A stretch of 64,000 bases of DNA from Gracilibacillus orientalis (GTDB lineage: Bacteria; Bacillota; Bacilli; Bacillales; Amphibacillaceae). Positions 1 to 64,000 of the stretch are shown here, in pieces (the first letter of the stretch is position 1; every line of letters starts with the position of its first letter). The stretch spans positions 186,001 through 250,000 of the forward strand of contig NZ_FOTR01000001.1 of assembly GCF_900114645.1 (NCBI RefSeq). The letters run 5' to 3'. Position numbers and translations under genes: made by a program. The notes below the pieces were generated by a model. It was not told the DNA's origin. It made no database searches and saw only the letters and a program-made list of their open reading frames with translations.

Positions 1-512
1 GTAATCACTGTGATAAATTATATCGTTTCTTTCTCGGAAATAATGTGAAACAACAACATGGTTTGGAAACGACAGTAGCAGAATATAAACAACTGACTAA
101 ACAAGAAAAAGACGAAGTAAAACACATGATGATAACACTTTATGAGAATGCACCCTTATATCATGTGATTAATGAGTTACAAACCGTAATAGCACATGCA
201 GGGATTCCTGAAAAATATATCGGCCTACACGGTAAGAAGGTAAAAACATTTGTCCTTTACGGAGATATTACTGGGGAGAAACTTGCTGATGGCAGACCGG
301 TTCGCAAAGATTGGGCACAAGACTATCATGGGAACAGGTGGATTGTTTACGGGCATACCCCTGTTTTAGAACCTAGATTTGTGAATCAAACAGTAAACAT
401 TGATACTGGTTGTGTATTTGGTAATAAACTGACAGCCTTCCGCTTACCGGAAAAAGAAATAGTCAGTGTCAAATCCTCGCTGCCATTTGTAGAAGAGAAA
501 TTCAGGTATTAA
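1..512 (+). CDS. prpE: Bis(5'-nucleosyl)-tetraphosphatase PrpE, 3' part (5' end outside window)
   Basis: The frame is already open at base 3 and reads [13 protein letters not shown] before the first GTG at 45, so the true start lies left of the window. The visible part carries the end of a metallophosphoesterase: a GNH-like metal motif at the edge, a histidine in IAHAG, and the C-terminal YGHTPV motif followed by NIDTGCVFG. PrpE proteins cleave diadenosine tetraphosphate-type dinucleotides and act as PPP-family phosphatases. The gene lies beside the yjb genes, as in Bacillus subtilis. The fold assignment is firm; exact substrate specificity is inferred from the family. Confidence 0.85.
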
Positions 513-634
513 AGTGTCTATATATATTTGGAGCAGTTCCTCCTAAGTAAATCAGTAACATTCATCTGGTTGGTATTTATTGATTTTGGTCTGATTTTAC
601 GTAATGGTTTGTTTCTCCTGACTTAAGATGATAA

Positions 635-672
635 GAAAAAGTCACTACTATTCCAGAGGTTTAGTAGTGACT
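635..672 (-). terminator. Terminator of the rluD-like gene
   Basis: An 11-bp stem (AGTCACTACTA / TAGTAGTGACT) is followed on the minus strand by TTTTT. The hairpin includes the gene's own stop codon at 648-650, so the last codons form one arm. Confidence 0.75.
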
Positions 673-1559
673 TCTTCTTTAAACTCTTGCAAGAATAGTT
701 CTAAATCATTTGCAAGTGGAATTTCAAATTCCATTCGTTTCTTTGTGAGTGGGTGGTTAAACGCCAGCTTATGACAATGTAAGGCTTGTCGTTGAAGTTT
801 AGTAGTATCCCCACCATATAAACTATCACCGATCAAAGGATGGCTAATCGAAGAGAAATGAACACGGATTTGATGGGTTCTACCCGTTTCTAATTGAATA
901 TCCAGCAACGAAATATCCGCCAACTCTTCTTTTACTTGATAGTGTGTAACAGCTCTTTTTCCGGTAGAAGCAACCAATCGTTCGATAATCGAATCCGGCG
1001 CTCTATCAATTGGATAATCCAGCACCCCTTCTTTCTCGGTAAGCTGACCAGCAATGATCGCTTGATAGTGTCTATTTACTTTTGCTTCGTGCTGCTCACT
1101 GAATAGGATCGAATGACTGTAACGATGTTTGGCAATTAATAATAAACCAGACGTATCACGATCTAATCTTGTTACCACGTGCACTGTGTAAGGAATTTGC
1201 TGCAGATTATAGTGATGAATAATTCCATTCGCAAGCGTATGACTTAGATGATGAGAAGACGGAATAGTTGCCATATGCGGCGCTTTATTCAACACCAGCA
1301 CATCGTCATCTTCGTATACAATATCAAGCGGTATTGGTTCTGGTACTAATAACTCACTTCTTTTCTCTGGCGGAAAAATAACCTCAACCACATCACTGTC
1401 TAAAAGTTGATGACGGACATTTACATCACTGTTATTGACTAACAGTCTACCGCCCTCAAATTTAATTGCAGTTAAAATTCTGCGTGATATGCCTCTAACT
1501 TGTAATAGATATTCCCTTAACAATAAGCCCTCGTACTGCTTACTTATTTTCCACTTCAA
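648..1559 (-). CDS. RluA/RluD-family pseudouridine synthase (YjbO-like)
   Basis: About 300 residues. An S4-like N-terminal RNA-binding region (ISRRILTAIKFEGG) is followed by the pseudouridine synthase core with the catalytic motif RLDRDTSGLLL, then the ETGRTHQIRVH segment typical of RluA-family enzymes. It isomerises uridine in rRNA or tRNA; the exact site is not readable. The first possible start is GTG at 1568, but a TTG at 1559 sits five bases behind AGGTGG and matches the usual N-terminus of the family, so that start is preferred. The gene is 19 bases downstream of the NAD kinase gene and probably cotranscribed with it. Confidence 0.9.
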   Translation of the reverse strand: MKWKISKQYEGLLLREYLLQVRGISRRILTAIKFEGGRLLVNNSDVNVRHQLLDSDVVEVIFPPEKRSELLVPEPIPLDIVYEDDDVLVLNKAPHMATIPSSHHLSHTLANGIIHHYNLQQIPYTVHVVTRLDRDTSGLLLIAKHRYSHSILFSEQHEAKVNRHYQAIIAGQLTEKEGVLDYPIDRAPDSIIERLVASTGKRAVTHYQVKEELADISLLDIQLETGRTHQIRVHFSSISHPLIGDSLYGGDTTKLQRQALHCHKLAFNHPLTKKRMEFEIPLANDLELFLQEFKEEVTTKPLE

Positions 1560-1578
1560 ATTATCCACCTACATTTTA

Positions 1579-2385
1579 TTATGTTCTTTCATCAGAAATG
1601 AAGGAGTCGTGTACTCTTTTCCAAAAAGGAAAGGATCTAAACCTGGCAAAACGGATTTTTTCATCCGAGACACGACACTCAATTCGGTCAATATTGTCGT
1701 ACATTTCGGTATAGTGGTCCACTGTAATTAAAAACCTTCTGTCATGATATAAAGGTAACAGTTCACATACATGATGTTTCGGTAAAATTAATGGAGAACC
1801 GATTGTACGATAGACACGATTATTAATTGACGCCATCTCTGTTATTTGTAAAGCATTAAGCGAAGGATGAAGGATTGCTCCACCTAACGCCTTATTATAT
1901 GCAGTACTTCCTGATGGTGTAGATATACACAATCCATCACCACGGAAACGTTCAAAATGAGCTCCTTTAATATGAACATCCATTGCTACGGTTCCTTCTG
2001 CTGATTTTACCGAAGCTTCATTTAATGCCACGAATTGCTTATATTGATCATTATCAACCGGATGAATTTTTATGTCTAACAGTGGGTATTCCACCACTTC
2101 AAAAGGTTTCTTCGCGATTTCAATAATTAATTTCTCTACATCCTCCGGTACCCAATCTGCATAAAAGCCTAAATGACCTGTGTGAACCCCAATAAAGGCA
2201 GTATCCTTTAATCGGTGTTTATAGGTATGGAAAGCTTCCAGAAACGTGCCATCCCCGCCGACGGAAATAACAACTTCTGGCTCCTCTTCATCATATATAA
2301 GTGAAAAATCTGCTAGATATTGCTTCACTCTTGATTTAATCGCTTCTGATTTATGATCACTTCTTGACAGAATTGCAAAGCGCAT
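1579..2385 (-). CDS. nadK: NAD kinase
   Basis: It phosphorylates NAD to NADP in the cytosol. The sequence shows the family signature [10 protein letters not shown] and the substrate loop [20 protein letters not shown], plus the GHLGFY motif; the length of about 268 residues is typical. The start at 2385 is chosen because GGAGGGG lies just upstream of this ATG, whereas the earlier ATG at 2400 overlaps the stop codon of the preceding gene. It is in an operon with the alarmone synthetase gene upstream and the pseudouridine synthase gene downstream, the same order as yjbM-yjbN-yjbO in Bacillus subtilis. Confidence 0.95.
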
Positions 2386-2399
2386 GTTATTCCCCTCCA

Positions 2400-3026
2400 T
2401 TACTTGTCATCGCTCTCCTTGTTGGTTTTGAAAATTCGTTGTGCTTCTTGAATTTCATCTTTTACCTTTGACATTTCCTCATCTAATTTAAATGCAGCCT
2501 CAGCCGCACGCTTTAGCCTTGTCCTAACCTTTTCAGGAATTCGACCATCGTATTTATAATTAAGAGAATGCTCATTTGTCGCCCAAAAATTCATTGCTAA
2601 CGTGCGAATTTGAATTTCAGCAATAATTTTTCGCTCTCCATGAATCGTTTCCACTGGATAAGAGATAATTAAGTGATAAGAACGGTAACCACTTTCCTTC
2701 TTATGGTTAATATAATCTCTCTCTTCTATTACCTCAAAATCATTCCGATATTTCAAGCGTTCCACGATATCATATATATCGTCGACAAATTGACAAACAA
2801 CACGAACTCCTGCTATATCCTGTAGTTCCTCTTCTATATTATCAATATGTATGTGTTTACGTTTCATCTTATCTTTAATACTTGATACCGGTTTAACTCT
2901 GGCTGTCACAAATTCAATCGGTGAGTGACTGGACTCAAATTCAAATTGAGTTCGCATTCCTTTCAGTTTAACCTTTAATTCTTCAACCACCTGTGCGTAA
3001 GGTGCCAAGAAGTTTCTCCAATTCAT
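2400..3026 (-). CDS. relQ: Small alarmone synthetase (GTP pyrophosphokinase), RelQ/YjbM type
   Basis: About 208 residues, the size of single-domain synthetases without hydrolase or regulatory domains. Visible RelA/SpoT synthetase features are [34 protein letters not shown] and [17 protein letters not shown]. The enzyme transfers pyrophosphate from ATP to GDP or GTP to give (p)ppGpp. Start: ATG at 3026 has AGGTGG nine bases upstream; the GTG at 3038 overlaps that site. The first gene of the relQ-nadK-rluD operon, it is divergent from the CYTH gene. Confidence 0.93.
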
Positions 3027-3166
3027 GTCTTGCACCACCTATGTTAACATTATCTGCATTTATTTTATCATATATCCTGCTAAAGAAGTAATCTTTACCA
3101 TTTTCGTTATTTTTGCTTTTTTGTCTGAAATACTTCAGAATATAATAGCAAGAAAGGGTGAAGTGT

Positions 3167-3748
3167 ATGTCACAAGAAATTGAGATTGAATTTAAAAACC
3201 TTTTAACGAAAGATGAATATCAGCAATTAGTTACACATTTTCGTTCATATGAACTGACGGAGATAGAACAAAAAAATTACTACTTTGAAACACCAGACTT
3301 CCAATTAAAGCAGCACCATGCAGCACTTCGCATCAGAGAAAAAAAGGAAAAATTTCAATTAACACTAAAACAGCCAAACCCAAATGGTGCCGGTTTATTA
3401 GAAACGCATTGTGATATAACAACAGATGAAGCTCAACAATGGATCAACGGGCATATTATTTTAAAAGATGAAATAGCGAAAGCTCTTAGTGCTATAAGTA
3501 TTAACATGCAGAATTTAAAATACGGTGGAATGTTGGAAACGTATCGTTTGGAATGTACGTATGATAGCACAACTATTGTCCTCGACAAAAGTCATTATAA
3601 CGATCATACGGACTATGAATTAGAATTAGAAGCGGAAGATGAACAACATGGAATGACAGTTTTCAAGGAGCTTTTATCTTCTCATCAAATTCCAAAACGG
3701 AAAACCGCAAATAAAATTGAACGATTTTATCAAACATTAAAGATGTAA
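3167..3748 (+). CDS. CYTH-domain protein (YjbK family)
   Basis: About 193 residues covering a single CYTH (triphosphate tunnel metalloenzyme) domain. The diagnostic ExExK motif is at the N-terminus (EIEIEFK), with charged strands such as ALRIREKKEKFQLTLKQP and a C-terminal YELELEAE. Family members bind or hydrolyse triphosphate compounds or inorganic triphosphate; the substrate here is unknown. ATG 3167 is preferred over GTG 3158 because AGAAAGGG lies directly upstream of it. The gene is divergent from relQ with about 130 bases between them. Confidence 0.88.
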   Translation: MSQEIEIEFKNLLTKDEYQQLVTHFRSYELTEIEQKNYYFETPDFQLKQHHAALRIREKKEKFQLTLKQPNPNGAGLLETHCDITTDEAQQWINGHIILKDEIAKALSAISINMQNLKYGGMLETYRLECTYDSTTIVLDKSHYNDHTDYELELEAEDEQHGMTVFKELLSSHQIPKRKTANKIERFYQTLKM

Positions 3749-3788
3749 ATTTCAAACTATAAAGTGAGACTATGATCATTAGCGAAAC

Positions 3789-3922
3789 TTATCAGGGTGT
3801 TAGCGTCTGTTATCCCCCACTTAGCTTCCTTGTGTTACTTGAAGCTTGAAGTGGGAGTCTTACAGACGATTAAGTGAGACTTCCACCAGTCGGGGTTTTA
3901 TGGACAAATAGCACCCTGATAA
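3789..3922. repeat. Structured 134-base palindromic intergenic element
   Basis: The ends TTATCAGGGTGTTA and TAGCACCCTGATAA are inverted copies (13 of 14 pairs). Nested inside are GTCTGT/ACAGAC and CCCACTT/AAGTGGG arms, so the whole piece can fold as a branched structure. It has no ORF. It fills most of the 334-base gap between the CYTH and haemoglobin genes. Its identity is unknown; it could be a small non-autonomous mobile element or a structured RNA. Confidence 0.6.
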
Positions 3923-4082
3923 TGTTTTACTACTGAACTGTTCAATAACAGTTGAATGCTTACAGCTTAAAGGGTTAAACTACTAAAACACATAAGTTGC
4001 TAGTTCTATGTAAACACTGTTACAATATAGTAACATAAAGAGAGAAATAGTTAGTAACATGAAATGAAAGGTTTGGAGGAAT

Positions 4083-4484
4083 ATGAGAGAAGAAGCGGGC
4101 TCCATTTATGAAGCGATTGGTGGACAGGAAAAAATTGAGGAATTAGTTGAGGCTTTTTACGCACGAGTGTCTAAACATCCTGATCTAATTCCAATCTTCC
4201 CAGAGGATTTTACTGAAGTGGCACGGAAACAAAAGCAATTTTTAACTCAATTTTTTGGTGGTCCACCGTTATATATACAAGAACATGGGCATCCTATGCT
4301 AAGAAAGCGTCATTTACGCTTTCCAATTACTCCAACTAGGAGAGACGCTTGGCTTTCCTGCATGGAGGATGCACTAGAAGAAGCAAATATTGAGGAACCA
4401 TTTCGAAGTGCTATGTTTGATCGGCTTACCCTTACGGCCAATCACATGATGAATACGCCTGAAGAGAAAGGAGAATCATTGTGA
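4083..4484 (+). CDS. Truncated haemoglobin, group II (YjbI/GlbO type)
   Basis: 133 residues with the 2/2 globin pattern: [34 protein letters not shown], the region [25 protein letters not shown] holding the proximal histidine area, and an aromatic C-terminal helix. It is a haem protein binding O2 or NO; its physiological role is not settled. The stop overlaps the spxH start (GTG at 4481), so the two are translationally coupled, the same pair as yjbI-yjbH in Bacillus subtilis. GGAGG lies just upstream of the ATG. Confidence 0.92.
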
Positions 4485-5374
4485 ATTGGAATTCTGCCGG
4501 ATCTTGGCAACCTCAAGATCGAAACCAAACAGCGCATTATCACTTTATCGATGTATTAAAGAAACCAATTGAAATATATGTATTTATTGATCCACTCTGT
4601 CCTGAATGTTGGTCTCTGGAACCATATTTAAAGAAACTTTCGATTGAGTACGGACGGTTTTTTACGATAAGAACGGTTCTAAGCGGTCAATTAACGAACT
4701 TGCATAAAGATAAATTTGAGAAGCCGAGAAGATTAAAGGATATATGGGAAAAAACCGCTAGTCGAACTGGCATGAGTTGTGATGGCGATCTCTGGATTGA
4801 AAACCCTATTCATTATCCATGGCTTGCTTCCATTGCAATAAAAGCGGCAGAATTACAAGGGAAAAAGAACGGTAAACGATTTTTACGCAAATTACAGGAG
4901 CTTGCCTTTTTAGATAAACAAGATATTTCACAAGAAGAAGTATTATTGGGTTGTGCTAGAAAGGTACATCTGGATATTGATGAATTTCGTGAAGATCTTT
5001 ATTCAAAATCGTCCAAAAAAGCTTTGCAATGTGATTTGAAAATTACTAAAGAAATGGACGTTGAATATATTCCAACCATGGTTTTCTTTAATGAGTCTGA
5101 AGACGATGCAGGCTTAAAAATTTCTGGTATTTATCCTTATGAAATTTATGTCAAAGTTCTGAAGCAAATGTTGCAAAAAGAACCACTTCCAGCAAAGAAG
5201 CCTAAATTATTGGAGTTCTTATCTCATTATGATTTTGTTGGAACAAAAGAAATAGCAGTTGTCTATGATTGGTCGATGGAAAAAGCAGAAAAAGAAATGA
5301 AAAAGTTACAGCTTAAACAGCTAGTTGAAAAGGTACCGGTGAAGTTTGGTTACTTCTGGAAATATGCTAAATAA
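4481..5374 (+). CDS. spxH: SpxH/YjbH, ClpXP adaptor for Spx degradation
   Basis: 297 residues with a DsbA/thioredoxin-like fold. The redox-type motif CPECW is near residue 38 in the context [15 protein letters not shown]. YjbH-family proteins bind Spx and hand it to ClpXP, keeping this disulfide-stress regulator low; Spx itself is encoded at 11978-12373 in this window. The start is GTG inside the overlap with the haemoglobin stop, preceded by AAAGGAGA. The C-terminal region beyond residue 200 is less conserved and charged. Confidence 0.9.
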
Positions 5375-5453
5375 GAAAAGCTTAATCTTCTCATAGTAAC
5401 GTAGAGGTGAGATATGAGGTAGACATCTAAGCTTATACTTCCTTTATAACTTT

Positions 5454-5492
5454 AGCAAAGAGGACATGTTTACGTGACATATCCTCTTTTGC
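5454..5492 (+). terminator. Hairpin after spxH (possible terminator)
   Basis: GCAAAGAGGA and TCCTCTTTTGC form a long stem around a short loop about 80 bases after the spxH stop. The T-run is modest, so termination efficiency is uncertain. Confidence 0.5.
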
Positions 5493-5728
5493 TTTACCTA
5501 TTACTAGATAAGGGATGGGAGAAAGTTACAGGTCAAACAAAGGGGTTTTTTGTTTACCTTACCTTTACTATACCAAGCGTTGAAGGCGGCTGACAATAGT
5601 TTTGTGCATAAATTCACAAAATTTTCACACTTCTACACTACAAAGTAATGAATATGATAGAGTATAGTTGATTTATCAGTTACCTTTCCATAATCTCTGA
5701 TAACTCTATTTTGGAGGTGGTTTCATAA

Positions 5729-5905
5729 ATGAAAGTAATACTATTCATACTGCCTGTTTTTGCGTTTATACTTAATATTTTTGGATTAATGCGAATGATT
5801 CCGATCTATTTTACCGTACCACTATTATTTGTCACAATTTACATGACTGTATACTTTTGGCGTGACAAAAAACAATTTAAAGGATTTCAAAAGGCCACCA
5901 GATAA
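5729..5905 (+). CDS. Small hydrophobic membrane protein (58 aa), unknown
   Basis: An ATG preceded by TTGGAGGTGG opens a 58-codon frame: MKVILFILPVFAFILNIFG, a short loop, then a second hydrophobic segment (YFTVPLLFVTIYMTVYFW) and a basic tail. Two membrane helices are likely. The strong ribosome site and the terminator that begins inside its last codons support it as a real gene. No family is recognised. The preceding 350 bases (5375-5728) hold only the spxH hairpin and presumably this gene's promoter. Confidence 0.7.
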   Translation: MKVILFILPVFAFILNIFGLMRMIPIYFTVPLLFVTIYMTVYFWRDKKQFKGFQKATR

Positions 5906-5918
5906 GGTGGCCTTTTTT
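5889..5918 (+). terminator. Rho-independent terminator of the 58-aa gene
   Basis: GGCCACC and GGTGGCC form a stem around AGATAA, followed by TTTTTT. The loop contains the gene's stop codon. Confidence 0.85.
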
Positions 5919-5961
5919 CTTAGTTTACCTAGCTCCACTAAATGGGTATACAAAGTTTTGC

Positions 5962-7779
5962 TTAGTTAACTTGATCTAATAATTTTTCCATCTCATCAAG
6001 CTTGTCTTCAAATACTTTTAATGCATTGGTCACAGGGGTTTTTTCGGTCATGTCAACACCTGCTTTTTTCAACACTTCGATAGGATCGTCACTGCTTCCT
6101 GCTTGTAAGTAACCAAGATAACGTTCTACTGCTGGTTCTTTTTCTTCTAAAATTTGAGCGGCTAATGACTGAGCTGCTGCATAGCCTGTCGCATATTGAT
6201 AGACATAATAATTGTAGTAAAAGTGTGGGATACGTGACCATTCTAATCCGATTTCTTCGTCTACTATCAGGTCATCCCCAAAGTACTTTTTGTTCAATTC
6301 ATAGTACAGTTCCGTTAAGCGATCGGCTGTTAGTGCTTCCCCGTCCTGTGACAATACATGAATCATATGCTCGAATTCGGCAAACATGGTCTGTCTGAAT
6401 ACAGTTCCACGGAATCCTTCTAAAAAGTGATTAAGCAAGAATAATTTTTCTTTTGGATCATTTGTTTTTTCTACTAAATAATTATTCAGTAACGCTTCAT
6501 TACAAGTAGAAGCTACTTCTGCTACAAAAATCGAATAGTTCCCATAACGGTATGGCTGGTGTTTATGTGTGTAATAACTATGCATGGAGTGGCCTAACTC
6601 ATGTGCTAGCGTAAATAAGTTATTTAAGTTGTCCTGCCAATTCATGAGAATGTAGGGGTTTGTACTATAGGCACCAGAAGAATATGCACCACTACGCTTA
6701 CCTTTGTTCTCCTCCACATCAATCCAGCGTTCATTGAATGCCCTTTGCATGACGTTTAAGTAATCTTCTCCTAAAGGTTTTAACGCCTCTGTCACTGTTT
6801 TTTGCGCTTCTTCAAAAGTGAATGACATATCAACATCTTTCACTAATGGTGTATACAGATCATACATGTGCAATTCTTTTATGTCTAACACCTTTTTTCT
6901 TAAAGCTATATATCGCTGTAGTAATGGCAACCCTTCGTGAATTGCTTCAACCAAATTATCATATACTTTCTCGGGGATATTATTTTTATTCAAAGCGGCT
7001 TGTCTTGAAGAATCATAGTTACGGATTTTGGCATAGAAATTATCTTTTTTAACAACACCTTGTAATGTTGAAGCAAATGTATTCTTTAAACTGCCATATG
7101 TTTCATACATTGCTTTGAAAGCATCACGGCGCACGCGCTGCTCATTGGATTCAAGGAAATTAATAAAGCGGCCATGTGTTAAATCCACTTCATCTCCTTG
7201 TTCATTTTTTACAGATGGAAAGGTTAAATCAGCATTGTTAAGCATACTGAAAGTTTGTGACGGGTTATCCGTTACTTCTGATGCTTCGGCTAATAGGATT
7301 TCTTCTTTTTCTGTTAGAACATGCGGACGCTGACGATTAATTTCATCTAATGTATGTTTATATAACCGTAAGTCTTCATGACCCTCTAAATATTGTGTTA
7401 ACGTTTGCTCGTCCAATTTTAAGATCTCTGGCGTTATGAAACTCATCTTACTGGAAGCTTGTGTAATCAAATTCTCCGCCTTACCATTCATTGCTTGATA
7501 GAAAGAGTTTGTCGTATCCTGATCATAACGCATATGCGCGTATGTATAGAGTTTACTTAGACGATCCGATACTTCATCTTGTAATTGTAATAATTGATAT
7601 ACTTTCTCTGCACCATCCTCCAATTTCCCTTGAAATTCCTCAAATTTAGGTAATAATGCTTTTGTTTCTTCCCATTCTTTGTCCCACTCTTCATTTGTCG
7701 CAAAAATATCCTCTAATTTCCATGTTAGCTTTTCAGGTATTTCTTCGCGGTTCGGTAGTGATTTCTGAGCTTTGGCCAT
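5962..7779 (-). CDS. pepF: Oligoendopeptidase F
   Basis: 605 residues, the usual PepF length. This is a cytosolic M3-family zinc metallopeptidase with the motif HELGHSMHSYY near residue 390 and downstream conserved blocks (FVAEVASTCNEALL, EWSRIPHFYYNYYVYQYATG). It cleaves peptides of roughly 7-17 residues. A clear GGAGG precedes the ATG. It lies directly downstream of coiA with 55 bases between them, the conserved coiA-pepF order, next to the mecA and spx regulators of competence and stress. Confidence 0.95.
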   Translation of the reverse strand: MAKAQKSLPNREEIPEKLTWKLEDIFATNEEWDKEWEETKALLPKFEEFQGKLEDGAEKVYQLLQLQDEVSDRLSKLYTYAHMRYDQDTTNSFYQAMNGKAENLITQASSKMSFITPEILKLDEQTLTQYLEGHEDLRLYKHTLDEINRQRPHVLTEKEEILLAEASEVTDNPSQTFSMLNNADLTFPSVKNEQGDEVDLTHGRFINFLESNEQRVRRDAFKAMYETYGSLKNTFASTLQGVVKKDNFYAKIRNYDSSRQAALNKNNIPEKVYDNLVEAIHEGLPLLQRYIALRKKVLDIKELHMYDLYTPLVKDVDMSFTFEEAQKTVTEALKPLGEDYLNVMQRAFNERWIDVEENKGKRSGAYSSGAYSTNPYILMNWQDNLNNLFTLAHELGHSMHSYYTHKHQPYRYGNYSIFVAEVASTCNEALLNNYLVEKTNDPKEKLFLLNHFLEGFRGTVFRQTMFAEFEHMIHVLSQDGEALTADRLTELYYELNKKYFGDDLIVDEEIGLEWSRIPHFYYNYYVYQYATGYAAAQSLAAQILEEKEPAVERYLGYLQAGSSDDPIEVLKKAGVDMTEKTPVTNALKVFEDKLDEMEKLLDQVN

Positions 7780-7834
7780 GTGAATTCCTCCTTCATTGTT
7801 ACTATGATCTTATTATAACTTATTTGCCTATTAT

Positions 7835-8920
7835 TCATACAGTAGTTCGATTTACTTGATAATTAGCTTCAGAGACCCCCTTTAAAATACCTATACGCAC
7901 TAATAGTTGTAAATATTCACTAACTGGGTGATTTGTAGTCTGAATTAAAGAAAAATTATCTGCAGGATGGTAATGATCACGAAGAAGATGCATCGCTTGG
8001 CTGATTGTGAAAAATTCTTTTATTAAAATGAGATCAACGTAGAGTCTGGATTGCCATATCCATGGTGGGCTCTTCATCAGATATTGCGTAGTGATGGGAA
8101 GATAAATGAAGGAAGGTAAAGATAGTATATTTAATTGATGAAGGTATAGCCATTGTCGCCATTTAGTCTCTTCTCGCTGATAATAAGGAACCGGACGATT
8201 ACGCCACTTTTCTTTTTGTTTATTCCAATATTTGTTGAATAATTTTTTATTGCAATATCTTGGTCGAAATAGATCTGACCATACCAGTGATGTTAACGGA
8301 GATATATGCAATGCTCCAAATACCTTAGTTTTCGATAAAAAGATCAAATCTTGATAGATAATCAAACGTTTCGTATTGGAACAATAATAAAATATGCTTG
8401 TTGGTAATGATGGATGGAATTGATGCAGGAAAGCATGATCATTAGAAGGAATATTGAGGGAATGTGTGCCTCGTCTCTGTAATTTGTTAGCTCCAAGTAT
8501 CCAAATTGGAATAACACCTATGGAACGGTATCCTGCAGTTCTCTGACAAATTTCCTGTATAGAAATAGCAGCACATTGATATTCAATTGCAATTCTTTTC
8601 TTTTTTAGCTCTAAGTAAACATCGGCTCTTTGCCTAATATCGGGAAAATAATGCTCTAATGCTACTTGATAACCTTGTTCATGTAACCATAAATAAATAT
8701 CCTTTTTTCCATTTTCATGATAGCTGCCTTCACCGGATAGAGTGCAATTACTTTTGCTGTGGTGAGCAAAATGCGGTGTGTTTTTCATCCCTGCTTTGAT
8801 CATTAATGGCTCACTACAGTCTGGGCAGAAAAATCTTTCTTTTCTCTTTTGCTTAATTTCGTCACGATTCATTTTCCAAATAGGGACAAGCTCTCCTACT
8901 TGATTTACTGCTTGTAACAT
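7835..8920 (-). CDS. coiA: Competence protein CoiA
   Basis: About 361 residues. The N-terminal part shows the CoiA pattern: FCPDC, KNTPHFAHHS, then the nuclease-like core RADVYLELKKKRIAIEYQCAAIS, which carries D and E-x-Q residues of a PD-(D/E)XK-like fold. CoiA is needed for recombination of incoming DNA during transformation, usually under ComK control. The start at 8920 follows GGAGGTGA by five bases; the ATG at 8935 would lie upstream of that site. The site itself is in one arm of a 12-bp inverted repeat (see 8921-8966). Confidence 0.9.
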   Translation of the reverse strand: MLQAVNQVGELVPIWKMNRDEIKQKRKERFFCPDCSEPLMIKAGMKNTPHFAHHSKSNCTLSGEGSYHENGKKDIYLWLHEQGYQVALEHYFPDIRQRADVYLELKKKRIAIEYQCAAISIQEICQRTAGYRSIGVIPIWILGANKLQRRGTHSLNIPSNDHAFLHQFHPSLPTSIFYYCSNTKRLIIYQDLIFLSKTKVFGALHISPLTSLVWSDLFRPRYCNKKLFNKYWNKQKEKWRNRPVPYYQREETKWRQWLYLHQLNILSLPSFIYLPITTQYLMKSPPWIWQSRLYVDLILIKEFFTISQAMHLLRDHYHPADNFSLIQTTNHPVSEYLQLLVRIGILKGVSEANYQVNRTTV

Positions 8921-8966
8921 AAAAATCACCTCCATGTAATTATAATTCTACAAAGAGGTGATTTTT
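8921..8966 (-). promoter_or_regulatory. Inverted repeat overlapping the coiA ribosome site, with a TATAAT in the loop
   Basis: On the minus strand AAAAATCACCTC pairs perfectly with GAGGTGATTTTT across a 22-base loop. The second arm contains the coiA Shine-Dalgarno sequence and ends at the base before the ATG. It may serve as the terminator of the upstream drug-exporter gene, or mask the coiA ribosome site in read-through transcripts. A TATAAT lies in the loop, so an internal promoter would give an mRNA lacking the first arm. These roles are inferred. Confidence 0.6.
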
Positions 8967-8972
8967 CCTGCA

Positions 8973-10370
8973 TTATTCTACAACTTTTTTTGGTATAGAA
9001 TTTTTGATGAAGAAAGCTAAAATAAAGCCTCCTATTGAAATAATACCAGCAACCATAAACGAAACATTGGCACCATGGATCATCCCTGCCAACCCATCTG
9101 TCGGGATTGCTTGGTTCATCATAACAGAAACAAGTAATGCCGTACCAAGTGCGCCTGCCATTTGACGCATTGTATTATTCATAGCTGTTCCATGAGGGAT
9201 AACATCGTTTGGCAATTGATTCAATCCGGCAGTAGTTACTGGCATCATCACCATCGAAATACTAAACATTCTGGCTGCATTCACAGTTGCAATGTAAGTA
9301 AAGGTTGTCTCTGTTGTGAGAATAGCCAGTAAGAAAGTTGTGACCGATAATATTCCTAATCCAAATACGGCTAGCCATTTTCCACCAAAACGGTCGAATA
9401 AGCGTCCAGTAATTGGATTCATTATTCCCATTAAAACGGCACCAGGTAATAGTGCTAAACCTGATTCCAAAGCAGTAAATCCTAGATAATCCTGCATCAT
9501 GATCGGTAAAATAATTGCTCCACCAATCATTGCTAAAAAGGATATCATTCCGATAACTGTGGTCAAACTAAACATACTATACTTAAATATACGGAATTCC
9601 AGAATTGGTTTTTCCAATTGGAACTGACGACGAATAAAGAGATATAAAGTTACTGCACCTACAATTAATGGAATTAGTACCATTCCACTTAACCAGCCAT
9701 GATTAACATCCCCGGCCATACTAAATCCATATAGAATACCACCGAAACCTAACGTTGACAAAATAATGGAGATCGTATCTACTTTCGGGAAAGTCTGCTT
9801 TGTTACATTGACTAAAATCTTATTTGCAACGATCAAATCAATAATAGCTATTGGTAAAACGACATAGAACAAACTTCTCCATGGAAAAGTTTCAACTAAC
9901 CAACCTGATAATGTTGGTCCAATTGCCGGGGCAAATGCAATGACCATTCCAAATAGACCCATTGCCGTTCCACGCTTTTCAACTGGAAATATCAAAAACA
10001 TAATTGTCTGCATTAACGGCATCATAATACCCGCACCAGCAGCTTGTAAAACTCTCCCTGCCATTAACACAGAAAAGCCTGGAGCAACTGCAGCTATCAA
10101 GGTACCAACAGCGAAACTTCCCATCGCTGTTAAAAATAACGCTCTTGTTGTAAAGCGTTCAATCAAAAATGCTGTTACAGGGATCATAATCCCGTTCACA
10201 AGCATAAAAATCGATTGTAACCACTGTGCAGTAGCCGCATCGATTTCTAAATCTTTCATAATATGAGGTAATGCTGTTCCTAGTAATGTTTGATTTAAAA
10301 TTGCGACAAATGCACCGGACATTAAAATAATCATTAAGGGTGTACGTTTTATCTCTATATCGTTGTTCAT
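8973..10370 (-). CDS. MFS drug efflux transporter, DHA2 (EmrB-like) family
   Basis: 465 residues with about 14 hydrophobic segments. The N-terminal helix has the family-typical SGAFVAILNQTLLGTALP, followed by WLQSIFMLVNGIMIP, and motif C-like glycine/proline residues at FAPAIGPTLSGWL. These proton-driven exporters act in the cytoplasmic membrane on hydrophobic drugs or toxic compounds; the substrate is unknown. A 25-base palindrome about 50 bases upstream suggests repression by a TetR/MarR-type regulator encoded elsewhere. Confidence 0.9.
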   Translation of the reverse strand: MNNDIEIKRTPLMIILMSGAFVAILNQTLLGTALPHIMKDLEIDAATAQWLQSIFMLVNGIMIPVTAFLIERFTTRALFLTAMGSFAVGTLIAAVAPGFSVLMAGRVLQAAGAGIMMPLMQTIMFLIFPVEKRGTAMGLFGMVIAFAPAIGPTLSGWLVETFPWRSLFYVVLPIAIIDLIVANKILVNVTKQTFPKVDTISIILSTLGFGGILYGFSMAGDVNHGWLSGMVLIPLIVGAVTLYLFIRRQFQLEKPILEFRIFKYSMFSLTTVIGMISFLAMIGGAIILPIMMQDYLGFTALESGLALLPGAVLMGIMNPITGRLFDRFGGKWLAVFGLGILSVTTFLLAILTTETTFTYIATVNAARMFSISMVMMPVTTAGLNQLPNDVIPHGTAMNNTMRQMAGALGTALLVSVMMNQAIPTDGLAGMIHGANVSFMVAGIISIGGFILAFFIKNSIPKKVVE

Positions 10371-10417
10371 ACTCTTCCTTCTTTCTATTTTTTAAGATAA
10401 CAGGGTATATCATAACA

Positions 10418-10442
10418 TAATTTATTTCGGTATACGAAATAA
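10418..10442. promoter_or_regulatory. Palindromic operator-like site upstream of the MFS gene
   Basis: Perfect 10-bp arms ATTTATTTCG and CGAAATAAAT flank a 5-base centre (GTATA). Its position 48 bases before the MFS start fits an operator. No regulator gene is adjacent. The arms resemble the palindrome upstream of oppA at 21011-21026. Confidence 0.6.
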
Positions 10443-10655
10443 ATGCAACTTTTTTTAAAAAGTTTTTATTCCATTTTACTCACTAGTCTTAGACATTTAA
10501 CAATACGTTTCTTATTATGTACGGAATAACTCATTATATATTTTCATGTCGCATGAAAACTTTTCCAGAATACGGGCATAATAAAACTGCGAAAAGATAC
10601 TCTCTTTCCACAGCTAATTGTAGGTTTATTTTTTAGTAGTTGAACTAAACAAAAG

Positions 10656-10684
10656 AAAAAACTAAGCATCATGACAGACACTTA
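10656..10684 (-). terminator. Terminator of mecA
   Basis: On the minus strand CTAAGTGTC pairs with GATGCTTAG (two G-U pairs), followed by TTTTTTC immediately after the mecA stop. The rest of the 315-base gap to the MFS gene is AT-rich promoter DNA with the operator-like palindrome. Confidence 0.7.
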
Positions 10685-10685
10685 G

Positions 10686-11369
10686 CTAACGTGTAAAATG
10701 TTCACAAACTTGTTCCAGTGCATCTTCTTCAAAGATTGCTTTACCGTATTCTTCTACTACAAACACAGTTAGCGTCGATTCCTGACCAAATTCTAAAATT
10801 TGACTAATTAAATCTTCTTGCTCATCATCCGTCAAATAATCTTCATCAAATCGAGTAATTAACATGTATTGATTGTCGTAGTAATATAACTCATCTCTCA
10901 TTCCTGTGGACGGTTCAAAAACATGACTTAATTGAATAATATCTTCTAATTCTTTAAAGGTTACCACCACAACAAAATCCTGACCATATTGTTGTTCCAT
11001 TTCCGGCATTTCTTTGTCTGTTGGGCCGAATTTCTCCTCTAGAAGTGATTCAATCTTATCATCAACTGGCATATCAATTGTTTTCCCAGACTCTGTTGGC
11101 AATTGCAAGTTTTGACCATCTTTAGAAATCTGTGCTTTTGTTACCACAATTTCCAAACCTTTTTCGAGAGCTTGCACTTGAATCCATAATGGGCCATCAA
11201 TTTGGAAGTCTTCTTCGTTATAATTGACTTCATCCATTACTTGCCAAAAAAGTTGTTCACTCTTTTCACGATTATACCAAATTTCTTCTCGATCAAAGCC
11301 ACGGTCTTCGATGTCCATATAAGAGATGTAAAATTTTATTGTATTTTCGTTAATTCTTTCTATTTCCAT
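10686..11369 (-). CDS. mecA: Adaptor protein MecA
   Basis: 227 residues. The N-terminal substrate-binding half begins MEIERINENTIKFYISY with DIEDRGFDREEIWYNR, then an acidic linker, and a C-terminal ClpC-binding half (DIIQLSHVFEPSTGMRDELYYYDNQY). MecA hands ComK and other targets to ClpCP, and so controls competence and general proteolysis. A good GGGAGAG ribosome site precedes the ATG. Its position between spx and coiA is the same as in Bacillus subtilis. Confidence 0.95.
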   Translation of the reverse strand: MEIERINENTIKFYISYMDIEDRGFDREEIWYNREKSEQLFWQVMDEVNYNEEDFQIDGPLWIQVQALEKGLEIVVTKAQISKDGQNLQLPTESGKTIDMPVDDKIESLLEEKFGPTDKEMPEMEQQYGQDFVVVVTFKELEDIIQLSHVFEPSTGMRDELYYYDNQYMLITRFDEDYLTDDEQEDLISQILEFGQESTLTVFVVEEYGKAIFEEDALEQVCEHFTR

Positions 11370-11704
11370 CCTGTAACTCTCCCTTCTTGATAAGTGATTG
11401 GGTTGGAAGGGATCAATGTGTTCATCTATCTAAACCCTTATTAATACATATACCCTTTGGTCATCCTATCTAACTTAAAAGGATGTTACCTCTATTGTAT
11501 GATAATTACTACTTATTTGAAAACATAAAAACCTAAAAAAAATAAATTGGACTTGATAACTCTGTATTAACTATAGATTGTAGCTTATTATACCCTATTT
11601 GTCACTAGTTAATTGCTTCAATTTGTGAAAAAGCAGATTACAATTTCTTCACAACTCCATTAAAATCATACATATTACTAATTGAATGAAATGATACCTC
11701 TTTT
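11370..11704. other. AT-rich intergenic stretch upstream of mecA
   Basis: Apart from the mecA promoter region I see no ORF with a ribosome site and no clear RNA structure in this 335-base stretch. The remaining part of the gap is the repeat at 11705-11935. Confidence 0.4.
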
Positions 11705-11935
11705 TAAGAAAAGCTTAGTGCGCCCGTTTAGAAACTGGAGCGAATCAACTGAGATAAAAAAGCACGCGGTGAGCTAACGAGCCGATAATGACTCTCGCCC
11801 TAGAGCATAAGGGCGACTAGGCCTCTGTTTTCACCAGTCAGCATGTCTACTTTAACGTAGGGCGATTCGTGAAGTCGTCTAGTTTCTGACGTTCAGAGCT
11901 AGACAACCGAGCAACTTTTATACTTTCTTGTCTTT
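11705..11935. repeat. Dispersed intergenic repeat, copy A
   Basis: This stretch shares many blocks in the same order with 24575-24745: TTAGAAAC, GAATCAACTGAGATAAA, a GTGAGC block, GATAATGACT versus GATGATAACT, GCATAAGGGCGA versus GGATAAGGGCGA, TAGTTTC and GCTAGACA. It is about 50 bases longer than copy B because of an internal insertion. No ORF. It resembles the extragenic repeats common in Bacillaceae genomes. Confidence 0.65.
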
Positions 11936-11942
11936 TTAACAA

Positions 11943-11974
11943 AAAAGCAGATCTCAAAATAAGATCTGCTTTTC
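11943..11974 (-). terminator. Terminator of spx
   Basis: AAAAGCAGATCT and AGATCTGCTTTT form a perfect 12-bp stem around CAAAATA, three bases beyond the spx stop codon, with a T-run on the minus strand. Confidence 0.9.
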
Positions 11975-11977
11975 CTT

Positions 11978-12373
11978 TTAGTTTACCATTCTTTGTGCTT
12001 CTCTTAGTTGGAAAGTACGAACTGTACGTGGCAAAAAGCGACGAATTTCATCTTCGTTGTAACCAACTTGTAGTCTTTTCTCATCTAGAATAATTGGTCT
12101 TCTCAATAAACCAGGATTATCTTGAATCAATTGAAATAAATCTTTCAACGGCAGCTGATCCAAGTTTACATTTAATTTCTGGAATACTTTTGAACGAGTT
12201 GAAATGATCTCATCTGTTCCGTCTTCCGTCATTCTTAAAATTTCTTTAATTTCATCAAGCGTTAATGGTTCCGAGAAAATATTGCGCTCTGTAAATGGAA
12301 TATCGTGTTCCTCTAACCATGCTTTCGCTTTACGACATGATGTACAACTTGGCGAGGTATAAAGTGTTACCAT
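11978..12373 (-). CDS. spx: Transcriptional regulator Spx (ArsC-like fold)
   Basis: 131 residues, the exact size of Spx. The redox switch is the CTSC motif at residues 10-13 ([13 protein letters not shown]), and RPII plus the RRFLPR segment match the RNA polymerase alpha-CTD-binding protein family. Spx reprograms transcription under disulfide stress and is removed by ClpXP with SpxH, encoded at 4481-5374. It lies downstream of the GNAT gene, as in the yjbC-spx operon of Bacillus subtilis, with a 223-base gap that could carry its own promoter. Confidence 0.97.
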
Positions 12374-12596
12374 GTAACTTCACTCCTCAAAATGAATTAA
12401 TTTATTATTTTTTAGATGCTTTTCACTTACACCTTTTATTACTTTAAAATGAGTTTAATCTATCATCTATGTACAAAGTATACTATATCTTGTAGTGGAA
12501 TGATAGGGGGTTATGTTTTTTTCTTCACTTTTTACATAACTTTGTCTTATCAAGAGTATTCCCTTCCAATTCATCCCTAAACACCGTTTCAAAACT

Positions 12597-13199
12597 TTAT
12601 TTATTTTTTTCCTCATGTTGTTTATCCAAAGCTTCAAAAATATCATCTGCTTCTCGATCATCGTTATAGGTTAACACTTCATCGACAGGCTGATAGGCTT
12701 TTCCATAAATCTCTTCATCCTTATACGTATGAATATCTTCATACATCCATTTCATTTGCTTATAAATCTCTTCTTCATTTTCTCCGGTTGGTGACCAATA
12801 CAAAATTTCTAATGAATTAGTTTCATCTGTTGCTAAAGACTTTCTTGTATAACCAATGGAAACCGCATGTTTAAAACCTTCGCGCTGGTAGAAGCGTAAT
12901 CTCTTTGTTGAATCACTATCTTGGTAATCATATGGTTCGACTTCCAAAATAATGGGCTTATTTTTGGTCTTGAGCTTTTCCATAAGCTGATGACCGATTC
13001 CCTGTCCCCGTGCTTGGGTCGATACATAGACATAATCAATAAAAAGAAAAGTAGGGAACTCAGCATACATTAATACGTGATGAGGTCCTTCATCTTTATA
13101 ATAAACATCTCCTTTTTCTTTTAATAGTAATTCCATATGTTGTTTGGATTTCATTTCCTCTACAGGGAAATATTGATTTAATTTCTCGAACCAGTTCAT
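12597..13199 (-). CDS. GNAT-family acetyltransferase (YjbC-like)
   Basis: 200 residues. The acetyl-CoA-binding motif is visible as STQARGQGIGHQLMEKL, following FIDYVYV, and a later segment RFYQREGFKHAVSIGYTR completes the GNAT core. The C-terminal 60 residues are acidic and probably outside the fold. The substrate is unknown. GGGGAG precedes the ATG. It is upstream of spx on the same strand, which is the position of yjbC, a stress-inducible gene cotranscribed with spx in Bacillus subtilis. Confidence 0.85.
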   Translation of the reverse strand: MNWFEKLNQYFPVEEMKSKQHMELLLKEKGDVYYKDEGPHHVLMYAEFPTFLFIDYVYVSTQARGQGIGHQLMEKLKTKNKPIILEVEPYDYQDSDSTKRLRFYQREGFKHAVSIGYTRKSLATDETNSLEILYWSPTGENEEEIYKQMKWMYEDIHTYKDEEIYGKAYQPVDEVLTYNDDREADDIFEALDKQHEEKNK

Positions 13200-13320
13200 A
13201 TCTAATCTCCCCTTTTATAAAGATCATTCCAGTTTACGTAGAATCACTCTCATTATACCCTTTTTTGTTGGAAATACTCTTCATTTACTATTCAACAAAA
13301 AAGACCTCACATTCGCGCTG

Positions 13321-14541
13321 CTAATCTAATGGTGTATAATCTACACCTTCAGTATATGAGTTTCCAGCATTCCAAATTAGAAATTCGTCGATACCATTTT
13401 CATTTAAAGCTTTTATCTGTGCTTCCACTTCTTCTACCCCATACTGGAATGTTGAACCACTATAGAGCCACGGTGCTTCGAAATCTTGGATCCATGGTCT
13501 GGATACTGGTGGATTGTCTAATGCACCTAATACTTCATTTTCCACTTTGGCATATTCATCTACTAACCGATAAGGTTCTTTATCAGGAAAATCAATGTCG
13601 AAATATGGTGTCCAATGACTAGGATAAATCATCGATGAAATGACATCGACATTATCTGCAATTTTTGAAAAGTTTTGTCCAATACCTGGTGTTTCTTCAA
13701 GTGTTGCTGCATAGCCGAAAATATCTACTGACACATCTACATTATAATGTGCTAACTCTTCCCTTCCATAAGCAACGAAATCTGTCACAGCTTTTACTCT
13801 TTTTTTAATGTCATTCAGTTCAACATCTTCATAGTCACCTAGATCATATTCTAATTCTTTATCACGTTTTTCAAACCCTTCTGGAAAACGAACATAATCA
13901 AATTGAATTTCTTTAAAACCAAGCTCTGCTGCCCTTTTGGCGATATCAAGGTTATATTCCCATACTTCTTTTTGGAATGGACTTACAAAGGATTCACCTT
14001 TACCATTTGTCCAAACTTTACCATCTTTTGTGAAAGATAAGTCTGGTCTAGCTTCAGCTAAGGCCGTATCTTTAAAAACAACAATACGAGCTATTGGATA
14101 AACTCCCTTTTCTTCAAGTTTTTTCAACACTTTTTTTGGATCTTTCATGAAATTTTGAGCAACGCCTTCATATGGTAACTCTTCCTCAGGCTCATACGTA
14201 AGATGTCCATTATCATCTTTAATATCGATTACCATTGAATTCAAATCTGTTGAATCCATAAGATCCAATAATGTTTCGAAACGGCTACCTCCAGCAGAAT
14301 GGCCGGTTACATATATTCCCCGTACAGCATCTGGATATTCAAATTGTAAATCAGATACAAACGAAAATCGCGCTAATGCTTCAGGTAATTCATGTATTAA
14401 CAAATCTGCTTCCTTCTTTTCATGGACTTGCGCATGGAGCACTGCTTCTTTCTCTTCCTCAGCGCTTACTGTTGTTGTGATTGCAACTAACATAAGCATT
14501 GCAATCATCATGCTGACTGACCATTTTATGTACGTACGCAT
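13321..14541 (-). CDS. Secreted putative glycoside hydrolase (DUF4015/GH13-like barrel)
   Basis: 406 residues with a signal peptide (MRTYIKWSVSMMIAMLMLV, cleavage near VSAEEE). The mature part reads as a TIM-barrel: YVTGHSAGG, MVIDIKDDNGHLTY, YPIARIVVFKD, EIQFDYVRFPEGF, VDVSVDIFGYAA and FLIWNAGNSY, with acidic residues at strand ends (DIKDD, QFDYVRFPEG). Proteins of this type are annotated as putative glycosidases; the substrate is unknown. It acts outside the cell or at the wall. The start has AGGAG eleven bases upstream. Confidence 0.82.
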   Translation of the reverse strand: MRTYIKWSVSMMIAMLMLVAITTTVSAEEEKEAVLHAQVHEKKEADLLIHELPEALARFSFVSDLQFEYPDAVRGIYVTGHSAGGSRFETLLDLMDSTDLNSMVIDIKDDNGHLTYEPEEELPYEGVAQNFMKDPKKVLKKLEEKGVYPIARIVVFKDTALAEARPDLSFTKDGKVWTNGKGESFVSPFQKEVWEYNLDIAKRAAELGFKEIQFDYVRFPEGFEKRDKELEYDLGDYEDVELNDIKKRVKAVTDFVAYGREELAHYNVDVSVDIFGYAATLEETPGIGQNFSKIADNVDVISSMIYPSHWTPYFDIDFPDKEPYRLVDEYAKVENEVLGALDNPPVSRPWIQDFEAPWLYSGSTFQYGVEEVEAQIKALNENGIDEFLIWNAGNSYTEGVDYTPLD

Positions 14542-14750
14542 ATACCATCAAACTCCTACAACTAAAATTATGTATAAACCTATTATATAGAATTTCTGTC
14601 CGTTTTTGTTAATATTCGTTGAAATTTTTTTAAAAAATGGAAAATTAGTTCATTCATCTCATTTATTCGAACGTTCTCTTTAATTTGCAGGTGTAAATAC
14701 CTAAACTCATCCATCTATATACTGATATTTACTCACCGCTATGGTGTTTA

Positions 14751-14921
14751 TTATGGACTAGCAATCACACAAAAAAATTCTACAAGAACACCCTTATCTG
14801 AGAGCTCTCCTTGTATACTGCCAACATAGAACGAGTATCTAAATCCAGTTCGTCTTCGATCATTAAATAAATCTTCACTCATCACTTGATCTAACCATTT
14901 CTGGTGTTTCTCATTCTCCAT
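14751..14921 (-). pseudogene. Short orphan reading frame, probably a gene remnant
   Basis: A 56-codon frame reads MENEKHQKWLDQVMSEDLF and then a protein-like FRYSFYVGSIQGELSDKGV ending VEFFCVIASP. The composition looks like a true protein C-terminus, but no ribosome site is seen and the frame upstream closes. It is probably the tail of a decayed gene in the 633-base gap between the glycosidase-like gene and the opp operon. No family is recognised. Confidence 0.3.
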
Positions 14922-14947
14922 TAAACGGATTTGATTTTTATCATGAT

Positions 14948-15118
14948 TTTTGTGACAAATCTCTAGCCTTCTCTTAAGATTTGTCAGTTATATCTGGTTT
15001 TGTGACAAATCTTTAACCTTTCTCTTGGGATTTGTCAGTTATATCTGGTTTTGTGACAAATCTTTAGCCTTTCTCTTAAGATTTGTCAGTTATATCTGGT
15101 TTTATAACAAATCCCCTG
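14948..15118. repeat. Tandem array of about 50-base hairpin units (3 full copies plus a partial)
   Basis: Units begin at 14951, 15001, 15052 and (degenerate) 15103. Each full copy holds ACAAATC, a 16-17 base spacer and GATTTGT, followed by CAGTTATATCTGG. The arms form a stem in each copy. The same 7-17-7 unit occurs twice at 34242-34333. No ORF with a ribosome site is present. Confidence 0.8.
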
Positions 15119-15140
15119 ATTTTCTTTCTTACCTAATAAT

Positions 15141-15174
15141 AAAAACTCTTACCCAAAAGGATAAGAGTTTTTTT
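15141..15174 (-). terminator. Terminator of the opp operon
   Basis: AAAAACTCTTA and TAAGAGTTTTT form an 11-bp stem directly beyond the oppF stop; the A-tract on the plus strand gives a U-run for the minus-strand transcript. Confidence 0.9.
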
Positions 15175-16095
15175 CTATTTATCTTGATATGCTTTATATT
15201 CTTCTTCAGTACATAATACCCAGTGTCCTGGTTTTACTTCTCTAAATTCTGCGTCCTCCGTATCATGTTGTGTTGGATCATATATTGTTCGCTCACGGGT
15301 ACGCTCAAAATCCGGATCAGGTAACGGGATTGCTGATAAGAGAGAGTTTGTATAAGGGTGTAATGGATTTTTGTATAACTCCTCACTATCCGCAAGTTCT
15401 ACTATCTTTCCAAAATACATGACCGCAATACGATCACTAATATATTTCACCATCGAAAGATCGTGCGCAATGAAAAGATATGTCAACCCATGCTCTTCTT
15501 GTAGTTCTTTCATTAAGTTGACTACCTGTGCTTGAATAGATACATCCAAAGCAGAAATCGGTTCGTCGGCAATAATAAACTCCGGATCAACTGCTAATGC
15601 TCTCGCAATACCAATACGTTGACGTTGACCACCACTAAATTCATGTGGATAGCGAGTCGCATGCTCTTTATTTAAACCAACTGTTTCTAATAGTGCTTCC
15701 ACTCGTTCCATTTTTTCCGTTTCACTCTTAATCAATCCATGAATCTGTATACCCTCTAGAATGATCTCTTTTACCGTCATCCTTGGATTTAACGATGCAT
15801 ATGGATCTTGGAAAATCATCTGCATTTGGCGGTTGAATTTTTTTAAATCTTTTTTGGACTTAGTTCCGTGAACATCGATACCATTAAATGTCACTTCACC
15901 ACTCGTCGCATCATATAAACGTATGATCGTTCTTCCAGTCGTCGATTTTCCACATCCGGACTCACCAACTAAACCAAACGTTTCACCACGATAAATGTCA
16001 AAGCTGATACCATCTACTGCTTTAACAACACTCTTTCTCCCTGTCTGGAAATGCTGTTTTAAATTTTTGACTTCTAATATTTTTTCTTTATTCAT
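15175..16095 (-). CDS. oppF: Oligopeptide ABC transporter ATP-binding protein OppF
   Basis: 306 residues with Walker [11 protein letters not shown]-loop [12 protein letters not shown], signature [15 protein letters not shown] and Walker [15 protein letters not shown]-terminal extension typical of Opp/Dpp ATPases follows ([16 protein letters not shown]). It pairs with OppD to energise peptide uptake. It is the last gene of the oppABCDF operon, overlaps oppD by four bases, and is followed by a terminator. GGAGG precedes the ATG. Confidence 0.95.
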
Positions 16096-17141
16096 GATCG
16101 GTTCTCCTCCCCAGCAGAGATATTACCTTTCATTCGCTTCTTCACCGCTTCTGGTGGTTCCACTTTAGGTGCATCATCATGTAATAACCATGTTGCAGCA
16201 TAATGCGTATCCGAAACCTTAAACAATGGCGGCTCTTCTTCTAAGTCAATTTGCATGGCATATTCATTACGGGCAGCGAATGCGTCTCCTTTTGGAGGAT
16301 TCATTAAATCAGGTGGCGTACCAGGTATTGCAATTAATTTTTCATCATTACCATCTACTGTTGGCATAGAGCCAAGTAATCCCCATGTATAAGGATGTTT
16401 CGGATTATAGAAAATATCATCCACTGTACCAACCTCAACTATTTTACCAGCATACATCACCGCTACACGATCCGCTACGTTAGCTACTACTCCTAAATCA
16501 TGCGTAATAAAAATGATCGATGTATCCATTTTCTTTTGAATATCCTTCATTAATTCTAAAATTTGCGCTTGAATAGTTACATCAAGTGCTGTTGTCGGTT
16601 CATCCGCAATCAACACTTTCGGATTACAAGCAAGTGCAATGGCAACAACAACACGTTGTCTCATACCACCAGAAAATTGGTGGGGATATTGATCAATTCT
16701 TTTGGTAGAGTCAGGAATACCTACTAAGTCCAGCAGTTCAATGGCACGATTGCGAGCCTCTTTTTTTGATAATTTCTGATGTAATATTAAACCTTCCATA
16801 ATCTGTTTTCCAATTTTCATCGTTGGATTTAAGGATGTCATCGGATCTTGGAAGATCATCGACATGTCCTTACCACGTATTTTTTGCATTTCTTTATTGG
16901 AAAGCTTTGTTAGATCTTTTCCATCGAAAAGAATTTCACCTTTGGGAATGTGACCTGCTGGTTTCGCAACAAGCCCCATCAACGCTTTAGTTGTTACGGA
17001 TTTACCGGAACCGGATTCCCCAACAATTGCTAGTGTTTCTCCTTTTTTCAGTGCGAAATCCACTCCTCTTACCGCTTGAACAGTACCTCCATACGTATCA
17101 AACGATACATGTAAATTACGAACATCTAAAATTGGATCCAT
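16092..17141 (-). CDS. oppD: Oligopeptide ABC transporter ATP-binding protein OppD
   Basis: About 349 residues. Walker [10 protein letters not shown], signature [15 protein letters not shown] and Walker [13 protein letters not shown] are present, followed by the long C-terminal oligopeptide-transporter domain ([29 protein letters not shown]). The ATG at 17141 is chosen because GAGGTGGAGG lies just ahead of it; the GTG at 17156 overlaps that site. It overlaps the oppC stop region, so translation is likely coupled. Confidence 0.95.
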
Positions 17142-17152
17142 CTTCCTCCACC

Positions 17153-18301
17153 TCACTTTCTCATCTTCGGATCTAATGCGTCTCGTAATCCGTCCGCTAA
17201 TATATTAAAGCCAATCATTAATAAGGAAATAATTACAGCAGGGAAAAGTAACATATAAGGGTACACCCTATAATCATCAAAAGCTGTATCAATTAATGTA
17301 CCTAAAGAAGCATATGGTGGTTGTAAACCAAGACCAATAAAACTTAAAAATGCTTCAAAGAAAATCGCACTGGGTATCGTAAACATGGTATTTATAATAA
17401 TCACACTAGTAACATTTGGAATTAGATGTTTCATCAAAATTCGCTTATCACTTGAACCTAACGATCGAGCAGCCAATATAAATTCTTGATTTTTTAACTT
17501 CAACACCTGTCCACGTACTATTCTAGCCATGCCAATCCAGCCTGTAATAGTTAGTGCTATCGTGATAGCTATGATTCCTGGGTTTAACAACATAATCATT
17601 AATATAACTACTACTAAATTTGGAATACCGGATAATACTTCAATAATTCGTTGCATAATATTATCTGTACGGCCACCGTAATAACCTGAAATTCCACCAT
17701 ATAATACACCGATAACCATATCAATCATAGCCGCGAGAAAACCTATATATAATGAAATCTGTGTACCTTTCCAGATTCTAGTCCATAGATCTCGCCCCAT
17801 GCTATCTGTACCAAACCAGAAGTGTTCATTATCATATCCTTTTGCAGCATATACATCTACTTCCATAGCTACTGTATAATAACCATTTTCACTTTCATCA
17901 GGAGTTAAAACAACTTCCGTGTTTTGAATATATTGTTCTTCAATTTCATAGCCTTCTAAACCTCGATCTATTGCATCTTGTTCAGAACTACCTTCTACCT
18001 CATAGGTTTGCATGCCATCTAATCCCAGCCATTCCATACCTTGCACCTTAGGTGGTAAATAAGCGGCGTCATAATCTGCGTCATCGAATGTGTAATCATT
18101 TAATAACGGACCGAGGAATGCAATGAGAATAATAAAAGCTAAAACGACTAATCCAGAAATAGCCCCTTTATTTTTACCGAGTCGTAACCATGCATCCTTC
18201 CAATAAGAGAGTTGAGGACGTGACAGTTTTTCGCTATCATCACCTTTTAAATGGACTTGCTTAAATTTTTCTGGATCGTATTGTTTATTCTTATCGTCCA
18301 T
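17153..18301 (-). CDS. oppC: Oligopeptide ABC transporter permease OppC
   Basis: 382 residues, longer than the roughly 300 of typical OppC. After the first membrane helix (GLVVLAFIILIAFLGPLL) there is an acidic extracytoplasmic stretch at about residues 65-165, rich in D, E and Y, before the conserved FGTDSMGRDLW motif. The remaining helices and the EAA loop (AARSLGSSDKRILMKHLIPN) are normal. It forms the channel with OppB. The gene overlaps oppB by one base. Confidence 0.93.
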   Translation of the reverse strand: MDDKNKQYDPEKFKQVHLKGDDSEKLSRPQLSYWKDAWLRLGKNKGAISGLVVLAFIILIAFLGPLLNDYTFDDADYDAAYLPPKVQGMEWLGLDGMQTYEVEGSSEQDAIDRGLEGYEIEEQYIQNTEVVLTPDESENGYYTVAMEVDVYAAKGYDNEHFWFGTDSMGRDLWTRIWKGTQISLYIGFLAAMIDMVIGVLYGGISGYYGGRTDNIMQRIIEVLSGIPNLVVVILMIMLLNPGIIAITIALTITGWIGMARIVRGQVLKLKNQEFILAARSLGSSDKRILMKHLIPNVTSVIIINTMFTIPSAIFFEAFLSFIGLGLQPPYASLGTLIDTAFDDYRVYPYMLLFPAVIISLLMIGFNILADGLRDALDPKMRK

Positions 18302-19233
18302 TAGTCCTTCCCTCCCGTTATTCGAATTCTTGGATCAATTAAACCGTATAATAAATCAACAATTAAAATGATAACGATGAACATTACTGAAAAAAGCATC
18401 GATGTTCCCATGATAACAGGGTAATCATTCGTATTTATCGAACGGACAAATTGTTCCCCAATTCCCGGTACGGCGAAAATTTGTTCAATTACTAACGTAC
18501 CAGTCATTAAACTAACAGTCATTGGACCTAAAACTGTAATGACGGGAATCACTGCATTTCGTAAAGCATGTTTGAACATTATCGTATTGTTTGAAACACC
18601 TTTCGCTCGTGCCAATTCAATATAATCAGACCCTAATACTTCGAGCATTTCTGATCGCATAAAACGTGCACAGATTGCCATTGGGAAAATCATTAATGCA
18701 ATAGTTGGTAATACGGTATAAATTGGCCCCTCCCAGAAAGATACTGGAAATAGCCTCCATTGCACTGCAAAATAATATTGAAGTAGACCTGCAAACACAA
18801 AAGATGGAATTGATATACCAATTACAGCTAACACGTTTGAAGTATAGTCCCACCAAGTATTATGTCTAATTGCTGCCGTCATACCTAAAATAATCCCCAA
18901 AATAGAACCTATAATCAGCGCTTGTGCACCTAAATGAGCCGATGGACCCAATCTAGTAAGTATAATGTCTGTTACATTTCTATTATCATATTGAAAAGAC
19001 ACGCCTAAATCTCCTTGGACCATCCCAGCCATATACTTCGCATACTGAACAGGTACTGGTTCATCCAGGCCATATTTCTCCATTAATAGTTGTTCTTGAG
19101 CTTCTGTCATTTTGCCACCAAGGTCGTTGAATGGAGAACCTGGTAACAATTTCATAAGAAAAAAAGTAGCAGTTGCTATAATAAACAATGTAATTACCAT
19201 ATAAATAATACGTTGAAAAATATATTTAACCAT
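18301..19233 (-). CDS. oppB: Oligopeptide ABC transporter permease OppB
   Basis: About 310 residues with six hydrophobic segments. It opens MVKYIFQRIIYMVITLFII, then LPGSPF and the EAA loop ELARAKGVSNNTIMFKHALRN, and ends near YGLIDPRIRI. It is the standard OppB/DppB permease architecture. The start ATG at 19233 has AGGAGGTGG upstream; the GTG at 19242 overlaps the ribosome site. It lies about 100 bases after oppA. Confidence 0.95.
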   Translation of the reverse strand: MVKYIFQRIIYMVITLFIIATATFFLMKLLPGSPFNDLGGKMTEAQEQLLMEKYGLDEPVPVQYAKYMAGMVQGDLGVSFQYDNRNVTDIILTRLGPSAHLGAQALIIGSILGIILGMTAAIRHNTWWDYTSNVLAVIGISIPSFVFAGLLQYYFAVQWRLFPVSFWEGPIYTVLPTIALMIFPMAICARFMRSEMLEVLGSDYIELARAKGVSNNTIMFKHALRNAVIPVITVLGPMTVSLMTGTLVIEQIFAVPGIGEQFVRSINTNDYPVIMGTSMLFSVMFIVIILIVDLLYGLIDPRIRITGGKD

Positions 19234-19339
19234 ATCTTCCACCTCCTATATACATTTATTTATATAAAGCGAAAAGAGAGTATAGCGATTATCCCCATCG
19301 ATAACTATACTCCCCTCTCGCCTATACAGTTATAATGTT

Positions 19340-20989
19340 CTATTCAATATCAACATATTTGTAACTGTAGTTATTTCCATAAGGGTTAAATTGATCTAAA
19401 CCTTTCACATTTCCCTTAAATAATACGGACGTTTTACGTTGCATAATTGGAGAAATCACTGCGTCTTCTAGTGCAATTTCTTCAGCTTCTCGCATCGCTT
19501 CAAATCTGGCAACAGGATCATTAGCCAATTCACCTTTAACAGATTCTACAATTTCGTCATATTCTTCGCTGGAGTAGCCAACATCATTGTTTTCTCCATC
19601 TGTTATCCATAGGTCAACGAATGAGATAGGATCAATATAATCAGGACCCCAGCCAGATACAGCTAAATCATATTCTTTATCACGCATAAGTTCCAACTGA
19701 CGTGACCATGGTACATTGTTTGCTTCAATCGTTAAACCTTCTAAATTAGTTTCAAGTTCTGTTTTCATGAATTCACTAATATTTTTCGCGACATCATCAT
19801 CTTTACTTAAGAAAGTTAATGTAATTTCGTCAAAATCTAACTCTTCTTTTGCAGTTGCCCAATATTCTTGTGCTGCTTCCACATCATAACTTAATACATC
19901 ACTTCCTGTTTGGAAGTCTTCACCTGTTTCAGGATGCTCTGCAAAATTTGCTGGAACAAAGAAATCTACTGGTACAGAGTCGTTACCATAGTTTACATCT
20001 ACATATGATTGTTTATCAAATGCTTTTGCTAACGCTTTTCTGAAGTTTTCATTTTGCATGTATTCACTGTTTTCAACAGATTCCTGATTCATTTTCAACC
20101 AGAATATACTTGACTCCGTTAATGAATGATAATCCGGGCTTGTTTGATTATCACTTACTTGTGAACCGGATAATAAAACTCGGTCTAATTCCCCGACATC
20201 ATAGTTAGAAAGCCGTGTATCTGCGTCTTTGATAACTTTAACAGAAATACCATCTAATGCTACATTTTCCGCATCCCAATAACTTTCATTTTTCTCAACT
20301 GTCCAACCTTCTTCTGTGTTCCATTCTGTCATTGTAAATGGACCATTTGACATAATGTTATCAGGTGATAAAGAAAAATCATCGCCTTGTTCTTCCACAA
20401 ACTCTTGATGGGCAGGTAAGAAGTTTGCATTTGTTACATAAGAATCAAAATATGCAATCGGTGTTTCAAGTTCTACCACAAATGTGTGATCATCTTGTGC
20501 ACTTACTCCTAACTCTTCCGGTTCCATCTCTCCAGCAAAAATTTCCTCTGAATGTTTAATTTTTCCGCTCATTAAATAATTACCATAGAATGAACCATTA
20601 TCTGGATTATTTGCACGTTGCCAACCATAAACAAAATCTTGTGCAGTTACTGGATCACCATTCTCCCATTCCGCATCTTCGCGTAAATGGAATGTATATG
20701 TTAAACCATCTTCACTCACTTCAGTTTCTTCCATTTTTGCAATACCAGAAACAATTTCTCCTCCCGGTGCTTGACGATATAATCCTTCATAGACAGTATC
20801 AATCCATTGTGTCGATACATTATCTTCTGTCATGATTGGATCCATTGTCGGAATATCTGATCTTTCCGCTATATTTAAAATCTTTTCCTCATCTTCTGCT
20901 TCTGTGCTATCGCTTCCACTAGAGCATGCTGCTAAAACTAAACCTAAAAATATCGCTACTACTAACAATAACCATTTGTTATGTCTCAT
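19340..20989 (-). CDS. oppA: Oligopeptide-binding lipoprotein OppA
   Basis: 549 residues, a cluster-5 solute-binding protein. The lipoprotein signal is MRHNKWLLLVVAIFLGLVL with lipobox LAAC, so it is anchored outside the membrane. SBP_bac_5 features include IPTMDPIMTEDN, YTFHLREDAEWENGDPVTAQDFVYGWQR and GWGPDYIDPISF. It captures oligopeptides for OppBCDF. It is first in the operon; GGGGG lies before the ATG and a 16-base perfect palindrome lies about 22 bases further upstream. Confidence 0.95.
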   Translation of the reverse strand: MRHNKWLLLVVAIFLGLVLAACSSGSDSTEAEDEEKILNIAERSDIPTMDPIMTEDNVSTQWIDTVYEGLYRQAPGGEIVSGIAKMEETEVSEDGLTYTFHLREDAEWENGDPVTAQDFVYGWQRANNPDNGSFYGNYLMSGKIKHSEEIFAGEMEPEELGVSAQDDHTFVVELETPIAYFDSYVTNANFLPAHQEFVEEQGDDFSLSPDNIMSNGPFTMTEWNTEEGWTVEKNESYWDAENVALDGISVKVIKDADTRLSNYDVGELDRVLLSGSQVSDNQTSPDYHSLTESSIFWLKMNQESVENSEYMQNENFRKALAKAFDKQSYVDVNYGNDSVPVDFFVPANFAEHPETGEDFQTGSDVLSYDVEAAQEYWATAKEELDFDEITLTFLSKDDDVAKNISEFMKTELETNLEGLTIEANNVPWSRQLELMRDKEYDLAVSGWGPDYIDPISFVDLWITDGENNDVGYSSEEYDEIVESVKGELANDPVARFEAMREAEEIALEDAVISPIMQRKTSVLFKGNVKGLDQFNPYGNNYSYKYVDIE

Positions 20990-21010
20990 TTAATGATACC
21001 CCCTGTTATT

Positions 21011-21026
21011 TTTATTTCGAAATAAA
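21011..21026. promoter_or_regulatory. Perfect 16-base palindrome in the oppA leader
   Basis: TTTATTTCGAAATAAA is its own reverse complement and lies just ahead of the oppA ribosome site. The half-site matches the arms of the palindrome before the drug-exporter gene. It may be a repressor site or part of a transcript hairpin. The rest of the 270-base gap to the next gene is AT-rich promoter DNA. Confidence 0.5.
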
Positions 21027-21261
21027 GACAAAACTTATATTAGGTATTATACATATAATTTTCACACAATTCACTAAATTTTTCGTCATATTTCTACAAT
21101 AAGCTATATTTACAGTAATCCTTAGCATTAAATTGATTCTTTATCCCTATTCCTTTTTGCTTATTCTGAATATTGGGTATTTTCTGTAAATTCGGATAGT
21201 TCTGACAATTGCTATTATAGTATGATTATTTCATAATAGCAAAGAAAGGAGTAACAAAATA

Positions 21262-21627
21262 ATGATAAAATGGACCATTCATTTAGCCTTAATTATTGTA
21301 CATTGCTTAGTCTTTCTACTATTTAACTTATTATTTACAAAAAATGCGTCATTACTTGATTATATCAATATCACTTTTTATATGGGGGCATTTTATTTAA
21401 CGATAGGACTCTTACTTTACGTCATATCTAAAAAATTCTTTGATATAACAGCTCTAAGCTTTAGAAAAGTGTTTGCAAAAGTAAACAAGCAGAAAAAATG
21501 GCAGAGTAACTTTGAAGAATACCAATTACCTTCTGATAGAGTTAATACTAATTGGGTTAATTTCTTTTCTATTCAAGGAGGGGCTCTTCTTGCGATTATG
21601 TTTATATTGTTAATATTATATTATTAG
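21262..21627 (+). CDS. DUF3899-type membrane protein
   Basis: 121 residues with hydrophobic segments at both ends (HLALIIVHCLVFLLFNLLF, FYLTIGLLLYVI and GGALLAIMFILLILYY) around a basic cytosolic stretch containing KVFAKVNKQKKW. The layout fits the small DUF3899 family of Bacillaceae; the function is unknown. GAAAGGAG precedes the ATG. It is divergent from oppA and followed by a strong bidirectional terminator. Confidence 0.75.
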   Translation: MIKWTIHLALIIVHCLVFLLFNLLFTKNASLLDYINITFYMGAFYLTIGLLLYVISKKFFDITALSFRKVFAKVNKQKKWQSNFEEYQLPSDRVNTNWVNFFSIQGGALLAIMFILLILYY

Positions 21628-21667
21628 ACTTAAAAAAGTATGTTATATTCTATTAAATCATAGTATA

Positions 21668-21701
21668 GAAAAGGCCTTGGATTTAATCCAAGGCCTTTTC
21701 T
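21668..21701. terminator. Bidirectional terminator
   Basis: GAAAAGGCCTTGGAT and ATCCAAGGCCTTTTC form a near-perfect palindrome with A- and T-tracts on both sides, placed between two convergent genes. Confidence 0.9.
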
Positions 21702-21757
21702 ATTAGTGTTATAGCTGAAGCTTCCTTCTTTTATTAAACAAAATGATACATAACCGT

Positions 21758-23248
21758 TTATTCAGGAATATAAGGTAAATCTAGATTTTCAGGAACGTTA
21801 ATTACATGGGTATCGGTGTAAGCAAGAATTCCTTCCTTGCCGTATTCACGCCCCACTCCAGATTGTTTCACACCACCAAATGGGAAACGTACGTCAAGTC
21901 CTTGAATGGCAGCTGTATTAATCATGGTAGTACCAGCCTGTATATGCTTCGCGATCTCTATGGCATGCTCTTCTTTTCCCCATACAGAACTAGTTAGGCC
22001 AAAAATGCTGTCATTGGCAAGTTCAATGGCGTGTTGATCATTCTCAAAAGGTAAAATAGGGACTGTTGGTCCAAACTGTTCTTTCACAACAATTGGGTCA
22101 TTCTGATCTGCTCCTAAAACGACTGTAGGCTGCATGAAATAACCTTCTTCAAATAAATCTTGATCAAGTATCTTACCTAATTTAACTACTTTAGCACCCT
22201 TACCTTCAGCGTCATCGACTAAACTCTGCACATACTTTGCTTGTTTCTGATTATTAACAGGACCAACCGTAACATTTTCATCAAAAGGATCTCCAACCCT
22301 AATCCACTTGTTAGCTGCCTCCATATACTTTTCGACAAACTGATCATAAATGGATTTATCCACATAAATTCTTTTGGCAATCATACATATTTGTCCAGCC
22401 GTAAGAAAATTAGAAATAACCAAGCGTCTCATTGCCTTTTCATCATTTACATCAAAATCACGTAAAACAATAGCTGCATCGTTTCCGCCTAATTCTAATG
22501 TCATATGTTTGATGGTATCTGCTGCCGCCTTCATGATATGTTTCGCTGTGTCCGTCCCACCTGTAAAGGCTATCTTGGCTACTTTAGGATTGGATGTTAA
22601 TTCAACACCAACTTCTGCTTCCCCATGGACCATGTTTAATACTCCAGGTGGAAATTCATCTGCAATTATTTCAATGACTTTACTAACAGCAAGTGGTGCT
22701 AAAGGACTTGGTTTCAAAACCATCGTGTTTCCTGTCAACAATGCTGGTGCCACCTTAATAGTGGAAAGTGAAATAGGATAATTCCAAGGTGTGATAGCAG
22801 ATACAACACCGATCGCATCTTTTGCAATAATCGTCTTCCCATTATCGTGCGCTTGTACCTCATTTTTTAAAACTTCCGTTACGTTATCACATGCATATTC
22901 CATCCACATTAACGAAACACCAATTTCACCTTCTGAATCATAAAGTGCTTTTCCATGCTCACGTGATAACAATTCCGCAATCTCAGGCGTGTTATCTTTA
23001 ATTTTCTGAATGGCACTTCTCATACGTTTAATCCGCTCTTCAATAGGCGTTTCTCTCCAAGTAGTAAAGGTATCGTGTGCTACGTCAATCGCCCTGATTG
23101 TATCTTCCACTGTATTAACTGGTGCATACCCAACAATTTCATCCGGATGTGTAGGATTTTCACGTGGTGCTTGTTTCTCAGCCTTATACTTTTCCCCATT
23201 TATAATGGCCTCTATTTTAATCAGGCTTTCAGACATAGAATGCTTCAT
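21758..23248 (-). CDS. NAD(P)-dependent aldehyde dehydrogenase
   Basis: 496 residues with the complete family core: PWNYPISLSTIKVAPALLTGN for cofactor binding, FTGGTDTAKHI, catalytic Glu in MTLELGGNDA, catalytic Cys in TAGQICMIAKR, and EQFGPTVPILPF plus PFGGVKQSGVGREYG near the C-terminus. It oxidises an aldehyde to the acid; the pattern is near succinate-semialdehyde/benzaldehyde dehydrogenase types, but the substrate is not readable. AAAGG abuts the first ATG, so the second ATG (codon 5) may be the true start. It is monocistronic between terminator and trpS. Confidence 0.92.
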   Translation of the reverse strand: MKHSMSESLIKIEAIINGEKYKAEKQAPRENPTHPDEIVGYAPVNTVEDTIRAIDVAHDTFTTWRETPIEERIKRMRSAIQKIKDNTPEIAELLSREHGKALYDSEGEIGVSLMWMEYACDNVTEVLKNEVQAHDNGKTIIAKDAIGVVSAITPWNYPISLSTIKVAPALLTGNTMVLKPSPLAPLAVSKVIEIIADEFPPGVLNMVHGEAEVGVELTSNPKVAKIAFTGGTDTAKHIMKAAADTIKHMTLELGGNDAAIVLRDFDVNDEKAMRRLVISNFLTAGQICMIAKRIYVDKSIYDQFVEKYMEAANKWIRVGDPFDENVTVGPVNNQKQAKYVQSLVDDAEGKGAKVVKLGKILDQDLFEEGYFMQPTVVLGADQNDPIVVKEQFGPTVPILPFENDQHAIELANDSIFGLTSSVWGKEEHAIEIAKHIQAGTTMINTAAIQGLDVRFPFGGVKQSGVGREYGKEGILAYTDTHVINVPENLDLPYIPE

Positions 23249-24572
<1,324 letters not shown>

Positions 24573-24574
24573 TA

Positions 24575-24745
24575 AGAAAAGCGCAAAGCGCCCACTTAGA
24601 AACGTAGCGGCTTCAGAATCAACTGAGATAAAGGAATCACAGTGAGCATGTGACGCGATGATAACTTACGCCCAAAGGATAAGGGCGATTCGTTAGTCAC
24701 CTAGTTTCGCGCATTCGCAGGCTAGACACCCACGTGAATTTTATG
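24575..24745. repeat. Dispersed intergenic repeat, copy B
   Basis: A shorter relative of 11705-11935, sharing blocks such as GAATCAACTGAGATAAA, ATAAGGGCGA and GCTAGACA in the same order. It lies directly after the trpS stop and before a terminator hairpin. No ORF. Confidence 0.65.
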
Positions 24746-24750
24746 CTAAC

Positions 24751-24786
24751 AAAAAACCTTGGAGGTAATAATACTCCAAGGTTTTT
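24751..24786. terminator. Terminator between trpS and yjbA (convergent)
   Basis: AAAAACCTTGGAG and CTCCAAGGTTTTT form a perfect 13-bp stem; A- and T-tracts make it usable from both sides. Confidence 0.9.
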
Positions 24787-24791
24787 GCTTT

Positions 24792-25550
24792 TTAAAATCG
24801 TAATGATTTGGTTGAGTAAGGTTCGTGTTCTCGTTCCCATATATCTTCATAAAAAGCTTGCCCTTTAATAATTTGTTTACAAAAAATCTCATGTTTAATA
24901 CTCCAACCAGTCACTAAATCCCGGTATAACTTTTCCCATGCCTCACTGAATGTCATTTTTTTAATCAAATGATATTGCTCTGGTGCCCATTCTGTTAACC
25001 AGTATCTAACTTCTTCAGAACAGCTAGCGACTTCTAATTGATCCAAAGCAATCATTAGTAATTGTTTTAATTGTCGCTCTCTTCTCGTTAGGCCGACCAT
25101 ATATTCTGGTGGTAATGATAAAATGTGAAATTCTTTATCCGAATGGGCAGGTATTGGATATGTCTTGGCAGCTCGTCCCTCAATCAGATCTAATACTAAC
25201 CGCTCTTGACGAGGGATTAACCTGCTTTTTCGAATTGGTATATGATATCCCATCGTATCAAATGTTAATATCGATGAACCGTTCGTGATGACACAAGCAT
25301 AATCGAGCTGTTGCCGTTCTTGATTTTTTCGAATATAGGCACGTTGATAAATCTGATCTAACATAGTTTGAGGTATGTCTTGCAAATCATTTTCAATGTA
25401 TTGAAAGGTTTTGTCATCGATGAAGAGTATCGGTGCTTGATCTAGAATTTCAATACCATCTGACTTTCTCCATTCATGGAAAGGACTTACATTATAGCCG
25501 TTTTCTTCTCCTTCAAACCAATTGACCCATACATCATGTAAATACAGCAT
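24792..25550 (-). CDS. YjbA-like protein (DUF3603)
   Basis: About 252 residues starting [19 protein letters not shown], which matches the beginning of the YjbA family; the function is unknown. Other features are [20 protein letters not shown] and [12 protein letters not shown]. The start at 25550 has GTGAGG nine bases upstream; an extra 18 codons are open before it but include no ribosome site. No membrane segment or signal peptide is seen. Its neighbour relation to trpS is conserved in Bacillus. Confidence 0.8.
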
Positions 25551-25627
25551 ATGACGAACCCTCACTTTGACTAATCTGTTTATCAAACAGTATGACCAAT
25601 ACAAGATAATTTATTCTTTTATTGCTA

Positions 25628-25843
25628 TTATTTAACAGAGAAAAGTGTCATCTTTTGAACAGATATTCCCATAAAAATAAGGCCAAGGAGGAAAAAATAA
25701 CATTCCATTTTCGTTTGTACAATGACAAGATAATCAAAGAAAGACAATCCAGCTGGTATAAAATTTAAATAAAGAATAATCGAGACGCCACCCGAAATAG
25801 ACAACCCAAACCCAATCAAAAAAAGCAACAAATAAATCACCAC
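25628..25843 (-). CDS. Small two-helix membrane protein, unknown
   Basis: About 71 residues. Two hydrophobic segments are evident (VIYLLLFLIGFGLSISGGV and CYFFLLGLIFMGISV) with a short central loop. The GTG at 25843 is favoured because AAGGGG lies six bases upstream; a GTG at 25861 is also in frame. No family is recognised with confidence. It precedes yjbA on the same strand and may be cotranscribed with it. Confidence 0.6.
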   Translation of the reverse strand: MVIYLLLFLIGFGLSISGGVSIILYLNFIPAGLSFFDYLVIVQTKMECYFFLLGLIFMGISVQKMTLFSVK

Positions 25844-25952
25844 AACCCGCCCCTTAACCACTTTATACTCATTATATGTACAAGCCTCTAATCTATGACA
25901 ATAGCACGTTTATTGACTGACTGTAAGTGAAATAGTTGATTCTTCGCAAATA

Positions 25953-25980
25953 CAAAAAACCGGGCATAAACCGCCCGGTA
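25953..25980 (-). terminator. Orphan terminator-like hairpin
   Basis: ACCGGGC and GCCCGGT form a GC-rich 7-bp stem followed on the minus strand by TTTTTTG. No annotated minus-strand gene ends just before it; the 190 bases between it and the fabF terminator hold no ORF. It might end a small RNA. Confidence 0.5.
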
Positions 25981-26170
25981 CATATACACTAGAAACAAAC
26001 TGCGAACCAGTGAAAGTTTAGAAAAATGAGGCTTCCTCCCATTCTGATTAATGATAAGTGCTACTACATCGCTGCGGAAAAATACTCCCTTTCACCCAAC
26101 TGCATAGAAAATACTTCAGCCTCCACACAAGAAAAAGACGCTTCTGCACAATGATATATATTCTTTATTT

Positions 26171-26200
26171 AAAAAAGAGGACAGTGGCTCTGTCCTCTTG
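26171..26200 (-). terminator. Terminator of fabH-fabF
   Basis: AAGAGGACAG and CTGTCCTCTT form a 10-bp stem around TGGCT, followed on the minus strand by TTTTTTA, eight bases beyond the fabF stop. Confidence 0.9.
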
Positions 26201-26207
26201 ATTGATA

Positions 26208-27446
26208 TTATTGATATTTTTTGAATGCGAGTGTGACGTTATGACCACCGAAGCCTAGTGAGTTACTGATTGCGATATTGGTACCTTGATCAATTGCTTC
26301 ATTTGGTACGTAGTTGAGATCACATACTTCGTCTGGAGTTTCATAGTTGATCGTTGGTGGTAAAATACCATCCTGAATTGCTTTGATACATGCGATCGAC
26401 TCAATGGCACCAGCTGCTCCTAATAAATGTCCTGTCATTGATTTCGTTGAGGAAATATTCATCTTATAAGCATGGTCTTTGAAAACTGTTTTAATCGCTT
26501 GTGTTTCATAGGAATCATTGTACTCGGTACTCGTCCCATGTGCATTTACATAATCTACATCTTCTGGAGATAGTTCAGCAGTATCAAGTGCTTGCTGCAT
26601 TGCACGTGCTGCTCCTTCTCCTTCTGGTGCTGGAGACGTAATATGATAAGCATCTCCTGACGCTCCATATCCAACAATTTCAGCATAAATCGTAGCACCA
26701 CGTTTTTGAGCGGATTCTAATGATTCTAGGATTAAAATGCCTGCGCCTTCCCCCATAACAAATCCATCACGGTTTTTATCGAAAGGTCTACTAGCTATGT
26801 TTGGTTCATCATTAAAAGACAATGCTTTTGCTGACGAGAAACCTGCAAAAGCCATAGGTGTTAATGGTGCCTCTGCTCCACCTGTAATCATGTAATCAGC
26901 ATCTCCACGTTCGATTACTTTATAAGCATCTCCGATTGAGTTTGCCCCTGATGCACAGGCAGTTACAGAACAGTTATTAATCCCTTTAGCACCTAGTTGA
27001 ATCGATACCTGACCAGCTGCCATATCCGGAATTAGCATCGGTACGAAAAACGGACTAACACGACGATATCCTTTATCCATAAATTTTCTAAATTGTTGAT
27101 CATATGTCGCCATACCACCAATACCAGAGCCAATCCATACTCCAACACGACTTGCAATTTCATCCGTTATGTCAAGGTTGGCGTCTTCTACCGCCATTTT
27201 AGCAGCACCTACTGCGTATTGTGTAAATAAATCCATTCGTTTACTTTCTTTTTTCTCCATGTATTCTGTTGGATCCCAATCTTTTACTTCCGCAGCCACT
27301 TTAGCAGGAAAATCGTCTTTATTGACCTTTGTCACATAGTCGATTCCTGAAGTACCAGATTTTAGATGATCCCAAAATTGAGCGATAGTATTTCCCAACG
27401 GTGTCACGGCGCCCATACCAGTAATAACCACTCGATTTTTACTCAT
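26208..27446 (-). CDS. fabF: 3-oxoacyl-[acyl-carrier-protein] synthase II (KAS II)
   Basis: 412 residues. It elongates acyl-ACP with malonyl-ACP in type II fatty acid synthesis. The Cys-His-His triad is visible: Cys in [12 protein letters not shown] (near 163), His in [11 protein letters not shown] (near 303) and His in [11 protein letters not shown] (near 339). GFGGHN near the C-terminus is also conserved. It lies 19 bases after fabH, with GGGAGG before the ATG, and shares the fabH promoter with its FapR-like site. Confidence 0.97.
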
Positions 27447-27465
27447 ATCGATTCCTCCCTTTTTT

Positions 27466-28401
27466 CTATTTTCCCCATTTTAATGCAACAGCGCCCCAGG
27501 TTAAGCCTCCACCGAAACCAACCAAGACAACTAAATTATTTTCCTGTATTTTACCGTTTTTTACTCCTTCAGATAAAGCAATAGGTATTGATGCTGCAGA
27601 CGTATTACCATATTTATTAACGTTAACAGCCATGCGATCTTCTCCAATACCTAATCGCTGTCTAGCAGCTTCCATAATACGAATATTTGCTTGATGTGGA
27701 ATTAAATAATCAACATCTTCTTTATCATAACCCGCTTTTTCCACGACATGAACTGATGATTCCGGCATTTGTCGTACAGCAAACTTAAATACTTCTCTTC
27801 CATTCATATAAATATAATCATCGTTTTGTGCTAAATGCTGTCCACCGCTGCCATCTGCACCTAACTCGAAGGATAGTACCCCTTTATCTTCACTTACAGG
27901 TCCCATTACTGCTGCACCTGCACCGTCACCGAATAGGACACATGTATTACGATCAGTCCAATCAGTGATTTTTGATAGTTTCTCAGCACCTACTATTAAG
28001 ATATGCTTATATGCTCCTGTTTCGATAAATTGCTTTGCGGTGATCACACCATACATGAAACCTGCACATGCCGCACTAATATCCATTGCTGCAGCCTTCT
28101 TTGCGCCTAATTGATCTTGCAATTTGCAAGATACTGTTGGAAAAGGTTGATCTGGTGTAACTGTTGCGATAAGAATTAAATCCAGATCTTCTCCTCCAAT
28201 TCCTGCTTCTTCTAACGCTTGTTCTGCTGCTTTATATGCTAAATCAGACGTATCTTCTTTGTCATGAGCAATTCTTCGCTCTTCAATTCCTGTTCTTGTA
28301 CGAATCCATTCGTCACTTGTTTCAACAATTTGTTCCATATCTTTGTTTGTTAACACTTTTTCTGGCACGTAATGTCCTGTGCCTATGATGCCTGCTTGCA
28401 T
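27466..28401 (-). CDS. fabH: 3-oxoacyl-[acyl-carrier-protein] synthase III (KAS III)
   Basis: 311 residues from the ATG at 28401, which has GAGAGGAAGG upstream; an earlier in-frame ATG at 28434 lies before that site. The Cys-His-Asn triad is present: [22 protein letters not shown] and [11 protein letters not shown]. It condenses acyl-CoA with malonyl-ACP to start fatty acid synthesis, and in Bacillaceae prefers branched primers. It is first in the fabH-fabF operon behind a FapR-like operator. Confidence 0.97.
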
Positions 28402-28436
28402 GTTTATCCTTCCTCTCAAAGGAATTATTATCAATT

Positions 28437-28455
28437 ATTAAGACTTGGTACTAAT
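28437..28455 (-). promoter_or_regulatory. Putative FapR operator in the fabH promoter
   Basis: Read on the minus strand the site is TTAGTACC followed by AAG and TCTTAAT, close to the known FapR box (TTAGTACCTGnTnTTAAT-like). It directly follows TATAAA, a likely -10 box, with TTGAAA about 15 bases further upstream. FapR represses lipid synthesis genes and is released by malonyl-CoA. The match is by eye. Confidence 0.75.
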
Positions 28456-28638
28456 TTTATAGCATGCGCTCATTTTTTTCAAGTTTATTTAAAGTCTGTC
28501 CACCCAAAGGAAAAATACTCGCTCCCTATGATAATAGAATATATAGCTTGATCCATCCATTTTTATATACTTTTAAAAAAGAAATGAACCCAAACATTCT
28601 AGTGGATTTTCCCATAAGATACTTTAGGAGGGATAGAT

Positions 28639-28818
28639 ATGGAAAAGCAAAATCGATTTGATGAGTTAATGTTGGGTAAGAAGCAAGAGGCAGAGCCGGA
28701 AGAAACAGAAGAAAAAGCCGAGAATTCATTTGATTTATTTCAAACAGTAGAATTATTAAATGACACCTATCAGAAATTATCTCCGCTTAAAAATATTTTT
28801 AAAAACATAAAAAAATAG
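28639..28818 (+). CDS. Small acidic protein (59 aa), YjzB position
   Basis: An ATG preceded by AGGAGGGA opens MEKQNRFDELMLGKKQE, then a glutamate-rich stretch, and SFDLFQTVELLNDTYQKLS with a lysine-rich tail. It is probably cytosolic and mainly helical; the function is unknown. It sits between fabH and med, where Bacillus subtilis has yjzB, but I cannot confirm homology by eye. The stop lies in the arm of a terminator. Confidence 0.65.
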   Translation: MEKQNRFDELMLGKKQEAEPEETEEKAENSFDLFQTVELLNDTYQKLSPLKNIFKNIKK

Positions 28819-28846
28819 CTGTCATTTTATACGACAGCTATTTTTT
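28811..28846. terminator. Bidirectional terminator between the 59-aa gene and med
   Basis: AAAAATAGCTGTC and GACAGCTATTTTT form a 13-bp stem. It contains the stop codons of both convergent genes (28816-28818 and 28838-28840). Confidence 0.9.
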
Positions 28847-29809
28847 AGTTTGATGAGGTAATAAACCTGTTTCCTTATACTCTTCAACCAGTTCATTCAG
28901 ATGATCAGTAAAATTCTCTGATAAATGCTCACTATACGGTCCCATTGTAATAACATCTTCTGCAAAACCGAAGTTGTAAATTCCGCCTTCTAGTTCCCCT
29001 TCTTGCAATTGCTCAATTGCATACACATATAATTTATCTATATGTTGGACCGTACTTGTTAATACAGACTGTCCACCAATAGTTTGCTGATCATTAACAT
29101 ACCCAATCGAATAGATACCTTCATTCATAGCAGACTCAATAATCGGAACACTATAAGCATCGCCAGCTGGATAAATGACATCCATATTTTGATCGAGCAT
29201 TTTTTGATAATACTCCACTGCCAGATCCTTTTCATCCCAATCGTAAACATACTGTATATCAATGTCCACCTCATCATTTTGATAGAGAACGCCCTCATTA
29301 AAACCCTCTACCTCTGGCTGCCATTCATAGGCGGCAATGATACCTACATGATTTGTTTCGGTCATTTTACCTGCTACCATCCCTGCAAAAAATCCCATTG
29401 CTAACGAGTTAAAATTTAAACTAATTAAATTATCAGCTGAATAGCCACCATTTACATATATAAATTGGATATCAGGATAAGAAGATTGAAGCTGATTAAA
29501 AAAATCACCAAAGCTACTGCTATGGCCGATAATAACCTGTACTCCTTCATTTGCAAATTTCTCAACGGCCATATTTACTTGCTGTTGCGTCTGGACTCCT
29601 TCACGGAAATAAATATCCATATTAAATTCCTCTTGTATTTCCAGTAATCCCTTATATCCTTTATTGCCCCAATTTTGATCATGGATCGTGTTTTCAATTA
29701 ACATCCCAACACGTTCTATTTTTTCACCACTTGCGTTGTAGTTACAGGCGGATAATACGGGAATAATTATTATAAAAGTAAAAATGAGCAAGATAATATA
29801 TTTTTTCAA
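28838..29809 (-). CDS. med: Med-like BMP-family lipoprotein (positive regulator of comK)
   Basis: About 323 residues. The N-terminus is a lipoprotein signal (KKYIILLIFTFIIIIPVL, lipobox LSAC). The rest is a PnrA/BMP-type substrate-binding domain: GMLIENTIHDQNWGNKGYKG, VIIGHSSSFGDFF, YVNGGYSADNLISLNF, GIIAAYEWQPEVEGF. In Bacillus subtilis Med, at this locus beside fabH, promotes comK expression. The start is TTG at 29809 with AAGGAG eight bases upstream. The function is by position and family; a nucleoside-binding role is also possible. Confidence 0.8.
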   Translation of the reverse strand: MKKYIILLIFTFIIIIPVLSACNYNASGEKIERVGMLIENTIHDQNWGNKGYKGLLEIQEEFNMDIYFREGVQTQQQVNMAVEKFANEGVQVIIGHSSSFGDFFNQLQSSYPDIQFIYVNGGYSADNLISLNFNSLAMGFFAGMVAGKMTETNHVGIIAAYEWQPEVEGFNEGVLYQNDEVDIDIQYVYDWDEKDLAVEYYQKMLDQNMDVIYPAGDAYSVPIIESAMNEGIYSIGYVNDQQTIGGQSVLTSTVQHIDKLYVYAIEQLQEGELEGGIYNFGFAEDVITMGPYSEHLSENFTDHLNELVEEYKETGLLPHQTKK

Positions 29810-30087
29810 TATCCGCACTCCTTAAAGAATGGCATAGACGAACAGACTTCCTTAGGACTATTTTATCGTTAACTTGTCATTCCGTAAACTAAGAAAACAT
29901 TACAAATAGATTACAATTGTGCAGAAACCCTCACAAATTAGGATTCACAAAACGATCACAAATTTTCTTTTGCACAAGATTTTTGTTTATTTTATAAATA
30001 AAATTTGATAAACTATATATGTTGAAAAAAGTATACATAATTCATAATAAATTGTATGGCAGACATAATAGATAGAGAGGTGAAACG

Positions 30088-30264
30088 ATGAAATATTTCG
30101 CAACTATTTTTTGGGCAATCATTATATTAACCGTTGTATCATACGTATTAACAAGTATGGGTGGTCAAGATTTTAATTTTGCTTCTGCGATTTCCATTGC
30201 AGCTATTTTTAGTATCGGTGCAATCATTCTAGGTGATGGCATCTTAAAAGAAGAAGGAGAATAA
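30088..30264 (+). CDS. Small membrane protein, DUF2929/YjzD type
   Basis: A 58-codon frame with GAGAGGTGAAACG before the ATG. Two hydrophobic segments ([18 protein letters not shown] and [19 protein letters not shown]) are separated by [12 protein letters not shown], closely resembling YjzD-type proteins, which are two-helix membrane proteins of unknown role. It is divergent from med and followed by a hairpin, so it is probably monocistronic. Confidence 0.75.
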
Positions 30265-30289
30265 CATAGAAGAAATCACTTCCGTTTTA

Positions 30290-30331
30290 ACCGATAACCC
30301 TTGTCAACAAAAAGTGACAGGGGTTATCTTT
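30290..30331 (+). terminator. Hairpin after the DUF2929 gene
   Basis: GATAACCCTTGTCA and TGACAGGGGTTATC form a 14-bp stem with one G-U pair, followed by a short TTTAT run. Confidence 0.7.
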
Positions 30332-30361
30332 ATGGAAGACAGATTAGGGGGGATACATAAA

Positions 30362-31177
30362 ATGGGAGATATATTGACATTAATCAAATATTTGTTTCTC
30401 GGATTAGTACAAGGTTTCACAGAGCCAATTCCCATTTCATCTAGTGGGCACTTATTATTATTACAGGATATATTCAATGTAGGAATTGAAAACTTATCGT
30501 TTGAAGTTTTAGTCAATTTTGGTTCCTTAATCGCTGTACTAATGATTTACTGGAAGGATATTGTCCATATAGCTAAAAACGGGATTAACTACATCATTAC
30601 CAAAGATAAAACCTATCATAATGATTTTATGTTTATCATTTATCTGGTTGTCGCCACTATCCCTGCGGCAGTAATCGGATTGCTGTTTGAAGACTATATT
30701 GAAGCAACCTTTGTCGGCAGAGCAAAAATGGTTGGGATTACTTTGATTGTTACCGGTATTGCCCTATGGATTATTCGAAACTTACGTGGAAACAAAAATG
30801 ATGGTGCTTTGACAATGAAAGATGCGATTATCGTAGGGTTGGCTCAATCTGTTGCTTTATTACCTGGGATTAGCCGTTCTGGTGCAACCATTGTAGCTGC
30901 AATGTTATTAGGAATGAAACAGGAAACAGCTTTACGTTTTTCATTCTTGCTATTTATACCTGTAAGTGTTGGTACCATGATATTGTCTGTTGATGAAGTG
31001 GTGAATGATCCAAATTTTAATACACTTTGGATTCCATATATGATTGCCTTTATCGCAGCCATCATCGCTACTTATTATTCCTTACGCTGGTTTATGAATG
31101 TTATGGTTAAAGGTAATTTGAAATATTTCGCCTTCTATTGCTTTATTGTAGGTATTATTGCCTTTATCCTTCTATAA
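30362..31177 (+). CDS. uppP: Undecaprenyl-diphosphatase UppP (BacA family)
   Basis: About 271 residues, an integral membrane protein. It removes phosphate from undecaprenyl pyrophosphate outside the membrane, recycling the wall lipid carrier and giving bacitracin tolerance. The two catalytic regions are visible: [19 protein letters not shown] near the N-terminus and [12 protein letters not shown] near residue 175. ATG 30362 follows GGGGGG by nine bases; 16 extra upstream codons are open but overlap a terminator hairpin. The gene is not at this position in Bacillus subtilis. Confidence 0.92.
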
Positions 31178-31206
31178 TAAGTGACACACGATAAAAGCAG
31201 CAATCT

Positions 31207-31238
31207 AAAAAAGCGCCTTACTAGAAGGGCGCTTTTTT
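31207..31238. terminator. Bidirectional terminator between uppP and yitW
   Basis: AAAAAAGCGCC and GGCGCTTTTTT flank a short loop between two convergent genes. Confidence 0.9.
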
Positions 31239-31242
31239 CTTA

Positions 31243-31554
31243 TTAATCCGGAATACCAAGTGCGATTTTTGCATATCTTGACATACGTTCTTTTGACCAT
31301 GGCGGATTCCAAACGATATTCACTTCAGTATCCTTTACATTCGGAATGTCTTCCATTACACGTTTTACATCTTGTTCAATGTGACCGGCAAGAGGACATC
31401 CCATCGCAGTAAGTGTCATTGTGACAGTAGCAATACCTTCATCATCCAGTTCTACACCATACACAAGACCTAAATTAACGATATCTATACCTAGCTCTGG
31501 GTCAATCACATTTTCCAATGCTCCCATTAAATTCTCTTCTAATGCTTGATCCAT
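31243..31554 (-). CDS. Fe-S cluster assembly factor, MIP18/DUF59 family (YitW)
   Basis: 103 residues, one MIP18 domain. Conserved features are NVIDPELGIDIVNLGLVYGV, the cysteine in TAMGCPLAGHIE and VNIVWNPPWSKERMS. Proteins of this type (SufT/PaaD-like) help mature iron-sulfur proteins. GGAGGG precedes the ATG. It is downstream of the yitV-like gene on the same strand, as in the yitV-yitW pair of Bacillus subtilis. Confidence 0.88.
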   Translation of the reverse strand: MDQALEENLMGALENVIDPELGIDIVNLGLVYGVELDDEGIATVTMTLTAMGCPLAGHIEQDVKRVMEDIPNVKDTEVNIVWNPPWSKERMSRYAKIALGIPD

Positions 31555-31625
31555 CTCTATCCCTCCTTCAAAACTCTTCTATTTATTATAAAACAAATCA
31601 GATACTTTTTAAATGATTTTAATCA

Positions 31626-32390
31626 TCATAATTGATATTCTAACCATTTTACAAATTCTAAAATCGCAAAGCGACTAACTTTATGTCCGCGACCCATTTC
31701 TTTTAAGAAACGGATATTTTCAGGATTTTTATAGTGTTCAATCGCTTCTTCATAAAAACTATATGCATGATCAAACGGAACCACACTATCCTCTTCCCCA
31801 TGCCAGAAGAATAACGGTCTGCCAAATAATTTTTCGATTTGGAACGATAAATCAATTTCTTTTAATTCATTTATTAATAAGTTAAGTTGATCATCAGAAA
31901 TTGGAAGTTCTTGTTGTTGGGCTTTCATATAGCCAATTAATTGCTCTGCATATGCGGTAATTTTCGGAGAGCCCATTAACACACCGGCTGTCTTGACCCA
32001 TGAAAATTGTGTTAAAGCAGCAGCAGTCGTGATTCCTCCCATGCTTGTACCTGCTAATCCAAAACGATTTCCTTCCAGTAATTGCTTAGCAACTAATTCT
32101 TGATAAATGCTTTCAATATCATCCAAATTTTCCTTAACAATATCGAAAAAACGTAGCTCTCTATCCACATCTGAAATTTCGGTTGCTCTGTCACCATGTA
32201 ACATGGAATCAGGTAATAGTACACGGTATCCTTTTTCTGCTAATAAGTAAGCTAATGGTAAGTTATGCTCTTTGGCACTTGTAAAGCCATGTATGTACGT
32301 TAACGTTGGTAATGGTTTCTCTTTATTTTCTTGGTCTACGACGTGTAATAGTGGAATTTCGTTCCAGTATTCTTTATTTATTGCTATCAT
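31626..32390 (-). CDS. Alpha/beta hydrolase, YitV-like esterase
   Basis: 254 residues with the alpha/beta-hydrolase fold: TYIHGFTSAKEHN oxyanion region, nucleophile elbow AGTSMGGITTA, catalytic aspartate in FWHGEEDSVVPF and histidine in GRGHKVS. A prolyl-oligopeptidase-like esterase is likely; the substrate is unknown. No signal peptide. AAAGGA precedes the ATG. It is divergent from the HAD phosphatase gene. Confidence 0.85.
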   Translation of the reverse strand: MIAINKEYWNEIPLLHVVDQENKEKPLPTLTYIHGFTSAKEHNLPLAYLLAEKGYRVLLPDSMLHGDRATEISDVDRELRFFDIVKENLDDIESIYQELVAKQLLEGNRFGLAGTSMGGITTAAALTQFSWVKTAGVLMGSPKITAYAEQLIGYMKAQQQELPISDDQLNLLINELKEIDLSFQIEKLFGRPLFFWHGEEDSVVPFDHAYSFYEEAIEHYKNPENIRFLKEMGRGHKVSRFAILEFVKWLEYQL

Positions 32391-32535
32391 CAGTATATTC
32401 CTTTCTCGTATCTTTTCTCACTTTCATGATATAACTTCTTAATCGAACATGCAAAATAAAGAAATGAAAATATACAAGAACTTTACACCTTAAAGAAAGA
32501 TCTATAAAATATAATTACAATAGTGAGGTGAATGT

Positions 32536-33390
32536 ATGCAAACAAATAAACACTTAATTGCATTAGATTTAGACGGAACGCTCTTAACTGATCAAAAGAA
32601 AATTAGTCCTTTTACAAAATCGGTGGTACAACAAGTAATCGAAGAAGGTCATATTGTTGTGATCGCCACAGGCCGACCACATCGTGCCAGTATTATGTAT
32701 TATCATGAACTTGGTTTGCAGACTCCGATGGTTAACTTTAACGGTGCATTTATCCATCATCCAACCGATCATAAATGGGATGTATTACACACACCACTTC
32801 CAAATCGAACTGCAAAAAAAATCATTCAAACCTGTTATGATTTTCAAGTTGATAATATTTTTGCTGAAATTCGAGACAAAATGTATTTAGATCAATTTGA
32901 TCAAAGAATTATTGATATGTTTTCAGAACCAAATCAACAGGATTTAATTACTATCGGTAGCTTAAAAAACCACTTAAAAGAAGACCCCACATCGTTATTA
33001 ATACATCCTAAGGACGAACATTTAGATGAATTACGTCAATACTTAGATGATAAACATGCATCCATTATTGAGCACAGAAAATGGGGTGTACCTTGGAATA
33101 TAATTGAAATTGTACGAAAAGGTATAAATAAGGCTGTTGGTTTGAAAAAAATCGCACACTATTTTCACATTCCAAACAATAATATTATCGCTTTTGGCGA
33201 TGAAGATAACGACCTCGAAATGATTGATTACGCGGGTGTTGGTGTTGCGATGGGAAATGGTATTCATGAGTTAAAACAAATTGCTAATTATCAAGCAAAA
33301 ACTAACGAAGAGGACGGAATTGGCAATTTCCTTATTGACTATTTGAAACTGGAAGTAAACGTTAAGGTTGGCAAAGATCTATCTGAATAG
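32536..33390 (+). CDS. Cof-type HAD phosphatase (YitU-like)
   Basis: 284 residues. HAD motif I is LDLDGTLLTD at the N-terminus, motif II IATGRP, motif III lysine in RKGINKAVGLKK, and motif IV FGDEDNDLEMIDYAG. The C2B cap inserted between motifs II and III marks the Cof/YitU subgroup, which dephosphorylates sugar phosphates or flavin precursors; YitU of Bacillus subtilis is linked to FMN-pathway phosphatase activity. GTGAGGTGA precedes the ATG; a terminator follows. Confidence 0.9.
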   Translation: MQTNKHLIALDLDGTLLTDQKKISPFTKSVVQQVIEEGHIVVIATGRPHRASIMYYHELGLQTPMVNFNGAFIHHPTDHKWDVLHTPLPNRTAKKIIQTCYDFQVDNIFAEIRDKMYLDQFDQRIIDMFSEPNQQDLITIGSLKNHLKEDPTSLLIHPKDEHLDELRQYLDDKHASIIEHRKWGVPWNIIEIVRKGINKAVGLKKIAHYFHIPNNNIIAFGDEDNDLEMIDYAGVGVAMGNGIHELKQIANYQAKTNEEDGIGNFLIDYLKLEVNVKVGKDLSE

Positions 33391-33412
33391 AAATGCGTGA
33401 TTAATCCATAAT

Positions 33413-33447
33413 AAGCATGAACATCAAATTGGTGTTCATGCTTTTTC
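33413..33447 (+). terminator. Terminator of the HAD phosphatase gene
   Basis: AAGCATGAACA and TGTTCATGCTTTTT form an 11-bp stem with a T-run. Confidence 0.9.
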
Positions 33448-33588
33448 CTTAAGATCTGTTTCGGTGGTGGTTTATCATAAAGCAACAAGGAAAGCTTCTA
33501 GTTGTTTTCGTACCACCATTCAAAAAGGATCATGATGGTAATCCAGTTGATAAGCCTAGTGATTCAATAGACAGGAGGATTTATTATT

Positions 33589-33786
33589 ATGCAAAACCAA
33601 TTGTTTCAGCAAGCAAGAAATGCCGTCAATAGCTTAATGAATCGCGCGAACGGGAACTTTAATGAGCAGGATAAGCAAGCAGCTCAAAATGCGATTCAGT
33701 CTGCCTATACAAATGCAACAGCAGAAGAACAACAAGAACTTCGCAATTTAGAGAACCAATTAAAGCAACAGAACGAATTAAAGTAA
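33589..33786 (+). CDS. DUF3813 small protein
   Basis: 65 residues, highly polar and glutamine-rich (QNQLFQQARNAVNSLMNRA then DKQAAQNAIQSAYTNAT), predicted to be two amphipathic helices. It matches the small DUF3813 family found next to yitU in Bacillaceae; the function is unknown. ACAGGAGG precedes the ATG and a strong terminator follows, so it is a monocistronic gene. Confidence 0.8.
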   Translation: MQNQLFQQARNAVNSLMNRANGNFNEQDKQAAQNAIQSAYTNATAEEQQELRNLENQLKQQNELK

Positions 33787-33798
33787 GCTCCTCTGTTT

Positions 33799-33831
33799 AA
33801 AGAAGGTATACGATCCATGTATACCTTCTTT
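33799..33831 (+). terminator. Terminator of the DUF3813 gene
   Basis: AAAGAAGGTATAC and GTATACCTTCTTTT form a 13-bp stem. Confidence 0.9.
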
Positions 33832-33943
33832 TCTTATTCCATTTATAATTTCCGTTCGAAATTTGTATATTCTTTAATTCCTTTCATAATCATCTACATT
33901 TTGTTATCATTATGATAAAGTACGATTTATAGGAGGAAAGACT

Positions 33944-34207
33944 ATGAGTATTCATGTAGAAGCAACACCAAATCCAAATGCAATGAAATTCACTAGCGAC
34001 AAAATGATTTTTGATGGCAACAGTAGCATTTCTGTTATGCCAGGTCAAACGAGCGAACATGATATTTTAAATAAACTAATGGAGCTAGATGAAGTTGATA
34101 ATGTATTTGGCTTCCAACACTTTATCACTGTCAACAAAAAAATGAACGTCGAATGGGACGAGCTCACCGGTAAAGTAGAAGAAGTTATTAGTGAGTATGG
34201 GTATTAA
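33944..34207 (+). CDS. NifU N-terminal (Nfu_N) domain protein
   Basis: 87 residues covering only the Nfu N-terminal domain: EATPNPNAMKFTSDKMIF, a central DILNKLMELDEVDNVFGFQHFITVNK, and a short acidic tail. The Cys-X-X-Cys cluster-binding domain of full Nfu proteins is absent, as in the stand-alone scaffold-like proteins of Bacillaceae. A role in iron-sulfur assembly is likely but not shown. ATAGGAGG precedes the ATG. Confidence 0.85.
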   Translation: MSIHVEATPNPNAMKFTSDKMIFDGNSSISVMPGQTSEHDILNKLMELDEVDNVFGFQHFITVNKKMNVEWDELTGKVEEVISEYGY

Positions 34208-34241
34208 ACAAACCTGAAACTAAATTAGAGATAATGTGATT

Positions 34242-34333
34242 ATAATCAACAAACCTCGGCTTATTTTGCCTGGATTTGTTGATTATTTTAATTTATACAA
34301 CAAATCTTTGGTACGTTTACTCTGATTTGTTGT
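34242..34333. repeat. Two hairpin units related to the array at 14948-15118
   Basis: Unit one has 12-bp arms ATAATCAACAAA / TTTGTTGATTAT; unit two has ACAACAAATC / GATTTGTTGT. The inner layout ACAAAnC, 17 bases, GATTTGT is the same in both and in the distant tandem array. Confidence 0.7.
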
Positions 34334-34406
34334 TTAAATCATTAGGGGGATATCTGATCGTTTACTTTGCTCACATACGTTTATTAGGTTGAGATAATAC
34401 CCGCTT

Positions 34407-34758
34407 CGGCTTGTCCATTTCGCTTTCCGGGTGGCATGCTCGTCAGCTAACTTTTCAAAGAAGATCACTTTACAAAGTGGATCTTCCGATCACGCTGATC
34501 ACCCAGGAGTCGAAATGGCCGCCTACGCTAAATAATGCTCGACATTGCGTGTAAGTAGTGATGACGACTGCAATTCTATGTTTTAAGAAAACTCGACATG
34601 TTCCGTGTACCTAACCTTGTAGCATCACTATCTAGCGAAGGCCGGACGCTTCTACTCCAGTGGGAACTGTTTTACTCGAAGATCCACTTTTCCAAGCGGT
34701 TCTTGCTTGGAAAAGTTAGCTGAGAGGAAAACCCCACGGAAAGGGAAGTGGCCAGCCG
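34407..34758. repeat. 352-base element with imperfect 50-base inverted ends
   Basis: The left end CGGCTTGTCCATTTCGCTTT leads to CAGCTAACTTTTC; the right end read on the other strand is CGGCTGGCCACTTCCCTTTC leading to CAGCTAACTTTTC. Inside are more inverted pieces (GTGGATCTTC / GAAGATCCAC). No ORF is present. It is notably more GC-rich than its surroundings. A MITE-like or structured repeat is likely. Confidence 0.65.
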
Positions 34759-34884
34759 TAGCGATTGCCTTGCACACAAGAACTCCATAACCATTCAACA
34801 AAATCTTTGTTTATTTCACCTTTTAATAGGAATTGGTTACCAAAACGTTGTAATATCAACGCTTTTATACTTTCCTTGCTTATA

Positions 34885-34921
34885 AAAAAAGAGAAGGTCA
34901 GTTCAGTGACCTTCTCTTTTT
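34885..34921 (-). terminator. Terminator of the BsuPI lipoprotein gene
   Basis: AAAGAGAAGGTCA and TGACCTTCTCTTT form a 13-bp stem just beyond the stop, with a T-run on the minus strand. Confidence 0.9.
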
Positions 34922-34922
34922 C

Positions 34923-35765
34923 CTATGGTGTTACTTCTAATTGTACTGGCATTTGTTCAGATCGCTCTTCTGTATACAGTAACATAACAACTGCTCCATT
35001 TTGTGGTAACAAGTCCTCTGCAATCGATACATTTATCTCAAATTCCTGCCATCCATCACCTTCAACAGGAATTTCAGTCTGTTCGATTAAGTAATTATGG
35101 CCATCCTCTACCTCGTAATAAGTTACACCTACACTGGTATCGACCTCACCTGTAACGATATATTCACCATTTTTCCCTTCAGATTCAACTGAACGAAACG
35201 GTCCTTCTGTACTGTTATCAGATTCCATTTCTTCTAACGTGATTGTAATTGTTTGTTGCAATGGCTCACCATCAATTTCCTGTCCATTTATCTCAGCTGG
35301 TATGAGGGTCATTTCCACTTCATACTCTCCAGGCTCCAATGGTTCTGAGCTTTCCCAAGATTCTGTCCAATTTTTGGCTTCACCAGGTGCTAACGATTCT
35401 TCTGCTAAAGCTTGGGTAAACATTTTTCCATCAGAATATTGATAAATTAATTCATCTTCTTGAAACAACTTAATTTCAAATTGCTGACTGGAAGTAAACA
35501 TAAAATCAACGGTATCCTCGTTTTGGTTGATCAACTGAAATGTAAAATCAATACTTGTCCCCTGTTGTTCTGCAGCAACCTGTAAATCTAAATTTTCCAT
35601 AATAGCTGAAAGATCCTCCGTTTCAGATGATTCTTCCTCTGTTGAATCGACAGGAGTATCTTCTGGTTCAGAACCTGTCGTTTCTTCCTGATTAACATCA
35701 GCTGTTCCACAAGCCATTAACAAAAACATCAATATAATAGATATGAGAGAGAAATACTTTTTCAT
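34923..35765 (-). CDS. BsuPI-domain lipoprotein (proteinase inhibitor-like)
   Basis: 280 residues. The lipoprotein signal MKKYFSLISIILMFLLMAC has its lipobox LMAC, followed by an acidic Thr/Ser/Glu linker to about residue 50. The BsuPI-like domain follows (FQLINQNEDTVDFMFTSSQQ, FEIKLFQEDELIYQYSDGKMF), then a second beta-rich domain ending VVMLLYTEERSEQMPV. BsuPI is the Bacillus intracellular proteinase inhibitor (ipi), whose gene lies near yitS-yitT; here it is exported and anchored, so the target may differ. Confidence 0.82.
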   Translation of the reverse strand: MKKYFSLISIILMFLLMACGTADVNQEETTGSEPEDTPVDSTEEESSETEDLSAIMENLDLQVAAEQQGTSIDFTFQLINQNEDTVDFMFTSSQQFEIKLFQEDELIYQYSDGKMFTQALAEESLAPGEAKNWTESWESSEPLEPGEYEVEMTLIPAEINGQEIDGEPLQQTITITLEEMESDNSTEGPFRSVESEGKNGEYIVTGEVDTSVGVTYYEVEDGHNYLIEQTEIPVEGDGWQEFEINVSIAEDLLPQNGAVVMLLYTEERSEQMPVQLEVTP

Positions 35766-35815
35766 ATTTCTACTACCTCCTTTAAAAGATTAGACGTCAG
35801 ATGCGAAAAAAGGTT

Positions 35816-36664
35816 TCAATCATTTCTTCTAAAGAATCCATATACACCTGCCGTCTGAATGACATTAGTAAAGGCATTCTCGTCTACTTCATGGATAATT
35901 CGTTCTAAATCATATAACTCGTATCTGGTTATAACTAAATATAACATATACTTATCCTCTTTTGTATAAGCACCTTTAACCGGCAATATTGTAATTCCAC
36001 GGATCATCGTGTCATGAATTGCCTTTTGCAGTTCTTCTGTTTTTTTGGTTACAATCATGGCTGTTACTTTTTCGTGACGAGTATGTATACCATCGATAAC
36101 ACGAGTTGTTACATATAATCCTACTAAAGTATAAAGTGCGTTCTCCGGTTCATTTAAAATACCCGCTATCACAATAATCATCCCATTAATTGCCATTAAA
36201 TAACTACCAATAGGCTTGTCCTTCATCCGAGATAAAACCATTGCGATAATATCAGATCCACCAGTGGAAGCACCCCATTTCAAGGTAATCCCCACACCGA
36301 TACCAGCAATAACTCCACCAAATACCGCATTAAGCAAAATATCATTAGATAAATTAACTATTGGCAAGACTTCCAGAAAAAAAGATGTAGCAATAACGGA
36401 AAGGAAACTGTAGATCGTAAATCCTCTTCCTACCATTAACCAACCAACAATAGCTACTGGTATATTTAAAATAAATAGAATAATACCGGTACTTGCAATA
36501 TCTATTCCTAAGTAATCAGAAAAAACAGTAGCTAATATTTGTGAAATACCAGTAAAGCCACTAGCATATACATTAGCACCGATTAAGAAAAAATTAAGTC
36601 CAATTGCGTTGAGTATCGCACCTATTATCACAATGGCTATTCGTTTTGCTTCCATAAAAAACAT
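35816..36664 (-). CDS. YitT-family membrane protein (DUF161 + DUF2179)
   Basis: About 282 residues. Five or six hydrophobic segments (RIAIVIIGAILNAIGLNFFL, GIDIASTGIILFILNIPVAI, GGVIAGIGVGITLKWGASTGGSD) are followed by a cytosolic DUF2179 domain ending YGFFRRND. The GASTGGSDIIA motif is typical. Function unknown; some relatives are thought to be transporters. ATG 36664 is preferred because AGGAGGG lies nine bases upstream; an open frame extends back to a GTG at 36739. Divergent from the degV gene. Confidence 0.85.
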   Translation of the reverse strand: MFFMEAKRIAIVIIGAILNAIGLNFFLIGANVYASGFTGISQILATVFSDYLGIDIASTGIILFILNIPVAIVGWLMVGRGFTIYSFLSVIATSFFLEVLPIVNLSNDILLNAVFGGVIAGIGVGITLKWGASTGGSDIIAMVLSRMKDKPIGSYLMAINGMIIVIAGILNEPENALYTLVGLYVTTRVIDGIHTRHEKVTAMIVTKKTEELQKAIHDTMIRGITILPVKGAYTKEDKYMLYLVITRYELYDLERIIHEVDENAFTNVIQTAGVYGFFRRND

Positions 36665-36896
36665 GCCGCTCATCCCTCCTATTAACGGAACCCACATGAT
36701 TCCATACCCTTTTATTTGATTAATTAATCTGTTTTGCACAAGAATAAACTATACTAGAATCTACCCTGGAAACCAAGTATTTTCAGGTAAAAATATTGTA
36801 AATTTGTTTTGACGTAGCTGTCCGTTAGGCTTACACTTATAATAAGCTAAAACTCAATCATCATACATGATCAAAAGGAAAAAAGGAGGGGTTACA

Positions 36897-37757
36897 TTGA
36901 CTGTAAAAATACTTGCAGATTCTGCTTGTGATCTTTCATCTGAAGATTTACAACAATTTAATATCGAAGCGTTGCCGCTGACAGTCCAATTAGATGGTGA
37001 AGATTATGAAGATGGTGTTTCAATTTCATCTAAAAAAGTATACGATGCAATGCGAGAAGGCAAATCTCCCAAAACCGCACAAGTCAGTCAACAAGTTTTC
37101 AAAGATACTTTCGAAAAACACGCCAAGGCAGGAAACCAGGTCTTATATTTAACTTTATCATCCGAACTGTCTGGTACATATCAAGGTGCAAAATTAATGG
37201 AACAAGAAGTGAAAGATACGTATCCTGATTTTGAATTACACGTTGTCGATACAAAGTGTGCGTCATTAGGCTATGGACTTGTTGTTCTTAGAGCTGCTGA
37301 GTTAGCTAAAAAAGGAGCAAACTTAGATGAAATACTCGAAGTGAGTAAGCATCGCTATGAACATATGGAACATATTTTCACCGTTGATGACTTAGAATAT
37401 CTGTACCGTGGAGGCAGAGTCAGTAAAACAGCAGCTTTTGTCGGTACATTATTAAAAGTAAAACCTTTGTTACACATGGAAGATGGAAAGCTAATACCAT
37501 TAGAAAAGGTCCGAGGTTCCAAAAAAGTGTATAAACGCATGATAGAAGTGATGGAAGAACGTGGTAAAGATCTCGAAAACCAATTAGTGGCGATCAGCCA
37601 TGGCGATGCACTTGATACAGCAGAACATATCGCAAGCATGATCCGCGAAAAATGGAATGTCAAAGATATTAAAATTAACATGGTCGGTTCTTCTATCGGT
37701 GCCCATTCCGGACCAGGTACAATCGCTCTATTTTTCTTAAATGATACACCAAAATAA
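36897..37757 (+). CDS. DegV-family fatty-acid-binding protein (YitS-like)
   Basis: About 286 residues. Features are ILADSACDLSSEDL at the N-terminus, LTLSSELSGTYQGA, the glycine-rich YLYRGGRVSK and SIGAHSGPGTIALFF near the end. DegV/FakB proteins bind fatty acids and present them to the FakA kinase for phospholipid synthesis. A TTG at 36897 with AAGGAGGGG five bases upstream is the likely start; the frame is open to 36867. A terminator follows. Confidence 0.9.
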   Translation: MTVKILADSACDLSSEDLQQFNIEALPLTVQLDGEDYEDGVSISSKKVYDAMREGKSPKTAQVSQQVFKDTFEKHAKAGNQVLYLTLSSELSGTYQGAKLMEQEVKDTYPDFELHVVDTKCASLGYGLVVLRAAELAKKGANLDEILEVSKHRYEHMEHIFTVDDLEYLYRGGRVSKTAAFVGTLLKVKPLLHMEDGKLIPLEKVRGSKKVYKRMIEVMEERGKDLENQLVAISHGDALDTAEHIASMIREKWNVKDIKINMVGSSIGAHSGPGTIALFFLNDTPK

Positions 37758-37788
37758 AAAATACTGTTAATTTTTACTGGACATGTTT

Positions 37789-37823
37789 AAAAATCCCTAC
37801 TTCAAATCGAAGCAGGGATTTTT
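37789..37823 (+). terminator. Terminator of the degV gene
   Basis: AAAAATCCCTACTTC and GAAGCAGGGATTTTT form a long stem with one mismatch and a T-run. Confidence 0.9.
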
Positions 37824-37883
37824 CACGTATGTAGTTCTCTATTTTTGCCATACTAGGAGAAAAAGTGTTTAGGAGTGTATTTA

Positions 37884-38744
37884 ATGTCAACCAATCAGAA
37901 GAAAGAAGTTTTACCTAAGCAGCATCAAGATCGACAACCTGGTTTTGAATATAAGATGACTCCCCTTCCTGTAAGCTCAAATGAAAATTATCAAGGAAGT
38001 AATAAATTAAAAGGTAAAGTTGCAATCATTTCTGGTGGTGATAGTGGCATTGGCCGTTCTGTTGCGATTCATTTCGCAAAAGAAGGAGCAGATGTTGCCA
38101 TTATCTATTTTGATGAAGATCAAGATGCCAATGATACGAAAAAAATGGTCGAACAAGAAGGTAGCGCATGTAGCTTATTCCGTGGGGATATCTCTCATAG
38201 CGACTTTAGTAAGGATGTCGTCAAAAAAGTGATCGAGGAACACGGTAAAATAGATATTGTAGTGAATAATGCTGCAGTTCAATACCCGCAACAGGATTTT
38301 CTCCATATTACAGATGATCAATTAGAAAAAACTTTTCGAGTGAACATTTTTGGCTATTTTTATTTAACCAGAGCGGCACTCCCTCATTTAAAACAAGGAT
38401 GTGCAATCATTAATACCTCCTCCATTACCGCTTTTCAAGGTAATGAAACGTTAATTGATTACTCCAGTACCAAGGGAGCGATTACGACATTCACGAAATC
38501 ACTAGCAAAATCTCTCGTCTCACAAGGCATTCGCGTGAATAGTATAGCACCTGGACCAATCTGGACACCTCTAATTCCTGCAACCTTCGACGAGAATCAA
38601 GTGGCAACCTTTGGATCGGATTCTGAAATGGGTCGACCAGGTGAATCATCTGAAGTTGCACCAGCATATGTCTATCTAGCAAGTAATGATGCAAGCTATA
38701 TAACAGGTCAGACGATTCATGTTAATGGTGGGCAAATTATTTAA
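37884..38744 (+). CDS. SDR-family oxidoreductase
   Basis: About 286 residues. The Rossmann motif SGGDSGIGRSVA, NNAAVQ, catalytic serine region NTSSITAF and active site YSSTK identify a classical short-chain dehydrogenase/reductase. The N-terminal 45-residue extension with PKQHQDRQPGFEYKM is typical of the general-stress YghA/YhdF-type subgroup. NAD(P) dependent; the substrate is unknown. ATG 37884 has AGGAG eight bases upstream; a GTG at 37875 is less likely. Confidence 0.92.
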   Translation: MSTNQKKEVLPKQHQDRQPGFEYKMTPLPVSSNENYQGSNKLKGKVAIISGGDSGIGRSVAIHFAKEGADVAIIYFDEDQDANDTKKMVEQEGSACSLFRGDISHSDFSKDVVKKVIEEHGKIDIVVNNAAVQYPQQDFLHITDDQLEKTFRVNIFGYFYLTRAALPHLKQGCAIINTSSITAFQGNETLIDYSSTKGAITTFTKSLAKSLVSQGIRVNSIAPGPIWTPLIPATFDENQVATFGSDSEMGRPGESSEVAPAYVYLASNDASYITGQTIHVNGGQII

Positions 38745-38775
38745 AACTGTTAATCGACTTTAACACAAACTTATT

Positions 38776-39279
38776 TTATTTTAGAATAAAAAACGCATAA
38801 TCTGTTGGTACACCTCGTTCACCTTGTTGATGAAGCATCGCTGATATATTTCCACGATGATATGTTCCATGGTTAACGACATGATGAACTAAATCAACAA
38901 GTGTGAACTCACAAAGCCCAAATTGAGGATGCTCAGCAGAAATGATGTACTCGGGATTACTCTGATTACTAAGAAAGTTGTAATACTCGGTTGAAAGTTC
39001 TTCATACAACGCTTCTAGATTATCTATCGAAGTCCCTGCAGCTTTGGATTTTCGATGCTCAACTTTTTTAATTGTGTCATCAAAGCTGCTTTCTTTCATG
39101 GTCTCCAGCCAAATGATATCTGCGGCATAAAGGTGAATCAGTACTTCTGAGATGGAAGAAAAAACACTTTTAACCGTCCCGTTAAAAAATCCGTCAGGTA
39201 ACTGCTTTAAGTGCTGGAACACTTGATTGTTCGCCCAAACATGGTAATCGTACATTTTTATCATTTGATTATTTGTCAT
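38776..39279 (-). CDS. DinB-family protein
   Basis: About 167 residues, a four-helix-bundle protein. Candidate metal ligands are the histidines in YDYHVWANNQVF, HLYAADIIW and HHVVNHGTYHRGNI. DinB/YfiT-like proteins are putative metal-dependent enzymes, some being thiol transferases; no function can be assigned here. The ATG at 39279 has AGGAG seven bases upstream; ten extra codons upstream are open but lack a ribosome site. Confidence 0.85.
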   Translation of the reverse strand: MTNNQMIKMYDYHVWANNQVFQHLKQLPDGFFNGTVKSVFSSISEVLIHLYAADIIWLETMKESSFDDTIKKVEHRKSKAAGTSIDNLEALYEELSTEYYNFLSNQSNPEYIISAEHPQFGLCEFTLVDLVHHVVNHGTYHRGNISAMLHQQGERGVPTDYAFFILK

Positions 39280-39378
39280 GAGACCACTCCTTGTTTTGAG
39301 GAAATTCAATTAATGCATTTACTAAAATATTCGACGACTTTTTCCATATTCCTGCTCTAAGGGCATCTTCCTCTAAGA

Positions 39379-39582
39379 TTAAATAATCGTTCCTTTAAAT
39401 TTCTCCGGTTTTTTTACATAACTTTCAATTATATAACCGCAATCCGTACAAAGAATATATTCCATTTCTGAACCGAGACTCATTTTGTTTACAGGTTGCA
39501 TTACTGCATATCCACTATGCTTACCAAGTCCCAATTCCGTTTCACCACATTTTGGGCACTCTTTTACTCCTTTATAATACAT
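39379..39582 (-). CDS. Small zinc-ribbon protein
   Basis: About 67 residues with two cysteine pairs, CPKCG and CTDCG, spaced as in a zinc ribbon, around a GKHSGYAVMQP stretch. It is probably a nucleic-acid- or protein-binding module; function unknown. The preferred start is the ATG at 39582, with GGGAG about ten bases upstream. A monocistronic gene between DinB and MATE. Confidence 0.7.
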   Translation of the reverse strand: MYYKGVKECPKCGETELGLGKHSGYAVMQPVNKMSLGSEMEYILCTDCGYIIESYVKKPEKFKGTII

Positions 39583-39742
39583 ATAAGAACAACTCCCATC
39601 CTTTATAGTAGATTTACGAATCAAGTGTATCCAAGTTTCATTATTTTTTCATAAATTATTAAAGATTTAACCGTTTCCTTTTTCCACTATTTAGTGTAAA
39701 GTATATTCTCAAGATACAAATTAAAGTGAAAGAAGGAACTAG

Positions 39743-41110
39743 ATGAATCAGACAGAGACGAAAAAATTAAGTTTATTTGCCTTAACATGGCCAATTTTCA
39801 TTGAAATTTTGTTACATATGCTAATGGGTAATGCAGATACGTTGATGTTAAGTCAGTACTCCGATCATTCGGTTGCTGCAGTTGGTGTATCCAATCAAAT
39901 ATTATCTGTTGTGATTGTTATGTTTGGCTTTGTTGCTGCTGGGGCATCGATACTTGTTGCGCAAAATCTCGGGGCAGACCAGCCAAAAACAGCAGGAAAG
40001 ATTGCCGTAACATCGATTAGTTTAAATTTATGGTTTTCATTAGGATTAAGTATTATTTTGTTTGCTTTCAGTGACTTTATTTTAGGTCTGATGGACTTGC
40101 CTGCAGAACTAATGAATGAAGCCTCTACTTATATGAACATCGTTGGCGGTTTTATCTTTGTTCAAGCATTGATTATGACAGTTTCGGCTATTTTACGAAG
40201 CTATGGTTTTACGAAAGATACCATGTTTGTCACGATTGGGATGAATATTTTAAATGTGATTGGTAACTATTTTGTTATTTTCGGTCCATTTGGTTTTCCA
40301 GTACTTGGTGTCGAAGGGGTTGCCTATGTCACGATGCTTAGTCGTTTTATCGGATTTATTATCTTATTATTTATCTTGGCATGGCGCAGTGAACGACAGC
40401 TTCCATTCTCATCCTTTTTCCGTTATGAAAAGAGGCACGTCAAAGACTTATTACAAATTGGCATACCTTCTGCAGGAGAACAGTTATCATATAATGCGAG
40501 TCAGATGGCGATCACCTATTTCATTGCACAGATGGGAACGGTTGCTATTACAACAAAAGTATATGTGCAAAATTTAATGATGTTTATTCTCCTGTTCTCC
40601 ATCGCTATTGGTCAGGGTACACAAATTCTGATCGGTCACATGATAGGTGCAGGAGATGTCGAAAACGCATATAAACGTTGTATCAAAAGCTTAAAAATAG
40701 CGATTGTGATCGGTACCTTAATGGCAATTTTTTTCTATAGTTTCAGTTCGACATTACTTGGCATTTTCACTAATGAAGAAACTATTATTGAAAAAGGTAT
40801 GTTCCTTTTACTCGTAACGATCATTCTTGAACCAGGTCGGGCGTTTAACCTTGTTGTCATTAACTCGTTAAGAGCTACTGGAGATGTTAAGTTTCCCGTG
40901 GTAATTGGAATTGCCTCGATGTGGGGTGTCAGTGTTACTTTAGCATGGTTCTTTGGTATCTTCTTAGAATTAGGGTTGATAGGCGTTTGGATTGCCTTTA
41001 TTGCTGATGAATGGCTAAGAGGAGTGTTAATGCTGGGTAGATGGCGATCTCGAGTTTGGGTTAAGAAAGCATTTGTCAAAAAAGAACCAGAAGCCGCAAC
41101 GGATGGATAA
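39743..41110 (+). CDS. MATE-family efflux transporter
   Basis: 455 residues with 12 hydrophobic segments in two related halves. The N-terminal helix reads LTWPIFIEILLHMLMGNADTL, and the halves repeat GAGASI/GQGTQI-type motifs (GFVAAGASILVAQNLGA and SIAIGQGTQILIGHMIGA). These Na+ or H+ antiporters export cationic drugs and other compounds; the substrate is unknown. AAGGAAC precedes the ATG; a terminator-like hairpin follows. Confidence 0.93.
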   Translation: MNQTETKKLSLFALTWPIFIEILLHMLMGNADTLMLSQYSDHSVAAVGVSNQILSVVIVMFGFVAAGASILVAQNLGADQPKTAGKIAVTSISLNLWFSLGLSIILFAFSDFILGLMDLPAELMNEASTYMNIVGGFIFVQALIMTVSAILRSYGFTKDTMFVTIGMNILNVIGNYFVIFGPFGFPVLGVEGVAYVTMLSRFIGFIILLFILAWRSERQLPFSSFFRYEKRHVKDLLQIGIPSAGEQLSYNASQMAITYFIAQMGTVAITTKVYVQNLMMFILLFSIAIGQGTQILIGHMIGAGDVENAYKRCIKSLKIAIVIGTLMAIFFYSFSSTLLGIFTNEETIIEKGMFLLLVTIILEPGRAFNLVVINSLRATGDVKFPVVIGIASMWGVSVTLAWFFGIFLELGLIGVWIAFIADEWLRGVLMLGRWRSRVWVKKAFVKKEPEAATDG

Positions 41111-41117
41111 GTCAAAT

Positions 41118-41150
41118 AGCATACCAGTACACTTAGTTACTGGTATGCTT
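41118..41150 (+). terminator. Terminator of the MATE gene
   Basis: AGCATACCAGTA and TACTGGTATGCT form a long stem followed by TATTTTC. Confidence 0.75.
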
Positions 41151-41201
41151 ATTTTCTATAGATATGAGTTATTTAGTACTTTCTTTTCGGAAACAAGACT
41201 G

Positions 41202-42110
41202 CTATTTTTCATTAACTTCTAATGCTTGTTTCGCCATTTGTACATATTCTTCCATGCCAGAAACTAGGGCAAATTCAGCGATAGCTACTGGGTATGCAGC
41301 ACTCAGTTCAATAATATGCTCTTTCATCAAGGGCCAGCTATATCCTCCCGCTTCCTTGTAAGCATCGATCAGAGATACAAGACCATCTTCACCAAAAAGT
41401 TGATAGTATCCCACAAAGTCATTGGATATATCTGTTACCTTCACTTCTGTCCAATCAATTATTCCTGTTACGTTGGCATTCTTATCAATTAACAGGTGAC
41501 CTGCATGAATATCTCCGTGAATTAATCCTGTTTGTTTTGGCCACATTTCATCATTATTTACCCATGCTTGCCACCGATTCCATAAAGCTTCTCCCCCACC
41601 GAATTTTTCCTTGACAGCTTCCATTCTCTCGATCATCGATTGTCTCGCATCTTTTGGACTGTGTACAGTCAAGTCTGCTTTTGCTGCTATCTCTGGTGGA
41701 ATACGATGAAGGTCTGCCAGCGCAATTGCTAACGTATGATAAAAATTGGCTGGTACATCGTTAATATCAATTTCCCAAACATAGTTTTGAATGTCATGAT
41801 CGATTGTTCCTGCTGGTATTCCATTTAATTTCTTATACGCAATTAGATCCTCTGCATATATCGACCAATTTGGAGCCTGAAAAGTAGATACCTGTTCGTT
41901 GACTACATCTAAAGCTTTTTTCTCTACTTTCGTTCGTGGCATCACATCCGGTCTTCTTGGGATACGTAACGTCCACTCACTTCCTTCTTGATCTTTTGCA
42001 AAGACAACCTGAAAATCTAACCCTGACTCATTATATTGTAAGGTATCTTCTTGTAATTGAAGATCATGTTTCCTGGTTATATTCATCACATCTTTTATTG
42101 TTTTACTCAC
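41202..42110 (-). CDS. Macrolide 2'-phosphotransferase-like kinase (Mph/YcbJ type)
   Basis: 302 residues with the aminoglycoside-phosphotransferase fold. The catalytic loop is [14 protein letters not shown] (HGD near 204) and the metal-binding motif [12 protein letters not shown]. It opens [16 protein letters not shown], and the WTLRIPRRP segment holds the ATP-site strand, as in chromosomal Mph enzymes of Bacillaceae that phosphorylate macrolides with GTP or ATP. Whether it confers resistance cannot be told. The start is GTG. This is the last backbone-like gene before the mobile-element zone. Confidence 0.85.
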
Positions 42111-42823
42111 TTAACATCACATCCTCATTATTTTTTTCAATAAAAAAACACAGGTCTACTACCCTGTGCTGAATAATCGGATTATCGCTATTGTGAGTTA
42201 TAAAATCATCCATAAAAACATAACAAGCAAACCATTTACTAATCAAAGGTTCCCTGTTTACTCGTTACGAATCATACATTCAATTATTTGAATATATAAT
42301 TTATAGTTTTATGATGATTACTTAAAAATAGGCAAAACTATCCGATTACTCTACACACAAGTAGAGCCCTTTAAACACTTTAGAATTAGTAGCATAAAGA
42401 TTAAAATCGGATTCTAATATAGCAGATACCCATTTTTAAGCAACCCTCCGTTCCTTTAAGTTATTAAAATCATAGCAGAAGCGACGATGTGTTGCAATAT
42501 TTACACCAATATTTAGAAGAATTTATTTCTAGAGGGTGGCTGTTTCAAATTTTTCAGAACAACTTCAATCCTTGATTCATACAATTGAAATTTTTACAAA
42601 CAGGAAAACCAGTTAATCCATATGAAGAATAACTGGTTTCATTTTAAGCTCTCGCCACTTTACTAGCTTGAAAGAGCCTTTTATACCAAATTTTTGCATT
42701 ACATTTGAGGCATGATATAAATTCGAACTGACCAATTAGTGAATATCTTATATACTAAATTATCATGTATTTAAATATATTCAAAAAATTTACATATTAA
42801 AGCCAATAATTATCTAAACTAAT
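42111..42823. other. 713-base gene-poor stretch
   Basis: No ORF with a ribosome site is visible on either strand. A hairpin at 42604-42641 (AAAACCAGTTA / TAACTGGTTT, then CATTTT) looks like an isolated terminator. The stretch marks the change from conserved backbone to accessory DNA. Confidence 0.5.
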
Positions 42824-43687
42824 TTAATTTTTTTCCGTTGTCTCTGATCTAAACAATTGAAAAATTGTTTTTTTATTAGATAGTTTATATTTTCTAATAT
42901 CCTTTTCACTATCGCAACATATATAAATATAACCATTTGGAGATTTAAAAACCATTTTAACATTCTCAACTTCATTCACAAACTCATGTAAAATCAGATT
43001 TTCCTCATCTACTCTTGCTTTATCAGCTACAATTTTTCTAACTTTTTTAAATTTACGTTTCTCTATAACATTCGAAAGAAAACCTTTGTGACTAAAATAA
43101 TCAATATTTGTGGTAATAATTGATTTTACAACATCCCAGCTAACTCCTGAAGCGACAGTATTAGCTATAAACAAAATAATATCACTTTCTCCCCCACCCG
43201 CTCCTACTTCAGTTTGATTAGTGAATTTTGATTCAATTTTATAGTTTATATTTTCTTTATCAAAGGCTTGTTTCAAATTAATATAATTTAGTGTAGATAT
43301 CCCAGGTTGGTTAATTGAAATAAGATAGCCATCAAGATCAGTCGAGGTGAATTTTTGATTTTCAATAATAGACTTTGAATTCTCTTCTACATATTTACTA
43401 CACTCATTTAATACAGTTTTTTGTACAGCGAAATCCTCTGTTAATAATTCTGGATTTGTAAATATTAGGGTTATTTCTATATAAATTATATTTTCATTTA
43501 AATGTATATCAAAAGAGGCCCAATCCCCCTTTTTTAAAAAAATTTTTGTAAAAAAATCCTCAATTTCATCTTCAATACGATTATCAGATGTAAAGTCAAA
43601 ATTCGCGAGTTCTTTTGTGGATTCATTTAGATCTTCTGAAGTAAAGTCAACTATTTCTTCGATTACTTTTAATTGTACCTTTTTCAT
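42824..43687 (-). CDS. Hypothetical protein (287 aa), accessory
   Basis: No family is recognised. The N-terminal third is acidic (DFTSEDLNESTKELANFDF). A glycine-rich and hydrophobic segment in the middle (VGAGGGESDIILFIANTVASG, about residues 162-182) could insert in or touch a membrane. A basic stretch RKFKKVRKIVADKARVD and a beta-rich C-terminus (MVFKSPNGYIYICCDSEKD) follow. AGAGGAGA precedes the ATG. It sits alone beside the IS3 remnant and is AT-rich, suggesting acquired DNA. Confidence 0.55.
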   Translation of the reverse strand: MKKVQLKVIEEIVDFTSEDLNESTKELANFDFTSDNRIEDEIEDFFTKIFLKKGDWASFDIHLNENIIYIEITLIFTNPELLTEDFAVQKTVLNECSKYVEENSKSIIENQKFTSTDLDGYLISINQPGISTLNYINLKQAFDKENINYKIESKFTNQTEVGAGGGESDIILFIANTVASGVSWDVVKSIITTNIDYFSHKGFLSNVIEKRKFKKVRKIVADKARVDEENLILHEFVNEVENVKMVFKSPNGYIYICCDSEKDIRKYKLSNKKTIFQLFRSETTEKN

Positions 43688-43741
43688 AGTTATCTCCTCT
43701 TTAACTTTAATTAGATTTTTATCTTTTTTATATAAGCATGA

Positions 43742-44443
43742 TGTTAGTCTAAAAATTGGACACGGTAAATGGGGAGGAATTGAAGTATAATGAAACTAAA
43801 CTAACCATTTTACAGGAGTGTCCAAAGAATGAGAAAAACATACGATAAAGAATTCAAATTACAAGCAGTCCGCATGGTGAAGGAGGACGGCAAGAGAATT
43901 GCGGAAGTTGCACGGGAACTAGATTTAGCTGAACAAACGCTTCATAACTGGATTAAGAAATACAATAAAGGCAAAGAAACTGCTTTTGTTGGTAACGGGA
44001 ACGTACAACCTGAGAAAAAGGTGGAAAAGGACCTACAAAAACAAATACGTGATCTAGAAGAGGAAAATGCTATCTTAAAAAAGGCTATGGGCATCTTCGC
44101 AAAAGACCAGAAGTAATCTGTGACTTCATTTACAAGCACCGACACGAATTTCGTGTAGCGAAGATGTGTGAAGTATTAGGTGTTTCCAAAAGTGGCTATT
44201 ATGCTTGGCTTAACCGACCAAAAAGTGAACAGAAAAAGAGGCGAGAGCGCCTTACAGCACGTATTAAACGTATTTACTTAGAATCCAGAAAAATCTATGG
44301 CAGTCCTAAAATTACTAAGATATTGAACGGACAGGGTGTTAACGTATCTCAGAAGACGGTAACACGGATTATGAAAGAAAACAACATTCGATCCAAAACA
44401 GTGAAGAAATATAAAGCAACCACAAACTCAAAGCATCAGACAT
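43742..44443 (+). mobile_element. IS3-family element, right part lost
   Basis: The left end TGTTAGTCTAAAAATTGGAC fits an IS3-type terminal repeat. It is followed by orfA and the first third of orfB. After about 44440 the sequence switches to an unrelated gene, so the catalytic domain and right end are gone. The boundary at the left is estimated. Confidence 0.75.
43829..44116 (+). CDS. IS3-family transposase OrfA
   Basis: 95 residues: an HTH_Tnp_1 DNA-binding region (RKTYDKEFKLQAVRMVKEDG, IAEVARELDLAEQTLHNWIKKY) followed by a leucine-zipper-like helix (LQKQIRDLEEENAILKKAMGIF). The gene itself is intact and preceded by CAGGAG. In complete elements OrfA is joined to OrfB by a -1 frameshift near the end of orfA; here OrfB is truncated, so no working transposase is made from this copy. 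Confidence 0.9.
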   Translation: MRKTYDKEFKLQAVRMVKEDGKRIAEVARELDLAEQTLHNWIKKYNKGKETAFVGNGNVQPEKKVEKDLQKQIRDLEEENAILKKAMGIFAKDQK

Positions 44444-44445
44444 AG
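44164..44445 (+). pseudogene. IS3-family transposase OrfB, truncated
   Basis: The first 90 residues of OrfB are present: MCEVLGVSKSGYYAWLNRPK, RIKRIYLESRKIYGSPKIT, TVTRIMKENNIRSKT. The reading frame is open further upstream (RPEVICDFIYKHRHEFRVAK), as expected for frameshift expression. The integrase (DDE) domain is entirely missing; the frame ends at 44445 where unrelated sequence begins. Confidence 0.85.
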
Positions 44446-44939
44446 TATTAATACAACTACTGCTTTAACAGAAATTCCGATAAGTAAATCAAAAGCAGAT
44501 TTTATATTAATTAATGGGAAAGCGGTAGTTTATGAAATCAAAACAGAATTAGATACTTTTGAACGTTTGAATTCACAAATAAATGACTATTTCAGAGCTT
44601 TTGATCATGTATGTGTTGTTACTTCTGAATCACAATATAAAAAAGCTGAAAAGAAGTTAAAAGACTCTAAAGTGGGGATATGTGTCTTGACAAAAAGAAA
44701 TACAATAAGGACACGTAAAGAACCTATCATGTTATATCAGATCCTGGCGAAAAATTTGATGAAGTTTTAAAAAAATGATAGATTGGCAAAAAAATCAAAA
44801 TATTGATACGTTAGGCATGAAAGAGTTTGTAAAACATTTTGAAAAAGGTACATATCCTGGTTTAGGTACTGTAAAGAATCTTTCAATTATGCATCACGTT
44901 GAATTAGTTAGCAAATTTCTCGAGGAGAAAACGCAATGA
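44443..44939 (+). pseudogene. sce7726-like gene remnant
   Basis: From the IS3 junction a protein-like frame reads SKSKADFILINGKAVVYEIK then TELDTFERLNSQINDYFRAF and VCVVTSESQYKKAEKKLK, which resembles the sce7726 family, where the D...E-x-K residues suggest a nuclease-like fold. The N-terminus is missing. After about 44730 the continuation is in other frames (ISDPGEKFDEVLKK, then MIDWQKNQNIDTLGMKEFV from 44775), consistent with one or more frameshifts, one at a run of seven A. It ends at 44939, overlapping the RES gene start. Confidence 0.55.
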
Positions 44940-45583
44940 TATGCTGCGAAAAATGCTTTAAGGATCCTGAAATAAAAGGTATTATTAAATGTTTAAAGCA
45001 AGAAGGGAATTGTGGAACTTGTCATAGAGTTAATGTTCAAATATACGACACTGAAAAAGGTAGTGATTTAGTAGAAAGCTTTATAAAATTACTAAGTATT
45101 TATACACCACGAGATAGTCTTCCTGATGATTTCCCCAAAGAAAGGTTAAGCCTTCTTAAAGATATTTCACATGATAAATGGAACATTTTCAACATAAGTA
45201 GCGAACAAATATATAATTAAATTATTAATATTTGCAATGAAAAATATGAAGAATCTCCCGAATTATTTAATGAACCTATAGGTATCTTAGAGATACATGA
45301 TGAATATCACAACTCAGTCCTTAAAACTTATAAATGGGAAGACTTTGTTATAGAAATAAAAACAAAGAATCGTTTTCACACTAATTATATTATTACTAAT
45401 GTTTTAGAGATTCTTTGTTCTTATCTGGAAAGACCTTTAAAAAAAGGTAGTAAATTTTTTAGAGCGAGAATTTCTGAAAATGGATATTCATATAAACAGA
45501 TGGGAGCTCCTCCTGTTGGAAAAGCTTCAGCTGGCAGGGTGAACCCACTTGGTATCAGTTATCTGCGAATGTCAAGAAAATAG
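44936..45583 (+). pseudogene. RES-domain protein with internal stop, C-terminus lost
   Basis: The frame starts MICCEKCFKDPEIKGIIKCL with paired cysteines (CGTC), like the N-terminal HEPN/RES-associated domain. It has an in-frame TAA at 45218, then continues in the same frame to a clear RES motif: KFFRARISENG, MGAPPVGKASAGRVNPLGISYL. RES domains are NAD-degrading toxins or enzymes. The family sequence stops at about 45563, at the edge of the IS21 remnant. The stop plus truncation make it inactive unless expressed as the 94-residue N-terminal piece. Confidence 0.75.
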
Positions 45584-45648
45584 TAGGCCACTTCCTCCAA
45601 AATATAGGCACCTACACGGTTCTTACGAACCTAGCAGATGCCATTCAA

Positions 45649-46407
45649 TCACTTTCCCTTTTTCGTCTGTATTAACCGAAAAGAGTCATCAACATTCATG
45701 TCTAGAATATGTGAACGAAAAGTAATTCGATCAATTAGAGATGCAACCATAATTTCATTTTCAAATAACTCGGTCCATTTAGAGAATTCAAGATTTGTTG
45801 TTACAATAATACTTGCACGTTCAGATCGTTCAGAAATGACTTGGAACAGCATTTCTGATTGGTGACGATTAAATGTCAGATAGGATAATTCATCTAAGAT
45901 TAATAGATCAATTTTGGCCAAGCTCTTTTCTATTTTTGAAAGACTATTATATTGTTGGGCTTCCGCAAGTTCATTAGCGAGATTAGCAGCCGTATAAAAT
46001 TTCACTTTATATCCTGCTTGACACGCCTTCATTCCAATTCCTATAGAGGTGTGGGTCTTCCCAGAACGTGGATTTCCAATCATTACAATGTTTTGTTTAT
46101 TATTGATAAAGTCACAGCTTGCTAATTCCCACATAGTTGCACTGGAGACGTTTACCAAACGACTAAAATCAAACTCATCTAACGTTTTTGGATGAGGAAA
46201 TTTAGCAGCTTTAATTTTTCTTTTTTGTTGGTTTTCTTGTCTTTAAGATACTTCCCTTTTCATCAATTCCATCAGAAAATGTTCATAGCTTTGTTCCTTA
46301 TCCAACTGACGAATAATGTCCTCATATTCCACCAAAGAGGGAGTTCTTATCTGTTTAGCAAATAGTTTAATAGATTCTTTAGTTGGATTAATTTTACTTG
46401 AACTCAT
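45649..46407 (-). pseudogene. IstB-like ATPase of IS21, one in-frame stop
   Basis: The full 252-codon frame runs from ATG 46407 (GAAGGAG upstream) but is broken by TAA at 46243-46245. After it come the Walker A-like GNPRSGKTHTSIGIG, Walker B LLILDELSYL and sensor segment ASIIVTTNLEF. The usual helper-ATPase function in IS21 transposition is lost, unless a shorter product starts at ATG 46158. Only this single change separates it from an intact gene. Confidence 0.8.
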
Positions 46408-47507
46408 ATGACAACTCCTTCTTTCATTAACTTGTCGTATTGGCTTAACTCTGGAGTTTTAACCTTCACTTCATCGTTAATTGGAATCGGTTCTACATGA
46501 GTAATTGGTACAAGTAGATGCTGTATTAAATCTAAGGAGAGGTCCTGAGAGTTGTTTCCCTATCCTTATCAGTTGAGTGGATACATTGCTTTTAACTGGT
46601 TTTGCATTAAAGGCACTACGTGGTCTATGTAATGTTCACGCGAGTATTTGGTTTCTCCACGTCCATAGCAGCGAGGGTAGTTTGCTATTTGTTTTAATTT
46701 ATAGACAATAATAACTTTATTCCCAAACCCTTTTATACTAACGTCCTTATCAACATAATCCATTGGAACAGAGTAGTAATTATAGTCAAATTTAATCGTC
46801 GAGAAGCTGTCCACTTTATAGGTAGTACTCTTGCTTGTGTCAAATTGATAAGAAGGTAAAGCAGTAAATGCAATCTTTTCGTGACCTGCCATTTCTCCTA
46901 CAAGTACGATCCCTTCGGGCAATTTTGTGTTTTCGATACTTCAAGCATCTTTCAAGGGAGGATTTTATTTAATTCATCAAGGCTGTCAACTTTAGGTATT
47001 GGCACCAGTACGTTTCGTCTTATCCAGCCAACAAATCCTTTTTCATGTCCAGCAGCAATATTACAGAATTCTGTTTTAAATACATAGTGTGCAGCTAATG
47101 TTTTGTAACGTTCTTGTACTTTAGCGTGCGTTCCAAATCCTTCTTTTACTGCGACCTAAGCGTTATCAAAGATTACTCTTGAAGGGGCAATGTTCAAATC
47201 CATTAACATTACCTTCCAAGAAGCTTTCCTCGTTTTGTCTGTGAAATCCTTTTACAAATATATCGACACTATAAACATTGCCGCATACAAAACAAATTGA
47301 TTTTAACTTTTTTCCCACGAAGATACATCGTTGCTTCTCCCCAATCTATTTGTCCTGCTTCACCAGGTTCATAACTCAGAGGAACAAATACCTTCGCTCG
47401 TTTTTGTCGAAGAAATGCCACTACCTGTCGTATCGTAGATTCCCCACCTGTGAATCCATATTCATCGACTAAACGATCATAGATTCTACGATCAGTGTGT
47501 TTTTATT
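46404..47507 (-). pseudogene. IstA transposase of IS21, heavily degraded
   Basis: Pieces of IstA occur in different frames: YGFTGGESTIRQVVAFLRQK and GQIDWGEATMYLRG (first catalytic Asp region), then FDYNYYSVPMDY and CYGRGETKYSREHYIDHV in the 46569-46922 frame, ending LMKEGVVI just before istB. The N-terminal HTH is missing and several stops and frameshifts lie between the pieces. Confidence 0.8.
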
Positions 47508-47608
47508 TATTAATGTTTTCCTGTATAGATGTTTTTTTCTTCATATCCTAGATAGTCGACGATCAATCTCTAGAGATTAAATATACAAAATTATAGTTAT
47601 TTTCTCTA

Positions 47609-48310
47609 TTATAGTTCTAATTCATCTAAAAATTCTCTAATCTCTAAATCAGAAGGCCTTTGTAAAATAGATAAAGGAATCTTTAAACCTTCCATTTTAT
47701 TAAATCCTCCAAATTTAGTTACATTAGAAGGGAACAATTGATGATTTATTGAATTTATATAAATGTCATCCAGTGTAATGCCTTCATAACAAATCCATTG
47801 CGTTTTATCTTTAATAAGATCTTCTCTATGAAATTCGCTTTCCTTATACATATTAAAAATGGTTAATACGAATGAGAAAAATTGTGATTTGTCTACGGTA
47901 ATTTGCTTTCTCGAATTGCCTATCCCAATACTAATTCCAGATCTTTGAGCGGTTGTACTACGATTATGCTTATTAATGTAATTCAATATTTTCTCAAAAT
48001 TAGCATTGTCCAATGCATGATACCAGTAGTCTAACTTTATTTCAGACTTACCTACGATTTGAATAGGTACTAATTTGCAATTTAAATCAATTAGTGATTT
48101 GAGTCTATGGTGACCATCCAAAACAATCAGTCTGTTATTAAGGTTTAAACAATTAATAGGATTATTAATAAAACCGGTTTGCTGTATATCTTTCAGTATA
48201 TTATTTATATTTTTTGTAACTTGTTCGTGGGGATATAAAGCTTCCGGTTTTACAAATTTTATATTATCAATGGAGTTAGTAATCTGATTCTTTTTTTGTA
48301 TATAATTCAT
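47609..48310 (-). CDS. SbnI-like ParB-fold protein, probable serine kinase for Dap synthesis
   Basis: 233 residues. The N-terminal ParB/Srx-like domain shows FVKPEALYPHEQV and the motif IVLDGHHRLKSLIDL. It is like SbnI of the staphyloferrin B locus, an ATP-dependent free-serine kinase giving O-phosphoserine, the substrate of SbnA; SbnI also acts as a haem-responsive regulator there. Both partner genes (SbnB-like and SbnA-like) are directly upstream on this strand. The function is inferred from fold plus context. It is the last gene of the peptide operon; AAGGAGAAG precedes the ATG. Confidence 0.72.
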   Translation of the reverse strand: MNYIQKKNQITNSIDNIKFVKPEALYPHEQVTKNINNILKDIQQTGFINNPINCLNLNNRLIVLDGHHRLKSLIDLNCKLVPIQIVGKSEIKLDYWYHALDNANFEKILNYINKHNRSTTAQRSGISIGIGNSRKQITVDKSQFFSFVLTIFNMYKESEFHREDLIKDKTQWICYEGITLDDIYINSINHQLFPSNVTKFGGFNKMEGLKIPLSILQRPSDLEIREFLDELEL

Positions 48311-48397
48311 AACTTCTCCTTATATAAACAGTTAGATTTAATTAATTTTAAGAAAAAGCAAAATAGAGTTTGTTTATTACTACTCGTGCCTATTTGC

Positions 48398-49357
48398 TTA
48401 TAGCTCTTGACCTACGTTAAGTTCTTTTGATTTTTTATAATAGTACTCTGCTAAGGCTATATCAAAAACAGCCATTCCCATGGGATTAAACATTACATTA
48501 TTATTTTGATTGTAATCTTTAAACCCTTCCCTACAAACTATATCGGTGATCGTTTTAACCATATTTTCTTCAAGGCCTTTTTCTAGAGAGAATCTCTCAA
48601 CATCCGTATCCTCCCTGCAAACTTCCTTCCAATTATCTACAATGATGGTATCTTTAACATACTCATAAACTTCGCTAGTATAATCCCTTAGAGATACATT
48701 TAATAAAAGTGCTCCTGCTTTTGGTTTTTCATTGATATATGGTTTATCTGAAACCGTACAAGTCATAACTATATCACTGTTTAAATAAGCCTCTTTCCAA
48801 TTATTACAAACAATAAATCTATTATCCTTTTTAAGGTTTTCTTTATGAATTTCTTTTAAATCATAGATATAAATCTTCTTGATTTTATCACCAAGTAACG
48901 CTGTTACCATTTGATAATGTTGTTGCCCTATAGGACCCCAGCCAATAATACCAATGTTAAGATTAGTGTCATCTTTTTGTTTTAAATAATGCTTCATTAT
49001 CAACCCGGAAACTGATGCTGTTCTAATAATACTTATTAAAGGAGTATTAATGATTGATTTTACTTCGCCTGTATCTGCATTATTAATTACGACTACACAA
49101 TTTGCTCTTGGAATATTTTTTTTAATGTTATCTGGAAAACTCGCAATCCACTTAATTCCAGCAGAGTGAATATCTTGGCCTACGTATGCAGGCATAGCTA
49201 TTATGCGGTTCTTCATATTGTTATACCTTAAATACGGTTTTACAGGTTGAGCATAATCATCCACATCTAATGCTTGTACTGCTGTTTCAATACAGCTAAT
49301 AGTTTCATTCCAATTAGTGTCCATTTGTCTAAATTCATTATCAGATAAATATTTCAT
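48398..49357 (-). CDS. SbnB-like dehydrogenase (ornithine cyclodeaminase family) for Dap
   Basis: 319 residues of the ornithine cyclodeaminase/mu-crystallin family. The substrate side has YLRYNNMKNRIIAMPAYVG and GIKWIASFPDN; the NAD-binding Rossmann motif is IGIIGWGPIGQQHYQMV. SbnB oxidatively splits N-(1-amino-1-carboxyethyl)-glutamate into L-2,3-diaminopropionate and 2-oxoglutarate. The tight linkage to an SbnA-like gene 42 bases upstream supports this role over ornithine cyclisation. AAGGAGAC precedes the ATG. Confidence 0.85.
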   Translation of the reverse strand: MKYLSDNEFRQMDTNWNETISCIETAVQALDVDDYAQPVKPYLRYNNMKNRIIAMPAYVGQDIHSAGIKWIASFPDNIKKNIPRANCVVVINNADTGEVKSIINTPLISIIRTASVSGLIMKHYLKQKDDTNLNIGIIGWGPIGQQHYQMVTALLGDKIKKIYIYDLKEIHKENLKKDNRFIVCNNWKEAYLNSDIVMTCTVSDKPYINEKPKAGALLLNVSLRDYTSEVYEYVKDTIIVDNWKEVCREDTDVERFSLEKGLEENMVKTITDIVCREGFKDYNQNNNVMFNPMGMAVFDIALAEYYYKKSKELNVGQEL

Positions 49358-49399
49358 TTTAAGTCTCCTTCAGTTGGTTATAATAGTTTTATGGAAAAG

Positions 49400-50356
49400 T
49401 TATTGATTTACAGAAGTAATAATTTTGCTCATATATTCACTATACAAACTTTCAAAATATCGTTCCCCTCTATCTGCAAACAGGGTTACTACATTTGGCT
49501 TAAACCCAATTTTTTTGTTAAGAAAATATTTTTTCACCCCTGCAAATACTGACCCTGAAGATCCTCCAGCAAAAATATTATGTTTCCATAAAAGGTCTTT
49601 ACACATTTCAACACTTTCTTCTTCACTCACTATAACGACATCATCAATATAAGCTTCTGCTAAAATTGGTGGAATAATACTAGACCCTATTCCTGGTATA
49701 GATCTAAAGCTAGGTTTCTCTCCAAAGATAATAGAACCTTTAACATCGACTGCAATAATTTTAGAATTTGGAAAACGTTCTTTTACATATCGAGAAATAC
49801 CAGTAATTGTCCCCCCTGAACTAACTCCCAGAAATATATAATCAAGTTCAACCTGATCACATATTTCTTTTCCAACAGTCCTCCCATATGCATTTGCATT
49901 TTCTGGATTCTCATATTGGTTAATCCAATAGCTATTCTCAATCTCTTGAACTAATTCTTTTACCTTATCAATTCTTGAGATTAAATACCCTCCTGATTCG
50001 TCTGCTTTATCAACCTTTACTATCTCACCACCAACGGACTTTATAATAAATTCATTGATCGGTAATATTTTGGGATCTACTACACAGATGAATTTTAACC
50101 CATAATAGCTACAATAATTTGCTAGTGCTACACCAAAATTTCCAGACGACGATTCAATAATTGTTGTTGATTCATTTATGTTCCCACTATTCAATAGATG
50201 TTTGATCATTTCACTGGCAGCCCTATCCTTAACACTTCCTGTAGGGTTATATCCTTCTAATTTTGCAAATAAATTAATATTTTTCAACTTATCGTCCTTT
50301 ATTCGAACCATAGGAGTAGCTCCTACGCTTTCCAAAACGTTATTATATACTCTCAT
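49400..50356 (-). CDS. SbnA-like PLP enzyme (cysteine synthase fold) for Dap
   Basis: 318 residues. The PLP lysine lies in GYNPTGSVKDRAASEMI; the phosphate/substrate loop is ESSSGNFGVALANYC, and GVSSGGTITGISRYVKE binds the cofactor phosphate. SbnA-type enzymes join O-phospho-L-serine and glutamate into N-(1-amino-1-carboxyethyl)-glutamate. The E-S-S-S-G-N loop matches SbnA-type enzymes rather than the T-S-G-N-T loop of true cysteine synthases. It sits 44 bases after the C-A-T NRPS gene and 42 before the SbnB-like gene. AGAGGTG precedes the ATG. Confidence 0.87.
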   Translation of the reverse strand: MRVYNNVLESVGATPMVRIKDDKLKNINLFAKLEGYNPTGSVKDRAASEMIKHLLNSGNINESTTIIESSSGNFGVALANYCSYYGLKFICVVDPKILPINEFIIKSVGGEIVKVDKADESGGYLISRIDKVKELVQEIENSYWINQYENPENANAYGRTVGKEICDQVELDYIFLGVSSGGTITGISRYVKERFPNSKIIAVDVKGSIIFGEKPSFRSIPGIGSSIIPPILAEAYIDDVVIVSEEESVEMCKDLLWKHNIFAGGSSGSVFAGVKKYFLNKKIGFKPNVVTLFADRGERYFESLYSEYMSKIITSVNQ

Positions 50357-50399
50357 TTATATGCACCTCTTTTTTATCTTAATATTATGTTAATTTAGG

Positions 50400-53300
50400 C
50401 TAGTTAGCGTTAAAAGTATTTCTTTTTACTCTCTTAATATTATCAGGAACTAAAATATCGTTATTTTTTTTGTCTTTACTTATATAATCTGCTAAAAGCC
50501 TTATTGTTGGTAAATTGAAAAGCTCTCCTAAAGGAATTTGTACGCCGAATTCCTTATATATGTTTGATGCAATCGTTGTAGCTTTAATGGAGTGCCCACC
50601 TAAAGTATAGAAATTGTCATTCACACCGATCATATCTCTTTCAAGAACGTTCCGCCAAATAACCTGGAGCTTACTTTCAATCTCATTATTAGGCGCTTCA
50701 TACTCTGCTCTTAAGTCGTAAAATTGTGGTTCGGGAAGTGCATTAACGTCAATTTTACCGTTTTTGTTTAACGGAAACTTTTCTAGTGTTACATATGATT
50801 GAGGCATCATATAATATGGCATTTTCATTTGTAAGTCTTTGTGTAATTCCTCTACATCAATGGCATGTTTTGTAACCAAATATGCACACAACTTTTTATC
50901 ACCATTGTCACTAATTACGGTTGTAACAAAGGCATTTTTAACTCTTTGAAAGCTCAAAAGCTCCTGTTCAATTTCTCCTAGTTCAATTCTAAAACCTCTT
51001 ACCTTTACCTGTTTATCTTCTCTGTCAAGAAATTCTATATTCCCATTTGGCAACCATCTTCCATAATCTCCTGTTTTATAGACAATATTCGAGGAACCAA
51101 AGTTGGACATATCAATATCTTTGAATTGGTTTTTATTAAATAAATTTTCAGCCACTTTAAAACTCTTTTTAGTCAAGTCTGGTCTGTTTAAGTAACCTTT
51201 AATAAGTCCAGCACCTGATACATATATATATCCAGGAACACCAATGGGAACTATTTGCTTATTATTATTTAGTATAAATATGCTTGTATTAGAGATTGGT
51301 CTTCCAATAGGAACTGTTTTGAGATTTTCATCCATACAATCCAACTTATAAAATGTTGTGAAAATAGTATTCTCAGTAGGACCATACACATGAAGTATCT
51401 TACCTTTTCCCAAAGTATTTAATGCCTTCTCCATATGATTGTAAGATACTCTTTCTCCACCTGTTAAAACCTTTTTGATATTCTTAAGACAATTAACATT
51501 TAAATCCACTAATGTATTAAATAATACTGTCGTTATAAAAAATACAGTAATTTCTTCCTTCTCAATGATGTTTGCTAATTTGACAATATTAAATGATGTC
51601 TCTTTATCTACTAATACTAATTTAGCTCCATTTAATAGTGATCCAAATATATCAAATGCAGAACCATCAAAAGTATAATTTGATAATTGTAAAAGTGTAT
51701 CATTATGAGTAATTTCTATATAATTAGTATCTTTAACTGTTCTAATAACATTACGATGACTTGTAAGTGTCCCCTTCGGTCTTCCAGTCGACCCAGATGT
51801 ATATATTGTATAAATTAAATCATCTGGTAGATTCGTGTCTTCCAGGTTAACCGTTTCTTGTTTATTGATTTGTTGTTCATCAATATCCAAACAGATCTTA
51901 TAAATATTAGGATTCAATGCACTATTAAATGATGGTAATAACTCTGACTCGGTTATAAGAGCATAGCTTTTAGAATCCTCTAAAATATTCACCAGTCTAT
52001 CAACTGGACTCTTAGGATCTAAAGGTAAATATGCAGCTCCTGCTTTAATGATCCCCAAAATACCAACAATCATTTCAACAGACGGATTAACTAGTAACCC
52101 CACTATATCATTTGTTTTCACGCCTTTTTTTCTTATATAGTGGGCCAACTGATTCGATTTTTCATTCAATTCTTTATAACTAAATTCGTTGCCCTCAAAT
52201 ACTATTGCAGTATTATCTTTGTGGGCATCTACTTGTTCCTCAAACAGCTGTTTTACCGTTTTCTCGACTGAACTAGCTTTGGTGTTATTGAATTCATGAA
52301 CTATCTCATACCTTTCTTCCTTAGAAAGAATATCTACTTCATCAATCATTTTTAATTTATTATTAACAAGATTATCTAATATTGTATTAAAATGAATACT
52401 CATATTATTGATAACCTGAGGATCAAAAGAATGAACATCATATATAAAGTTTGTTTTTATTTGATTAAAGTCTTCAACAGAAAAAGTTAAATCATAATTA
52501 GTCATTTCAAAATTAGAGTAATTATTTATTTTAAGGGAACTCTTATCATTACCATCATAGTTTAGGTTTAATGGGTAATTCTCTATTACTACAATAGAAT
52601 TAAAAATATCTTCATTACCTATTTTTTCACTATGGTTTTTTATTTCATAAAGTGGTGTATGATTGTATACGTCTCTCTCTAGTAACATTTGATTAACGTC
52701 CATTAGAATGTTTTCTATCGTCTCTTTTCCTGAAATTTTTACTCGTAAAGGCAAGGTATTGATAAATAACCCTACCGTATTCTCAATATTATCTATATCA
52801 ACATTTCTTCCTGAGACTGTTGTGCCGAAAAGAATATCTTTTGACGAACTATACTTATGGAGTAACAGTGACCATGCAGTATACATCACTGTAGCAATAG
52901 TAAACTTATTTGTTCTAGTAAAGGCCCTAAGTTTAGACTCTAATTCAATAGGTAATAGACGGTTTAAACTTGCTATATTATTTTTTGAAGCATTTCCTTT
53001 ATTTTTCCTGTAAGTAGGTAGCTCAGTGGCTGACTCAAATCCCTTTAAATATGATTTCCAATAAGTCTGGGCCTGTGTTTCATCTACTTTATTGCATACC
53101 TCAATAAACTCGCTAAACTTACCTTTTTTATTCAAACTTATTTCCTTATTTTTAGATAAATTATTATAGAATTCAATAAATTCTTTTAGTATTATCCCGC
53201 TGCTCCATCCATCAAATAATATATGGTGATGAGACAAGACAACTTCAAACTCATTACTAGAAAGTTTAATCAAATGAATTCGGAACGGTTCTGAAGAAAT

Positions 53301-53663
53301 ATCTATTTTTTTCATCCTATCTTGTTGCTTAAGTTTTTCTAGTTCAGCAAGTGAAATTTCTTTATCAAGTTGAGTAAAATCATAATGTATAATTGGGACA
53401 ACCGCATCTTTTAAAACTACGCATACCGGTTGGGAAAGTTTTTCCCATCTAAAAACGCTTCGTAAAATTTCGTTCGACCTCACCACTGATTCCCACGTAC
53501 TTTTAAATATAGAGTTTTCTATATTCCCAGTAATATTTAGAGATACTTGTTCAAAATACTGTTCACTTTCACTATCTTGTAAGTAGTGATATAACAATCC
53601 CTTTTGCATAGGTGTCAATTCGAGAATTCTTTCTACATTATTTTTTTCTATTGTTGTATGCAA
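50400..53663 (-). CDS. Nonribosomal peptide synthetase, one module C-A-T (Ile-like pocket)
   Basis: 1087 residues. The C domain covers about 13-440 with active motif HHILFDG at 146-152 and the first motif LTPMQKGLLYH, as in C domains that accept a D-residue donor. The A domain covers about 460-970 (YTSGSTGRPKG near 620). The pocket residues read by eye are D-G-F-F-L-G-V-I-F-K, eight of ten matching the classical isoleucine code. The T domain (GGHS near 1019) ends the protein; there is no TE domain. The start is TTG with AAGGAGG seven bases upstream. It comes 71 bases after the peptidase-transporter gene. Confidence 0.92.
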   Translation of the reverse strand: MHTTIEKNNVERILELTPMQKGLLYHYLQDSESEQYFEQVSLNITGNIENSIFKSTWESVVRSNEILRSVFRWEKLSQPVCVVLKDAVVPIIHYDFTQLDKEISLAELEKLKQQDRMKKIDISSEPFRIHLIKLSSNEFEVVLSHHHILFDGWSSGIILKEFIEFYNNLSKNKEISLNKKGKFSEFIEVCNKVDETQAQTYWKSYLKGFESATELPTYRKNKGNASKNNIASLNRLLPIELESKLRAFTRTNKFTIATVMYTAWSLLLHKYSSSKDILFGTTVSGRNVDIDNIENTVGLFINTLPLRVKISGKETIENILMDVNQMLLERDVYNHTPLYEIKNHSEKIGNEDIFNSIVVIENYPLNLNYDGNDKSSLKINNYSNFEMTNYDLTFSVEDFNQIKTNFIYDVHSFDPQVINNMSIHFNTILDNLVNNKLKMIDEVDILSKEERYEIVHEFNNTKASSVEKTVKQLFEEQVDAHKDNTAIVFEGNEFSYKELNEKSNQLAHYIRKKGVKTNDIVGLLVNPSVEMIVGILGIIKAGAAYLPLDPKSPVDRLVNILEDSKSYALITESELLPSFNSALNPNIYKICLDIDEQQINKQETVNLEDTNLPDDLIYTIYTSGSTGRPKGTLTSHRNVIRTVKDTNYIEITHNDTLLQLSNYTFDGSAFDIFGSLLNGAKLVLVDKETSFNIVKLANIIEKEEITVFFITTVLFNTLVDLNVNCLKNIKKVLTGGERVSYNHMEKALNTLGKGKILHVYGPTENTIFTTFYKLDCMDENLKTVPIGRPISNTSIFILNNNKQIVPIGVPGYIYVSGAGLIKGYLNRPDLTKKSFKVAENLFNKNQFKDIDMSNFGSSNIVYKTGDYGRWLPNGNIEFLDREDKQVKVRGFRIELGEIEQELLSFQRVKNAFVTTVISDNGDKKLCAYLVTKHAIDVEELHKDLQMKMPYYMMPQSYVTLEKFPLNKNGKIDVNALPEPQFYDLRAEYEAPNNEIESKLQVIWRNVLERDMIGVNDNFYTLGGHSIKATTIASNIYKEFGVQIPLGELFNLPTIRLLADYISKDKKNNDILVPDNIKRVKRNTFNAN

Positions 53664-53733
53664 ATCTTTTCCTCCTTGATCATACTGTTGGTAATTATTT
53701 TTTTATATGAATATTTAGAATAAAGTAAACAGA

Positions 53734-56700
53734 TCAATTCAATACCATACTCTGATTGTCTAAACTAATCATTTTTCCCATGTCCATTTTAATAACTTTA
53801 TCCGCATAAGAAAAATATCTATCATCATGTGTAACTGCAATTATACATTTTCCTTTTTTCTGAAGATCAGGTAATAGGTTGCTATAGAAAAACAGTCTAA
53901 ACTCTGGATCTTGATCAGCGGTCCATTCATCAAACACATATATTGGTCTATCATCTAAGTAAGAAACTAATAAAGCTAATCTCTTCTTTTGACCAGTAGA
54001 TAACTTAGTGGTACTAAATTTCCCATTAATTATTTCCACTTTTTTATCTAATTGTAATATCTTTAGATAATTTTTAATTTCATTTTCCTTATCCGTATAA
54101 TCAATGCCATAAAGCTTTTCAAATAAGAAAAAATCATTAAATATTGCTGAATAGTATTCATTTAGAATGTTTGGGGAAACCGTATTACCGTTCAGTATTA
54201 AATTTCCGCTTGTCGGAGTATATAATCCCGTTATAAGCTTGGCAAAAGTAGATTTTCCGCTTCCATTACCTCCAGTGATAAAAATAATTTCACCAGAATT
54301 AAACTGATAGTTAATCGGGCCTACCTTGAATTTAGTTTCTTCCCCTTGATTATATTCGTACGCAACATCCTTCAATTGTAGTTGAACTTCTGCATAATGT
54401 TGAACTTGTTGAGAAGTAACTGAGTTAACCTTCGAAGTTAGTTTATCGATTAACGTTGTAATCCTATTTAGGCTTATTTTTATCTCAATAATATTTGGGA
54501 TTGTGTCTAATATAGCGTGAATAGGACCAATCATATACAATAAGATAAATACATAACTAGTTATATTTGCTGTTTCAAGATTATTCAATACAACTGGAAA
54601 AACTAGTGCTATACATCCGATAGCAAGTGTAAATAACAATTCACCCATTACAAACATATTAGCAAATGCTAAAGCAGATTTCTTTTTTGTATCTTTATAT
54701 CTATCTGAACTTTCTTCTAAATCATTTTGAAACTCCTGCTTTTTTTTCCTACTAAGAGTTAACTCTTTAAAGCCAGAGACAAGACTAAAAATGTACTTAA
54801 AAAATATATTTTCTAGATCTCTCGACTCTTCACCAATTCTATTTGCATATCTGCCAGCTAGATAATAAATACTGGCAATAAATAAAATTATTCCTAGAGA
54901 TAGTAGGAGCACATAAAAATTTATAAAACTCAAGTATGCAAAGCAACATATTAAAGTGATAGCACTAGTAATTCCACCTACTATTATATTTGTGGCATTG
55001 CTAATTGTTTCTGTATCGTTATTTAAAGTAGACTCAATCGTTCCCTTTTCGATATTTTCAAAATGCTCATAGGGAGTACTTAACAACTTCTTAACTATCT
55101 GCATCCTCTTGAAATAAACTATTTCATTTGTAATACTTATTACTTTTGCTCTCACAATTTTTTGCCCATATACGTAGATAATGATACCTAAAACGAAATA
55201 AACGATTAAATTTATTTTTGTTTTCTCATCACTATTTATAGCTAAGTTAATGGTCAAAATAATGAGCGCATTCCCTAACCCGCTTGCAATACTAACTAAC
55301 GATAGCATCAACAGTGATTTATCATCTTTCTTTTTTACAAAACTAATTAGCAGAGAGTAAGCGTACACTAACCAAAGACAAGCATATCCCAAATAAAGCG
55401 CCCATTTTATACTAGAAGGTAACCATATAAAAGTGAATTTCCAATCTACTCCATCGTAAAAAATGTAAGGAATTAAGTATATGCAATATGATAAAATCAT
55501 CATAATGATTAAGGAAGCTAAAATCTTTAATATACCCCTTTTACCTTTCTTATCTACATACCTTCTTTTAGCTTTTAACTCTTTTAATACCTTTATAATA
55601 AACCCTAAACTTGTAGCAATAATTATTATAGAAACACAAATGATTGCTACGGCTATATAGTCCGTTATCATATTCAAATCTTTTATATTGCTAACATTAC
55701 CTTCGTCTAATAGGATCTTATTAATCTCATTACCAATATTCTCAACATAAGCTGAGTTAATATTACTTAAAACTGCAATACCAATCTTTTCTTCTGGTCT
55801 AAAGAGGATAAAAGATGAATAGTTAGGGTTATTTCCTCCATGGGATATTTCCCCGCCTCCCTTTTGGTATACAAACCATCCACTTGCGTAGGAAGATCCA
55901 TCTTGTAGTTGTTCAACTCTACGATTTGCTATATGTGACTTTTCAATTAAATTATTGTTAAATTTCGATTCCTTTAAGACGCCAAGTTGAATTTTTAACC
56001 ATTTTTCCATATCATTAGAATTAGTAATGATATATCCTGCTGGCTTATTCCCCTCATAACTAGGAGCATTATACAATCGAGGCTCCGTAAATAACTGTTT
56101 ATAACCTTGAGCCATTCTATCTTTTTCAAACTCATTATCATACATATAGGTATTATTTAATCCCATTGGTTCTAATATATTTCTTTTGATAAACTCTTCA
56201 TATTTAATACCAGTTGTCTTTTCAATTAATAAGCCTAAAATATCATAATTGATAGTGGCGTATTGAAATTTCTCTCCTGGAGTGCTATCTAATTCCACTC
56301 CGACTAGCGTCCTTACAGTAGCTTCTATAGCTTTTTCTCCATTAGAAATAGGAATTTCACTTATAGTATTAAATGGAACGCCACTGGTGTGATAAAGTAT
56401 ATCTCTTACTGTAACGGTAGCTTTTTCTCCTTTATACGTCATACTTAACCATGGTATATAGTCTGTTATTGGAGCATTAATATCTACAGTGCCGTTGTCG
56501 ACTAAAGTAAGAACTCCTAAGGCCGTAAAAGCCTTACTTGTAGATCCTAATTCAAACAAAGTATCAGACGTTACTTCCTTACCGTTATCAATATCTGCAT
56601 AACCAAATCCGCTCTTATAAACTGTTTTATCTTCATTTACAATAGTTACAGATAAACCTGGTATATCCCCTTTTTCCATTTGCTTTTCTATAAATTCTTC

Positions 56701-56820
56701 TATTTTCTTTATGTTTTCATTGGACACATTCACCTCGCTAGTTGCAGCACTTATTTCTAAAGAAGAGCTTAACAACAAACTCATAAACATAATAAATGTG
56801 AATATTATCTTGATTTGCAT
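53734..56820 (-). CDS. Fusion of secreted S12 prodrug-type peptidase with cyclic-peptide-type ABC exporter (ZmaM-like)
   Basis: 1028 residues. A signal-anchor (1-26) leads to an S12/beta-lactamase-fold domain (about 30-370): SxxK at S93-K96 (GSTSKAF), Tyr in YATINY at 187-192, and SHGGN near 330. Membrane helices lie near 385-408, 428-448 and 465-490, then the ABC exporter helices to about 790, and a nucleotide-binding domain with Walker A GGNGSGKST near 848, signature LSTGQ near 937 and Walker B IYVFDEW near 960. ClbP/XcnG/ZmaM peptidases remove N-acyl-D-Asn outside the membrane; ZmaM is the type with an added ABC part. A neighbouring Asn C-A-T-E module supports this role. GGGGGG precedes the ATG. 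Confidence 0.88.
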   Translation of the reverse strand: MQIKIIFTFIMFMSLLLSSSLEISAATSEVNVSNENIKKIEEFIEKQMEKGDIPGLSVTIVNEDKTVYKSGFGYADIDNGKEVTSDTLFELGSTSKAFTALGVLTLVDNGTVDINAPITDYIPWLSMTYKGEKATVTVRDILYHTSGVPFNTISEIPISNGEKAIEATVRTLVGVELDSTPGEKFQYATINYDILGLLIEKTTGIKYEEFIKRNILEPMGLNNTYMYDNEFEKDRMAQGYKQLFTEPRLYNAPSYEGNKPAGYIITNSNDMEKWLKIQLGVLKESKFNNNLIEKSHIANRRVEQLQDGSSYASGWFVYQKGGGEISHGGNNPNYSSFILFRPEEKIGIAVLSNINSAYVENIGNEINKILLDEGNVSNIKDLNMITDYIAVAIICVSIIIIATSLGFIIKVLKELKAKRRYVDKKGKRGILKILASLIIMMILSYCIYLIPYIFYDGVDWKFTFIWLPSSIKWALYLGYACLWLVYAYSLLISFVKKKDDKSLLMLSLVSIASGLGNALIILTINLAINSDEKTKINLIVYFVLGIIIYVYGQKIVRAKVISITNEIVYFKRMQIVKKLLSTPYEHFENIEKGTIESTLNNDTETISNATNIIVGGITSAITLICCFAYLSFINFYVLLLSLGIILFIASIYYLAGRYANRIGEESRDLENIFFKYIFSLVSGFKELTLSRKKKQEFQNDLEESSDRYKDTKKKSALAFANMFVMGELLFTLAIGCIALVFPVVLNNLETANITSYVFILLYMIGPIHAILDTIPNIIEIKISLNRITTLIDKLTSKVNSVTSQQVQHYAEVQLQLKDVAYEYNQGEETKFKVGPINYQFNSGEIIFITGGNGSGKSTFAKLITGLYTPTSGNLILNGNTVSPNILNEYYSAIFNDFFLFEKLYGIDYTDKENEIKNYLKILQLDKKVEIINGKFSTTKLSTGQKKRLALLVSYLDDRPIYVFDEWTADQDPEFRLFFYSNLLPDLQKKGKCIIAVTHDDRYFSYADKVIKMDMGKMISLDNQSMVLN

Positions 56821-56875
56821 AATAATCCCCCTTCAATTTAAAAGATTTTTCATCCAGACCCTATAATGATTGTGA

Positions 56876-59800
56876 CTAATTGAACATAATATCCAAGTCC
56901 TCCTGAGTCATACCATTTACTCTGAAATCTGAAGGGGTATATTCTCTTTCCAGCTTAGTAAGACAGTGATCGAAAATCTCTAATAAAACAGTAATATATT
57001 TATTAATAAGGTATTCTGCTTTCTCTTTTTTTAGAGTATGTTGATTATAGGTAAAGGATAGTTCTAGCTTTTCGTCAACTAGAATTGCCATTACGTCTAA
57101 AAGAGCAGTCATTTCGTTGCTTTCATCACTATCTAGACCGAATTTAACATTAGAAATATTATTTTCTTTATCTTTTAGAAAATCATTAAAATCACCAATA
57201 TAGTTAAATCGTATATATTTTTTAAAGTCACCATCTATTTCATTTTTTAAATATCTAAGAATACTATAGTTAAATCCTTTATTAGGTACTTGTCTTAACT
57301 GTTCTTTGATAGACATCATCTTACTTTCTAGTGAATTCTGATCAACAGTAAAATATGCAGGGAATATGCTAGTAAACCAACCAACAGTCCTTGATACATC
57401 CAATGATTCAAGGAAATTCTCACGCCCATGTCTTTCCAACTCTATGATGACCTCATTGCTATCACTAAATTTATTTAACGTCAATACAAGTCCTATTACC
57501 AATAATTCATTTACATCGATATTATATATATCATTTGCCTTTTGTATGGGATCAATAATTCTTGTTCTATCCATACTTGTTTTTATGGTAATAGAATTGG
57601 CATTTGTACTATTTTCTTTTTCAGCAGAAAGAACTAGAGTATCTAAGTCCTTGTTCAAGATTGATGTCCAATAATCTTTTTCCTCTTTAAACTCTTGTTT
57701 ACTATACTCTACTAAGTGGTTCGCCCATTTCTTATAAGAATTTGTTTTTAAATATGGAATGATACTTTCATTATTATTAATACCATCGATCACTGCAAAA
57801 AAGTCTTCTATGAGAATGCGCCACGAGAAACCATCAACCATTAAATGATGAGCAATAAATAATAAAGCTTGGCCTCTTTCGCCTAAATCAAATACCTTCA
57901 CTCTAAAATTAAGGTTATTTTCTAAATTAAAATCTGTTTCTAAACTATTTGATATTACTTCATCTTGAGTAACTTGATTTCTTTCACTTAAATCTAAATA
58001 ATCAACTACATCAATATCTACTAAATTTAAATCCTTATAATATAAGGTTGCTTTTTCTCTGTCATAGTTAACACGTAACATATCATGGTATTCAATTAGG
58101 TGATTTACTGTTTCTTTAATTTTGTCTAAATTTAATGCTTTTGAAATTTCCAGTAATACATATTGATTGTAATGATTATCATTCTTAAAATTTTGATTAA
58201 AAAACCAATTGGTAATAGGAGTATTAGTGATCTTTCCAGCATATTCGTCTTTATTAATTAGGTTGCTTTTTTGTTTTTTAATTATATATTTGGGAATATC
58301 TGCTAATTTATCACTTAAAAGAATATTATTTACCTTAAGTTCCATATCAAGGCTTCTCAATTTTCCAACTATCTGTATAGCTTTTATAGAGTCACCGCCT
58401 AATTGAAAAAAGTTATCGTTCATACTAACTTTCTTTAGGTTCAATACATCCCCTATTACTTTGAGTAATTCCTTTTCTAAGTCCGTAACCCCATCTACAT
58501 AATTTTCATTAAGATTAACTTTAGGTAATAGGGAAAAATCAATTTTCCCATTACTTGTAAGAGGGAATTCATCTATACATATATAATTATTAGGTATCAT
58601 AAATTGAGGCAGAAATTGAGATAGCCATTTTTTTATCTCTAAATTTTCAAATTGTTTTTCTGCGATTATATATGCTGTAAGAATATTAGGATTATTATTA
58701 AGTACAACAACATCTTTGACATACTTATTTTCTAAGATGCAACTCTCAATTTCCGCGATTTCAATTCGATGTCCACGTATTTTCACCTGACTATCTGCTC
58801 TACCTAAATATTCGATATTTCCATCAGCTAGGTACGTTCCGATATCACCTGTTTTGTACATTCGTTGTCCATTTATAAAGGGATTAGTTAAAAATCTCTC
58901 CTTAGTTAACTCTTCTTGATTTAAGTAACCTTTTGATACTCCATCTCCAGAAATATAGATTTCTCCTGGTATACCATTAGGCAAGACATCTAAATCTTTA
59001 TTTAGAATATATATCTGAACATTGTCAGCCGGATATCCTATTGGCACTGATTTCCTTAAATATTCTACAGGCTTATACTTATACCACATACAACCAACAA
59101 CAGTCTCGGTTGGTCCATATTCATTATATATATCAATATTCTTATTAAAGCTTTCATATATTTCGGATGCCAAAGTAGTCTTTAAATCTTCTCCACCTAC
59201 TACAAATGTTCTAACAGAACTATTCTCATAATTCAGGTCTTTTAATAAGGATAGATGGGATGGTGTTAGTTTAATTAAAGTAGATTTATTTTCTTTAAGA
59301 ACCTTATAAAGAATAAATTCATTGTCTCCATTATGATAAATTCTAATGGAAGTGCTAGAAATTAAAGGTGTAAAGATTGAAGTAATAGTTAAATCAAATG
59401 ATATGGAAGAATACAATGCAAAAATTTCCTTATCATCTTTCACATATTTTCTCTTAGCCCAGGATAAATAGTTCATTAATCCCTTTTGTTCGACCAAAAC
59501 ACCCTTAGGCTTTCCAGTGGATCCGGATGTATAGATTATATAAGCAATATCTTCTGGACTCTCCAGCTCGTTTAAGTTGTTTTTGGAATATGACTCTAAT
59601 GTCATTCCTTTTAAATTTACTATTGATCCTTCAAAATCGACATTTGTAATAACATCAATATCTGCTAATAGAATTCCACTATTGGAATCATTCAGTATAT
59701 ATTCTATTCTTCCACTAGGATAACTTGGATCAATCGGTACATACGTTCCTCCTGATTTTAGTATACCTAGTATACCTATAATTAGTTCAAAAGAATGCGC

Positions 59801-61336
59801 TGTCATAATTGCAACATTTGAACCTTTATTTACACCGACTTCTTTAAGATAATTGGCCAGTTGGTTAGACTTCTCATTCAACTGTCGATATGTTAAATAT
59901 TCATTCTCTAAATATAAGGCTATTTTCTCGGGATTACTTTTCACTTGCAATTCAAAAATTTCTTGGACCGTGCTACTACTTGGATAAGTATAGTTAGTCG
60001 AATTAAAGGTGAATATCTTTTGGAAACGTTCGTTATCATCTAGTAAGTGTATATCTTTAAAATGAGTGTTCGGTGAGTCGATAACTTGTCTAATAATATT
60101 TTGTATACATTCATACATATTAATAATATCTTCTTCTAAATACTCACTCAGCTTATAATCAAAGGAAAATATAATGTCATTTTTCTCTTCTTTAATTACT
60201 AGTTGTAAGGGATAATTCTGGTGCCCACTATAATACTCTTCAATCTCCAATTCGATTCCTTCTATATTGGAGGTAAATTCAGAATTATAGCAGTTAACAG
60301 ACATAGTAAACAAACTATCAAACCCTCTTTTGTTTAATTCTAAGTCCTTTATAAGTAAATCATACGGATATCTCTGATTTCTGTAACAGTTTTTCATTTC
60401 CTTCTTAACGGCTATTAATAATTCAGTAAATGGACTCTCATTATTTACTGTAAACCTAAAGGGCATGGTACTAGTAAACATGCCAACTAAACTTTTTTCA
60501 GCCTTTCCTAAACGATTAAATATAGGAGTACCAATAGTAATATCATCCTGATTGCTGGTTTTACCTAAATAAATAAGTGCACATGTTAAGATAAAATCAT
60601 TTAAAGTATAATTATTATCTTTTAAATATTTTTTAAGTTGAATTGAGATGTTTTGTTCAGCAATAAAATTTTTCCTATTTCCCTCGAGTTTTTCTGAAGA
60701 CTTATACAAAAACTCCGTATTTAAATCACTAAATTTGTGATTCCAATATGTTTTATTTTTAGAATATCTTTCCGAGTTTATATATTCATCTTCACTTTTT
60801 ATAAAATCTAAATAGGAAGACTTCGAAGTTATTGGTTTATCCGATCGAATCAACTTGTGATAATTTTCACATATTTGTCTTTCAATAAGAGCTATAGACC
60901 ACCCATCGGCAATTATATGATGAATAGCTAATACAAAGCCGTATTCATTATTACTCTTTTTATATATAGCAAAATAATATAGTTTATTATCTTCCAGTTC
61001 AAATCTTTTTTTAAATATCTCTTTTACCCAAGTGCGCAATTCATTTTCTGAATGTTTTATTGTGGTGAAATCAAAAAAGTCTATATCCTCGTAATCATAA
61101 TTCCTGATGAACTGATAGAGATCCCCTTCCATTTCACGGAAATTTAATCGAAGTCCCTCATTATTTTGAATGGTAATATTAATAGCTCTTTCTAATTTTT
61201 CAACCTCAATTGGACCTTTAAAATTTAATGTACCTCCAATAGTATGTAATGGAGAATCAGTGTAAATCTTATCAATGTATCCAATCCTTTTCTGTGGATG
61301 TGTTAATCTGTAATATTTATTCTGCTCTTCTCCCAT
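56876..61336 (-). CDS. Nonribosomal peptide synthetase, C-A-T-E starter-like module (Asn pocket)
   Basis: About 1486 residues. The C domain begins LTHPQKRIGYIDKIYTDSPL, a pattern of lipo-initiating starter C domains, with HHIIADG as active motif. The A domain (YTSGSTGKPKG near 605) has pocket residues D-L-T-K-V-G-E-V-G-K, nine of ten to the asparagine code. The T domain has GGDSIKA near 977. The E domain shows PITNWFF, HHLMVDGFSW near 1164, RTVGWFTSIFP and FNYIGDF, so it is a full epimerase. Predicted product: N-acyl-D-Asn on the carrier. ATG 61336 has GAAAGG nine bases upstream; the ATG at 61360 overlaps the preceding stop. Confidence 0.93.
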   Translation of the reverse strand: MGEEQNKYYRLTHPQKRIGYIDKIYTDSPLHTIGGTLNFKGPIEVEKLERAINITIQNNEGLRLNFREMEGDLYQFIRNYDYEDIDFFDFTTIKHSENELRTWVKEIFKKRFELEDNKLYYFAIYKKSNNEYGFVLAIHHIIADGWSIALIERQICENYHKLIRSDKPITSKSSYLDFIKSEDEYINSERYSKNKTYWNHKFSDLNTEFLYKSSEKLEGNRKNFIAEQNISIQLKKYLKDNNYTLNDFILTCALIYLGKTSNQDDITIGTPIFNRLGKAEKSLVGMFTSTMPFRFTVNNESPFTELLIAVKKEMKNCYRNQRYPYDLLIKDLELNKRGFDSLFTMSVNCYNSEFTSNIEGIELEIEEYYSGHQNYPLQLVIKEEKNDIIFSFDYKLSEYLEEDIINMYECIQNIIRQVIDSPNTHFKDIHLLDDNERFQKIFTFNSTNYTYPSSSTVQEIFELQVKSNPEKIALYLENEYLTYRQLNEKSNQLANYLKEVGVNKGSNVAIMTAHSFELIIGILGILKSGGTYVPIDPSYPSGRIEYILNDSNSGILLADIDVITNVDFEGSIVNLKGMTLESYSKNNLNELESPEDIAYIIYTSGSTGKPKGVLVEQKGLMNYLSWAKRKYVKDDKEIFALYSSISFDLTITSIFTPLISSTSIRIYHNGDNEFILYKVLKENKSTLIKLTPSHLSLLKDLNYENSSVRTFVVGGEDLKTTLASEIYESFNKNIDIYNEYGPTETVVGCMWYKYKPVEYLRKSVPIGYPADNVQIYILNKDLDVLPNGIPGEIYISGDGVSKGYLNQEELTKERFLTNPFINGQRMYKTGDIGTYLADGNIEYLGRADSQVKIRGHRIEIAEIESCILENKYVKDVVVLNNNPNILTAYIIAEKQFENLEIKKWLSQFLPQFMIPNNYICIDEFPLTSNGKIDFSLLPKVNLNENYVDGVTDLEKELLKVIGDVLNLKKVSMNDNFFQLGGDSIKAIQIVGKLRSLDMELKVNNILLSDKLADIPKYIIKKQKSNLINKDEYAGKITNTPITNWFFNQNFKNDNHYNQYVLLEISKALNLDKIKETVNHLIEYHDMLRVNYDREKATLYYKDLNLVDIDVVDYLDLSERNQVTQDEVISNSLETDFNLENNLNFRVKVFDLGERGQALLFIAHHLMVDGFSWRILIEDFFAVIDGINNNESIIPYLKTNSYKKWANHLVEYSKQEFKEEKDYWTSILNKDLDTLVLSAEKENSTNANSITIKTSMDRTRIIDPIQKANDIYNIDVNELLVIGLVLTLNKFSDSNEVIIELERHGRENFLESLDVSRTVGWFTSIFPAYFTVDQNSLESKMMSIKEQLRQVPNKGFNYSILRYLKNEIDGDFKKYIRFNYIGDFNDFLKDKENNISNVKFGLDSDESNEMTALLDVMAILVDEKLELSFTYNQHTLKKEKAEYLINKYITVLLEIFDHCLTKLEREYTPSDFRVNGMTQEDLDIMFN

Positions 61337-61360
61337 AATAATCATCCTTTCTAACATCAT

Positions 61361-62047
61361 TTATTCTAATAATGTTCTATTTAAGATATCAGAAATTTGT
61401 TCTATATTATCGTTAATATAGAAATGATTTCCTTCTAATTCATACACGGTTGATTTACCTTGGGAATGTGATTGCCAATCTAGCATATCTTCAAATTTCA
61501 ACACCTCTTCATTACCATATAGAAGAGTTATATCACATAAAATTTGGTTAGCCTTTTTGCTATAAGTATAAGAATTTATTAGCTCAAAATCATTTCTTAT
61601 AATCGGTAAATAGATGTCTAAAAACTCCTCATTTTGTAAAAGCTCTTCTTGAGTCCCCCCAAGGTTTCTAATCCTATTTATTAAGTCCTGGTCAGTTAAC
61701 TTCTTTATAAGATTATTCCTTTTATTATGAGGTGCTTTATAACTTGAGAAAAAGAGGTGTTTAGGTTTTTTCATGTTTGACTCTTGAATTTTGTAATAGA
61801 GTTCATAGGCAATCAGACTTCCCATGCTATGTCCAAAAATGGCATAATCACTATCAGTGTTATCCGATATATAGCCATAAACATCCTCGATTACTTCTTC
61901 AAAATTAGAATAGAAAGGCTCATTGAATCGTTTTCCTCTCCCTTTTAATTCTATAGGCTCTAAAACAATCTTATCACTTAAATAATTTTTCCATTTATAA
62001 TAAGCTGAGGCGCTTCCTCCGGCATATGGTAAACAAAATAATCTCAA
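61361..62047 (-). CDS. Type II thioesterase (SrfAD-like)
   Basis: 228 residues. The alpha/beta-hydrolase motifs are LPYAGGSASAYYKW (oxyanion region), nucleophile GHSMGSLIAYELY and C-terminal histidine in ELEGNHFYI. Stand-alone thioesterases of this family clear wrongly loaded carrier domains in NRPS lines; here it could also release product because no TE domain is fused to the visible NRPS. Its stop is immediately followed by the next gene's start region, and the PPTase gene ends five bases upstream. Confidence 0.9.
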   Translation of the reverse strand: MRLFCLPYAGGSASAYYKWKNYLSDKIVLEPIELKGRGKRFNEPFYSNFEEVIEDVYGYISDNTDSDYAIFGHSMGSLIAYELYYKIQESNMKKPKHLFFSSYKAPHNKRNNLIKKLTDQDLINRIRNLGGTQEELLQNEEFLDIYLPIIRNDFELINSYTYSKKANQILCDITLLYGNEEVLKFEDMLDWQSHSQGKSTVYELEGNHFYINDNIEQISDILNRTLLE

Positions 62048-62052
62048 GATTA

Positions 62053-62787
62053 TTACCCCTTCTCCTGTTGTAAATAAATATTATTAAAATGGCTAATTAA
62101 TTCTTTTTGATCAACTGTTATAATATTTGGTTTTACAATATCCTTTCCAGAACAAACAGCAATTTTATATCCAGGTATTACATTATATTGAAACAGACTT
62201 TTGTAGTAGTCATTCTGGTAGTTCCCATTAACTACAGAAATATTGCCTTCTAAAGATATATTTATAGAGAAATCTTTTAAGGAGAGCGATAATCCTAACC
62301 CGCAACATTTAATATAACTCTCCTTCAAAGTCCATATTTCATAAAATTTATCTAATCTATTATTTGAATCACTATTAATATACTTACATTCTTCATTTGT
62401 AAAAAAGGCAGTTGATATTTCTTCAACATTTAAAGGTTTAATCTCCTCAATATCACAACCAACATCATTATCATTAATTGCGCACATTACATAATTCCCG
62501 GAATGGGAGATATTAAAATGAAAAGAAGGAAAGCCCTTAAGAGAAGGCTTTCCATACAGATTTTTTTCAAAATAAATTTCTTTATTTTCTATCCCTATTT
62601 TTCCCATGATAAGATACCTGATGAGAACTTCTCCAACTGTTGTACGTAATTTGTCCTCAGATTTAATAAACCTTTGAACTCTTTTACTTTTTTCAGAGTC
62701 CATTAGTGGATAAAGATTTGAAAGTTCCCCATCAGCTAAACTGGTGATTTTGACTAAGTATATATCCATAATGCTATTGAATAACAT
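62053..62787 (-). CDS. Sfp-type 4'-phosphopantetheinyl transferase
   Basis: 244 residues. Diagnostic motifs are FHFNISHSGNYVMCAI, VGCDIEEIKPL and the WTLKESYIKCCGLGLSL stretch, with the metal-binding D and E and the catalytic K-E-S-Y. It converts apo T domains of the NRPS into the holo form by moving phosphopantetheine from CoA. Its place inside the cluster makes the locus self-sufficient for carrier activation. No strong ribosome site is seen; the start is coupled to the preceding gene, three bases away. Confidence 0.93.
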   Translation of the reverse strand: MLFNSIMDIYLVKITSLADGELSNLYPLMDSEKSKRVQRFIKSEDKLRTTVGEVLIRYLIMGKIGIENKEIYFEKNLYGKPSLKGFPSFHFNISHSGNYVMCAINDNDVGCDIEEIKPLNVEEISTAFFTNEECKYINSDSNNRLDKFYEIWTLKESYIKCCGLGLSLSLKDFSINISLEGNISVVNGNYQNDYYKSLFQYNVIPGYKIAVCSGKDIVKPNIITVDQKELISHFNNIYLQQEKG

Positions 62788-62789
62788 TT

Positions 62790-63614
62790 TTATGAATTTT
62801 TTGAGTTATCGAAAAAGAATTCCGAAATCATTTTAAAAAAAAGCTCTGGAGATTCCAGGTTAGCTAAATGTGCAGCATCAGGTATTGTAATCCTTTTAAC
62901 AGAAGGAAGTTCTTTACTCATTAGCTCAGATATATCATGAAAATCTTGAACATCATACTTACCATTAATAATTAGTACAGGGACTCGAATATCTTTTATC
63001 TGTAAGATGTTATCTTCCGTTTCTATTTCTTCGCAAGGATGATCTGGTTCAGGCTTAGTTAAAGATTTTATCTGCATATCAATAACTAATTGTTTCACAT
63101 CTGAATTGATAAGTTCAGGGTCCCTATTTCTTAGTATCCATGTTTCATAGTTAAACTGTGCTGTTTCTTCTATTTTACCTTCTTGTAATAATTTTTCTTC
63201 TCCTTCTTCATATTCTTGGAGGTAAGACGAGTCTTCCCATCCACTTAAAGCTGGAGACAAAAGTGCTAAACTCAGACATTTTTCTGGGTTCTCTAGATAA
63301 AAATCAATAGCTATTTTCCCACCAAATGAAGCTGCTAAAATATGAGTATGGTTAATGTCTAGGTGTGTAAGAAGTTCATTAATAATATTACTATAAGAGT
63401 AATTTACTCCAGTGAAATCACTTGATCCATAGCCAGGAAGATCAAGCCTAACTACCCGATATTTTTCTGATAATAAGTGAAATTCTTTATCCCACATACG
63501 TGAATCTGCAATTCCAGCATGAAGTAATAATAAATTTTCACCAGTACCTTTTGAGTGAAAATAAATATTAGCTCCCGTAGCATTAAGAATCCCTTTTACT
63601 TCATTTGTTTGCAT
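62790..63614 (-). CDS. Alpha/beta hydrolase of the NRPS cluster
   Basis: 274 residues. Features are LLLLHAGIADSRMWDKEFHLL, VRLDLPGYGSSDF, the nucleophile elbow AASFGGKIAIDFY, aspartate in NGKYDVQDFH and histidine in DAAHLANLESPE. This is the classical esterase/C-C hydrolase-like fold without a signal peptide. Possible roles are product release, editing or cleavage of a tailoring group; nothing in the sequence decides. GGAGG precedes the ATG; it follows the NRPS that runs off the window by about 110 bases. Confidence 0.85.
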   Translation of the reverse strand: MQTNEVKGILNATGANIYFHSKGTGENLLLLHAGIADSRMWDKEFHLLSEKYRVVRLDLPGYGSSDFTGVNYSYSNIINELLTHLDINHTHILAASFGGKIAIDFYLENPEKCLSLALLSPALSGWEDSSYLQEYEEGEEKLLQEGKIEETAQFNYETWILRNRDPELINSDVKQLVIDMQIKSLTKPEPDHPCEEIETEDNILQIKDIRVPVLIINGKYDVQDFHDISELMSKELPSVKRITIPDAAHLANLESPELFFKMISEFFFDNSKNS

Positions 63615-63722
63615 AGTATACTAACCTCCACTTTATATTTATAAATAAATAATGAGCAATACTTAAAACATGAATAAGGTAAGGCTATCTCTATATAAGA
63701 AACGACCTCACATATAACTTGC

Positions 63723-64000
63723 TTATAATTTCAGTCTTTTTAATATACTCTCAGCACTTTCTCCCTTTTCCATCCTATTTAATAATTCAATAGCTTCATT
63801 TTCGTCTAACAATTCAATAGCAGCTATTAAATTATCCTTTGCTTCAATATCTTTCATAATAAACCTAGCTACTGACTCAACTGTTGGATTCTCAAAAAAG
63901 TCTCTAAATCCTAATGTGTAACTAAATTCTCTCTCAATTTCAATAATTAATTTATTAACAAGTAAAGAATGGCCACCTATATCAAAAAAGTTATTATTCA
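63723..64000 (-). CDS. Nonribosomal peptide synthetase, C-terminal end only (gene continues beyond window)
   Basis: The open frame entering from the right edge reads NNFFDIGGHSLLVNKLIIEI, the serine-bearing core of a T domain, followed by FRDFFENPTVESVARFI. After the T domain come about 45 charged residues (ELLDENEAIELLNRMEKGES to the stop at 63723), predicted to form helices, as seen in C-terminal docking tails of NRPS and PKS lines. No E or TE domain follows. Being upstream of all other cluster genes here, it is probably an early or main assembly-line protein. Its substrate cannot be told. Confidence 0.88.
   Translation of the reverse strand, partial: NNNFFDIGGHSLLVNKLIIEIEREFSYTLGFRDFFENPTVESVARFIMKDIEAKDNLIAAIELLDENEAIELLNRMEKGESAESILKRLKL

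Follow-up and report, generated by a model that had tools for sequence, protein, structure and literature searches.

Does this stretch of the Gracilibacillus orientalis genome encode a prodrug system, in which a peptide is built behind an N-acyl-D-Asn mask and freed only outside the cell? The question arises from two neighbouring genes in a window of 64,000 bases (C14:186001-250000, in a genome of 4.6 Mb), which the original prediction described as an Asn-specific C-A-T-E module of a nonribosomal peptide synthetase (NRPS) beside a peptidase-ABC fusion. Both open reading frames (ORFs) are intact and lie where they had been predicted, 55 bases apart:

56876..61336, minus strand: Asn C-A-T-E starter NRPS
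60026..61318, minus strand: starter-type condensation (C) domain, HHxxxDG intact, proposed to acylate Asn; its nearest relatives in the tree stand before Asn A domains in other S12-ABC loci
58544..59956, minus strand: adenylation (A) domain, code DLTKVGEVG(K), Asn
56921..58210, minus strand: epimerisation (E) domain, HHxxxDG intact
53734..56820, minus strand: S12 peptidase-3TM-ABC half-transporter fusion (S12-ABC; ZmaM-like, putatively prodrug-activating), 1028 aa with a signal peptide
55750..56700, minus strand: extracytoplasmic S12 (beta-lactamase family) peptidase domain, residues 41-357
55339..55677, minus strand: ClbP-type three-helix membrane domain, residues 382-494, with D387, P451, W460, W466 and P468
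53782..55314, minus strand: ABC half-transporter of the TIGR01194 family, residues 503-1013, Walker A GGNGSGKS, signature LSTGQ

The starter NRPS and its condensation domain

The longest ORF of the starter NRPS begins at 61360 (1494 aa); the start at 61336, the one originally chosen, is favoured by a ribosome-binding site, an AGGA seen by eye upstream of its ATG. In the 1494-aa numbering Pfam places the C domain at residues 15-445, the A domain at 469-939 and the T domain at 964-1013, and a second C-family domain, at window positions 56921-58210, falls among epimerases in our tree. Adenylation codes were read by alignment to the cluster's own A domains, with positions placed according to the GrsA scheme and the tenth residue assumed to be K; the starter code is DLTKVGEVG at the nine positions read. 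DLTKIGEVGK is discussed in PMC12283262 among Asp/Asn codes, and is described there as also compatible with beta-cyano-alanine.

The C domain had been predicted to be a starter rather than an ordinary LCL domain, and the trees bear this out. In a quick tree of 80 C-family domains (at least 380 aa, plus strand of the oriented loci) it sits in a clade of 15 (support 99*) with 12 of the 13 C domains that precede Asn A domains. The other two members are the starter 7c1k, a solved structure that forms a long branch, and a domain of Bacillus sp. WMMC1349 whose neighbour is an ABC exporter. The E domain groups at 100* with 13 E domains that follow Asn A domains and three others. A more careful tree of 59 rows, from which 21 had been removed (17 of the E clade, 7c1k, the NRPS1 C-terminal domain, L066_oth_854 and L078_oth_16356), recovered the starter C domain with the same 12 Asn-preceding domains at 99/91 and with the WMMC1349 domain at 100/100. 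In both it stands apart from LCL and DCL domains. As a starter domain it would be expected to take its acyl group from an acyl-CoA or acyl-ACP donor.

The peptidase-exporter fusion

The start of S12-ABC is preceded by AAGGGGG, as judged by eye. Pfam identifies the S12 domain at residues 41-357 (Beta-lactamase, family E 2.6e-73), ABC_membrane at 522-766 and ABC_tran at 835-968, and the protein scores 381 bits with the TIGR01194 cyclic peptide exporter model (cut-off 286.2). Its two ABC domains and its length correspond to the ZmaM subtype, which is defined by a C-terminal ABC half-transporter and ~1,100 aa. In the alignment S93, K96 and Y187 match the catalytic S95, K98 and Y186 of the S12 family. 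The D-Asn pocket of the ClbP/ZmaM/XcnG family consists of N331, S or T at 188, H or N at 257 and E92, and S12-ABC aligns N331, T189, N258 and E90 with these positions, as the original prediction would have it. W460 and W466 lie in a linker helix (460-466) between helices 426-448 and 470-494, the TM2-TM3 linker.

We also compared the predicted structure with solved ones. Among the top 1000 Foldseek chains its best match is full-length ClbP, and of the matches listed, the full-length ClbP entries alone align closely over the three-helix membrane domain too. It is very hard to reconcile this with the view of the S12 domain as an ordinary hydrolase of cell wall or beta-lactams that has been joined to a transporter; moreover, T188 and N331 differ from Flp, and the best class C beta-lactamase model reaches 108 bits against a cut-off of 415, so that we give this view almost no weight. 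By its sequence, S12-ABC is classed as a further ZmaM-like member of the prodrug-activating S12 peptidases, and it would be expected to cleave acyl-D-Asn amides. Its location in an NRPS cluster whose Asn starter module finishes with an E domain is a further trait of that family.

The gene pair in other genomes

Matches to S12-ABC were found in 3 of 17 genomes of the genus (E <= 1e-100), in 2 of 159 genomes of the family (E <= 1e-150) and in 27 of 398 genomes of the class sample, where the best identity to another protein was 49%; within both genus and family the full-length protein was present only in its own genome. In the other family genome S12 and ABC are encoded by two distinct ORFs, and an Asn-coded C-A-E set lies a few kb from them.

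A wider scan of named relatives confirmed at least 563, of which 80 were kept with flanks of up to 10 kb; these loci are related to each other. Judged by the matched range, 25 of the 80 bear the S12 domain. An A domain accompanies it in 21 and an Asn code in 13, always DLTKIGEVG. The remaining 55 have the ABC part alone, with an A domain in 21 and a DLTK code in seven (three DLTKxGEVG and four DLTKVGHVG, the latter mostly an Asp code according to PMC12283262). Among the 30 annotated loci of these 80 (L049-L078), 12 carry a DLTKIGEVG-coded C-A-E set upstream of S12-ABC, at a distance of ~110 bases or less in seven and 1.2-2.8 kb in five. These 12 come from Bacillota, apart from one Chloroflexota and one Pseudoalteromonas. 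Because the same pairing recurs in these loci, the pairing of starter NRPS and S12-ABC is not due to chance.

Two congeners (G010 and G016) encode S12-3TM proteins in which the same ten residues occur, and neither 40 kb in G010 nor ~20 kb in G016, where the contig ends 1.4 kb past the gene, yielded a C or A domain. The residues alone are therefore not proof. Such stand-alone proteins would fit a scenario in which the fusion exports and trims another substrate, and the final product is a lipopeptide that still has its acyl-D-Asn end. Set against this are the adjacency of the two genes here, its recurrence in the 12 named loci and the accumulation of acyl-D-Asn precursors reported in PMC9889270 for zwittermicin and edeine producers treated with a ClbP-family inhibitor, and we consider the scenario quite improbable.

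The rest of the cluster

The contig was also examined to the right of the window, and the genes there are given in window-equivalent coordinates:

47609..48310, minus strand: SbnI/SerK-like protein, possibly supplying O-phosphoserine for SbnA (weak; best NCBIfam match NF033589 at 46.9 bits, cut-off 350)
48398..49357, minus strand: SbnB-type enzyme, 2,3-diaminopropionate (Dap) synthesis (TIGR03944, 305 bits, under the cut-off of 326.9)
49400..50356, minus strand: SbnA-type enzyme, Dap synthesis (TIGR03945, 383.5 bits, cut-off 349.95)
50400..53663, minus strand: C(DCL)-A-T module, code DGFFLGVIF(K), Ile-like; its C domain groups with domains that follow S12-ABC elsewhere
61361..62047, minus strand: stand-alone (type II) thioesterase
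62053..62787, minus strand: 4'-phosphopantetheinyl transferase (Sfp type)
62790..63614, minus strand: alpha/beta hydrolase, possibly an in-trans releasing enzyme
63723..73328 (63723..64000 in the window), minus strand: NRPS2, three C-A-T modules (Asn, Dap/Dab-like, Dap/Dab-like)
73470-78863: NRPS1 (C-A-T, then a weakly C-like stretch and, last, a C-like domain lacking the His pair)
78877-80259: SHMT-like gene
82621-83148, plus strand: LoaP antiterminator (NF033641, 193.7 bits, cut-off 125)

Read leftward, the 12 biosynthetic genes are those for the SHMT-like protein, NRPS1, NRPS2, hydrolase, Sfp, thioesterase, C-A-T-E, S12-ABC, Ile module, SbnA, SbnB and SbnI/SerK-like protein. The originally reported Ile-like module and Dap cassette are thus both present, the latter with SbnA above and SbnB below its cut-off. 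An IS3-type transposase lies between the LoaP gene and the operon. A promoter-like site with 11 of 12 matches occurs ~256 bases upstream of the SHMT-like ORF, a weak signal given 18 sites in the scan against 13.9 expected. The leader upstream of this gene folds no better than shuffled sequences (z 0.11), no Rfam model reached gathering level in L013 and L014, and tandem and inverted repeats gave nothing telling.

We take DGFFLGVIF to be an Ile code. The C domain of this module belongs to a 17-row clade (100/100 in the careful tree) containing the C domains that follow S12-ABC, whereas those of NRPS1 and NRPS2 lie outside this clade and the starter clade, on the side of the TycC LCL structure. 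The clades thus support acyl-D-Asn followed by Ile, but not the order of the remaining modules. NRPS2 has the codes DLTKIGEVG, DIWELTADD and DIWEITADD. We read DIWE(L/I)TADD as a probable Dap/Dab code; DIWELTADD did not occur in the open-access literature consulted, and a PDB search with the DIWELTADD A domain returned nothing informative on specificity. Two Dap codes are given in PMC12283262 as 80% identical to Dab codes. The NRPS1 code DMFHLGLMD resembles the Ser and Thr codes quoted in that paper; its fourth position is a doubtful reading and, by eye, could be W. Pfam detects no thioesterase, ketosynthase or acyltransferase domain in the four NRPS proteins, and one NRPS2 T domain also matches a PKS carrier model.

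The closest solved SHMT relative of the SHMT-like protein is 7qcw. Alpha-methylserine, with FmoH/FmoA3 as the precedent, was considered as its product but found no support: a PDB search with the NRPS1 A domain did not point to a synthetase of that kind, and a literature search yielded nothing relevant.

The end of NRPS1 is degenerate, which places the intactness of the assembly line in doubt. After the T domain comes a truncated E-like stretch that matches the C family weakly (20.7 bits). The C-like domain at the C-terminus reads, by eye, FNCYALLDG in place of HHxxxDG and so lacks the catalytic His pair; in the quick tree it forms a long branch basal to the DCL clade. In the 398 class genomes, matches to the C-terminal 703 aa beyond the cluster's own genome cover only roughly the second half, at 22-27% identity. 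It is conceivable, then, that the cluster has lost the ability to make a product even with the genes as described, and the transposase and IstB pieces near both ends of the surrounding island (see below) would suit such decay. However, all 12 genes have open reading frames, separated by 0-141 bases; by eye, the motifs are retained in the other C domains, the E domain and the T domains; and the first C domain of NRPS2 lies outside the DCL and starter clades, in keeping with a preceding residue that has ceased to be epimerised. We therefore regard a silent cluster as unlikely.

An acquired island

42573..64000, unstranded: acquired island, part within the window; continues to ~84597 in window-equivalent coordinates

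The GC content is 0.296-0.310 in window positions 48001-64000 and 0.335-0.384 before. In two congeners the sequences bordering this region nearly adjoin: C14:228572 and 270598 are only ~1.6 kb apart in the alignment with G012, and C14:228498 and 270591 only ~2.35 kb apart in that with G014, so both lack ~42 kb. Transposase pieces are situated within each end of the island. The cluster is horizontally acquired. When S12-ABC was compared with plasmids, no single site in any of the 5000 best records covered 80% of the query.

Proposed mechanism

We are confident that the locus is an N-acyl-D-Asn prodrug system, as originally proposed, building a peptide behind a fatty-acyl-D-Asn mask that is removed outside the cell. 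The starter C domain would attach a fatty acyl group to Asn, the E domain would convert the acylated Asn to D-Asn, and the DCL-type C domain of the Ile module would add Ile, giving acyl-D-Asn-Ile-... Four further modules (Asn, two Dap/Dab-like and one Ser/Thr-like, in no implied sequence) would extend the peptide, with the SbnA/SbnB pair supplying Dap. The ABC half may move the inactive precursor across the membrane, or receive it there, and the fused, outward-facing S12 domain would cut after D-Asn, freeing a peptide with N-terminal Ile.

Masking of this kind as self-protection is established for zwittermicin, edeine and colibactin, but the product could be new: the cluster is not described in the open-access literature searched, which does not prove absence, and none of the loci of the 80 relatives matches it. 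A possible though doubtful extension is that it makes a new Dap-rich, cationic, purely nonribosomal antibiotic, left with N-terminal Ile once acyl-D-Asn is removed and carrying an unusual beta-hydroxy or alpha-substituted residue that the divergent SHMT-like enzyme would provide and the DMFHLGLMD module would load, while the dead E and DCL domains would serve as a platform for docking or release.

A D-Asn mask is a sign of compounds whose toxicity endangers the producing cell. An unassigned cluster in which the masking and cutting partners are both complete is therefore a promising source of a new bioactive, presumably toxic peptide, and the ClbP-family inhibitors published in PMC9889270 offer a direct means to trap its precursor. 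The locus also shows the system spreading by way of an island: the lineage that it has entered seldom carries it, with full-length S12-ABC in 1 of the 159 family genomes searched, its own.

Comparison with known systems

For comparison with the zwittermicin, edeine, amicoumacin, paenilamicin, xenocoumacin and colibactin pathways, the cluster's module codes are Asn, Ile-like, Asn, two Dap/Dab-like and one Ser/Thr-like. Edeine contains Dap, and its module content presumably differs from that found here. The edeine cluster of Brevibacillus resembles ours in combining a D-Asn mask with a ClbP homologue (PMC9889270).

The two-gene arrangement recurs widely, and the peptidase family is already published: PMC9889268 describes an alignment of 271 prodrug-activating homologues whose lengths are either ClbP-like or ZmaM-like. 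According to its description, ZmaM of zwittermicin A (Bacillus cereus UW85) joins a ClbP-like peptidase and a C-terminal ABC half-transporter in one chain, the architecture of S12-ABC. An acyl-D-Asn precursor of zwittermicin was detected with inhibitor and 13C4-Asn (PMC9889270). Zwittermicin is a polyketide/nonribosomal peptide hybrid (PMC4207774), whereas the scanned proteins of our cluster match no ketosynthase or acyltransferase model. S12-ABC shares nine diagnostic residues and the peptidase/three-helix fold with ClbP of colibactin, but ClbP has no ABC domain, the two are 30-32% identical over the full length, and K235 of ClbP is M in S12-ABC. The loci of Paenibacillus, Cohnella, Marininema and others (L049-L054, L057, L059, L060, L069, L070, L074) likewise have an Asn-coded C-A-E set upstream of S12-ABC; their S12-ABC proteins are at most 49% identical to ours, and the modules that follow, as read so far, carry other codes.

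Right-hand part of the operon and its surroundings

Three features lie to the right of the window and are given in window-equivalent coordinates:

78877-80259 (L013:17877-19259, in the locus right of the window): SHMT-like gene, first of the operon
73470-75581: terminal stretch of NRPS1
82621-83148 (+): LoaP-type NusG paralogue, next to the operon

The SHMT-like protein reads VASSS, as against IASEN in the GlyA chain 3gbx, and its nearest solved structure is 7qcw. A relative at 46% in another genome, G319, sits close to an NRPS and to genes for AlkZ-like and chorismate-binding proteins. The gene perhaps represents a biosynthetic SHMT branch. At the end of NRPS1, a GGDSI-type T domain is followed by an E-like stretch, which is truncated, and then by a C-like domain with the sequence FNCYALLDG. 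The last two resemble an E-DCL pair that has decayed, or else a platform for docking or release. For the LoaP-type paralogue, neither folding of the leader upstream of the SHMT-like gene nor Rfam searches in L013 and L014 showed a target hairpin.

Left end of the island

At the island's left end, and immediately beyond it in the flank common to the congener G012, we found:

window 42824-43687 (-): protein of 287 aa at the left end; no family matched it convincingly
window 41202-42110 (-): Mph(B)-like macrolide phosphotransferase in the flank (518.6 bits; cut-off of 615 not reached)
window 39743-41110 (+): MATE efflux pump in the flank

Related peptidases and clusters

Two same-genus genomes, G010 (L017) and G016 (L018), encode stand-alone S12-3TM proteins of ~500 aa. 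Both share the ten ClbP-type residues with the cluster's peptidase, and no C or A domains were found in 20-40 kb of surrounding DNA. On sequence, these proteins are orphan ClbP-like peptidases within the genus.

In the same-family genome G154, a related locus (L156) encodes S12 and ABC in two overlapping ORFs, and has a C-A-E set with the Asn code DLTKIGEIG; GC around the G154 gene (L019) is 0.288. A single Pseudoalteromonas luteoviolacea locus (L070) combines an Asn-coded C-A-E and S12-ABC with SbnA/SbnB-like genes; an A domain there has the code DIWEITADD. This locus is a Gram-negative counterpart, and Dap use may be common to both.
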